Source: Candidatus Woesearchaeota archaeon (lineage in GTDB: Archaea > Nanobdellota > Nanobdellia > Woesearchaeales > SKGA01). Taken from it: a stretch of DNA of 43,356 nt. The notes beneath the pieces were generated by a model. The model was not told where the DNA came from and searched no databases. It worked only from the letters and a program-made list of their open reading frames with translations. Position 1 is the first letter of the stretch. Every line of letters starts with the position of its first letter. Location: positions 1-43,356 of the forward strand of contig JAFGOT010000017.1 of the NCBI GenBank assembly GCA_016926395.1, given 5' to 3'. The translations under genes and the position numbers were made by a program. Of the stretch, positions 1 to 43,356 are shown piece after piece.

Positions 1-92
1 AACATTAAAAAAAATATAAAATTAAAAAAAATATAAACTAAAAAGTGAATTCTCAATTAAAAAAAGAGAACCACTTCTTAAAAAAATGAAGA

Positions 93-1661
93 CTACAAAT
101 TTGAAATATATTCCTCAATCAATTTTAATACTTCAGGCATGGCAATTGGTAATGCTTTAACACTTCCAGCAACAGCATGTCCTCCTCCAGTCAAACGAGC
201 ATGAGGTAATTTTTCCTGAAGATAAGGAATTAATTTGTTAACATCAAACACTTCATTTTCTTGTTGTGCTCTAAATACAACAAATGCATCACTATAAACA
301 CAAGTAATAAGATTTTTTTCAATTTCAACAGCAGAATCATGAAGATTTATTGCCATCGCTCTTAATTGATAAAAATCACCTCTAAGAGTTGTTTTTTCAC
401 CATCTAAAAATTGAACTTTAAAATTACCTAGCTGTTTTGAAGTTGAATAATGCTTAACTAATCCTTTAATTTGAGCACGATCTTCTTCTAATAAAGGAAT
501 GTAAAGATTCCTTAATTCATCAAGTTTATCTCCTCTTAAAAAAGATAATAATGCAGATGTCGGTAAATTCATTTTAGTTTGATATATCTCATAGTCACCA
601 ACAAGACAAAGTTCTTCGTAATAGTCTCTAGTTGTATTAAGTTGAGATATTAATTGATTAACCTCAGGACCATCACATCTGTCAGAAACACCGCCAAGTA
701 AGGCAGGGTGTTTGTTTGGTTCTTTAAACTCATTAATCAAATTAGCAAGTTCGTATGAAAGTAAAGATGCTGAAATATTTTCTTTAACACCAACTAAATG
801 AGGATTTACATGACCGACAGTTACATTACAGACAGCACTTTTTCCATGTTCATCTAAAGGTCCTGGCTCATGATGATCAATTACAGCAACATCAGCACCA
901 AAAAGTTTTACTTTGTTGATTGCAACGATATCTTGAGTGGATGAACCATTATCAACTAACAAAACCAAAGGAGGTTTAGTGTCTGCCCGGTCCATATTCT
1001 GTAAGAATATAGATATATCCTTAGTAGCATCAATAATATCATAATAAGGAGTCCTTGAAGGATATCTTGTTAGAAAATTAGCCATAAACTTAACTAAAGG
1101 ATAGTGTTTTTTTATTAAAGGCTCAATTGCATCTTCCAAAATAAGACCAGAAGTAAAACCATCAATATCATTGTGATGACTTATAACTATTGGTCTGTGT
1201 TCAATCACGGCTTGCCTAATTAAAGTTGCAACGTGTTGCAATTTTTCTTTCATAGCATTAAAAGCAGGAGTATCAAACAATAATTTAGTATTAACAGGTT
1301 TAAATTGAGATAATTTTCTAATATTTAATCCTGCTTTGAATTTAGTTTCTTGATCGGATGAAATTTGTCTAATATCTTCTAATTTACCCTGAAGGTCACC
1401 TTCATAATGTTGCCTTTTAAAGCTAAACAAAGCAACAGAACCTTTGTTAATTTCAGGATGAGCTATTGAACCTGGAATAAATTTTACTAATTTAAAATCT
1501 TGTTCTCCATCATCTATTGTGAAAATGTTAAGACCTTGTTCAGTTCTAAAAACATCTTTAACGTAAGCTATGAGTTCATAAGTTAAACCATGAACATCTG
1601 AGTTTTTCATCTCTTCAATTGTTTCTACACGCAAAATTGCGTTTTCGTTATTTGTATTCAT
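93..1661 (-). CDS. RecJ-like DHH-family phosphoesterase/exonuclease with N-terminal OB-fold-like region
   Basis: Motifs VISHHNDIDGFTSGLIL, LLVDNGSSTQD, VIDHHEPGP and C-terminal TGGGHAVAGS (DHHA1-like). Confidence 0.85.
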   Translation of the reverse strand: MNTNNENAILRVETIEEMKNSDVHGLTYELIAYVKDVFRTEQGLNIFTIDDGEQDFKLVKFIPGSIAHPEINKGSVALFSFKRQHYEGDLQGKLEDIRQISSDQETKFKAGLNIRKLSQFKPVNTKLLFDTPAFNAMKEKLQHVATLIRQAVIEHRPIVISHHNDIDGFTSGLILEDAIEPLIKKHYPLVKFMANFLTRYPSRTPYYDIIDATKDISIFLQNMDRADTKPPLVLLVDNGSSTQDIVAINKVKLFGADVAVIDHHEPGPLDEHGKSAVCNVTVGHVNPHLVGVKENISASLLSYELANLINEFKEPNKHPALLGGVSDRCDGPEVNQLISQLNTTRDYYEELCLVGDYEIYQTKMNLPTSALLSFLRGDKLDELRNLYIPLLEEDRAQIKGLVKHYSTSKQLGNFKVQFLDGEKTTLRGDFYQLRAMAINLHDSAVEIEKNLITCVYSDAFVVFRAQQENEVFDVNKLIPYLQEKLPHARLTGGGHAVAGSVKALPIAMPEVLKLIEEYISNL

Positions 1662-1929
1662 TTTATACCTCTTAGTATAACATTTGCACTTTAAGACTAT
1701 TTATACATTACGAGTTTTTATTTAGAAAGAATTCGAGTTGTCTTATTTTGCAAATTTATCTCATATATTTTTTATTAATCTTAAATGTATAATCTGTTTT
1801 TTCTTTCTTTCAAAGGATATAAAGAATAAATGGTTTATAAATTTTACCTAAGATGATTTCAAAGCTAAGAAACGCCACAACAATAAAATTCAATAAATAC
1901 AACCCGTTAGAAAAATAATTGATAAAAAC

Positions 1930-2196
1930 CTAATAAACCCAAGCACTATGACCAACATGAATAAGCAAATCAACCTTTAATCTTTCGACTTCTAAAGGCA
2001 AATCACATGCACCAAAATTACTTCCAGACCAAATCAAAACCTTAATTTCTGGAAATTTAGAATTAATAGCATCAACAATATCTTTAGCATTTGGTTTTAG
2101 ACCATCAGGTAGTTGAATACAAACACGTTTAGGTCGAGATTCTTCAATCTTAGCAAGAATTCGGTCAATTTCCAAATTGTAAATATCTAATGCCAT
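1930..2196 (-). pseudogene. Truncated Dph2-like protein (diphthamide biosynthesis), N-terminal ~88 aa only
   Basis: PKRVCIQLPDGLKP...GSNFGACDLPLEVERLKVDLLIHVGHS matches Dph2 domain 1 including the first cluster-ligand Cys; ORF stops directly after GHS and no Dph2-like sequence was seen in the downstream frame I read. Confidence 0.65.
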
Positions 2197-2266
2197 ATTT
2201 GTTCAAAAATATCATTTGTTTAAAATAATTATGAAAAGAATAAAAAAAATAAAAATAAAAGAAGAT

Positions 2267-3211
2267 TTATTCTTCTTTTTTTGGTTCGTCATCAGATTCT
2301 TCGTCAGATTCTTCGTCATCAGCAACGCCAGACTCTTCTAAGTCTTCTTCTGCTTCTTCATCAAAGTCTTCAGAATTTTCATCTTCTTCTTCAGTTGCGT
2401 TTGGAAGTTCTTCAGATTCTTTATCATCAGCAACAGATTCAGATTCAGAAAAATCAGAATCATCAACATCTTCAGTTAATTCATCAACTGCTTTATCTTC
2501 TGCATCTTCTTGAGTAACATCAGCGTCAGTTTCGGATTTTTCATCTTCAACTGCATGAGCTACACCTTTGTCTTTCTTTCGAATAACAACTTTTTCAGAA
2601 ACAACTTCTTTGTCAGTTACGACAATGTCGGTATTTTCTAGAAGTTTAACTGCTTTTAGGTCTACACCTCGAATAGGGAAGATTTTACCACAAGCATCTT
2701 TGACAGTTTTTTGGATTTTACCATCACTAACTTCTTTAAAGATTTCTTCAACAGTTTTAGTAAAAGCGTATTCTCGAATTAATCTTCTTGCTTCAAGTCT
2801 TAGAGCAGACTGAACTGAATTAGTACCATGATTATTAGTAATAATAATCGGCTTGAATCGAAGAATTTTTTTATCACTAGTTTTAGCAAGGAAAGAATCT
2901 GAAACTTTATCTCGTCCTCGTCTTACCAAACGTTTAACAGCAGCATTAATCAAACTATAACCAACAGTTTCTGTTTGACCTTTACCTTCAACAACACTAG
3001 TAACTTTAAATTGAACGTTAACACTTTGTTTTCGCATACTTCTAGTTATAGTGGAAAGATTTGAAGTAATATACTTACCATTTAATTCTTCAGCTTCACT
3101 TACATAGGATTCACCAAGCATTACTTCACCAAATGATTTTGGAGCGTAAATAGGGAACCACTTTTTCTTCTTAACTTTTGCAACTACAGTTTTTCTTTTT
3201 TTTGGAGCCAT
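2267..3211 (-). CDS. rps3ae: 30S ribosomal protein eS1 (S3Ae) with long acidic C-terminal extension
   Basis: KKKWFPIYAPKSFGEVMLGES, RLVRRGRDKVSDSF, IIITNNHGTNSVQSALRLEARRLI typical of S3Ae; followed by ~90 aa rich in D/E/S. Confidence 0.9.
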   Translation of the reverse strand: MAPKKRKTVVAKVKKKKWFPIYAPKSFGEVMLGESYVSEAEELNGKYITSNLSTITRSMRKQSVNVQFKVTSVVEGKGQTETVGYSLINAAVKRLVRRGRDKVSDSFLAKTSDKKILRFKPIIITNNHGTNSVQSALRLEARRLIREYAFTKTVEEIFKEVSDGKIQKTVKDACGKIFPIRGVDLKAVKLLENTDIVVTDKEVVSEKVVIRKKDKGVAHAVEDEKSETDADVTQEDAEDKAVDELTEDVDDSDFSESESVADDKESEELPNATEEEDENSEDFDEEAEEDLEESGVADDEESDEESDDEPKKEE

Positions 3212-3221
3212 ATTTATTCAC

Positions 3222-3323
3222 CTATCTTTGGTTTCGCTTACGCTTTTCCTTCTTCATACGTTTTCGTTGCCACTTCCAACGCATTTGACCTTTCTTTTTC
3301 CAACGTCGACTTGATCGTTTCAT
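3222..3323 (-). CDS. rpl41e: 50S ribosomal protein eL41 (33 aa, missing from ORF track)
   Basis: Minus-strand ATG at 3323..3321 translates to MKRSSRRWKKKGQMRWKWQRKRMKKEKRKRNQR*, strongly like archaeal L41e; preceded by GAGGAAAATTAAATG (SD); the downstream eS1 SD (AGGTGA) overlaps its stop codon. Confidence 0.88.
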   Translation of the reverse strand: MKRSSRRWKKKGQMRWKWQRKRMKKEKRKRNQR

Positions 3324-3363
3324 TTAATTTTCCTCGAAATTTCCTCGAAAATTTAATGGAACC

Positions 3364-3393
3364 TCAAAAAACATTGTTTTTTGTTGGTTTCAT
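3364..3393 (-). promoter_or_regulatory. 10-codon mini-ORF/hairpin in eL41-eS1 leader (MKPTKNNVF*)
   Basis: ATGAAACCAACAAAAAACAATGTTTTTTGA; CAAAAAAC-AAT-GTTTTTTG stem plus outer GAAACC/GGTTCC pairing. Confidence 0.45.
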
Positions 3394-3548
3394 TTAGTTC
3401 GTCGGTAATTTGCCTTTTTATTCAAATTAGTATATCTGGAGAAATAAGAGTAGTAATTTGTGAAGCAAACCACAATTAATACGCTTCTGATCTCTTCCTT
3501 CGCACAATAAAAAATAACGCTTAAGGGGAATTTCCCCGAAAGCTGAAT

Positions 3549-3622
3549 GCTCCGGCCGGGATTTGAACCCGAGTCCTCGGATCGAAAATCCGAGATGATT
3601 GGCCGGACTACACCACCGGAGC
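3549..3622 (-). tRNA. tRNA-Glu (anticodon TTC)
   Basis: GCTCCGG...CCGGAGC acceptor, GGTTCAAATCC T-loop, anticodon loop TTTTCGA. Confidence 0.93.
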
Positions 3623-3841
3623 AAATATGTGTGCAAAGTACTCCAGAAAGCAACTGCTTCTTGTATACTTTAACTGACAAACTACTTCATCAGCAGGTCT
3701 AGGAAATAATATTTCATTTAAAAAGGTATTGTTTTATCACAAAACCAGCTAGAAGGCCTAGAAAAGCAAAATATAAAAGGTAGAAACAAAATAAAATAGC
3801 AATAAAAAGAGACTTGAGTTATAAAATATAGGGACTAAAAC

Positions 3842-4423
3842 ATGCAATTTAAAACAGAAAGAGCAATTTCTAAAGATTATATACCTAACAAGATTCTAAC
3901 ATATATTGCTAGTGATGAAGGAAGACTTCTTGAAATAAAAGCAATAGGTGAAACAGAAATAGGCCTAAATCTTAAGACAATGTGGTATATACCATATAAT
4001 ATTTCAACAATAGTGAATTGTTACAATACAATAATCAGTGAGATTGACACATTTTCAAATATTAATTATGAAGTTGCAATTGGAAGTCAAGGAAAAAGGA
4101 AAAACAAACGAGAAGAAAGAAAAATACCCTTTTCCAGACTTGATAAAGTCATCCATCCTTTAATACTAGCGAGACCAAAAGATATTGCACTTGGAATAAA
4201 TTCCAATTATGGATCATTTTGGCTTGAAGGAGATAATATACAAGAAGGAGCAGATTTTATTGAAATTGTAAGTCCATTTAATCTAGCAAAACTCATTAGT
4301 CAATTACTTAGAAAAACAAATATCATAACAACTTCTCAAAGACAAGATATGGAAACAATCCTTGACTTATCATACGACTATTACCTAAATGAAGATAGAA
4401 ACAAAATGTTTTTAATGAAATAA
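3842..4423 (+). CDS. Hypothetical protein
   Basis: 193-aa open frame with no recognised motif. Confidence 0.6.
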   Translation: MQFKTERAISKDYIPNKILTYIASDEGRLLEIKAIGETEIGLNLKTMWYIPYNISTIVNCYNTIISEIDTFSNINYEVAIGSQGKRKNKREERKIPFSRLDKVIHPLILARPKDIALGINSNYGSFWLEGDNIQEGADFIEIVSPFNLAKLISQLLRKTNIITTSQRQDMETILDLSYDYYLNEDRNKMFLMK

Positions 4424-4430
4424 GAAATGG

Positions 4431-4504
4431 TGCACCGAGCGGGAAAGCAATAATCAAAGATTATTGGTCCCTGTCATCGCATTAAAAAATGCACCGAGCG
4501 GGAA
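4431..4504. repeat. 15-bp direct repeat TGCACCGAGCGGGAA at 4431-4445 and 4490-4504 (partial copy of tRNA-Gly 3' end)
   Basis: Exact duplicate of the 3' acceptor strand and 3' T-stem strand; palindrome CAATAATCAAAGATTATTG in the spacer. Confidence 0.85.
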
Positions 4505-4560
4505 TCGAACCCGCGCCGAAGCCTTGGCAAGGCCCCATTGTACCATTCAACCATCGGTGC
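4491..4560 (-). tRNA. tRNA-Gly (anticodon GCC)
   Basis: GCACCGA...TCGGTGC acceptor, GGTTCGATTCC T-loop, anticodon loop TTGCCAA. Confidence 0.93.
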
Positions 4561-4615
4561 GTATAAACGTAAGTATTTATTATTCCTTTTTAAAGCTTAC
4601 GCGAAAAAACAAAAT

Positions 4616-4746
4616 GTGAGCCTGCGGGGATTCAATTAGCTACAAATCTCAAACTTGTTTGTTAGAGTTGTCTAATTGTCCCAAAAATCTTTGATTTTTG
4701 AGGATGTGAAAATACCCGAAGGTGAATAGGTGAGCCTGCGGGGATT
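4616..4746. repeat. 17-bp direct repeat GTGAGCCTGCGGGGATT at 4616-4632 and 4730-4746 (partial copy of tRNA-Ile 3' end)
   Basis: Exact duplicate of the tRNA 3' end; spacer holds CAAAAATCTTTGATTTTTG and a CAATTAG/CTAATTG hairpin. Confidence 0.85.
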
Positions 4747-4840
4747 TGAACCCCGGACCACCAGCTCTCTTCGAGCGAAGACTCTCATGCGAGTCAGCGT
4801 CATATAAGACTGGCGCTCCACCGGACTAAGCTACAGGCTC
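4732..4840 (-). tRNA. Intron-containing tRNA, apparently tRNA-Ile (anticodon TAT) with ~36-nt intron at 37/38
   Basis: GAGCCTG/CAGGCTC acceptor, CGGGGTTCAAATCCCCG T-arm, CCAGT-CTTATA[TGACGCTGACTCGCATGAGAGTCTTCGCTCGAAGAG]A-GCTGG. Confidence 0.8.
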
Positions 4841-4929
4841 GGTCAAAAGTTATTCTAGAGAGCCGCCATCGATTTATAAAGGCAACGGTTAGCTAAACTT
4901 TATAAATAAACTTTATTTAAAAACAATAT

Positions 4930-5805
4930 ATGAAAAGGGTTGAGCAAAGTTCTAGATTTAACGAAGTTGTTAAAGTATTCGAAAGATACGGTTTTGGACA
5001 TTTTTTTAATGGAAATAGAAAGATGTCTGAAAGTTTACAAGAAAATCCTGAAAAAAGATTGCAAAAAGCTCTTAAACATCTAGGAGGCGGATTCTTACTT
5101 GGAGGAATTTTTTTAGCACACAGAGTAGATTTGATTCCTAATAGTTATTGCAAAGAACTTAGCAGAATAAAAGACAATGGACCAGTCTATAAGTTCGAAT
5201 ATATTGAAAAAACAATAATAAAAGACTATAGTCGACCAGTAAATACTGTATTTGATAAGATGTGGGAAAAACCCGTTGAAAGCGACACATTAACTCAAAT
5301 TCACAAAGCAAAACTAACAAATGGAGAAATAGTTTTTGTTAAAGTAATAAAAGAAAAGGCGATCGAACAAGTAAAAGATGATATAATAATTGCAAAATAT
5401 TTGGCTGAAGAAAGTAATGACGATAGAATAAAAGAAGTGGTTAAAGAATTTTCTGAACATTTCAATAAAAAGAAAACACTTAGAGCAGAACAAACATTTT
5501 TAGAAAATAGTGCTCAAGCATATGGTAGCGATTATCTTCCAACACCAATAGAACACTTATGCACCGATAAAGTTTTGATGTTCACATTTCAAAAAAATAA
5601 AGTAAAAAGTAAAAATCAATACGCAAGCATACAAAAAGAAATTAAAACAATCAAAGGAGAAATTATCTTGCTAATAATAGGAATATTAACTACATTAATA
5701 ACCATCGGAATAAAAGGACACATAAAAAACATGGGAGGTTTAATTGGAATAACAATAATAATTGTTGCGCTAATGATAGGTATCCAATCTAAACTAAGAA
5801 AATGA
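4930..5805 (+). CDS. UbiB/ABC1-kinase-like protein lacking the catalytic C-lobe; C-terminal TM segments
   Basis: LGGGFLLGGIFLAHRVDLIPNSYCKELSRIKDNGPV...HKAKLTNGEIVFVKVI aligns with the UbiB N-lobe; no catalytic-loop/metal motif; ends in two TM helices. Confidence 0.65.
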   Translation: MKRVEQSSRFNEVVKVFERYGFGHFFNGNRKMSESLQENPEKRLQKALKHLGGGFLLGGIFLAHRVDLIPNSYCKELSRIKDNGPVYKFEYIEKTIIKDYSRPVNTVFDKMWEKPVESDTLTQIHKAKLTNGEIVFVKVIKEKAIEQVKDDIIIAKYLAEESNDDRIKEVVKEFSEHFNKKKTLRAEQTFLENSAQAYGSDYLPTPIEHLCTDKVLMFTFQKNKVKSKNQYASIQKEIKTIKGEIILLIIGILTTLITIGIKGHIKNMGGLIGITIIIVALMIGIQSKLRK

Positions 5806-6089
5806 TTTTAATATATTTCTGGATTGCAATAATAATTTTTTCGGGTTGGGCAATTGCAAGATTTGCATACAATGCAATTTTAAAATCAGAAAAGGAATTA
5901 AGCCCAGAGCACATACATGTTAATGTCTGTCCCATTTGTGGAAGTTTAGAAACCACAACAACCGCAGAGAACACAACCCTAGGACTTAATTACAAATGTA
6001 AAAAATGCCTTTATGTTGGTACAATGCTTGAGATGAATTTGGTACAAGCAAAAAAATACGAAGAAATGAGAATAAAAAAAGAAAAATAA
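5802..6089 (+). CDS. Small membrane protein with zinc-ribbon (CPICG...CKKC)
   Basis: N-terminal TM; CPICGS and CKKCLY motifs; ATGA overlap with upstream gene. Confidence 0.6.
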   Translation: MILIYFWIAIIIFSGWAIARFAYNAILKSEKELSPEHIHVNVCPICGSLETTTTAENTTLGLNYKCKKCLYVGTMLEMNLVQAKKYEEMRIKKEK

Positions 6090-6092
6090 AAA

Positions 6093-7037
6093 CTATCTAA
6101 ATTTTCTGTTTCTATCTTTTTTAACCTGACAACCACCACTTGGAAGATGTTTAATTATCTCATCAAGATCGACTTTAACAGATTCTTTTTCTTTTAAAAA
6201 ATATGCAATGTGTTTAGCAACAAGACTTGATTTTTCATTACCTTGTTCAATTTCAACAAAAGTCTTACAATGAGCTTTAACAGCATCTAACGGACCTGAT
6301 AAAACCAAGTAAGAGTCGTCAAGGTTTAAAATTCCTATTCCAAAATCCATAACTGGTTGAATATAATTTGTTTCTCCTCTAATCATAAAACTTCCTTTAG
6401 GCATAAACTCTCCAGAATTAGCTTCTTTTGAAACTTGATCAGGTTTGACAAAGAAAACATCGCTAGTTCCTAAACCTGCTTTCCAAGCCCTAGAATGAAC
6501 TGCAGTAAAAGCAGCTGCTTCGAATACTGTTTGAGTTGGAAAACCCCTTGTATCGACAGGATCGCCATCTTGAGAATCATCATCCTCTAACTCATTAACA
6601 GGTTTTGGAATTGGTTTGTAGTCATCGCCCAAAAGCCTCTTTACATCGTCTCGATTGGATTTTATTACAACAAAAGGCGAACCTGCCATGTCAGTGTGAA
6701 AAACTAAATCAGGATTATCAGTATGTTTCTTAATAATTATTTCATTAGTAGTTGCATCACGTCCAGCAATAACTAAATAACCATCGGAACTTATGAACCA
6801 TTTAAATTTTTCAAACCACTGTTTTTTAGAATTATCAATATGTTTAATTAAGGATTCGTGTTTGGAAACAACAACTTCATCTTTCTTCTTTTCAAAAGTT
6901 TCTAGAGTTTTTTTTACTCCAACTACTTTTCTCTTTGCCTTTTTGCCATCTTCAAAATAAAGAGCAGCATTTTCGTCAATTGATTTATTTAGATAAAGAG
7001 TTACTTCAACCATAACAGCATAAGAAATCACAAGCAT
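6093..7037 (-). CDS. Stand-alone NFACT-R (DUF814) domain RNA-binding protein
   Basis: KWFEKFKWFISSDGYLVIAGRDATTNEIIIKKHTDNPDLVFHTDMAGSPFVVIK and GSFMIRGETNYI. Confidence 0.8.
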   Translation of the reverse strand: MLVISYAVMVEVTLYLNKSIDENAALYFEDGKKAKRKVVGVKKTLETFEKKKDEVVVSKHESLIKHIDNSKKQWFEKFKWFISSDGYLVIAGRDATTNEIIIKKHTDNPDLVFHTDMAGSPFVVIKSNRDDVKRLLGDDYKPIPKPVNELEDDDSQDGDPVDTRGFPTQTVFEAAAFTAVHSRAWKAGLGTSDVFFVKPDQVSKEANSGEFMPKGSFMIRGETNYIQPVMDFGIGILNLDDSYLVLSGPLDAVKAHCKTFVEIEQGNEKSSLVAKHIAYFLKEKESVKVDLDEIIKHLPSGGCQVKKDRNRKFR

Positions 7038-7055
7038 ATAAAAAAGCTACTAATT

Positions 7056-7502
7056 TTAACAAGTTGCTAGAGAAGTCTGACTAAAACCTTCACATTCAAC
7101 CAAGTCACCATCATAATTAACTAAAGGTAAGAAATCTAACTCTATACCCCCTCCACTGTAAATAAAAGGAATACTTCTTTCAAGAGCTTCACCATTAATC
7201 ATAGAAGAATCTTTAACAGCTAATTCTAAATCACCAATCTCACTTGAAGATTTAATTCGAACCGCATTAATACGAGCTTTACCTACATTCTTAACGTTAA
7301 AAGTTAATTTGCCATCAGCATAACAAATGTTTCCATTATTTTGTATTTTAACAGAAGCACAAGCAGTAGCTAAATCTACAGAGTTGTCAACTACGGCATC
7401 CGCACTCCAATTCATAATCATAGCGCCTAAAGCTACAGCGAATGCAATTAGAAGAACTGTCGCAATTAAAGGAGACATTGCTTTTTTTGAGCTGAACAAC
7501 AT
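7056..7502 (-). CDS. Type IV pilin-like protein with class III signal sequence
   Basis: MLFSSKKAMSPLIATVLLIAFAVALGAMIMNW. Confidence 0.75.
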   Translation of the reverse strand: MLFSSKKAMSPLIATVLLIAFAVALGAMIMNWSADAVVDNSVDLATACASVKIQNNGNICYADGKLTFNVKNVGKARINAVRIKSSSEIGDLELAVKDSSMINGEALERSIPFIYSGGGIELDFLPLVNYDGDLVECEGFSQTSLATC

Positions 7503-7575
7503 ATAAGTAAGCTGGATAATCAGAGTATTTAAAGGTTTTGAATAAAATAGATATCATTTAACAGTAGCAAAACAC

Positions 7576-9495
7576 CTAATTCAAAGTCATTGAGCGATGT
7601 AAATTTGAATAAAAAATGTTTGATTCTTTTCTAGCTAGACGTTCAACAATAAGTTGAGGAGTGCTTCTTGCCAGACGACCAATAATAGGATTTCGATCAA
7701 CAACCAAATTCAAATCATTATCCAAACCTTTAGCTTCAATTCCATCAAAACGACAGTTAATAGATGGTGAAAGTTCATTACCCATGTGAGTTACTAAAAC
7801 CATCATAGTTCTTTGTTGAACAGAAAGATGATCTATTATCCCTTCAATAATCTTTGTTGCCACACTTGGTTCAGTAACTGATTCAATTTCATCTGCCAAA
7901 ACTAAACGAGGAGAATTATCATTATTTATTTCCGCAAATTGTTTCAACAAAGTTTCAAAAGCACCAGCATTAAGACTGCCTTTATTTTTAGAAAAATAAT
8001 ACAGCTCTTCAATTATTCCAACTCGTGCTTGCTTTGCAGGAACAAACAAACCCATTTGAGTCAATAATTGAACTTGAGCAAGAAGTTCGAGCAACGTGGT
8101 TTTTCCCCCACTATTAGCGCCGGTTAAAACAGTTATGTTGTCAGTATTGGAATTACCATGTGCAGTACCAATGTAATACTCAACAGGAACCGCATTTGTT
8201 ATATTTAAATTTCTCCCATAAACAAAAGAGAGTCCTTTTTCCGAAATAAAAGGTCGTTCTAAATCATAATCAAAAATAAAATTACCTATCGCTAAAAACA
8301 AATCCAGACCATAAACTTCTTCAACAACAAAAGGCAAATTTTCAATCAATTCCTTGGCAGAGAGGGCAGTTAATTGTTTATGTTTAGTAAAATTTTGTTC
8401 TTGCGAAATCAAAAATTGTTGTTTAATAAGATCTAATTGAGACTCATCAACGGACACATTTCCAATATAATCAACACTGAATAACTCAGAAGTTCCAGAA
8501 CCTAAAATATCAGAAGCAGATTTCATAATTTCTTGTTTCTTTGAACGTATAATTTCTTGAGAAGAAACATCAAGTAAATCAATTAAACTCTTCTTGTTTG
8601 AAATAACACCCATCAAAGTATTTCCAGAAAATGCTGCCTTTGAAATTTGCGATTGAATTAGTTTCTCCAATTCTTTTGCAAGAGAATATATTAAAGGTTC
8701 AATTTCAGAAAATTTTTGTTTTGTTAAAACTGTCGAACTTGGTTTATCAGGAAGAGATTTTAATTTAATTAAAGAATCAAGACTGTAAAGAGAATCAATA
8801 ACCAATTTATTTTCCTCAACTAAATCAGTTATGAATTCAGGAGCAACATCTTCTAGAGAGGGAGTTCCTAGAAGAGTTGTTGCCTGAGGAAGTTGCTCGA
8901 TAAGAGAATTAAAAGAATCATTTTTTCCAGGAATAAAACGTATTTGTTCATAATGATCAATCGACATTATGTCATGTTCAGACTCAATAAAAGTGATATA
9001 AAACTTTTTTGAAAGGATGTTTTTCATATCAGAATAAAGAGAGTCGTCTGCAAAAGCAATAACAACACCATTACGTCTTTTCAAAGAAGAATATTTAACA
9101 TTAGAAATATTTTTAATGAACGTCCTTACAAGTTCAATACTGTCCTTTACAGATTTATAATTGTTGCTTGCAATCTCGGAAATGTTTTGACGCTTTTTTA
9201 TTTCATCAATATTTGTGGTTGGAAAAAATTTTAAGATTAATTCCTTAGCATAATCGGTTGTGATATAACTCTTTATTTTATTAATTATTTGCATCTGTAA
9301 TTCTCTAGCTTTTCGTGTTCTAAAAATATTAACATAATTTTTTGAAAAAATAGTACGAATTATTTTAATTTTGGAATCGTCTTCAATATCTAAATTCAAC
9401 AATAAGTGATAATTTTCATTTTCGAGAATAGTTTTTATTTGAGTAAAATGTTGAGGATAAGATTCTTCAATTTTTTGAAGGAAGTTTTCAACCAT
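7576..9495 (-). CDS. MutS-family ATPase (archaeal MutS-related)
   Basis: LTGANSGGKTTLLELLAQVQLLTQMGLFVPAKQARVG, LVLADEIESVTEP, VLVTHMG. Confidence 0.85.
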   Translation of the reverse strand: MVENFLQKIEESYPQHFTQIKTILENENYHLLLNLDIEDDSKIKIIRTIFSKNYVNIFRTRKARELQMQIINKIKSYITTDYAKELILKFFPTTNIDEIKKRQNISEIASNNYKSVKDSIELVRTFIKNISNVKYSSLKRRNGVVIAFADDSLYSDMKNILSKKFYITFIESEHDIMSIDHYEQIRFIPGKNDSFNSLIEQLPQATTLLGTPSLEDVAPEFITDLVEENKLVIDSLYSLDSLIKLKSLPDKPSSTVLTKQKFSEIEPLIYSLAKELEKLIQSQISKAAFSGNTLMGVISNKKSLIDLLDVSSQEIIRSKKQEIMKSASDILGSGTSELFSVDYIGNVSVDESQLDLIKQQFLISQEQNFTKHKQLTALSAKELIENLPFVVEEVYGLDLFLAIGNFIFDYDLERPFISEKGLSFVYGRNLNITNAVPVEYYIGTAHGNSNTDNITVLTGANSGGKTTLLELLAQVQLLTQMGLFVPAKQARVGIIEELYYFSKNKGSLNAGAFETLLKQFAEINNDNSPRLVLADEIESVTEPSVATKIIEGIIDHLSVQQRTMMVLVTHMGNELSPSINCRFDGIEAKGLDNDLNLVVDRNPIIGRLARSTPQLIVERLARKESNIFYSNLHRSMTLN

Positions 9496-9554
9496 AAAAA
9501 TTAAAATAATACCAGGAGTTTAAAAGAGCTATGTGTGTTTGTCCAGTGAAGGTG

Positions 9555-10976
9555 CTATTTTTCTAAACGACATAAAGTAACAGTATAACCACAAGAATCG
9601 GTGAAATTCTTAAAACAAGAGCCCTTATCCATAAGAGTTTGAGAATACAAATCATATTTAGAATACATGAAAAGCCAAGCATGAATCTTCTCGTAAATAA
9701 GAAGCTCATCAACATCATCAGTCCAAGGCGCTAGCACCCTAAAATTCCCATAATAACCAAACCAAGGCCAAGCATTAGAAATAATTAAATCACTAGGCAG
9801 AATATGTTCTTTGGCATAATCAATACTCTGTTGCAATGAGGAGTTTGTTTGACAATAAACAACACTTTTTTCATCTTTAAAAAAAACAACTCCATTACTG
9901 ACCAAAGTTAAAATTAAAAAAAGACCAAAAACAAAATATAGCAAATAAAGATAGTTTTTCTCATTAAATAATTTGAGAGAAGAAATATACTCCAAACCAA
10001 TACCAACTAAAAGTAATAGAATAGGAAATAAAGCAATAACGTAACGTTCTAATTTCAAACTTACGAAGAAAAAATAATAAGGAATTAAAACTAAAACAAA
10101 CAAAATTAAAGATTGATAATTTTTAGATGACCGCTCTTTAAACAACTTGATAAAAGAAAAAGGAATAAACAACAATGAAAGTCCAAAAGATACATAGATA
10201 AAAAGCAAGAGAACACTAAGTGGTTGCGTTGCATTATAAGTTGCAATAACCGAATACTGCGCAAAAAAATCCCACATTGGATTGCCATATAGAATAATAT
10301 TTCTAATAGACCAAGGAACTAAGATAGATATGACTCCAAGAGCAAAATATAACAGACGGTTCCATTCTTTGTAACATAATAGTATTACACCTAAGAAAAG
10401 ACACCCACCTGCAGGGAATCGTGTGTTAAAAGCGAATATTGCAGCCATTCCTGAGAAAAACAACAACCAATTGTTCCTTTGTTTATACTTCCAATGATAT
10501 AAAAATAAATACCAAGAAAGTAAAAAAAAGAATATTGAAGGAATATCAGTATAAACCCTAAACGACCAAAACAGAAATAACTTTGAAAAAGCTAAGAAGA
10601 CAAGTAATGAGAAACTGACCCGCCAACGTTTAATATAAAATTTTGAAACTAAATAAAATAAAAACAAAGTTCCTACAGAAAATAAAATTACAACTAGATG
10701 TGCTGAAAAGTCAGAAATACCAAATACAAACCACACAGGAACAATGTATAATTCTAGAAAAGGAAATCTAAAATCTTCATCATAATTAACAGGTTCAAAA
10801 TAACTTTTGGCATTAGCAAGGTAAGCATTTTCATCCCAAAGAAGAGCAGTATCTTTACTGGCTAAAAATACTTGCAAAACTAAAGAGATGAGTAAGACAA
10901 TGAGAACTAAAATTATTTTAGTTTTATTATTCACTTTTGAACACCCATCTAGAGTTAAATAAAAAGTTAATAACAA
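9555..10976 (-). CDS. Polytopic membrane glycosyltransferase (GT39/ArnT-like)
   Basis: DTALLWDENAYLANAKSYFEP near the N-terminus followed by many TM helices; start may be an in-frame GTG near 10934. Confidence 0.65.
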   Translation of the reverse strand: MLLTFYLTLDGCSKVNNKTKIILVLIVLLISLVLQVFLASKDTALLWDENAYLANAKSYFEPVNYDEDFRFPFLELYIVPVWFVFGISDFSAHLVVILFSVGTLFLFYLVSKFYIKRWRVSFSLLVFLAFSKLFLFWSFRVYTDIPSIFFFLLSWYLFLYHWKYKQRNNWLLFFSGMAAIFAFNTRFPAGGCLFLGVILLCYKEWNRLLYFALGVISILVPWSIRNIILYGNPMWDFFAQYSVIATYNATQPLSVLLLFIYVSFGLSLLFIPFSFIKLFKERSSKNYQSLILFVLVLIPYYFFFVSLKLERYVIALFPILLLLVGIGLEYISSLKLFNEKNYLYLLYFVFGLFLILTLVSNGVVFFKDEKSVVYCQTNSSLQQSIDYAKEHILPSDLIISNAWPWFGYYGNFRVLAPWTDDVDELLIYEKIHAWLFMYSKYDLYSQTLMDKGSCFKNFTDSCGYTVTLCRLEK

Positions 10977-11994
10977 AACCTAACAAAATACCAACTGCTT
11001 GAGCAATTAAATACCACATGGAAGTGTAAGTAGTAAATAGCCACACTACAACGAGAGTTATTAATAAAGAGATTAAGGAGATAAAATTAAACCTTAAAAA
11101 ACGAGAGAACAAAGATGAAGAAATACTTCTTTTTGTAAAAGTCCAGAAATTATTTAATAAAAAATTATGAATAATAGAAACCTCAACAGCAATTGCTGAG
11201 GATAAAAGAACAGGTAAATGAACAATATCAACCGATAAAAACATAACAAGCAGATTTACAATAGTCCCTAAAAAACCAACAATAGCAAATGTTAATAATT
11301 CTTTGTTTGAAGATATAAAAAATTTCATTAACATCAAAATATATTCAAATATAACTTTAAAACCGAGCTTACTCTCACCAGCAGTTCGAGTTCTAAAAAC
11401 ATAAGGCACTTCTTTAATTTTTAACTTTCTTTTGGAGGCAAGAATTATGGCAAGCAGAATCTTATAACCTTTAACATCCAAATTTAGTTTGTTAAATAAA
11501 GATTTTTTTAATCCAAAGAAACCCGCCATAGGGTCATTTATTTTATTTTTTCCCATAAAAGGGTAAGCCAAGTAAGAAGCGCAACGACTAACAAAAATTC
11601 TTGTTTTCGACCAAGAACCAACACCTCCCCCAGAAACATATCTACTACCCACAACCAAATCATTCTTTTTTAGTTCCAAAAACATTTTTGGAATAATAGA
11701 AGGATCATGCTGACCATCAGCATCCAAAACAAATAAATAATCACCTTTAGCCTTGGAAAAACCTTCAATTACTGCTTGAGATAAACCTTTCTCACTCATA
11801 CGACGAATAACACGAACATTCTTTTCTGAGGAATAAGTATCCTTAATTAATTTCCAAGTTTCATCAGGAGAATTATCATCACACACAATAATTTCAAAAG
11901 ACAATTTAGCTTTATTAAGAACAAAAATTATTTCATCAATAGTCCTACAGATAGACTCACGCTCATTATATGATGGAAGGATTATTGATAACAC
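10927..11994 (-). CDS. Dolichol-phosphate mannosyltransferase-like GT2 fused to GtrA-like membrane domain
   Basis: SIILPSYNERESICRTI, VCDDNSPDETW, FVLDADGQHDP; C-terminal 4-TM GtrA-like region. Confidence 0.85.
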   Translation of the reverse strand: MLSIILPSYNERESICRTIDEIIFVLNKAKLSFEIIVCDDNSPDETWKLIKDTYSSEKNVRVIRRMSEKGLSQAVIEGFSKAKGDYLFVLDADGQHDPSIIPKMFLELKKNDLVVGSRYVSGGGVGSWSKTRIFVSRCASYLAYPFMGKNKINDPMAGFFGLKKSLFNKLNLDVKGYKILLAIILASKRKLKIKEVPYVFRTRTAGESKLGFKVIFEYILMLMKFFISSNKELLTFAIVGFLGTIVNLLVMFLSVDIVHLPVLLSSAIAVEVSIIHNFLLNNFWTFTKRSISSSLFSRFLRFNFISLISLLITLVVVWLFTTYTSMWYLIAQAVGILLGFVINFLFNSRWVFKSE

Positions 11995-12080
11995 AAAGAT
12001 ATATATTTGAAAATATATTTATAAATATTTGCATACAACATATGAAAAAAATTAAGAATACAAAAAAACAAAATAAAAAT

Positions 12081-12785
12081 CTAATTTGAACAAATATTCA
12101 AATCAGAGTTGTTTTCACAAACAGAAGTCATTATTTCTTCACGACTTTGGATACCACAAACAGGATTTTTATCATTTATAACCAAACAAGGATAATTTGA
12201 TAAGTTATAGTATTTAGCCAAAATATCAATAGACTTAACATCCAAATCAGTGTCTAAAGAGAATACAGCCAATTCACGGTCTTCATTTAATTTATCATCA
12301 TCCAAAGTGATATCTCTTAAAATAAATGATTGATCATCACACTTAGAACAATTATCTCTATCAGCATAGAAATAAAGGATTCTTTGTTTTGATAAATCGC
12401 AAGTCTCAACAACATTGCTTAGAACCAAATAGTATAAAACTTCATTTTCATTAAAATGTATTTTTTGTTCTTGATAATAATCACTTTTTTTGAATTCTTC
12501 AGAAGCAGAACTAAATTTTTCCAAATCAGAACCAAGGTCCCAAAGATTACCATCTAAATCTTTAAGTTTTTCTTTAAATGCAAGACATGCTAAATCCTTA
12601 TCATGAGAATCAGCGAGTAAAGAAATTGTTTGCATTTCACTAAAATCTCTATTGATTTGCGAGAATGTTCCTTCTACAGAAACTTCACGTTCTTGATTCA
12701 AAACAGAACCAAGAAGAAAAATTGCTGCAAAAAGTGTTAGTGTAATAGCCAACGAAGCCACAAGTAATCGATATTTTATCTCCAT
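12081..12785 (-). CDS. Membrane-anchored thioredoxin-fold-like protein
   Basis: N-terminal TM; RILYFYADRDNCSKCDDQS and NLSNYPCLVIN (cis-Pro-like region). Confidence 0.5.
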   Translation of the reverse strand: MEIKYRLLVASLAITLTLFAAIFLLGSVLNQEREVSVEGTFSQINRDFSEMQTISLLADSHDKDLACLAFKEKLKDLDGNLWDLGSDLEKFSSASEEFKKSDYYQEQKIHFNENEVLYYLVLSNVVETCDLSKQRILYFYADRDNCSKCDDQSFILRDITLDDDKLNEDRELAVFSLDTDLDVKSIDILAKYYNLSNYPCLVINDKNPVCGIQSREEIMTSVCENNSDLNICSN

Positions 12786-14029
12786 GATATCTTCCCTTTT
12801 TTAATTATAGTTGATATTACAGCTCCCCACCAGTAAATCTGGTAGAAGATGTAAAAGAAAGGAAACAACATTATTCCAATTGGGTTATCGCTAAGTTTCC
12901 TCTTTGAATTTAATAGACCTAATAAAATAAATAAAATAACCATCACAAACATAGTCATTCCAAGAAAATTTACTCTACCAAAAAATAGCGGATTAAACTC
13001 AAAAGTCCAATGTTCAAAAAAGTTAAAACCAGTTTGACTAAAGAAAATTATATTCTTAATTATTTTATGTAACAGCAGACCTGCAGATAAAACAAACATA
13101 CCCATAGATAAGAAAATTATGAACATGTTAAAAGGAATAAAAAAACTAAACAAACCATGCTCTTTTTTTAATAACATTTTTCTGTGCTGAAACATAGTTA
13201 AAATAGAACCAGAATACCAACGTCGCCTTTGATAATAAGAACCTTTGAAAGTGTCAGGCATTGTCGCAAAAACCCTAGCATGCATGGTGTTCTTAATATA
13301 ATAACCCTCTTTGTATATTCTAAATGCAATCTCATGATCTTCAGTAATATTATTTGGATCAAACCCTCCAATCTTTTTCATCAGGTCAGCTCTATAAATA
13401 GAGAAAGGACCAGGAGTTACCCAAACAACTTTTGCAAATGAAAATATTTTAAGAAGTAAAGAAAGACCTAAATTAAATTCTACTGCAATAACTTTGTTAA
13501 GCCAAGTTTTTTTATTAGCAACTTCAACAGCAACAGTTATAGCACCAGCTTCAGGATCTTGAAATTCAGGAATAACTTTTTCAAAAATTCCAGGTTCTAC
13601 TTCAGTATCGGCATCCATGCAAGCAATAAATTCTCCCTTACATGCTTCGATACCTTGATTAAGTCTTGCAGCCTTACCTTTATTATCTTTGTTATCAATA
13701 AATCTAAAACGATTATCACCTTTTTCTTTAATCTTCTTTAGATACTTAGTAATTATTTTAGAAGTTTTATCAGTGCTACCATCATTGATGAAAATAAACT
13801 CAACATTTTGATATGTTACTTTATGTAAAGACTTAATTGTATCAGCAACAGTATCTTGTTCGTTCCAAGCAGGAATAATAAGTGAGCAAAAAGGATTATA
13901 ATTAGGATCTTTTTCTGGTTTTTCAAATAGGCTATGTTTGAATACTACGATTGAAAGCACGATGTAAATCATGTAAAACGTTACTATGAACCACATAAAA
14001 TACATAAACGCATTGTACGCCACTATCAT
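12776..14029 (-). CDS. Membrane glycosyltransferase family 2 (processive type)
   Basis: SLIIPAWNEQDTVADTI, ACMDADTEVEP, ITEDHEIAFRI, QRRRWYSGSI. Confidence 0.85.
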   Translation of the reverse strand: MIVAYNAFMYFMWFIVTFYMIYIVLSIVVFKHSLFEKPEKDPNYNPFCSLIIPAWNEQDTVADTIKSLHKVTYQNVEFIFINDGSTDKTSKIITKYLKKIKEKGDNRFRFIDNKDNKGKAARLNQGIEACKGEFIACMDADTEVEPGIFEKVIPEFQDPEAGAITVAVEVANKKTWLNKVIAVEFNLGLSLLLKIFSFAKVVWVTPGPFSIYRADLMKKIGGFDPNNITEDHEIAFRIYKEGYYIKNTMHARVFATMPDTFKGSYYQRRRWYSGSILTMFQHRKMLLKKEHGLFSFFIPFNMFIIFLSMGMFVLSAGLLLHKIIKNIIFFSQTGFNFFEHWTFEFNPLFFGRVNFLGMTMFVMVILFILLGLLNSKRKLSDNPIGIMLFPFFYIFYQIYWWGAVISTIIKKGKISWR

Positions 14030-14133
14030 TTGTCTAACCCTAAGGGAAGAAAAGAGTAAATTGGGCTTTAAATAGGTATCTAAAGATAATTTGTTTTATT
14101 TAAAAAGGATACAAAAATTGACAAAAATTGCAA

Positions 14134-14958
14134 TTATTTCCACATAGAAAGAGATTCTTCTTCAATATGATGCAAAGTCCCAGGAATAATAATACTATGA
14201 AGAGGAGCTCCGAAATCCACGTTCAATAATTCTTCAATAGGGGCTGCAACGATTTTAAAATCATCATGACCTAAACGAGCAACACCAATAGCAAAATCAT
14301 CTTTTAAAATAACACCTTCTTTCTTTTCATCTTCAATATGAATTAATACTTCAAGACCTTGTTTTACAGTCATATATCTTGGTGGCATGGTTTTTGGAAC
14401 GTAATTTGGATCTCGAGCAGATTTAAGAAGTTCTTCCTTACTAGGTTCTGCAACTTTAATATCAAGTAAGCAAAGAGTGTGAAGGCCTAAAGATTTGTTT
14501 TGTTTAATCACATCATAAGGAGTGCTTGGGTACCAATCATCATCTGGAAAAACAATACTAGTAGTTTTACCATATTTGTAAAGCTCTAAACCAACAATAC
14601 CAACAGCATTTAATACGGAGACATTAAAAATTGGAACTACTTTGACGTCTTCTTCTTTAGCTCTCAACATAAGATCGCTGTGCGTGGTAGCACCAAAAAT
14701 ATCACCAACAACAAGTAAAGCAACATTTTTTTCTTTAGCAGGATTGATAAGTTTCTCTTCAGCCTCTTTTTCAACTAAATCACGAGAAGCGACAATAACT
14801 TCTTTACCATAAAGAGATTCAAGTTTATTTTTGTCCACGCCCAAAATTGAAGTATAATGTTCTAAATAAATGTAATCACAAGACTTAACAGCTTCTAAAC
14901 CTTTAAGAGTGATATCTTTCTCGTCAGCAAGCCCAATTCCAATTAAGTAAAGAGTCAT
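14134..14958 (-). CDS. dphB: Diphthine synthase
   Basis: MTLYLIGIGLADEKDITLKGLEAVKSCDYIYLEHYTSIL, VVGDIFGATTHSDL, PPRYMTVKQGLEVLIHIE. Confidence 0.92.
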   Translation of the reverse strand: MTLYLIGIGLADEKDITLKGLEAVKSCDYIYLEHYTSILGVDKNKLESLYGKEVIVASRDLVEKEAEEKLINPAKEKNVALLVVGDIFGATTHSDLMLRAKEEDVKVVPIFNVSVLNAVGIVGLELYKYGKTTSIVFPDDDWYPSTPYDVIKQNKSLGLHTLCLLDIKVAEPSKEELLKSARDPNYVPKTMPPRYMTVKQGLEVLIHIEDEKKEGVILKDDFAIGVARLGHDDFKIVAAPIEELLNVDFGAPLHSIIIPGTLHHIEEESLSMWK

Positions 14959-15114
14959 GTAATAACAAAAAGGAGGATTTGTTTATAAAAGTTAAGAAAT
15001 AATTAGTTAATCAAACTTCATAATAAGAATTAAAAAAATAAAAAGAAGGTAAAAATCTATTTACCTAAACTTTTTTGGAACAACAATAATCAAAGATTAT
15101 TGAGCTTCAAAAGA

Positions 15115-16008
15115 TCACTTTCCAAGTGACTTTTGAAATATAAGTAAGTCTTCGGTGGTAAGTTTTTTACCAGTTTTAACTTTCTCATTAACTTCTTTAG
15201 CTTTTTCTTTAAGGTTGATTTGTTCTTGACGTTTTTTATCTTCGTCAATTTTAACATCAGCTTCTTGAAGAACGCCTCTAAGTTCATCAGTTTCTTTTAG
15301 AAGTTCTTTTAATTTGTTATTTTTTTCAGTAAACAAATCCTTGTATTCTTTGAACTTTTCAAAGTAACCTTGTTCTTCTTCTTTTAAGGCATCAATTTCT
15401 TTAGATTGTTCAATAACATTTTCATGTTTAGTTTGAGAATTTGCTGCTTTTCGTTGAATTTGTCTATGAGCAGTGTTTGATTTTCTTCGAAGTTTGTTAA
15501 CTTCTTTAGTTAGAACACTAATTTTTTCCCAATCACCAACAACAGAACTCATTTCATCTAGTTTTTTTCGAAGGGATTTGATTTCCTTCATCATTTTTTG
15601 TTCTTTATCAAAACTCATTGGTTGAGTTTGCATAACATAATCTAGACGTTCAAGTTGTTTTTTTATAAGAGCTGGATTGTCTTCTTTTGAAGTTTTGGAG
15701 GATCCAACTTTAGAATCGTAATTATCTTTTAGAGCTTTTAATTCCGCAGCTTTTTCGTTAATCTCTTTGTTAAGCTCGTCTCTTTGCTCTTTTAGTTCTT
15801 TGACTTTTCCACTAAGTTCGTTTCGTTCGTCTTTAGAACCTTTAACACCACCAATTAAATCAGTGATTTTTTTGTTGACTTCAGAGCGCTTTGAATACCA
15901 AGATTCTTTTTCTCTGTTTAACTTGTTTAACTCTTTCTTTAAAGCACTAACTTGTACTCGTAAATCCTTAAGTCGCTGAACTTGTTCTTTAACTTCTGCG
16001 TTCTCCAT
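15115..16008 (-). CDS. Archaeal coiled-coil protein (COG1340-like)
   Basis: Extended K/E/L heptads; LERLDYVMQTQPMSFDKEQKMMKEIKSLRKKL. Confidence 0.75.
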   Translation of the reverse strand: MENAEVKEQVQRLKDLRVQVSALKKELNKLNREKESWYSKRSEVNKKITDLIGGVKGSKDERNELSGKVKELKEQRDELNKEINEKAAELKALKDNYDSKVGSSKTSKEDNPALIKKQLERLDYVMQTQPMSFDKEQKMMKEIKSLRKKLDEMSSVVGDWEKISVLTKEVNKLRRKSNTAHRQIQRKAANSQTKHENVIEQSKEIDALKEEEQGYFEKFKEYKDLFTEKNNKLKELLKETDELRGVLQEADVKIDEDKKRQEQINLKEKAKEVNEKVKTGKKLTTEDLLIFQKSLGK

Positions 16009-16113
16009 TATTGATCTAACCTACATTATTTTTCGTTTAATTTAAGATTTCTCTTAATCATCATTATAAAAGTAAAGATAAAAATAAAAGCCCAAAGGGC
16101 TAGTTTGAGTTAT

Positions 16114-16410
16114 CTATCCGAAAAGAGCGCCAAGACCAGCTGCTGCTGCTCCATCATCTTTCTTTTCTTCTTTTTTCTCTTCTGCTGCTGGAGCTGCTGC
16201 TGGAGCTGCTGCTGGAGCTGCTGCTGGAGCTGCTACTGCTGCTTTAGAGATAGCTTCTTCAATATCAACACCATCAAGTGCTGCTACTAAAGCTTTAACT
16301 CTGTTATCATCAACTTTAACGCCTGCTGCTTCTAAAACTTTTTTAACAGCTGCGTCTTCAACTTTTTGTCCTGCTTTGTGCAGGAGCATTGCTGCATAAA
16401 TGTATTCCAT
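16114..16410 (-). CDS. rpl12: 50S ribosomal protein P1/L12
   Basis: [14 protein letters not shown]..., Ala/Pro hinge, terminal GLGALFG. Confidence 0.95.
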
Positions 16411-16472
16411 TTTTTTAACCTCAATATAGAGTTTTTATTGTAATTTTTTATTTAAGTTAAACTTAGGTTTAA

Positions 16473-17468
16473 CTATCCAAAGAGTGCACCAAGTCCTGCA
16501 GCTGCATCAGCTTTAGGTTCTTCTGGTTCGTCTTTTTTATCGTTGTCAGCCGGTGCGGATGCAGCCGGGGTTGCTGCAGCAGAAGCTGCTGCGGATGCTG
16601 CGCCTTTTAATTCCTCAGAAAGAGCTTCTTCTGGAAGTAAAGATGCAACAGCCATCATTTGACCATATACTTTTGCAAGTGTATCGCCAACAGTAATATC
16701 AGTTAGGATATCTTCATTGATTGCTAAATTTCGACTTTCACCAAATGCTTTTTGAAGAAGAGCTTCAATAGATTGTGCGTTTGGAATTGCCGCATTAACA
16801 GCCAAGTTAAATGCCCATGAAGCTGCAGTTCCAATGTCGTTGATGTAAGCATCTTCGTCAATGTCAAGAACAGCTTTTGTTAATATTTCACCATTTTCAT
16901 AAACAGCAGTTAGATCAAGACCAATTTCCATTGGTTCGATTCCAAGTCTAGTTAAAAGAGCTGCTAATTTAGCATTAACAACGTCACCTTCTTTAGCAAC
17001 AACTGCATCAGCTTTAATTGCAACTTTTCCACCATCAATACCCGCTCGAATACCAACAGAACCAAGTTCACCAATAACTGGACCTGGAGCAAAACCAGTA
17101 GGACCAGCAGGAACAACAATGTCGTTAGGAGCAACTTGACCGCCTTTAATAGCTGCAGTGGATTTATTTTTCTTTAAAGTTTTGAAAAGAGTAAACGGAC
17201 TTTCATTAGTAAATAATAAAGCAGGCATACCTTTTAGGTGTGGAATAAGTTTGTCAACACCCTCTTTCTTGGAATTTTTTAGAGCAACTGTAATAAGTCT
17301 TCGTTTAGTCATTCTAATTAAAACAGAATCTCGAAGTTTAGTTCTCATACCATAAAGAGTTTTTGCAGGTAGGTTTTCCATATTTACTGCGCCAACATAA
17401 TCATACTTATCAATCAGTTCTACAAATTCAGAAACTGTGTCTTTTTTTTGTTGTGAAACGTGAGCCAT
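16473..17468 (-). CDS. rplP0: 50S ribosomal protein uL10 (P0)
   Basis: YDYVGAVNMENLPAKTLYGMRTKLRDSVLIRMTKRRL; terminal [10 protein letters not shown]. Confidence 0.95.
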   Translation of the reverse strand: MAHVSQQKKDTVSEFVELIDKYDYVGAVNMENLPAKTLYGMRTKLRDSVLIRMTKRRLITVALKNSKKEGVDKLIPHLKGMPALLFTNESPFTLFKTLKKNKSTAAIKGGQVAPNDIVVPAGPTGFAPGPVIGELGSVGIRAGIDGGKVAIKADAVVAKEGDVVNAKLAALLTRLGIEPMEIGLDLTAVYENGEILTKAVLDIDEDAYINDIGTAASWAFNLAVNAAIPNAQSIEALLQKAFGESRNLAINEDILTDITVGDTLAKVYGQMMAVASLLPEEALSEELKGAASAAASAAATPAASAPADNDKKDEPEEPKADAAAGLGALFG

Positions 17469-17478
17469 TTTTATTTAC

Positions 17479-18129
17479 CTACATTAATTTAACAGGATTA
17501 CTCATTGTTAATTTTACAAGAGCATCTTTAATATTGTGTCTTTCTTTAGGAAGATGATGTTCAATTTGATCATAAAAATACAATATATTTTCTGCTAATT
17601 TTTCATCATCCATATCCATCTTACCAACTGTTAATTGCATTACAGGAAATTTCTTTGCGCTAAATTTAACAGTTTTTTGTAATCGTTCATAAAGAGGAGC
17701 TAAAGCACCTTTTGGTGGAACAACACAACCAGCTTTAGGGTTAGGCATTTTTCCTCTTGGACCAAATACTCGACCAAAAGTTCCAGCTACAAGACCCATG
17801 ATGTTTGCTTGTGCAATAAAGAAATCATACTCATCAGCAAGTTTTTTAGAAGCAACCTTATCATTTTTATATTTTTCAAGGTCAGATTGAGTTAAAGCAA
17901 AATCACAAACTCTTTTTGCGTCTTCAGCTAACTCTCCACCAACAATTGCACAAACTTTAATTTTTTTGAAAGAGTTTGGAATAGTTGCGAAGAACTCAAC
18001 TTGCTCATCAGGATTTTTAAGATTCAAATCTTTTAAGTTTACAATTAATTCTACACTTTGGTTGAATTTTCTTTCTTTAGCTTCAGATCGAAGCTTTTTA
18101 AGTGCAGTCAATACTTCTTGTTTATTCAT
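17479..18129 (-). CDS. rpl1: 50S ribosomal protein uL1
   Basis: FGRVFGPRGKMPNPKAGCVVPP signature; SD GGAGG upstream. Confidence 0.95.
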   Translation of the reverse strand: MNKQEVLTALKKLRSEAKERKFNQSVELIVNLKDLNLKNPDEQVEFFATIPNSFKKIKVCAIVGGELAEDAKRVCDFALTQSDLEKYKNDKVASKKLADEYDFFIAQANIMGLVAGTFGRVFGPRGKMPNPKAGCVVPPKGALAPLYERLQKTVKFSAKKFPVMQLTVGKMDMDDEKLAENILYFYDQIEHHLPKERHNIKDALVKLTMSNPVKLM

Positions 18130-18350
18130 CTTGAGTTTCCTCCGAATCTTCTACGTGGAAACGTAGTATGATGTGTTTTCTAAGCCCAATAACAATACAG
18201 AAAGAGTGGTAAACCAAACATTTCTGCGCTCATATTAAGCTTATTGCCGCGAAAAACCCGCCAACAACAGCGACCAACATTCTGGACACAGTTATTCGGT
18301 AGTCCGCAAGTGCGCATCTAACGATTCTAGAAAACAGGAAACACGATTTT
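18130..18350 (-). promoter_or_regulatory. ~200-nt structured leader of the uL1-uL10-L12 operon with TATA box at 18351-18359
   Basis: TTTATAAAC (minus strand) overlapping the end of the ParB-like gene; leader visibly richer in G+C than surroundings; CTACGT-TTCC-ACGTAG hairpin just upstream of the SD; GGAC/GTCC and TTGTTG/CGGCAA pairings. Confidence 0.5.
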
Positions 18351-18361
18351 GTTTATAAAGC

Positions 18362-20575
18362 TTATCGTTTATATTCAATTCGACTATACTTGGCAGACAA
18401 ATCGACACTAAGGCCTCCATTTAGAGGTTTAATCTCTTTAATTAAGGTAGCCATAGTCATATAGACAGCTTTTCCCAAACCATTATCTAAAGGAGATTTA
18501 ATCCGAGAACGTTTTGAAGAATTATTAACAGAGTATTTAGAAGCATAAGAAACAAATGCATTAAATAAACCCAACAAATGGTTCTCAAATTGAGCTAAAG
18601 AAGTAGAATAAGAGTTTTTAGAATCATCAAACATAGACATCTGACTAATTCCTTTTTTAGCTAATTCTTGATTAGATATTTTTGTTTTTATAGATTTTTT
18701 AATTTTTTGAGGACTTTGCTGACCAACTAAAGAATTATACAAAACAGAAAATTGATCGTCAGGAGATAATTTGCTTGCTAGAAGAGCATTTGCTTTACTA
18801 AGAAGTTTTTTATCAACGCAGTATTGAAGTTCGTGTGGAAGACTAAGAAGAGCAAAAGCTTCACGCATTGTTTTTGGAGACTGAAGTGAACGATGAGTTT
18901 TAATAAAATCTTCTTGGCTATAATCCTCGCCTTGAATTTCTTTTTGGGATTTTATTAATTCATAATGAGAGTATAATTTTTTTGCACGCTCTAAAGGAGA
19001 ATCTTTTTCAGATAAATCCTCAATAGACTGAAGCAAACCAATATCGACTGCATCCAAATCATCTCGAATGTAAGCACTATAAGTTTTTAACTTGGCCATG
19101 TTGGCTGCTTTGAATCGACGATGACCATAGATAACTTCATAATCATAATTAGGATCATCATAAACTGGTTTTAATAGTCCTGGTTTTACTTGCCCAATTA
19201 AAGCCATCTCTTCTGCTAAATTTTCTAAAGATTCTGAATCATAAGTTGTTCTTACTTGACTGTCAGCCAAACGAATCCTATTTATTGGAACTTGAACTTC
19301 CTCGTCACCAATTGCTCTTAGAACTAAATCCCCATTTTGTTTACTGCCTTTCCGTTTAGACTTAATATAATCAAGATACGTTTTAGTGTCAGATTCATCT
19401 TCTTTAGTTAAGAAAGTATAAACAGCATTTTGTAATTTTTCAGGAGCATCACTTAAAGCAGACGAATACATGTCATAAAGTTGTTTTATAAAATCATTTT
19501 TAGATAAACCGCTGAATTTATTATCGGAAAAATCTTGAGTGAAATCACTTGAAATATCAAGAAGTTTTTTAAAGTTAGAAATATATTTTTTTATTTCATT
19601 TATTTTTTTAATAAAACGTGTGGAGTCATTAGATGTTGATTTTGTTTCTTTGAGTTGTTTCATATAAACAATAGAGTTACCAGATTCATCAGTATACCTA
19701 TCAGGATTGTTTTTTTCCTCAGCAAAGTTAATTAGATAAGAATTGAATTTGGTTCTTGACATTGGTTGCAATTGAGCAACATCATCAACACTAATATGAA
19801 AATCTTCTTTTTTGGATTTAATGTCAGAAAGGGCTTTTTTATTTTCTTCATCTTTTGCCAACTGTTTTTTTAGAAAATCAAAGAATTCAATTTGAGCATC
19901 AGGTTCAATAATTTTCTTAGATATTGCAACACCCTTTGAGAATAATCTTTGCTTAGGATGAGTTTTAATAAATTCTTTAATTAAATCAGGAAGTGCATTA
20001 AAAGTTCTATAATTGGAAACAGTATCAGGGGATCTTGATAATATTTGACCTATCGCTTTATTTGTTAAAGGAATTGGAGAATCTAAATGAAGAACATTAT
20101 AATTTCTAATATACCCTTCAAGTTCATTTGTCCAGGCTGCTAAATCAGGAGCAGAAATTTCTTCTTTTAATGCATTTAAGGAAACAACCAAACGCTCTTT
20201 AACTGCTAAAGGAAGATTATAAAATATTTTCACAGGAACATAATCCACGCCAAGAATATATGAAGCCCCAGTTCTTCTTCGACCATCAATCATCTCCCAT
20301 TTATCATTATCAGAATCATAATGTAAAGTTATTGGTTCTAAAAGACCGTATTCTTCTAATGACTTTGCTAAATCCTGCAACCCAGAAAGAGATCTTTTTA
20401 CATAGTTGGTTAAATCAAATTCATCAACAATCTTAGATAATGGATATGCTGAAACAGTTCGAGAAAGATGTTTAGCACCAGAAATGTTTTCGGGAAGAGA
20501 AGTGACTTCATTCATTATTGCTTCTAGGTCCCTCTTTTTTGTATGCACGCCCCCGTCTGCAATGTTTGTCTCCAT
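18362..20575 (-). CDS. Protein with two ParB/Sulfiredoxin-like domains
   Basis: IDGRRRTGASYILGVDYVPVKIF (domain 1) and VIYGHRRFKAANMAKLKTYSAYIRDD...SIEDLSEKDSPLERAK (domain 2). Confidence 0.8.
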   Translation of the reverse strand: METNIADGGVHTKKRDLEAIMNEVTSLPENISGAKHLSRTVSAYPLSKIVDEFDLTNYVKRSLSGLQDLAKSLEEYGLLEPITLHYDSDNDKWEMIDGRRRTGASYILGVDYVPVKIFYNLPLAVKERLVVSLNALKEEISAPDLAAWTNELEGYIRNYNVLHLDSPIPLTNKAIGQILSRSPDTVSNYRTFNALPDLIKEFIKTHPKQRLFSKGVAISKKIIEPDAQIEFFDFLKKQLAKDEENKKALSDIKSKKEDFHISVDDVAQLQPMSRTKFNSYLINFAEEKNNPDRYTDESGNSIVYMKQLKETKSTSNDSTRFIKKINEIKKYISNFKKLLDISSDFTQDFSDNKFSGLSKNDFIKQLYDMYSSALSDAPEKLQNAVYTFLTKEDESDTKTYLDYIKSKRKGSKQNGDLVLRAIGDEEVQVPINRIRLADSQVRTTYDSESLENLAEEMALIGQVKPGLLKPVYDDPNYDYEVIYGHRRFKAANMAKLKTYSAYIRDDLDAVDIGLLQSIEDLSEKDSPLERAKKLYSHYELIKSQKEIQGEDYSQEDFIKTHRSLQSPKTMREAFALLSLPHELQYCVDKKLLSKANALLASKLSPDDQFSVLYNSLVGQQSPQKIKKSIKTKISNQELAKKGISQMSMFDDSKNSYSTSLAQFENHLLGLFNAFVSYASKYSVNNSSKRSRIKSPLDNGLGKAVYMTMATLIKEIKPLNGGLSVDLSAKYSRIEYKR

Positions 20576-20716
20576 ACCCTTGTTTGGAGTTAAAAGAGAG
20601 CTTTCTTTTAAGTTTAACGAATAGAATTGGTGTTTTGTTATTACTTTTCAGTAGTGTAAAAACGAAAAGTATATAAATAGAACCAGCTGACAACACAGTA
20701 TAAGGGGGTAGCTTAA

Positions 20717-21040
20717 ATGATTAGAAAAATTACTGAGTACGATGGTCAAAAAGCAGACATCGATAATAGACTATACACAAGAGTTGATTTTGAAGATAAA
20801 ACATTTCTTGTTAACGTAGCACTAGAAAGAGTATACAAATTAATGGGCAAAAACTCTGTAAATTCAGGCAATCAAGGTTATAATGTGGCATTAGTGAATA
20901 ATCCTGGAACAATACAAAAAGCAATGGTTCATGCTAGAATTGAAGATTGCAAAACAACAAATCTTAACACCACAAAAGATGACTCGTTTGGGGAAGAAAC
21001 TATCGAAAGCCTTTTAGAGTATAACACATTAACGTATTAA
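20717..21040 (+). CDS. Hypothetical protein
   Basis: 107-aa ORF with TATA-like TATATAAATA and GGGGGT SD upstream. Confidence 0.6.
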   Translation: MIRKITEYDGQKADIDNRLYTRVDFEDKTFLVNVALERVYKLMGKNSVNSGNQGYNVALVNNPGTIQKAMVHARIEDCKTTNLNTTKDDSFGEETIESLLEYNTLTY

Positions 21041-21042
21041 CG

Positions 21043-21729
21043 ATGATGGAAGAAAATAATGAAATTCAATACACATATCAAGATTTTCTAGATGCATTAA
21101 GCGCAAGAGATTTTAAACTAGCTGAAAAAATCAGTTTAGAAATAGGTCAAGAAATACCCATAGAATATCTTGATGATTTAGTTCATGAATTAAACACAGA
21201 TATTGCAGATGAAATCACATTAACACAAACAACAGAAAAAACAGCTGAACCAACATACGATAAAATATATATAACAAATCAAACGACTCAAGAAGAACTA
21301 TTAAAATACATTTCTAACAACGCAAAAAACAAACAATATAGTGTAGTAATATTCACAGAAACACCAAAATTCAAAAACTATGTTCTAGCAAGAGAAGATG
21401 CATTTTCATATTATAATTTTAAGGATCCTAAGGAAGCAGAAGGAGTTAAAGATTTATACAACTCAATAAGCTACATAGCAAGAGGTGCATTTAATAATAG
21501 ATTTGCTGCAGTAATGCAAGAGACCACAAAAACAATAAAATACCACCTTCTAAAAAGCGTAAAAGATAAGGATGACTGCATAAGACCTGAACTTCCACGT
21601 TTAGAAGAGAAAGATGTTTCTATAGATGAAAAATTAGAACTAATAATAGAAGAAGGAAACTTTGAAAAACCAGGATTGCTTTTACCAGAAAAAAATTATG
21701 ACTGGAAATTAGCAATCACAAAAAAATAA
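21043..21729 (+). CDS. Hypothetical protein, co-oriented with previous
   Basis: 228-aa ORF directly after 20717-21040. Confidence 0.6.
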   Translation: MMEENNEIQYTYQDFLDALSARDFKLAEKISLEIGQEIPIEYLDDLVHELNTDIADEITLTQTTEKTAEPTYDKIYITNQTTQEELLKYISNNAKNKQYSVVIFTETPKFKNYVLAREDAFSYYNFKDPKEAEGVKDLYNSISYIARGAFNNRFAAVMQETTKTIKYHLLKSVKDKDDCIRPELPRLEEKDVSIDEKLELIIEEGNFEKPGLLLPEKNYDWKLAITKK

Positions 21730-21735
21730 AAAAAA

Positions 21736-23355
21736 TTAATATTTCTTTGCAGCACCAACAAGACCTACAAATAAAGGAGCAGGTTTTTGTAGACTACTTT
21801 TTAATTCAGGGTGAGCTTGAGTTGCCATAAAAAATTTATGAGTTGGCAATTCAATAAATTCTGCTAAACGACCATCAGGAGACAGACCGGAAATTTTCAA
21901 ACCTGCCTCAATTAATTCTTTGTGATATTTAGGATTAACTTCATATCGATGACGGTGACGTTCAGAAACAGTCAAAAGAGAATTACGAACTCCAAGACCA
22001 GCAGAATCATAAATCTTCTCAGCCAAAGAACCACCACTCAAAATTGCAGGATATGCACCTAATCTTAAAGTACCTCCAAGATCAGTAACATTTTTTTGAT
22101 CAGGCAAAATATCCACAATAGGAGTTGTTGTATCAGGATTAACTTCAGTGGTGTGAGCATCAGGATGACCACAAACATTTCGCATCAATTCAATAACAGC
22201 TAACTGCAATCCATAACACAATCCAAGATAAGGAATATTATTTTCTCTACAATAACGAACCGCATTAATCTTGCCTTCAATCCCTCGAGAACCAAAACCA
22301 CCAGGCACGATGACTGCATCAATATCAGAGAGCAGGGATTTGGCCGACTGCACATCAACAACGTTTTCAGTATCAACAAATTTTATTTCAACAGAAGTAT
22401 CATGATATGCCCCTGCATGATGCAGTGCTTCAACAACACTAGCATAACTATCTTCTAAAGCAGTATATTTTCCACAAATAGCAACAGTGGTTTTTTTAGT
22501 TGGAAATAAAATAGAATTAACTCGTTTTGTCCAATCAGTTAAATCAGGTTTTGCATCAAGACCCAAAGTGTTTTTTATTACAGTCAAAATATCTTGTTCA
22601 TAAAATCCCTTAGGAATAGAATATACAGAAGTTACATCAGGAGCCCCAATTACAGCGTTTTGAGGAACATTACAAAACATAGAAATTTTTCTTTTTATAC
22701 TATCAGAAACTTGTTCTCGCGATCTACATAAAATAGCGTCAGGACTAATACCTCGTTGCATAAGTAACGATACAGACTGCTGAGTGGGTTTGGATTTTTG
22801 CTCATTAACACCACCAGGAATAGGAATATAAGTTAAATGAACAAACATGACATTTTCTTTACCTAATTCCGAGCGTAAAGACCTTGCCGCTTCAAGATAT
22901 AACTCATTCTCCATATCACCAACAGTCCCGCCAATTTCAACTAAAGCCACGTCAGCATCTTGAGATTTGGCGACTTCTTTCCACCAATCAACAATATGGC
23001 CTGAAGCATGAGGAACAAGTTGAACTGTTTTTCCAAGAAACTCCCCTTTACGCTCTTTTTCGTAAAGTTCGTGAAAAACTTTACCCATTGTAAGATTCTG
23101 ACGACCATTACAAGTAGTATTAAGAAAACGTTCATAATGACCAAAATCCATATCTACCTCAGTACCATCATCAAGAACAAAAACTTCTCCGTGTTCAATA
23201 GGATTCATAGTCCCAGGATCAACATTTAGATATCCATCGCATTTGATTGGAACTACCTTATAATCATAAGATAATAAATGACCTATAGAAGCCGCAGCTA
23301 CACCCTTACCTAATCCAGAAAGAACTCCACCCGTTACCACAATGTACTTAACCAT
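21736..23355 (-). CDS. pyrG: CTP synthase
   Basis: KYIVVTGGVLSGLGKGVAAASIG, DGYLNVDPGTMNPIEHGEVFVLDDG, GLCYGLQ. Confidence 0.97.
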   Translation of the reverse strand: MVKYIVVTGGVLSGLGKGVAAASIGHLLSYDYKVVPIKCDGYLNVDPGTMNPIEHGEVFVLDDGTEVDMDFGHYERFLNTTCNGRQNLTMGKVFHELYEKERKGEFLGKTVQLVPHASGHIVDWWKEVAKSQDADVALVEIGGTVGDMENELYLEAARSLRSELGKENVMFVHLTYIPIPGGVNEQKSKPTQQSVSLLMQRGISPDAILCRSREQVSDSIKRKISMFCNVPQNAVIGAPDVTSVYSIPKGFYEQDILTVIKNTLGLDAKPDLTDWTKRVNSILFPTKKTTVAICGKYTALEDSYASVVEALHHAGAYHDTSVEIKFVDTENVVDVQSAKSLLSDIDAVIVPGGFGSRGIEGKINAVRYCRENNIPYLGLCYGLQLAVIELMRNVCGHPDAHTTEVNPDTTTPIVDILPDQKNVTDLGGTLRLGAYPAILSGGSLAEKIYDSAGLGVRNSLLTVSERHRHRYEVNPKYHKELIEAGLKISGLSPDGRLAEFIELPTHKFFMATQAHPELKSSLQKPAPLFVGLVGAAKKY

Positions 23356-23449
23356 TATGGGATTATAATTCGGGAGGGGAAGTATATAAGTATTGTTCTT
23401 TTCTAGAATATAGGTAAGTTTTTATTTAAAAGAGAAATTAGAAATCAAC

Positions 23450-24907
23450 ATGGAGTACAAAGAATTAATTAAAAAATTGTCAAGTAGCGAAGGTGAAGAA
23501 GCTTCAAAGATAATGAAAGAACTAGGGCAATTTCTAACAAAATGCACTCCAGGACAAAGAACAACATTTTCTGCTGAATGCATAAGTGCAATTCCTAAAG
23601 CAAATGAAAAAAGAAAAGGTTCACTAGGATTCTTAATAGCATTAGCGAACATAAATAGAGAATTGATAACAGACTTACTACGCTCTGAGTCACCAATAAT
23701 TAGAGAACAAACAATTAAAGGTTTACTTCACCAAGGAGAAGAATACATTTTAGAATTAGAAACTAGGCTGAAAGAAGAGAAACTATATCGAATAAAAAAA
23801 TGGATTTTATTAACTCTTGGAAATGTTGGGACAAAAAAAGCAATTAAAATAATTGAAGAAGCCAAAATAGAGCCTCAAATATTCTCTACAAAAGAAAAAA
23901 TATTATCACAATTCAAACAAGAAAAAAAACACAATCAAAAAATTACAGGAAAAGGAGGGCTAATGTTAGTTCAGACAGTGATGGGCGCAGAAGAAAGTTT
24001 TTTAGAACATTATGATTTAAGAGGAGTAAGATTTGGAGGGGGAATTATTCAATTAGATGGAGAATTTGAATTTGATGATTTTGCAAAAAATAGAAGCATA
24101 TTTCACTACGGAGTATTTCTTGGAAGATTAAACGAAATAGAAAATGTAGTCAAAAAAAGATTTGGAGAAAAAGAACAATATTGTGTTGAATACACAAATG
24201 AAATCCATGGTGAAAAAGAAAGACTTAGTGAATTTCAAGCAGAACTATCAAAACAAGGCTTCGAATATAATTCTAAAGCACCACTAATATTAAGACTGTT
24301 GAATGAAGATGAAGGAATGCTTCTAATTAAACCACTAATCAAAGAAAATTTAGAATATTTACCTGCAAGCATAAATCGTGTTGTTGCAAGTGTTGTTAAT
24401 TTAGTCTCTGAGAATGAACACGGCAAAGCAAACATAATTCTAGACCCTTGTTGTGGAAGCGCCACATTATTATGTGAGCACCACGCAATGAGCGAACAGA
24501 GAACAGCGACAAAAAATAAATCTAGAGACGAACATGTAAAAAAGTATGTTGGAATAGATAAAGATAAAGAAGCAATAGAAAAAGCTAAGAAAAATTCAGA
24601 AGAATATAAATTAAAAATTGAACTTCACAATAAGAAATTTCAAGAAGTTTTACCAACACGAGCAGCAGATTTAGTTTTTTGTAACCCTCCATTTGACATT
24701 AGAATTAAAGAATACTTTGATTATAATGAACTAGTTAAATTTATTTCTAGAAACACAACAAAAAACATGACAGCAATTATTTATACAGTTAAAAAACAAG
24801 ATTTAAGAGACGCTTGCGAAAACAATAATTTAGAAATAATCAAAGAGATAAAATTAAAACTTAAAAAAATAAGTCCAAGTATTTTTATTATTAAAAAATT
24901 AAATTAG
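23450..24907 (+). CDS. HEAT-like repeat + Trm14/RlmL-type amino-methyltransferase fusion
   Basis: N-terminal helical/HEAT-like repeats; ILDPCCGSATLLCE, VGIDKDKEAI, LVFCNPPFD. Confidence 0.7.
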   Translation: MEYKELIKKLSSSEGEEASKIMKELGQFLTKCTPGQRTTFSAECISAIPKANEKRKGSLGFLIALANINRELITDLLRSESPIIREQTIKGLLHQGEEYILELETRLKEEKLYRIKKWILLTLGNVGTKKAIKIIEEAKIEPQIFSTKEKILSQFKQEKKHNQKITGKGGLMLVQTVMGAEESFLEHYDLRGVRFGGGIIQLDGEFEFDDFAKNRSIFHYGVFLGRLNEIENVVKKRFGEKEQYCVEYTNEIHGEKERLSEFQAELSKQGFEYNSKAPLILRLLNEDEGMLLIKPLIKENLEYLPASINRVVASVVNLVSENEHGKANIILDPCCGSATLLCEHHAMSEQRTATKNKSRDEHVKKYVGIDKDKEAIEKAKKNSEEYKLKIELHNKKFQEVLPTRAADLVFCNPPFDIRIKEYFDYNELVKFISRNTTKNMTAIIYTVKKQDLRDACENNNLEIIKEIKLKLKKISPSIFIIKKLN

Positions 24908-25814
24908 CAGAAACACCAAGTGAATCTCCTGCTTTAATGGATGTTTCTAAACCAAGTTTAGTATTGTTAATTAAATCAATATCGAAAATAACTTTATTTT
25001 TTTCGAAAAATAATAAAATGGTAGATCCACCAAATTGGAAGTAACCTTTTTCTTCACCTTTACTAAATCGTCTTCCAAAAAATGTTTGAACAATAGAACC
25101 AACCATCGTTGCCCCAACTTCACAATAAGCAACATCCCCAAACACATCAGAATGAAGAATAGAATATGAACGCTTATTCTCACAAAATATTCTGGCACGC
25201 TTCCTTAACGCGATTGGAGAAACAGAATAATAAGACCCAGAAATATGATGGGAAGAAATTAAATTTCCTGAAAACGGAAAATGAAAACGATGATAATTAC
25301 TTGGCGCTAGACAAATAATACAAAAAGAACCACTCAAAAATCGTTCAGCCAATTTTTTATTTTTAAAAAAACTAGCCAAAGAAAATCTTTGACCTTTAAC
25401 ATAAAAAGAATTAAAATTGTAAGTTTTATCAAAAGCCAAAATTTTACCATCACAAGGAGAAACAAGTAAGTTCTCAGAAGAGGAAAAATCACGAGCATCT
25501 TGATTTAGCTTTCTAGTAAAAAAATCATTAAAAGAATTAAACAACTTATATGATAAAAAAGAATCAGACATATCAACATCATATGAATCAATAAAAGGTT
25601 TAATCTTTTTTCTTGAAGAGTATTTATCCATTAAATTTCCATAGAAAGAAGAAAGAAACTTTCTTTTAACTAAAACAAACAAACTTAGTCGTCCAAAGGG
25701 TTTATAGTAAAGCCATTTCAAATAACTAAAAGAAGGAGAATATTCCTCTTCTAGAAGACCAGATTGCCTATTAATGTAAGAAATAAAATTCTTTTTTGAA
25801 CTAACCTTGACCAC
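24891..25814 (-). CDS. psd: Phosphatidylserine decarboxylase-like protein
   Basis: SPCDGKIL, YHRFHFPFSG, GATMVGSI, FQFGGSTILLFF (GGST in place of the canonical LGST processing site). Confidence 0.85.
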   Translation of the reverse strand: MVKVSSKKNFISYINRQSGLLEEEYSPSFSYLKWLYYKPFGRLSLFVLVKRKFLSSFYGNLMDKYSSRKKIKPFIDSYDVDMSDSFLSYKLFNSFNDFFTRKLNQDARDFSSSENLLVSPCDGKILAFDKTYNFNSFYVKGQRFSLASFFKNKKLAERFLSGSFCIICLAPSNYHRFHFPFSGNLISSHHISGSYYSVSPIALRKRARIFCENKRSYSILHSDVFGDVAYCEVGATMVGSIVQTFFGRRFSKGEEKGYFQFGGSTILLFFEKNKVIFDIDLINNTKLGLETSIKAGDSLGVSANLIF

Positions 25815-25879
25815 AAATACAACGGAAGAGAAGATTGTTTAAAATAGTTTGTGTAAAAAGAAAAATTATTTTTTAGCAA

Positions 25880-26617
25880 CTAATGTCTGGAATTCTCAAA
25901 ACGCTCAAAAGCAGAAAAAAGTTCTTTTCTAGTCGGCTTAATCAAAGATATTTTTTCAAAACGAAGACGTTTAGCATTTTTTAGAATAGAATAATCGTTT
26001 AACTCAACTGGACGTCGATACTCTCTTGTTTTATAACGATCTAGATTAATATTTTGTGATTTGTAGACCATACTAAGAATTTTTCTTTTTAATGCTTTTT
26101 CTTCAGCAGTAGGTTTTACAACTTTGAAATCAGCAACAGAAGGAATTTCATATTTTCTTTTACGAACAAGATTATTGGAATATTCGATTAACTCAGCACC
26201 AACAGCTTTAGCAACAAACCACGCACAAAAACGAACAACATCATGATCAGGATGATTACCCTCATAACAAAGAGTGTGAATTGTTTTTATCTTGTGTTCA
26301 TGAGCATACATTATCAAAGAATCAACGATAAAAGGAATGTGATTTTGTGTTTCTTGATCATTAACACCTAAAAACTTTATATCAGATTCATCAACTCCCA
26401 GAACAATTCCTGAAATTTTTGTTTCTGCTTCTCGAATCTTCATATAATGTTCTCTTGAAACATAACCCTTGTTTAAAAAGAACTCCTCACCATAACGAGG
26501 ACCGCCATTTGTAATAACAACTAAATGTGAATCAGATGCATTTCGCATAACACTAATCCCCATACTAATTATTTCATCATCCATATGAGGTACTAAGTAA
26601 AGGTGTTTATTCGCCAT
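25880..26617 (-). CDS. PIG-L/LmbE-family N-acetyl-sugar deacetylase
   Basis: LVPHMDDEIISMG and NHPDHDVVRF. Confidence 0.82.
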   Translation of the reverse strand: MANKHLYLVPHMDDEIISMGISVMRNASDSHLVVITNGGPRYGEEFFLNKGYVSREHYMKIREAETKISGIVLGVDESDIKFLGVNDQETQNHIPFIVDSLIMYAHEHKIKTIHTLCYEGNHPDHDVVRFCAWFVAKAVGAELIEYSNNLVRKRKYEIPSVADFKVVKPTAEEKALKRKILSMVYKSQNINLDRYKTREYRRPVELNDYSILKNAKRLRFEKISLIKPTRKELFSAFERFENSRH

Positions 26618-27782
26618 CTAAATTCAACTCTTTTTTAAAACGCTTGAAAAAAGGATGATTAATATCTTTAAACTGTGAATTAAAAACATTTCGGTCTCGA
26701 GAATCAAAATAAGCGAATGCACATATATTTTTGTATGAATTAAACAATTCCGCTTCTGAAACAGTTCCTTCAACAACATGCTTCCAATCTCTTCCTTCAT
26801 CTACCCATTGAACACCATATTTAGCCTTAGGTAACATAGATAATTGACCATTTTTACTTTGGTGAAATAATAAAGGAACATTGGAACCCGCAGCTCTAGA
26901 AACATCAACATTTCCACTAATTCTATAATTAGCTTCAATAAAATAATAATCGCCGTTGATTGAACTTCTTTTGAAATCTATATCAACCGGACCATTCAAA
27001 CTTAGTTCTTTTAAAAATGCATTTGAGAGACGTTCAAGTTCAGGGTTATAAACAGTCTCTAAAAAAGTTCCACTTCCAACCAACATATCAGGATGTTGTC
27101 TTATTTTCTGAATAACTACAGGCGTATAAGGAGTTCCATCTGAAAGAACAAAACCTTGAGTCTCGAATAAATCAGTGACTAAACCAGGAACATACTCAGC
27201 AATAAGAAGATGAGAACAATACTTTATTTTTTCATTAATCAATTTTTTTAATTCATCTTTATTATCTGCAATACCCATCATATCTTTATAGCCTTCAAGG
27301 CTATTCTCAGGTTTTACAAAAGCAGGAAAAACAGCATTTTCAATTATCTTATCTGTAGAATCTCCTTTGACTAAAATAGCATTTTGAGGAACTTTAAGAC
27401 CTGCTTTCTCTGCAACAAGACCCATCTCTTTTTTAGACATTATCTTTTCTAAATCATACTTATCAGAATCAGGAACATGATAGTAGGGTTTCAATTCATT
27501 TCCAAACTTAGCGATGAATTCAACCATAGGATCTGAAGCAACAAAAATAGTAGCAGGAGATTCAAGATGTTTAGCATTCTCTAAAAGAAATTCCAAAGTC
27601 ATTTCATAAGAATCATTAATTGAAATTATAGAATTATTAACAAAAGAAGAATTTTGCGCTATTGGAGAATACTTAGTAGTATGAATTCCTAAAATATCAA
27701 TATCATTTCCACTCAGACATTTTGCTGTAGCATACCCTGTTGAACTCAAATCTAAAATTACTGCAGATCCTTCTTTTTTCAT
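26607..27782 (-). CDS. ATP-grasp carboxylate-amine ligase
   Basis: FPAFVKPENSLEGYKDMMGI, LIAEYVPG, YYFIEANYRISGNVDVSRAAGSNVPLLF. Confidence 0.8.
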   Translation of the reverse strand: MKKEGSAVILDLSSTGYATAKCLSGNDIDILGIHTTKYSPIAQNSSFVNNSIISINDSYEMTLEFLLENAKHLESPATIFVASDPMVEFIAKFGNELKPYYHVPDSDKYDLEKIMSKKEMGLVAEKAGLKVPQNAILVKGDSTDKIIENAVFPAFVKPENSLEGYKDMMGIADNKDELKKLINEKIKYCSHLLIAEYVPGLVTDLFETQGFVLSDGTPYTPVVIQKIRQHPDMLVGSGTFLETVYNPELERLSNAFLKELSLNGPVDIDFKRSSINGDYYFIEANYRISGNVDVSRAAGSNVPLLFHQSKNGQLSMLPKAKYGVQWVDEGRDWKHVVEGTVSEAELFNSYKNICAFAYFDSRDRNVFNSQFKDINHPFFKRFKKELNLDGE

Positions 27783-27784
27783 AA

Positions 27785-29101
27785 TTACACCTTTTTAATA
27801 TAAGATTTAACCATATTTGTTAAATTAATTTCTTGAATTGATCTATTAATCTCATTTTCCGCAATTGACAAAATATTACAAATTGGCTCTTCTGCGGGAA
27901 TAATAGTTCCTTTTTCATGAACTCCAAAAATACCACCCTCCAAATCATTGAAAGAATCTTTTTTAGATTTTACAGGAAAATCACCAACTATTTTAACAGC
28001 ATGAGGAAGTTTATACACTTGCTTTTTCCAAACAAAATCATCAGAATCAACCAAATAATTAGTATCTATTTGATTTCCTAAAAGAGCTTGTGCTTCAACA
28101 TCCATGAATTTTTTTCTTTCAGGATTTAACTTATCCATATGAAGAGCAACTTCTAAACTAGTTCCACCAGAACGAGGATTAATTTCAATAAAATAAATTG
28201 AATTATTTTTTAAGAAATCAGTTCCCCACATACCCAAATAAGGCAATTTGTTATTTTTCAACTCACCACCAATAATATCTAAATACGTCTTGAAATCTTC
28301 TGAAAAACTTTGTTTCTGATTATTATAACCAGTTCCGCACCAAGAAGTTTGGTTTCTTAAAACCATCTCTGAAATAGGACCGCTAAGAACATTCCCAAAA
28401 ATATCAACTATACTGTATGTTGAAAGTGAACTAGCATCATCCAACCAAGTTTCAACAATGTAAGGAACATCCCCTTTTTCTTTAATCCAATTTTTTAGTT
28501 GGTTTTGATTTTGGATTCGTTTAATTCCTGTACCACCACCGCCTAACTCAACAGCAACGGCAACACCTGCTCCTTTATCAAGTCGTTTTACAACATCAGA
28601 TAATTCATCTTTAGAAGTGATGACAGGATTATTAAGAGGAACTTTTCCATTCAATAATTTTTTATTTTCTAATTTATTATCAAAATAGTTAACAGATTCA
28701 AAACTTGGAGCTAAAGTTATAATTCTAGGATTTTCAAATTGCATTCCTTGATTCATAGTTAAAGGTTTCATATACACAACAGAATCATTTAGTAAAACAG
28801 TATCAATAATTTTTTTCAGACCCTCATCTTCAGAAGCTAATTTACTAATTAAGTAAGGTTGTTCAAAATTATTTTGAACAATAAATCTTTTTGATATATC
28901 TTTTTTTAAATCAGGATTTATTACAATAGTATTTGGAGGTAAACTTTTTTGAAAAAAAGAAGTTATTACACCAATTTCAAAATCTGAATAAAGCTCATTA
29001 AAATTCTCAACAGAATAAGGAGATGCTGCAATCACAAACATTTTTGGTTTGTTGGTTTTAAAATTAACACTATTATATACAATATTATTCAAATTGATCA
29101 C
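27785..29101 (-). CDS. ATP-grasp ligase (second, distinct)
   Basis: VAVELGGGGTGIKRI, YIVETWLDD, YFIEINPRSGGTSLEVAL. Confidence 0.8.
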   Translation of the reverse strand: MINLNNIVYNSVNFKTNKPKMFVIAASPYSVENFNELYSDFEIGVITSFFQKSLPPNTIVINPDLKKDISKRFIVQNNFEQPYLISKLASEDEGLKKIIDTVLLNDSVVYMKPLTMNQGMQFENPRIITLAPSFESVNYFDNKLENKKLLNGKVPLNNPVITSKDELSDVVKRLDKGAGVAVAVELGGGGTGIKRIQNQNQLKNWIKEKGDVPYIVETWLDDASSLSTYSIVDIFGNVLSGPISEMVLRNQTSWCGTGYNNQKQSFSEDFKTYLDIIGGELKNNKLPYLGMWGTDFLKNNSIYFIEINPRSGGTSLEVALHMDKLNPERKKFMDVEAQALLGNQIDTNYLVDSDDFVWKKQVYKLPHAVKIVGDFPVKSKKDSFNDLEGGIFGVHEKGTIIPAEEPICNILSIAENEINRSIQEINLTNMVKSYIKKV

Positions 29102-29855
29102 CTATAAAATTCATAAAATTAATTCGAACATCTTCTGGTTTAGACTCTCTAATCCAAGGACTAAGATAAGGAACTTTTTGCAAAAGCACATCTAAAATAA
29201 AATCTCGTTGACCAAATTCTTCAACAGACAATAAGTGATTTTTTAGAATACCTTCTTGTGAGGAATATATTTTTAGCAAATCTTTTTTTTTAGATAATTC
29301 ATCTTCATTTAAAGTCCTTTTGTAAAAACTCAAATAAGTAGAAGTGGGTGGAAATTCAGTTATACAAACACCTTCATCAAATTTATAATTTGGAAACTCC
29401 CAAACAGGAATACTATTATTTTTAGCAACCATGTGACTTGCAAACCAAGCAACTTCATGATCAGGGTGTGTTTGAGGAAAACCATGAGTTACAATTTGTT
29501 CTATTTTCCAATCAACTACAAAAGAGTCTAACTTTTCTATTACCTTAGAAACATTATTAATTAAGTCTTGATCGCTAAATTTAAAATTAAAAAAATTAGC
29601 GACACCTAAAGATTCAAAAGCTTTAGAATCTTCTTCCAATCTCTTTTTTGCATATTCTTTTGGATTTTTGTAGGAAACACCATCGTCACCCACCACAGGA
29701 TAATCTATTTCAAATAAAGGAGCACCATCAGTTAAAGTAAGAACATAAGAATTTTCAGGACAATCCAAAATAGTTATACCTGCAAAAATAGGAATATCAT
29801 CAGGATGAGCACCTACAAATAAAGTTTTTTTATTAAGTGAAAATAATTTGTTCAT
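29085..29855 (-). CDS. PIG-L/LmbE-family deacetylase (second)
   Basis: LFVGAHPDDIPIFAG and THPDHEVAWFASH. Confidence 0.82.
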   Translation of the reverse strand: MNKLFSLNKKTLFVGAHPDDIPIFAGITILDCPENSYVLTLTDGAPLFEIDYPVVGDDGVSYKNPKEYAKKRLEEDSKAFESLGVANFFNFKFSDQDLINNVSKVIEKLDSFVVDWKIEQIVTHGFPQTHPDHEVAWFASHMVAKNNSIPVWEFPNYKFDEGVCITEFPPTSTYLSFYKRTLNEDELSKKKDLLKIYSSQEGILKNHLLSVEEFGQRDFILDVLLQKVPYLSPWIRESKPEDVRINFMNFIGDQFE

Positions 29856-29884
29856 TTAAACCCCCTTTAAAAAAATAAAAAAAA

Positions 29885-31150
29885 CTAAAAAGAAATTGAT
29901 GACTCAACAGAAGGCTTAACAAAAGATTCATTTTCTTTGAAAGAATCAAGCAAAATATTAACTCGTTCTACAGTAAAGTCATTGGCCATAGAGTGGATTA
30001 AAAACTTGTTCTCGGAATAATATGAATTAGCGTTCAGTTCTGGTAAGATAAGAGTTTTGTTTAATATTGACGTATCAACTAACCTCTCCTCTATTAAATC
30101 ACCATATAATCTAACTTGCTCAACGTCATCAACATGAACACTGTTTAGTGAAGCAACTTTTGTAAAGTTAAGTTTGAAAATTCTAGGATTTTTTACTATT
30201 TGAGAGAATGTTTCAGGAAAATCTTCTTTTAGCGCTCTAAAGTAAGCACCAATTATATTTTTTCCAATCATTTTTTTACCTTCTAATTCAGTAGAAGTTT
30301 GATCGACAATTCCAAGGTTTACATCAATTGCTAATGCGGCTTCATCCAATAAGTTGCTTATTTGCATAAGTGAATAAACTTCAATACCATACCTTGTTGG
30401 AATTCGCATATTTTTCCAAATGTCAGCAGAAGCACCATAACCACCAGAAATAGGCCCTTCAAATTCATTCACCCCAGGATGAGTGCCAATATCATTAAGA
30501 AGCTGCATAAGTGGTCTTGCTAAATTTCGACTCACACAACTATTTAATAAAGTATCACAAGTAGGAATAACTCTACCTTCTTCATTGCAAAAATCAATAA
30601 CCGTTTGCCATTCATCTTCTAGTTCGAAAGTAGCCTTCACTAATTGAGCATCTTCTTTTTCAATAGGACCTATTAACCCATTCAAAAATCTTGGATGAAT
30701 ATTGAAAAAATCACTATCTAAAAATATAAAATGGTCGCCAGTAGCAACTGCCATTCCAACATACATTGTTCGACCTTTACCAGGTGCTTTTCCTGGTTCT
30801 ACGGTTTTTTTACCAAATAATTTTTCAAATCGAGGATCAAAAACACTAACAGCTTTAACAGGCAAAGGTAAACCTTTTTCTTTTGCTAATGCAATCATAG
30901 AAGCAAAAGGTTCTGTTTTGATTGCAGATGAAAGAAATTCATTAATAGTTCTACCATCGTCTGAACTATCAGCTAAAATAATTTCATGAATAAAACCAGC
31001 TTCCATCAATTCTGCAAATTCAGGAAGATATCTTCCAATTGTTTGATGCTCATTTCGTGCTGGAAGAATCACACTAATTTTTTTAGTGCCGGAGGGTGTT
31101 GTTTTTGCCAAATCGTCATATTCTCTGTGGTGTTTTCGTAGTATTTTCAT
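29885..31150 (-). CDS. Glucosyl-3-phosphoglycerate synthase-like glycosyltransferase (GT81)
   Basis: SVILPARNEHQTIGRYL, PGKGRTMYVGMAVATGDHFIFLDSDFFNIHPRFLNGLIGPI. Confidence 0.75.
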   Translation of the reverse strand: MKILRKHHREYDDLAKTTPSGTKKISVILPARNEHQTIGRYLPEFAELMEAGFIHEIILADSSDDGRTINEFLSSAIKTEPFASMIALAKEKGLPLPVKAVSVFDPRFEKLFGKKTVEPGKAPGKGRTMYVGMAVATGDHFIFLDSDFFNIHPRFLNGLIGPIEKEDAQLVKATFELEDEWQTVIDFCNEEGRVIPTCDTLLNSCVSRNLARPLMQLLNDIGTHPGVNEFEGPISGGYGASADIWKNMRIPTRYGIEVYSLMQISNLLDEAALAIDVNLGIVDQTSTELEGKKMIGKNIIGAYFRALKEDFPETFSQIVKNPRIFKLNFTKVASLNSVHVDDVEQVRLYGDLIEERLVDTSILNKTLILPELNANSYYSENKFLIHSMANDFTVERVNILLDSFKENESFVKPSVESSISF

Positions 31151-31354
31151 AAAAAATCACGTCTTTAAAAGCGGGAATGTTAATTCAAATATAAATATAA
31201 CGTTTTTTTAACAATTCACTTAGCATAAATATATGTAAAATGGCTAAATAACGCCAAAATAAACTTCTTTTCGCAAAAAAAGGTTAAAAAACCATGTAGA
31301 AAGGCCAAAAAAGAGAATTTCTATAAAAGAACAAACCCACACCAATATACAATA

Positions 31355-31389
31355 TAGTATACTAAAACACAATATTTATATACTAGTAT
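31355..31389. promoter_or_regulatory. Two palindromes (TAGTATACTA, ATACTAGTAT) flanking/overlapping a TATA-like box
   Basis: 31355-31364 and 31380-31389, centres 25 bp apart; TATTTATATAC between/overlapping. Confidence 0.45.
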
Positions 31390-31404
31390 GTCAATGTCAG
31401 ATGT

Positions 31405-31812
31405 ATGGTTATGTTGTTCAATCAATTTAACCTTCCCGAAGATGTGTATGAAATCATCTTCGCAACTACACAACAAGTGGAAGTTGCTCGACTCCTAATC
31501 GATGAGATGAAGGTCAAGGGAGGAGAGATTGGAAAAACAGAAATGAGTCTCTTTGCTACCGCTCTACATGACGGTATAACAACAGAAACTATGACCAACG
31601 GTCCTTTCCGGCAGAAAAAGAAGGTGAGTATATCATACAATAAACGGCAATTTTACGACCGTATATTGACCCCAATGAAAACAATGGGCTTAATCGATTA
31701 TGATTTGTACAAAAAAACGTACAAAATCAGCGAGAAGTTCAATAAGAACATGATGAGAATCGGTCTTATGTGGCTTCAAGAACTTCGAAAAAGTCCGCTT
31801 GAATTACGATAA
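31405..31812 (+). CDS. Small putative winged-helix-like protein, possible regulator
   Basis: Basic, helical; KVSISYNKRQFYDRILTPMKTMGLIDYDLYKKTYKISEKF resembles a wHTH; family not recognised. Confidence 0.45.
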   Translation: MVMLFNQFNLPEDVYEIIFATTQQVEVARLLIDEMKVKGGEIGKTEMSLFATALHDGITTETMTNGPFRQKKKVSISYNKRQFYDRILTPMKTMGLIDYDLYKKTYKISEKFNKNMMRIGLMWLQELRKSPLELR

Positions 31813-31859
31813 AACAACCAAAGCAACAACAAACTTTATCGTTTTCAAATAACCCCCTA

Positions 31860-32020
31860 AAAGCACATCATGTGCTTTCACGATTAATAGAAGTTGGATG
31901 GCAACATCCTTCTCCTTTGTAAACCCCCCAAGAAAAGAAGGTGTCTTCCGCGAGAGTTTCTTCTTGTAAACCACCCCTCCCCTAAACCCCTAACTTACGT
32001 GGAAGATCCTTCTTTTATTT
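31860..32020 (+). other. Array of hairpins with C-rich spacers downstream of 31405 ORF
   Basis: AAAGCACA-TCA-TGTGCTTT, GGATG-GCAA-CATCC, AAGAA..GAAG-GTGT-CTTC..TTCTT, GAAG-ATC-CTTC+T-tract, with repeated TAAACCCC-type spacers. Confidence 0.45.
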
Positions 32021-32118
32021 TTTCTAAAATCAAAATATAACCAAAAATACACATCCCACAAGATTTATAAATAATAATTCTAGAAATAAGTACATCCTGC
32101 TTATTATTGAATAAGCAA

Positions 32119-32192
32119 AAGAGGTAAAAAAAATGCAAACAAAAATGAATTTTCATTTTTGAGTATTTTTTTAACAAGAGGTAAAAAAAATG
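32119..32192 (+). repeat. 17-nt direct repeat AAGAGGTAAAAAAAATG (32119-32135, 32176-32192): duplicated SD+start
   Basis: Exact repeat; first copy starts the 9-aa MQTKMNFHF* mini-ORF, second starts the 101-aa ORF. Confidence 0.85.
32133..32162 (+). promoter_or_regulatory. 10-codon mini-ORF/hairpin leader (MQTKMNFHF*)
   Basis: ATGCAAACAAAAATGAATTTTCATTTTTGA; CAAAAATGAA/TTCATTTTTG perfect stem; own SD. Confidence 0.5.
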
Positions 32193-32495
32193 AGTTGCAA
32201 AGTTCTACGTGAAAGAATCATGCGTGAATCTAATATCGAAATTAGAAAAAGACAAGAAAGCATAATGCGAAGAAATCACACAATATTACTAATACTATTC
32301 TTAGGTGGCGGATATTTGGTATTTAGAAGCCTACTAACATACGCACAAGGAATTTTTGTTGCAGCTATTTTCCTAGCATGGTATGGATATTTAGAAAACT
32401 ATCTTCACAGATATGAAGAACATACTAACGCTCTAATCAAAGGCGTTAAAGGAGTAGAAGCAGCAACAAAAGTTGCAAAATCTAAAAAGAAATAA
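32190..32495 (+). CDS. Small membrane protein
   Basis: SD GAGGT; two hydrophobic segments. Confidence 0.65.
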   Translation: MSCKVLRERIMRESNIEIRKRQESIMRRNHTILLILFLGGGYLVFRSLLTYAQGIFVAAIFLAWYGYLENYLHRYEEHTNALIKGVKGVEAATKVAKSKKK

Positions 32496-32525
32496 TTGAA
32501 GCAATGCTTCAATTTTTATTTTAAC
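32496..32525 (+). terminator. Hairpin terminator-like AATTGAAGC-AAT-GCTTCAATT + TTTATTTT
   Basis: Perfect inverted repeat immediately after the stop, followed by a T-tract. Confidence 0.55.
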
Positions 32526-32553
32526 AAAATAATAAATCAAATTTAGTAAATTT

Positions 32554-32907
32554 CTACCACTTTTTAACTTCAGAAAGAACTGCATTATACCACTCAGATA
32601 CAACTTCAGTTATTCTTTTACGCAAATACTCTTTGTCTTTAATTTTATAAACAAAAATATAACCTCCTTGATCAAGGTTAACTTGATGTTTATGAACTAA
32701 ATCCATGTCAAGCAAGTGCTTGATTGCTTTTTGTATAGTGGTTCTATCTTTGCTAACCATTTCACCAATAGAAGAAGCGCAAAGAGATTCAGTTTGCTTC
32801 ATTAAAAAGAGCAAAAGATTATACTCTGTTTTGTTAAGATTAAAACTACACATCAAAATATCTTTCAAATCAATTTGTTTACAAGCAAACGAAACCACCA
32901 CAATCAA
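32554..32907 (-). CDS. HTH (MarR/TrmB-like) transcriptional regulator
   Basis: LNKTEYNLLLFLMKQTESLCASSIGEMVSKDRTTIQKAIKHLLDMDLVHKHQ; overlaps trxB by 4 nt. Confidence 0.7.
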   Translation of the reverse strand: MIVVVSFACKQIDLKDILMCSFNLNKTEYNLLLFLMKQTESLCASSIGEMVSKDRTTIQKAIKHLLDMDLVHKHQVNLDQGGYIFVYKIKDKEYLRKRITEVVSEWYNAVLSEVKKW

Positions 32908-33845
32908 TCCTCCAAACTTTCTTTATGTTCGATAAATCTTTGTGCATCAAGAGCAGCTTTACAACCACTACCAGCAGCTGTAATAGCTTGACGATAAGTA
33001 GGATCAGCCACATCACCTGCAGCAAACAAACCTTCAACATTAGTTTTTGAAGTACCAGGAATAACTTTCAAGTAACCACGTTCATCAATTTGAGCAATAT
33101 CTTTTACCAAATCAACATTAGGTTGATGACCAATAGCAAGGAAAACACCATCACAAGAAAGTTCAGATAATTCCCCAGTAATAGTATTTTTTAGAACAAG
33201 GCCTTCAACTTTATTTTCACCAAGAACTTCATCAACACCACTATTAAGAACTAATTCTATTTTCGGATTTGCTTTAACTCTATCAACCATAATAGGACTA
33301 GCTTTGAATTCATCACGTCTGTGAACCAAATAAACTTTAGATGCAAATTTAGTTAAGAAATTTGCTTCCTCCATAGCAGAGTCTCCACCACCAATAACAG
33401 CAACAACTTTATCTTTAAAGAAGAAACCATCACAAGTAGCACAAGCACTAACACCTTTTCCTTTAAGTCTATCTTCACTTTCTAAACCTAAATATCTAGC
33501 ACTAGCACCTGTAGCAAGAATAACAGATTTAGCAGAATAAATAGTTTCACCGCTTTTTACTTTGTAAGGATAAGAAGACATATCAACAGAATCAACAGAT
33601 TCGAATTTATCAACAGCACCAAAACGAATAGCTTGCTCTCTCATTTGACTAACAAGTTCGTTGCCATCAATACCTTTTGGAAAACCAGGAAAATTTTCAA
33701 CTTCAGTAGTAGTTGTTAGTTGGCCTCCAGGCAAAGTTCCTTCAAGAATTAAAGTAGAATGATTAGCACGAGCGCCATAAATACCTGCAGTAAATCCAGC
33801 AGGACCGCCGCCTATAATAATAATATCATAATTTGTTTCTTCCAT
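32904..33845 (-). CDS. trxB: Thioredoxin reductase
   Basis: GGGPAGFTAGIYGARA, CATCDGFFF, GGGDSAMEEA, GLFAAGDVAD. Confidence 0.95.
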   Translation of the reverse strand: MEETNYDIIIIGGGPAGFTAGIYGARANHSTLILEGTLPGGQLTTTTEVENFPGFPKGIDGNELVSQMREQAIRFGAVDKFESVDSVDMSSYPYKVKSGETIYSAKSVILATGASARYLGLESEDRLKGKGVSACATCDGFFFKDKVVAVIGGGDSAMEEANFLTKFASKVYLVHRRDEFKASPIMVDRVKANPKIELVLNSGVDEVLGENKVEGLVLKNTITGELSELSCDGVFLAIGHQPNVDLVKDIAQIDERGYLKVIPGTSKTNVEGLFAAGDVADPTYRQAITAAGSGCKAALDAQRFIEHKESLED

Positions 33846-33897
33846 TTCTATACACCTAGGATTTTCAAAAAAGAAAAAATAAAGAAAAAATCAACGC

Positions 33898-34230
33898 TTA
33901 AAGCATCGAATCAATTCTCTGTTTTAGAAGATCTTTTGGCAAGAATCCAACTAATCGATTAACTTCTTTACCATCTTTAGCAAGAACTAAAGTAGGAATA
34001 CCTTGAATTCCAAAAGGGCCTGCAAGTTCAGGATAATCCTCTGTATTAATTTTAACAAAATTAATTTTACCCTCATAAACTGTAGAAAGTTCTTCAAATA
34101 CAGGACCCATCATTTTACAAGGACCACACCAAGGAGCCCAAAAATCAATTAGGACTGGAAGGTCGGATTTTACTATTTTCTCTTCAAAATTTTCTGGAGT
34201 TATATGTTCTACCATTTGTATATCACCCAA
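33898..34230 (-). CDS. trxA: Thioredoxin
   Basis: VLIDFWAPWCGPCKMMGP, GIQGIPTLVL. Confidence 0.95.
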   Translation of the reverse strand: MGDIQMVEHITPENFEEKIVKSDLPVLIDFWAPWCGPCKMMGPVFEELSTVYEGKINFVKINTEDYPELAGPFGIQGIPTLVLAKDGKEVNRLVGFLPKDLLKQRIDSML

Positions 34231-34355
34231 CGTTTGTTAGTTTATGCGTACTTTACGCACTAGTGATTAGAATATTCGCACTCATTTATAAACATGATGA
34301 AGCTGTGCTAAAGAAGAGAAAAAATAATCACAACCGAAGAAAGAAAAAGAAAAAA

Positions 34356-35840
34356 CTAATCTACCTTATCTAAAGGTTTCATAGTTGGAAAGAAAATAAT
34401 ATCTCGAATTGATTCTTGACCAAGAAGGATCATAATCATTCTATCAATACCAATGCCAATACCACCTGCAATAGGCATGCCTGTTTCCATAGCATCTAAG
34501 AATTGTTCATCAATAGGATTAGCCTCATCATCACCTGCATCAAGTTGTCTTTGTTGATCTTCTAAAAGAGTTCTTTGAAGAACAGGATCATTTAATTCAG
34601 AATAAGCATTACCTAGTTCCATACCCATACAAAATGGTTCGAATCGCTCAATAAGACGAGCATCACCAGATCTCAGACCCTTACATAAAGGAGTAGATTC
34701 ACGAGGATGGTCTATTATGAAAGTAGGGTTAATATATTTATCTTCACAAAAATGTTCAAAAATTGCACCAACTAAATTACCCCAATTAACTTCTTTTTCA
34801 AAATCAATTAGATTTTCTTCAACAAAATCTTGAAGCTGAGTTGCATCCATATTTAGAACATCAATGCCCGCATGTTCTTTTATAGAATCAGCCATCGTAA
34901 TTCTTGGCCAAGGCTTTTTAACATCAATTTTTTGACCTTTAAATTCAACAATAGTAGTTCCTAAAACTTTGTTTGCAACAAAATCATACATTGATTCCAT
35001 CAAGTCCATCATATCATGGTAATCAGCATAAGCTTGATATGCTTCAAGTAAAGTAAACTCAGGATTATGTGTTGTATCAATACCTTCATTTCGAAAATTT
35101 TTATTAATCTCAAAAACTTTTTCAAAACCACCAACTAATAATTGTTTTAAAAATAATTCAGGACTAATTCTAAGATACATATCCATATCAAGTTCATTAT
35201 GATGAGTTACAAAAGGCTTAGCAGAAGCACCACCATATTGTGTTTGTAAAATAGGCGTTTCAACTTCTAAGAAACCACGCTGAATCATAAATTCACGAAT
35301 AGCTTGAAGAATTCGTAGTCTTTTTTCAAAAATATCTTTACTACCTTTGTTCATAATCAAATCCAAATGTCGTCTTCGATATTTTATCTCAGTATCTTTA
35401 ACGCCGTGAAATTTTTCAGGAAGAGTTTTAATAGCCTTACAAAGAATAACATACTCTTTAGCATGAACAGTAACTTCACCCATTCTGGTTTTAAAAATAG
35501 AACCTTTAACACCAATAATGTCTCCAATATCTAATTTTTTTAGAAGTTTGTAAGTGTCGGAACCAACATCATCACTTCTAAGATAAACTTGAAGAGAACC
35601 TTCACCATCTTGTATTGTAACAAATGAAGCTTTACCCATATTACGCATAAGCATAATACGACCAGCAACTGAAACGACATCATCAACATGATCCTCAGGT
35701 TCTAATGAAGAATAATCACTCTTAATAACAGAAGACTTCTTAGTAACATCAAACTTGTGAGGGTACGGGTTTATACCTAGCTCTTTAAGCTCGTTAAGTT
35801 TTCTGACTCGTTCTTGTATTAAACGGTTTTCTTCTGCCAT
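34356..35840 (-). CDS. lysS: Lysyl-tRNA synthetase, class II
   Basis: KYRRRHLDLI, RNEGIDTTHNPEFTLLEAYQAYADY, GIGIGIDRMIMILLGQESIRDIIFFP. Confidence 0.95.
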   Translation of the reverse strand: MAEENRLIQERVRKLNELKELGINPYPHKFDVTKKSSVIKSDYSSLEPEDHVDDVVSVAGRIMLMRNMGKASFVTIQDGEGSLQVYLRSDDVGSDTYKLLKKLDIGDIIGVKGSIFKTRMGEVTVHAKEYVILCKAIKTLPEKFHGVKDTEIKYRRRHLDLIMNKGSKDIFEKRLRILQAIREFMIQRGFLEVETPILQTQYGGASAKPFVTHHNELDMDMYLRISPELFLKQLLVGGFEKVFEINKNFRNEGIDTTHNPEFTLLEAYQAYADYHDMMDLMESMYDFVANKVLGTTIVEFKGQKIDVKKPWPRITMADSIKEHAGIDVLNMDATQLQDFVEENLIDFEKEVNWGNLVGAIFEHFCEDKYINPTFIIDHPRESTPLCKGLRSGDARLIERFEPFCMGMELGNAYSELNDPVLQRTLLEDQQRQLDAGDDEANPIDEQFLDAMETGMPIAGGIGIGIDRMIMILLGQESIRDIIFFPTMKPLDKVD

Positions 35841-35922
35841 AGTACAGCTTAAAAAATAGGCTTTGTTTATAAAATTAGCGAGAAAGAAAGAAAATAAAAC
35901 TAAAATGAAGCGTTTATAGTCC

Positions 35923-35946
35923 TCAAAAATGAAATTTTTGGGACAT
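35923..35946 (-). promoter_or_regulatory. 8-codon mini-ORF/hairpin (MSQKFHF*) between recJ-like and lysS
   Basis: ATGTCCCAAAAATTTCATTTTTGA; starts in a TAATG overlap with the upstream stop; GTCC-CAAAAAT-TTC-ATTTTTG-A-GGAC hairpin. Confidence 0.4.
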
Positions 35947-37325
35947 TAAAAAGAAGCTTTTATTGATTCTATGAATTCTTCTTTCTTGTCTTTGTTAATG
36001 ACAGCACCGGCTGCATTATCATGACCGCCACTAGTTCCACCAACTTTGGAAACTGCATCACTTAAGACTTCTTGAAGTTTAAAATCTTTCGCAGATAAAC
36101 TTACCCTAAGAGAAACTTTAATTTCATCAGTAGATGTTTCACCAAGAGTACAAACTACAACACCTTCACGATAAATTTTATTTCTTGCAAGAATTGAAGC
36201 AACAATACCAACAATACTTGAAGGAATTTTATTTTCAAAATCAATTAAAACTAATTTATCATTTTCTATTAAAGTACCTTGTGCTCTTTTATCATCAACA
36301 ATTTGAAGTGCATCCCTGATTGCAGATTTGTAAACACGAAGATTCATACTTGCAATTTGTGCGGCATCTCTATCTCCTTTTAATGTATTAACACCAACCC
36401 TATATTGTTCGAGTCTTCCGCTTGCGTTAATTATTGTTGCACACTCACGTATATCAATCATTTCACGTCTAGGTGCATTTGGAAGAGAATAAGCATAAAC
36501 CAATAGTTTAGAATCATCCTCTTGAGCTCCTTTTAATTCAAGAATCTTTTCAGTAATAGCAGCTTGTTCAAAAGGTCTTAAATTAAACCATTTTTTTAAT
36601 CGGCCATTCCATTCCCACATAATACCAAGATCATCTAAAAAATCTTTAACACCTTTAGGATCATTTGTTACGCCCGGAATGTCAACATCACTACTGTATT
36701 CTAGAACTTTAAGTAAAGGACGAGAATTAATACCATAAAGTTTTATTTGTTTAGATAACACAACAGTCTTTTGAATAACAGCATGTTGTAATATTCTATT
36801 ATTTAAATCTTGAAAACCATTATCTTCTTGAGAATCACCAATCGCGCCTATTACAGCTAAGTGAGCAAGTGTACGATTATCTTTGTTCATACCCATAGCA
36901 AAGAAATAACAAACACCACTACCGCTGATACTGTTTTTTTCAGTAACACCACTAACCAAAGGATTAATATGAACTAAATGTAAATTATCATTAGTGGAAG
37001 GTTCGTGATGGTCAAGAACAAAAACTAGTTTATCATTTGCAAACTCAGATATTTTTTCAAGAACAGTAGCACCAATGTCTGCAAAAACATAAACATCAGA
37101 GTCAGTCTTAAAAACAGAATCTAAAAAAATCTCATCAAGAGATTGGGCGTGCATAGTAACATACGAAATATTCTCTCTATCAAAAGCAAGTTCTAAAAGA
37201 GCAGCAGAACTTAAACCATCAGTATCAAAATGAGTAACAAGAGCAACATGTTTACCTTTTGCTACTTCAACAAATTCTTTTCCCGCCTTAGTTGCGGCAT
37301 CTACAAAATCATCATGTAAAGACAT
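35946..37325 (-). CDS. RecJ-like DHH phosphoesterase (single-strand exonuclease family)
   Basis: VTHFDTDGLSSAALLELAF, VFADIGATV, VLDHHEPS, GGTSGGHDNAAGAVI. Confidence 0.87.
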   Translation of the reverse strand: MSLHDDFVDAATKAGKEFVEVAKGKHVALVTHFDTDGLSSAALLELAFDRENISYVTMHAQSLDEIFLDSVFKTDSDVYVFADIGATVLEKISEFANDKLVFVLDHHEPSTNDNLHLVHINPLVSGVTEKNSISGSGVCYFFAMGMNKDNRTLAHLAVIGAIGDSQEDNGFQDLNNRILQHAVIQKTVVLSKQIKLYGINSRPLLKVLEYSSDVDIPGVTNDPKGVKDFLDDLGIMWEWNGRLKKWFNLRPFEQAAITEKILELKGAQEDDSKLLVYAYSLPNAPRREMIDIRECATIINASGRLEQYRVGVNTLKGDRDAAQIASMNLRVYKSAIRDALQIVDDKRAQGTLIENDKLVLIDFENKIPSSIVGIVASILARNKIYREGVVVCTLGETSTDEIKVSLRVSLSAKDFKLQEVLSDAVSKVGGTSGGHDNAAGAVINKDKKEEFIESIKASF

Positions 37326-37428
37326 AAAATATCCCCTTTTAATAGTTAAACTGCAAACGGTAAGCTAAAAAAAACTTTCGCGAACAGCAATAAGAAAAAA
37401 GAAAAAAAATGAAAGTAAACAACTAAGT

Positions 37429-37884
37429 TTACTCGATATTCATTTTGATTTGTTTTGGATTGTAGTTCCAATCTTTAGAAACTCGACCGGTTTTTTTGTA
37501 ATACTTAACTAATCGAAGAATTTTAGATTCAGTTAAAGTCAAACCTCTAACAGCAGGTTGATCTTTATGATTTGCCTCTAAGTGTTCTTGAATTGACAAA
37601 ACTTTTTTTAGAAGAGCAGTTAAGTCATCTGGAAGTTTTTTAGTCATTTCTTTTTCGCCAAGTATTGCAGAAATAGTTTTACCAGTCATAACTTTAACAC
37701 TAGGAATACCATATTCATCTCTTAAGAAAAGACCAATTTGACTTGCAGTTTTTCCTTCTTTAGCATATTTAACAACTAGAAGTTCAATTTCCTTAGCGGA
37801 ATATTTTACCCAAGACGGAGCTTGAGGAGCGGAAGGTTTAGTACTTCCTGAATTACCTTTTTTTCGACTATACATTCGTGCCAT
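37429..37884 (-). CDS. rps15: 30S ribosomal protein uS15
   Basis: MARMYSRKKGNSGS, PSWVKYSAKEIELLVVKYAKEG, YKKTGRVSKDWNY. Confidence 0.93.
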   Translation of the reverse strand: MARMYSRKKGNSGSTKPSAPQAPSWVKYSAKEIELLVVKYAKEGKTASQIGLFLRDEYGIPSVKVMTGKTISAILGEKEMTKKLPDDLTALLKKVLSIQEHLEANHKDQPAVRGLTLTESKILRLVKYYKKTGRVSKDWNYNPKQIKMNIE

Positions 37885-38035
37885 TTTATTTACCTTGTGT
37901 CATATAGCTACGCGGAAATCAGCGAACTGAAAACAACCACCATAAGACCATTTCAGCGACCAAACAGCGAAACAAAAATCAGAGAACTGAAATCTGCAAC
38001 CGTTGTGGTGCGTAGGATTAAAGAATCATCTTCCT
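37885..38035 (-). promoter_or_regulatory. uS15 leader with two related hairpins (TCAG-TTCG-CTGA, TCAG-TTCT-CTGA)
   Basis: Imperfect direct repeat AAATCAGCGAACTGAAAAC (37916-37934)/AAATCAGAGAACTGAAATC (37976-37994); TATA-like ATTTATAAAAGG further upstream near 38034-38045. Confidence 0.5.
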
Positions 38036-38097
38036 TTTATAAATATTATAGTAAATCAACCAAAACTTTATAAATAAATTAAGTCATTTTTAAATAC

Positions 38098-38517
38098 ATG
38101 AGACTTCTCCAATCAAGAAAAGGAATGATTGCAGGCATGGAAATGCCAAGAGCAGTAAACTTGATTCTAGCAATAATTACAGCAGCAATTGGCGTGATTG
38201 GAATATTTGGTTCAGTAATTGGTTTTAATCTACCAACAATCCCAGGAATAATAATATATGGATTGCTTGCAATTGCAGGCTTGGTGATAATTCTTGACGG
38301 AATGCTTGGCGTTGGAATGGGAATGGTTCAAATGATGCCAAGAGCAGTAAATTTTATGGTTGGACTCTTAGTATTACTTGCAGGGGCAACACTTTTAGTT
38401 GGACAATTTGGAATAATACCGCTACCAGCAATACCAACAATTGTTGAGCACATAATCTTACTATTAGCAGGCGGAGTTATGCTTTTAGATGGAATCTTGG
38501 GCGCTAGAAACATGTAA
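38098..38517 (+). CDS. Small membrane protein with tandem internal duplication
   Basis: PRAVNLILAIITAAIGVIG...LVIILDGMLG and PRAVNFMVGLLVLLAGATLL...VMLLDGILG; TATA TTTATAAAT upstream. Confidence 0.7.
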   Translation: MRLLQSRKGMIAGMEMPRAVNLILAIITAAIGVIGIFGSVIGFNLPTIPGIIIYGLLAIAGLVIILDGMLGVGMGMVQMMPRAVNFMVGLLVLLAGATLLVGQFGIIPLPAIPTIVEHIILLLAGGVMLLDGILGARNM

Positions 38518-38579
38518 GAGTCGCTCTAAGAAAGTTAAAAGATAGCTTTATAAACAAACATCGATTTCTCGATACTACT

Positions 38580-38834
38580 ATGAATGGCACAATTGTTAAT
38601 TACAAAGGCGGAAAGCATACGCAAGTAACTAACCAAATGATCATTACTGTCGAAAATATTACTACTAAAGAAGAAGCTGCAAAACTAGTAGGTAAAAAAG
38701 TTACTTACAACACTGGTAAAAAAGACATTACTGGTGAAGTACGGTCAGCTCATGGTAATAGCGGAGCTATTCGAGTATTATTTGAAACAGGAATGCCAGG
38801 TCAAGCAATTGGCAAACCGGTTAAAATTGCGTAA
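38580..38834 (+). CDS. rpl35ae: 50S ribosomal protein eL33 (L35Ae)
   Basis: NGTIVNYKGGKHTQ, LVGKKVTYNTGKKDITGEVRSAHGNSGAIRVLFE; TATA TTTATAAAC at 38547-38555. Confidence 0.9.
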   Translation: MNGTIVNYKGGKHTQVTNQMIITVENITTKEEAAKLVGKKVTYNTGKKDITGEVRSAHGNSGAIRVLFETGMPGQAIGKPVKIA

Positions 38835-38854
38835 ATAAGTAAAGTTAAATATCC

Positions 38855-38884
38855 ATGCAAACAAAAATCTTGCCAGGTTTTTGA
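38855..38884 (+). promoter_or_regulatory. 10-codon mini-ORF/hairpin leader (MQTKILPGF*) upstream of spt4
   Basis: ATGCAAACAAAAATCTTGCCAGGTTTTTGA; CAAAAATC/GGTTTTTG stem and outer ATGC/GCAT pairing. Confidence 0.45.
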
Positions 38885-38904
38885 GCATTTTTTAAGGTGA
38901 AAAA

Positions 38905-39093
38905 ATGAAGAAAAAAGTTTGTCGAACATGCAAAATATTCGTTGAAGGCGAATTATGCCCAGTATGTAAAAAAGCAGCATTTTCCGAAAGCTGGCAAGGA
39001 CAAGTTACGATCATGGACCCTACAAATAGTCAAATTGCTAAACAAATGGGATTTGTTGTAGAAGGCGACTATTGTATCAAAGTTAAACGGTGA
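38905..39093 (+). CDS. spt4: Transcription elongation factor Spt4 / RpoE2
   Basis: KVCRTCKIFVEGELCPVCKKAAFSESWQGQVTIMDPTNSQIAKQMG. Confidence 0.93.
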   Translation: MKKKVCRTCKIFVEGELCPVCKKAAFSESWQGQVTIMDPTNSQIAKQMGFVVEGDYCIKVKR

Positions 39094-39100
39094 AATTATA

Positions 39101-39406
39101 ATGGATCTTACAATCAAAAACCAAAAAGAAAATCCACTTCTAAGTCGAAAAGAAATAGTAGCAAAAATCAACTTCGAAGGCAATACTCCGAACAGAAAGG
39201 ATGTTCAAGTAGAGCTAGCTAAAAAAGCTAAAATCGATGAAAAACTTCTAATCATAAAAAAAATAGACACTCTATTTGGTGAAACAAGTGCAAACATAAC
39301 TGCTTACGCTTACGAAAATGAAGAAGTTATGAAAAGAAACGAAAGAAAAAACCTTGTTGAAAAACACAAAGGTCACGAACCAAAAGTAGAGGAAGAGGCA
39401 CAATAA
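39101..39406 (+). CDS. rps24e: 30S ribosomal protein eS24
   Basis: [42 protein letters not shown]. Confidence 0.92.
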
Positions 39407-39407
39407 A

Positions 39408-39602
39408 ATGGCAGCAGCTAAAAAACCAGCAGCATCCGCAGCAGCAGCTAAAGAAAAAAAACCAGCATACTCAATCAGCAAATCTTATGAGAATGGCAAA
39501 AGTAAAAACAAATCTTGTCCAAAATGTGGACCTGGAGTTTTTATGGCAAGTCATAAAAATAGAAACGCATGTGGTAAATGCGGTTACACAGAAAAAAAGT
39601 AA
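39408..39602 (+). CDS. rps27ae: 30S ribosomal protein eS27 (S27ae) with Ala/Lys-rich N-terminus
   Basis: [27 protein letters not shown]. Confidence 0.92.
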
Positions 39603-39613
39603 ACTTTTTTCTG

Positions 39614-39655
39614 AACCGGTGAACTGGAAACAGTGAACTGGCAATTTATTTTTTC
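39614..39655 (+). terminator. Hairpin with GAAA tetraloop followed by T-rich tract
   Basis: CCGGT-GAA-CTG-GAAA-CAG-TGA-ACTGG then CAATTTATTTTTT, just after eS27. Confidence 0.5.
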
Positions 39656-39700
39656 AAATTCTACAATAATTTTTTATACTAAATCTATTAATTTAGTTAC

Positions 39701-40180
39701 ATGTTAAATAGTGTTGTTACAATTTTAGTTACTTTAATCATTGGACCATTCATGTTCTATATTCTAAGCAGACATTATGGAAAAGAAAAACATCTTAAAA
39801 AATATCCAGTTGGATTGATTGATGGATGGGGAGATATTATTTTTCTACCATTATTTAATGCAGTTGCAATAGCCACAATAGAAATTTTCAAACCATTCAT
39901 TGCATCAATTGCATGTTTATTAGGATTAATATTAACAACATCTTTTATTATTTGGAGAAAAAATTATGCACACCACAATGATTGGTCTAGACCTAAAAAA
40001 TATGTTTTTAACAATGGTGGGTGGTATCATGCAAGCTACATGTTTATTCAAGCAAGTTTTGTGTTTTATACATTAATTCTTCACTACAATAAATTCATAT
40101 CTTGGATTCCACTATCAGGATATCTAATACTTGTAGTAATAAGATTTGTTCAGGTTCATGAGAAAATAGACGAGGTCTAA
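39701..40180 (+). CDS. Hypothetical polytopic membrane protein
   Basis: Four or more hydrophobic segments. Confidence 0.6.
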   Translation: MLNSVVTILVTLIIGPFMFYILSRHYGKEKHLKKYPVGLIDGWGDIIFLPLFNAVAIATIEIFKPFIASIACLLGLILTTSFIIWRKNYAHHNDWSRPKKYVFNNGGWYHASYMFIQASFVFYTLILHYNKFISWIPLSGYLILVVIRFVQVHEKIDEV

Positions 40181-41004
40181 TTTTTCTTGAAAATAGAAGG
40201 ATCGTGACCTAAAATAAATTTCATCCTTTGAATAAAAATTTCTGCTCGAACATAATACTTATCAAAATCAACGCCTGAAATGTGAGTTTTTTTATTATGC
40301 CCAATATCTTTTGCAAGACGATAAAATAATCTTAACGTATCAGAATATTTTTTTTCTAAAAAATGATGTTTAACAAAATGTTTTTCAAGAAGTTCCGCAA
40401 CCTCATGAGGAGCGCCAGGAACGATACCAATGTGCATAAGTGCAGCATGAGCTGCATCAATAACGCCCCAGTACAAATCAACAGTCGCTTTTAGAGTGTG
40501 TGACTTTGCTTGTTTTAACGTTTGCGGAGCACGATTATAATAAGTCCAAACTGCCTCTTTAGTAGGTCTTATCTTTCCTTCGTCAAGAAGAGTTTGCATC
40601 GGAGTAAAAAAACCTTCATCATAAACAACTTTACCTTCTCGCAAAATATTAACAATAACAGGATCAGCATTTTTTGCATAATCCCAAAAATCACTTAAAT
40701 GCATAGGCGTAATATGAAAGCTTTCAGAAATATCACTTGCAGTATTTTGTATTATTACACGAAGAGAAGTAATAACCTCTTCAGAAAATACAACACTCAA
40801 ATCATTAATTAAAAGGAGAACGTCAATATCAGATTTTTCAGTTGAGGAGCCACGAACAGCACTGCCAAAAAGAATCACGCCCTTTAGTAAATCTCCAAGT
40901 TCAGAGTTTAGTTTGTCAGCTAATTGTTTAGTTAAATTAAAATCATCTTCGTGATAATGATAAGAAACGGGTCGCTTCTTAAATTCAAAAGAAATTTGTA
41001 CCAT
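40177..41004 (-). CDS. MNT-type nucleotidyltransferase fused to HEPN-like domain
   Basis: ILFGSAVRGSSTEKSDIDVLL (GS..DxD) and C-terminal helical region with RLAKDIGH (R-x6-H). Confidence 0.65.
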   Translation of the reverse strand: MVQISFEFKKRPVSYHYHEDDFNLTKQLADKLNSELGDLLKGVILFGSAVRGSSTEKSDIDVLLLINDLSVVFSEEVITSLRVIIQNTASDISESFHITPMHLSDFWDYAKNADPVIVNILREGKVVYDEGFFTPMQTLLDEGKIRPTKEAVWTYYNRAPQTLKQAKSHTLKATVDLYWGVIDAAHAALMHIGIVPGAPHEVAELLEKHFVKHHFLEKKYSDTLRLFYRLAKDIGHNKKTHISGVDFDKYYVRAEIFIQRMKFILGHDPSIFKKN

Positions 41005-41075
41005 CTATATTCAACCCTCAATCAGTACGGTGACTGAACCCTCTAGCAATATACTAGAACTAATCATTTATAAAT

Positions 41076-43217
41076 CTATTCCAAAGGAGTACCTGACCAT
41101 AATTGCCAGTCATTAGATGGATTGTATGCACCAATTATGTAATTTGGTGGAGCTCTATAACCGGCAGCACCCCTGCCAGAATAAACATTACCAAAAGGAT
41201 TCCCTCCTTTAAAAGTTGAAAAATGACCTCCTCTAGAACCAATACTACCACCAAATTCATTCCATAAAGAGAATTGAGTAGAACCAGGATCAGTATCTTC
41301 ATACATATGACCTTCTGAAATTATAGGACCATTAAAACCTTTTTTTTGTAATCGTTTAACAGCTTCAACAGTTGGAAAAATACCTTCCCCAATTGGAAGA
41401 TGTTGGTGATCTCCAGTAGCACTATCTACAATTTGAACACTACCAATAACATTAGCGTCAGCAAGTTTATCCATTTGTTTTAGATACCAACCATTAAAAC
41501 GTTTAAGACGTTCTTCCTCGGACTCGTTACCTTGACGCGGAAAATGATTATACCACATAGACAAGTGCGAAGTGTCAAGAACACCCTGTATATGTTTTTT
41601 TGCAAGATCTTGCATTTCAGAATCTTTATATCTGGATCTTAAGTGAGGATCTTTTTTCATTTGATTAACCATTTCTTTTCTTGAATTTTGAATGATTTCA
41701 ATGAACTCATCAGTGTGACCACCGTATCCTTCAGGCCAGCCAAGTTCAGGACCAACATAAATAGGATTTGCAACATTATGTGCTTGTGTTTGTTTTAATG
41801 CTTCAATACCAAGTTCACCATAGGACTGAAATGCTTTTTGTTTACCATAATCCTCCATTTTTTTGATATGATTAACATTCTCCCAAGCAAGTTTAGCCTG
41901 TGCATCCGCACGACCAGAAGTTTCTTGAGTGTGTTGAATACCAAGTTGCAAACGAGGAATAGAATCTATAAGCTCAAGTTGATTACTTACCGTCTTTAGT
42001 TCGGAAGATAACTGCTCTCGAGCATTAGATAAATATGAAAATTCTTGACGTTCCTGTTCACTTAGATCTTCTCCAGATTGAGATTTCTTTTGAATTTCAC
42101 TAAGACGAGACATTATTTGAGAACCAGTTGATTGTAACTCATTAAATTGAGATTCTATTTGAGATTTATTTCGTTTTAATTCTTGAGCGTGTTTTAATTG
42201 CTCCAACTCCTGCTCATAACGTTGTTCGTGGTAGATAGCATTTGCTCTAAGTTGTGCAAATTGTTGTTCCATCTGAATCCGTCCAACCCACTCTTCAGGC
42301 GTTAAATTAAGATTTAGGTCCTTGTTTAAATTTTGAGAATACTCTTTAAACTCATTCCAATCCATTTGTTTAGACTCAAATTCTTGTTTTTCAGAGTTCC
42401 ATTTTGGAGCTCTATTCATAATAAAGTTTGGATCATTAGGATTTGCAGAGAGTTTGTTACCTGTTGCATCAATATAATCGCCTTTCTGAACTAAAACACC
42501 ATTTGAATCAGTATAATTTTCTTTTGAACGACCCCATACAGGAACAGAAATCTTAGCCATTCCTTGACCACCAAGTTGGCCAGTTTGAAACTGATGAATC
42601 GCACGACCAGTTCGGTCGTCAACAAGAGTATAAACAGCATCTTTGTTAGGATCAGCCCCTTCAAAATCCACAAAACCATCAAAATTACCACTAATAGAAC
42701 GAGTAAATTCTCTAGACCAAAGGTCAACACCACCACCCGCACCTATTTCTGCAGCAAAACGAATAGCTTCTCGAATATTTCGTTTGTCAGTTTCTCTCCT
42801 TTGATCATTAAATTGGCCAGATCTAAAATCAAAACCAGACAAACCAGCAACACCACCCTCTTGATTTGGAGCAAACTCTAAACCTTCCCAAGTAACCTCG
42901 CTGGCTTTTAGAGCCTCTCTAATTGCTTCTCGTTTGGATTTACCAGTTGCAGATAAATCATGAGTTGTAAAACCAGCTAATTGAAGAGTTGATGAACCTT
43001 TTCGAATATTACTAATAACACCTTTTAGAACATCTTGACCAAAAGCAGTCCTTTCAGCAACAAAAGTAGTTCCTAATTTTTTAATAGAAGTGATAGGTTT
43101 AGATAAATTTGGAGCACCATCTTCTCCGACGGTTTTTCCAGAAAGGAATCGATTTTCTTCTTGAGGCGCTAAATATTTATCAAGTCCTCTAAAATAATCT
43201 AAATTTATTCCAGCCAT
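41076..43217 (-). CDS. Large protein: xylose-isomerase/AP-endonuclease-like TIM-barrel segments split by a coiled-coil region
   Basis: IREAIRFAAEIGAGGGVDLWSREF; ~100-150 aa Q/E-rich coiled coil; VLDTSHLSMWYN..., DHQHLPIGEGIFPTVEAVKRLQKKGFNGPIISEGH. Confidence 0.5.
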   Translation of the reverse strand: MAGINLDYFRGLDKYLAPQEENRFLSGKTVGEDGAPNLSKPITSIKKLGTTFVAERTAFGQDVLKGVISNIRKGSSTLQLAGFTTHDLSATGKSKREAIREALKASEVTWEGLEFAPNQEGGVAGLSGFDFRSGQFNDQRRETDKRNIREAIRFAAEIGAGGGVDLWSREFTRSISGNFDGFVDFEGADPNKDAVYTLVDDRTGRAIHQFQTGQLGGQGMAKISVPVWGRSKENYTDSNGVLVQKGDYIDATGNKLSANPNDPNFIMNRAPKWNSEKQEFESKQMDWNEFKEYSQNLNKDLNLNLTPEEWVGRIQMEQQFAQLRANAIYHEQRYEQELEQLKHAQELKRNKSQIESQFNELQSTGSQIMSRLSEIQKKSQSGEDLSEQERQEFSYLSNAREQLSSELKTVSNQLELIDSIPRLQLGIQHTQETSGRADAQAKLAWENVNHIKKMEDYGKQKAFQSYGELGIEALKQTQAHNVANPIYVGPELGWPEGYGGHTDEFIEIIQNSRKEMVNQMKKDPHLRSRYKDSEMQDLAKKHIQGVLDTSHLSMWYNHFPRQGNESEEERLKRFNGWYLKQMDKLADANVIGSVQIVDSATGDHQHLPIGEGIFPTVEAVKRLQKKGFNGPIISEGHMYEDTDPGSTQFSLWNEFGGSIGSRGGHFSTFKGGNPFGNVYSGRGAAGYRAPPNYIIGAYNPSNDWQLWSGTPLE

Positions 43218-43261
43218 AGTACACTAACTCTCTCTTTATAAGTCTAATAAGGAATTGTTAA

Positions 43262-43356
43262 TTTATAAACATATTGTAAGAAGTTGAAAAAAAGTTGCCT
43301 TCACCAGTTCTATTCGTTGGGGGGTAAAAACAATAGTGAAGGCAAGAAAGCCACCC
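43262..43356 (+). ncRNA. Candidate structured ncRNA start, truncated by window edge
   Basis: TATA TTTATAAAC ~25-30 nt upstream of a 10-bp perfect stem TTGCCTTCAC (43295-43304)/GTGAAGGCAA (43336-43345); no good ORF. Confidence 0.4.

Follow-up and report, generated by a model that had tools for sequence, protein, structure and literature searches.

Six consecutive genes on one strand of a contig from Candidatus Woesearchaeota, a DPANN archaeon, encode a GT81-like glycosyltransferase, two PIG-L proteins, two ATP-grasp ligases and a Psd family protein, and the question is whether these enzymes act together and what they might make. A first-pass annotation had proposed that an aminosugar is transferred, deacetylated by PIG-L and joined to an amino acid by an ATP-grasp ligase, by the logic of mycothiol and bacillithiol synthesis, in two successive rounds of deacetylation and ligation. 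We analyzed the whole 43,356-nucleotide stretch (hereafter the window), the genome it belongs to and related archaeal genomes.

Organization and family assignment of the operon

All six minus-strand ORFs were confirmed, together with the coordinates, overlaps and HxDD, HPDH and E-x-N-x-R motifs of the first-pass annotation (Table 1). Neighboring genes overlap by 17 bp at 29085/29101 and by 11 bp at 26607/26617, and the remaining gaps measure 2, 29 and 65 bp.

Table 1. Features of the operon and its upstream flank (window positions)
Feature	Position	Strand	Evidence
GT81-like (GpgS/MgS-related) retaining glycosyltransferase, operon gene 1	29885..31150	-	GpgS structure matches, donor-site motifs
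PIG-L1, predicted de-N-acetylase or conjugate amidase	29085..29855	-	PF02585, AHPDD/HPDH
ATP-grasp1, second carboxylate-amine ligase, window-specific addition	27785..29101	-	PF02222, EINPR
ATP-grasp2, predicted amino-acid ligase to freed sugar amine	26607..27782	-	EANYR, AF2 fold, clade
PIG-L2, predicted de-N-acetylase or S-conjugate-amidase-like enzyme	25880..26617	-	PF02585, PHMDDE/HPDHD
Psd family, bacterial long type, downstream neighbor	24891..25814	-	PF02666, TIGR00163, GGST
Intergenic region between divergent genes, A+T-rich, probable operon promoter	31151..31404	.	Promoter inferred from position
Divergent 135-aa protein without Pfam family	31405..31812	+	Homologs beside BshA loci, G182 and G138

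The operon glycosyltransferase matched solved GpgS (GT81) structures at 1e-15 by sequence and 2e-21 by profile. Against the GpgS model NF010496 it obtained 96.8 bits (1e-27) versus a cut-off of 262, so that the score of a curated glucosyl-3-phosphoglycerate synthase was not reached. Orthologs with 42-44% identity were found only in genomes G111, G146 and G245, and no relatives of GT81 or ATP-grasp1 were found in viral and plasmid collections. When compared with the residues reported in PMC2581804, the GT81 proteins retain the PGKG, DSD and YGxE donor-site motifs of GpgS/MgS-type enzymes, as well as a V and a hydroxyl residue close to the GpgS acceptor-carboxylate site, the latter in three of the four proteins. 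By contrast, PLSGE reads P[IL]SGG, with G in place of E in all four; the acceptor-loop G-G-R is not retained; and the operon enzyme has about 100 additional C-terminal residues and an operon context with PIG-L and ligase genes. GT81 is predicted to be a HexNAc transferase acting on a small hydroxy acid.

Both PIG-L proteins exceeded the PF02585 cut-off (4e-15 and 9e-15) and carry the two metal motifs, as AHPDD...HPDH and PHMDD...HPDH. Their scores against the BshB models TIGR04001/TIGR04000 were 33 and 16 bits, versus cut-offs of 182/195, and no match to the MshB/Mca models TIGR03445/TIGR03446 was listed among the window proteins. The PIG-L proteins of GT81 cassettes lack the C-terminal RGxQxG..YAEA motif of BshB and form a clade separate from the BshB subgroup. 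A third PIG-L of the genome (C37, with a GT4 neighbor) proved unrelated to the operon pair.

The two ligases have the ATP-grasp fold and end in the E-x-N-x-R metal motif, as EINPR in ATP-grasp1 and EANYR in ATP-grasp2. ATP-grasp1 passed PF02222 with 28.0 versus 27 bits, and its weak AF2 model (pLDDT 65) matched biotin carboxylase, PurK and amino-acid ligase folds. ATP-grasp2 passed the cut-offs of PF15632 and PF02786, and its model (pLDDT 80) was closest to PurK, CPS, biotin carboxylase and L-amino-acid ligase. The Psd protein, with its GGST self-cleavage site, matched PF02666 at 2.5e-57 and exceeded the TIGR00163 cut-off, while falling slightly below that of PRK00723.

Four of the six genes form a conserved core

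The rare gene order GT81-PIG-L1-ATP-grasp2-PIG-L2 recurs at locus L073 of G146, an archaeon of another family, at 33–46% identity, and this recurrence rules out chance as the origin of the four-gene order. Each PIG-L is orthologous to its counterpart at L073, PIG-L1 at 33% identity with tree support of 95/92 and PIG-L2 at 46% with 98/98. The co-occurrence anticipated by the first-pass annotation thus extends beyond this genome for four genes and stops short of ATP-grasp1 and Psd, neither of which is in the G146 cassette or supported as part of the pathway core. ATP-grasp1 is an addition specific to the window, outside the conserved core: relatives were found in 6 of the 288 genomes of the order, including its own, and as a probe for the operon it was abandoned, having yielded only distant relatives without the operon. 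Psd is a downstream neighbor, outside the conserved cassette; it is located elsewhere in G146 and in G111, where it adjoins a CDP-alcohol transferase gene, and it probably has its role elsewhere, in lipid head-group synthesis, or else modifies the product. Because the second ligase occurs only in the window, the case for two mirrored deacetylation-ligation rounds is weak. The two PIG-L genes would be accounted for more simply as a deacetylase and an S-conjugate amidase, like MshB/Mca or BshB1/Bca.

In G111, a congener of G146, GT81 occupies the same site and a kinase-like gene replaces the PIG-L-ligase-PIG-L genes, and in G245 GT81 has no ligase nearby; GT81 may therefore serve other ends. The three nearest sequenced relatives (G001-G003) had no match to ATP-grasp1, GT81 or ATP-grasp2, and the methyltransferase gene upstream provided no synteny anchor in near relatives. 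A YfcE-like phosphoesterase adjoining the cassette in G111 and G146 was considered as the missing phosphatase, yet it also occurs near BshA loci and lies on a different contig in the genome under study, and was therefore dropped.

The core is tied to BshA cassettes

In G069, G164 and G182, the closest kin of ATP-grasp2 overlap or abut PIG-L genes within BshA-PIG-L-ATP-grasp cassettes, and two of the GT4 genes there pass the BshA cut-off. ATP-grasp2 and these ligases form one clade (support 100/99), and the operon ligase of this clade likewise adjoins a PIG-L gene. A ligase-profile search of the class and phylum, in which the surroundings of weaker matches were partly read, returned no further GT81 or BshA cassettes. 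The operon glycosyltransferase is GT81-like and not BshA (TIGR03999), to which its genome had no match at E<=1e-45. BshC (TIGR03998) is absent from that genome, and none was detected in the ten genomes searched, carriers of BshA and ATP-grasp included, in a search whose positive controls worked.

Divergent tandem Lrp/AsnC-like regulators of one family flank both GT81 operons (G111, G146) and BshA operons (G069, G164, G145). Within one genus, the same chromosomal site, with flanks 57-82% identical, holds either BshA-X-PIG-L-PIG-L (G154) or GT81 and a divergent PIG-L gene (G245). The proposed sequence of glycosyl transfer, deacetylation and ATP-grasp ligation is upheld by the ligase clade, by the regulator family and by this exchange. 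Gene X (G154/G190) was considered as a BshC; it had no Pfam, NCBIfam or PDB support, and the likeness, seen by eye, remains a guess.

A proposed pathway and its alternatives

We put the chances at about even that the core is a bacillithiol/mycothiol-type pathway, with GT81 in the position of BshA and an ATP-grasp ligase in that of BshC. The analysis shows the protein families and motifs, the conservation of the cassette, the clade of the ligase, the common regulator family and the locus exchange; all substrates, the sequence of reactions and the thiol itself are inferred. GT81 would transfer an N-acetylhexosamine (probably GlcNAc, from UDP-GlcNAc) onto a small alpha-hydroxy acid, such as glycerate, 3-phosphoglycerate or the like; bacillithiol itself is built on malate, also an alpha-hydroxy acid (PMC7278568). 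One PIG-L enzyme would then remove the acetyl group, and ATP-grasp2 would activate an amino acid as acyl phosphate and couple it to the free amine; a thiol product would require this amino acid to be cysteine. The other PIG-L enzyme would cleave S-conjugates, like Mca/Bca, or be a second deacetylase, and in this genome ATP-grasp1 may append a further residue. The presence of GlmS in the genome (82.5% complete) favors this reading, whereas searches with E. coli CysK/CysM recovered no homolog there, which counts against it. Other points against it are the separation of the GT81-cassette PIG-L enzymes from the BshB subgroup, the settings of GT81 in G111 and G245, the negative searches in G001-G003 and the G in place of E in PLSGE.

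We suggest only tentatively that the product is an undescribed DPANN thiol, cysteinyl-glucosaminyl-(phospho)glycerate, made by a convergent combination of GT81, PIG-L and ATP-grasp alongside a parallel archaeal route to bacillithiol with ATP-grasp in place of BshC. Our searches found no literature pairing ATP-grasp, PIG-L and a glycosyltransferase and no description of a DPANN thiol, and PMC7278568 and PMC2922099, the most relevant papers mentioning bacillithiol and ATP-grasp, do not describe such a pathway where searched for these terms. If the proposal is true, the first and last enzymes that build thiol-type aminosugar conjugates can be exchanged, four recombinant proteins would allow a test of what a DPANN redox metabolite is, and the cysteine step would gain an ATP-dependent explanation; as of a 2015 review, BshC activity had not been demonstrated in vitro (PMC4360819).

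The main rival, which we regard as rather unlikely, is that the cassette places amino-acylated glucosamine on a cell-surface glycan or glycolipid, so that the product is structural and not a free thiol. Plasmids of Priestia and Cytobacillus carry PIG-L, GT4, ATP-grasp and phosphotransferase/kinase-like genes, on Priestia plasmids amid spore-coat genes, and a kinase-like gene is paired with GT81 in G111. Moreover, a Skermanella PIG-L from a glycan-like cluster falls together with the PIG-L of GT81 cassettes, and another ATP-grasp2 relative in the order (L078) lies amid GT4/GT2 and flippase-like genes. These plasmid units resemble the operon in the adjacency of the three enzyme classes and in a related ATP-grasp (about 25% identity), but have a GT4 instead of GT81 and one PIG-L, and the bacterial ligases fall outside the archaeal clade of GT81- and BshA-cassette ligases. 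The operon itself has no flippase, polymerase or membrane glycosyltransferase, small acids are the acceptors of characterized GT81 enzymes, and a regulator family and a site are shared with BshA cassettes.

It is improbable that this is a lipid head-group operon, in which an archaetidyl lipid would receive an aminosugar and an amino acid and Psd would supply the ethanolamine head. GlcNAc-phosphatidylinositol is a known PIG-L substrate, and Psd, which closes the operon after a gap of 65 bp, has kept its self-cleavage site and passes its family cut-off; but no CDP-alcohol phosphatidyltransferase was found in the 82.5% complete genome, and in both G146 and G111 the Psd gene lies apart from the GT81 locus, so that the G146 cassette lacks it, while in G111 it adjoins such a transferase. 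A compatible-solute pathway of the glucosyl- or mannosyl-glycerate type beside unrelated PIG-L and ligase genes is very improbable: the closest characterized kin of the glycosyltransferase make glucosyl-3-phosphoglycerate, but the operon is tight and overlapping, its order with PIG-L and ligase genes is conserved, it includes no glucosyl-3-phosphoglycerate phosphatase, and the NF010496 cut-off was missed.

Comparison with known systems

The proposed bacillithiol/mycothiol-type pathway follows the order of chemistry of the mycothiol pathway (MshA, MshA2, MshB, MshC, MshD and the amidase Mca), which also uses two PIG-L enzymes, a deacetylase and an S-conjugate amidase. However, the operon lacks MshA, MshC and MshD, and its ligase is an ATP-grasp enzyme, not a CysRS relative. 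The DPANN BshA operons of G154 and G190 likewise combine a glycosyltransferase, two PIG-L genes and a third enzyme in the expected ligase position, although this enzyme, X, has no Pfam/NCBIfam match. The bacterial pathway to the protective thiol bacillithiol (BshA, BshB1/BshB2, BshC) differs in having a GT4 enzyme where the operon has GT81, BshC where it has ATP-grasp, and PIG-L enzymes of the BshB subgroup, outside which the operon pair falls. Nevertheless, it too combines a glycosyltransferase and a ligase with one or two PIG-L enzymes; ATP-grasp2 is sister to the ligases within DPANN BshA-BshB-like cassettes, and in two species of a single genus the same chromosomal site is taken by a BshA operon or by a GT81 and PIG-L set.

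Conservation of the operon

All six minus-strand genes that the first-pass annotation had described were found at their positions, overlapping as reported, and their family assignments and motifs held (Psd, two PIG-L, two ATP-grasp and a GT81-like glycosyltransferase). The solved structures nearest to the glycosyltransferase are glucosyl-3-phosphoglycerate synthases, which belong to family GT81. The contig (C22) is part of a 1.02-Mb genome that is 82.5% complete and whose relatives are DPANN archaea.

Features of the operon, related cassettes and other loci
Location	Coordinates	Feature
Window, minus strand	29885..31150	GT81
Window, minus strand	29085..29855	PIG-L1
Window, minus strand	27785..29101	ATP-grasp1
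Window, minus strand	26607..27782	ATP-grasp2
Window, minus strand	25880..26617	PIG-L2
Window, minus strand	24891..25814	Psd
Window	18362-20575	737-aa protein; sequence suggests two ParB-like halves
Contig C37, same genome (L216)	8665-16197	Giant 2510-aa ORF, N-terminus Lrp-like
L011	1741-3108	ATP-grasp1 relative adjoining apparent prolyl-tRNA synthetase
L012	2979-4364	As L011, second genome
L072 (G111)	11639-12607	Kinase-like gene beside GT81
L075	7500-10572	BshA–BshB-like–ATP-grasp; DPANN genome without BshC
L076	3713-6697	As L075
L077	9471-12507	As L075
L131	9062-10180	Protein X, 372 aa, inside BshA–PIG-L operon; 29% identical to that of L132
L132	5952-7304	Protein X, 450 aa, inside BshA–PIG-L operon
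L138, L139, L140	5011-9245, 5040-9237, 5040-9237	PIG-L–GT4–ATP-grasp–phosphotransferase on Priestia/Cytobacillus plasmids; spore-coat neighbours on the Priestia ones

The cassette is real, rare and conserved. Among the 288 genomes of the order, relatives of the GT81 protein (42–44% identity) occurred in three others, G111, G146 and G245, and matching two peptide patterns against 84,980 species genomes returned the same three contigs and no others. G146, from another family, carries at locus L073 the same order GT81–PIG-L1–ATP-grasp2–PIG-L2, with identities to the window proteins of 43%, 33%, 38% and 46%, respectively, and in a PIG-L tree each window protein paired with its positional counterpart in L073 (support 95/92 and 98/98). 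ATP-grasp1 and Psd are absent from this cassette. Only distant relatives of ATP-grasp1 were found, none of them accompanied by the operon. The order's other Psd-family genes are for the most part shorter, and the two that match the window Psd do so at ~25% identity; the G111 Psd gene adjoins a CDP-alcohol transferase gene. The mirrored six-gene scheme put forward earlier, in which PIG-L/ligase/ligase/PIG-L would represent two deacetylation–ligation steps, thus shrinks to a four-gene core.

Predicted roles of the encoded enzymes

The window GT81 protein retains the PGKG, DSD and YGxE elements of the GpgS donor site. In GpgS the acceptor carboxylate is bound at Val186/Thr187 (PMC2581804), positions that read V and S in the window protein; across four GT81 proteins the Thr187-equivalent residue is S, S, A and T, with P[IL]SGG in place of the PLSGE loop. 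These residues fit a small hydroxy-acid acceptor, but they do not prove that glycerate or GlcNAc is used. That the cassette encodes PIG-L enzymes argues for an N-acetylated sugar as the transferred group.

ATP-grasp2 is a predicted ATP-grasp ligase, its model (pLDDT 80) adopting that fold with PurK, CPS, biotin carboxylase and L-amino-acid ligase as nearest structures. Producers of mycothiol and bacillithiol possess a PIG-L S-conjugate amidase in addition to the deacetylase (PMC4360819). Given this precedent, one PIG-L protein of the cassette would be the deacetylase and the other an S-conjugate amidase, and a second ligation would not be needed. ATP-grasp1, for which the model was weak (pLDDT 65), may attach a further residue in the window genome.

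Relationship to BshA cassettes

More distant relatives of ATP-grasp2 lie inside tight GT4–PIG-L–ATP-grasp cassettes of three genomes (G069, G164 and G182), and a likelihood tree placed these ligases and the two GT81-cassette ligases in one group (100/99), apart from the order's other ATP-grasp proteins and from the bacterial plasmid relatives. The GT4 proteins of the three cassettes scored 262–292 bits for BshA, two of them passing the cut-off of 273.7, and BshB1 was the best match of their PIG-L proteins, under the cut-off. BshC was detected in none of ten genomes searched, these three included, while the same search was positive in three control genomes. Such BshA–BshB-like–ATP-grasp cassettes are candidates for an archaeal route to bacillithiol that uses a different ligase. 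Seven strong BshA loci were found in the order: three with ATP-grasp, two (G154 and G190) with two PIG-L genes and protein X, and two without neighbours of these types. Protein X matched no family and resembles BshC as judged by eye alone.

Tandem genes for one family of Lrp/AsnC-like regulators (products 26–64% identical) are transcribed divergently from both kinds of operon, next to GT81 in G111 and G146 and next to BshA in G069, G164 and G145; the window genome has one strong full-length homolog, on another contig. In genus g110, the BshA–X–PIG-L–PIG-L set of G154 lies between genes for a C39-peptidase-like protein and a helicase. In G245 the same site holds oxidoreductase and GT81 genes together with a divergent PIG-L gene, and the flanks of the two genomes are 57–82% identical. 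Of the arguments that GT81 and BshA sets serve comparable roles, this shared site is the strongest.

Alternative functions and comparison with known pathways

Some findings weigh against a bacillithiol-type role. The PIG-L enzymes of GT81 cassettes fall outside the BshB subgroup. In G111 a kinase-like gene (labelled by eye; no Pfam match) stands where its congener G146 has PIG-L, ligase and PIG-L, and in G245 no ligase lies near GT81. Aminoacylation of a surface glycan is a real rival, since bacterial plasmids bear PIG-L–GT4–ATP-grasp–kinase units, surrounded on Priestia plasmids by spore-coat genes; the ATP-grasp protein of the plasmid units in the table is labelled 'carbamoyl-phosphate synthase'. 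Synthesis of a lipid head group is less likely, because no CDP-alcohol transferase was found in the window's genome (82.5% complete) and Psd lies outside the conserved cassette.

We consider that the cassette probably makes a conjugate of the aminosugar–amino-acid type, possibly a thiol. It would work similarly to the bacillithiol and mycothiol systems, yet it is not a member of either pathway.
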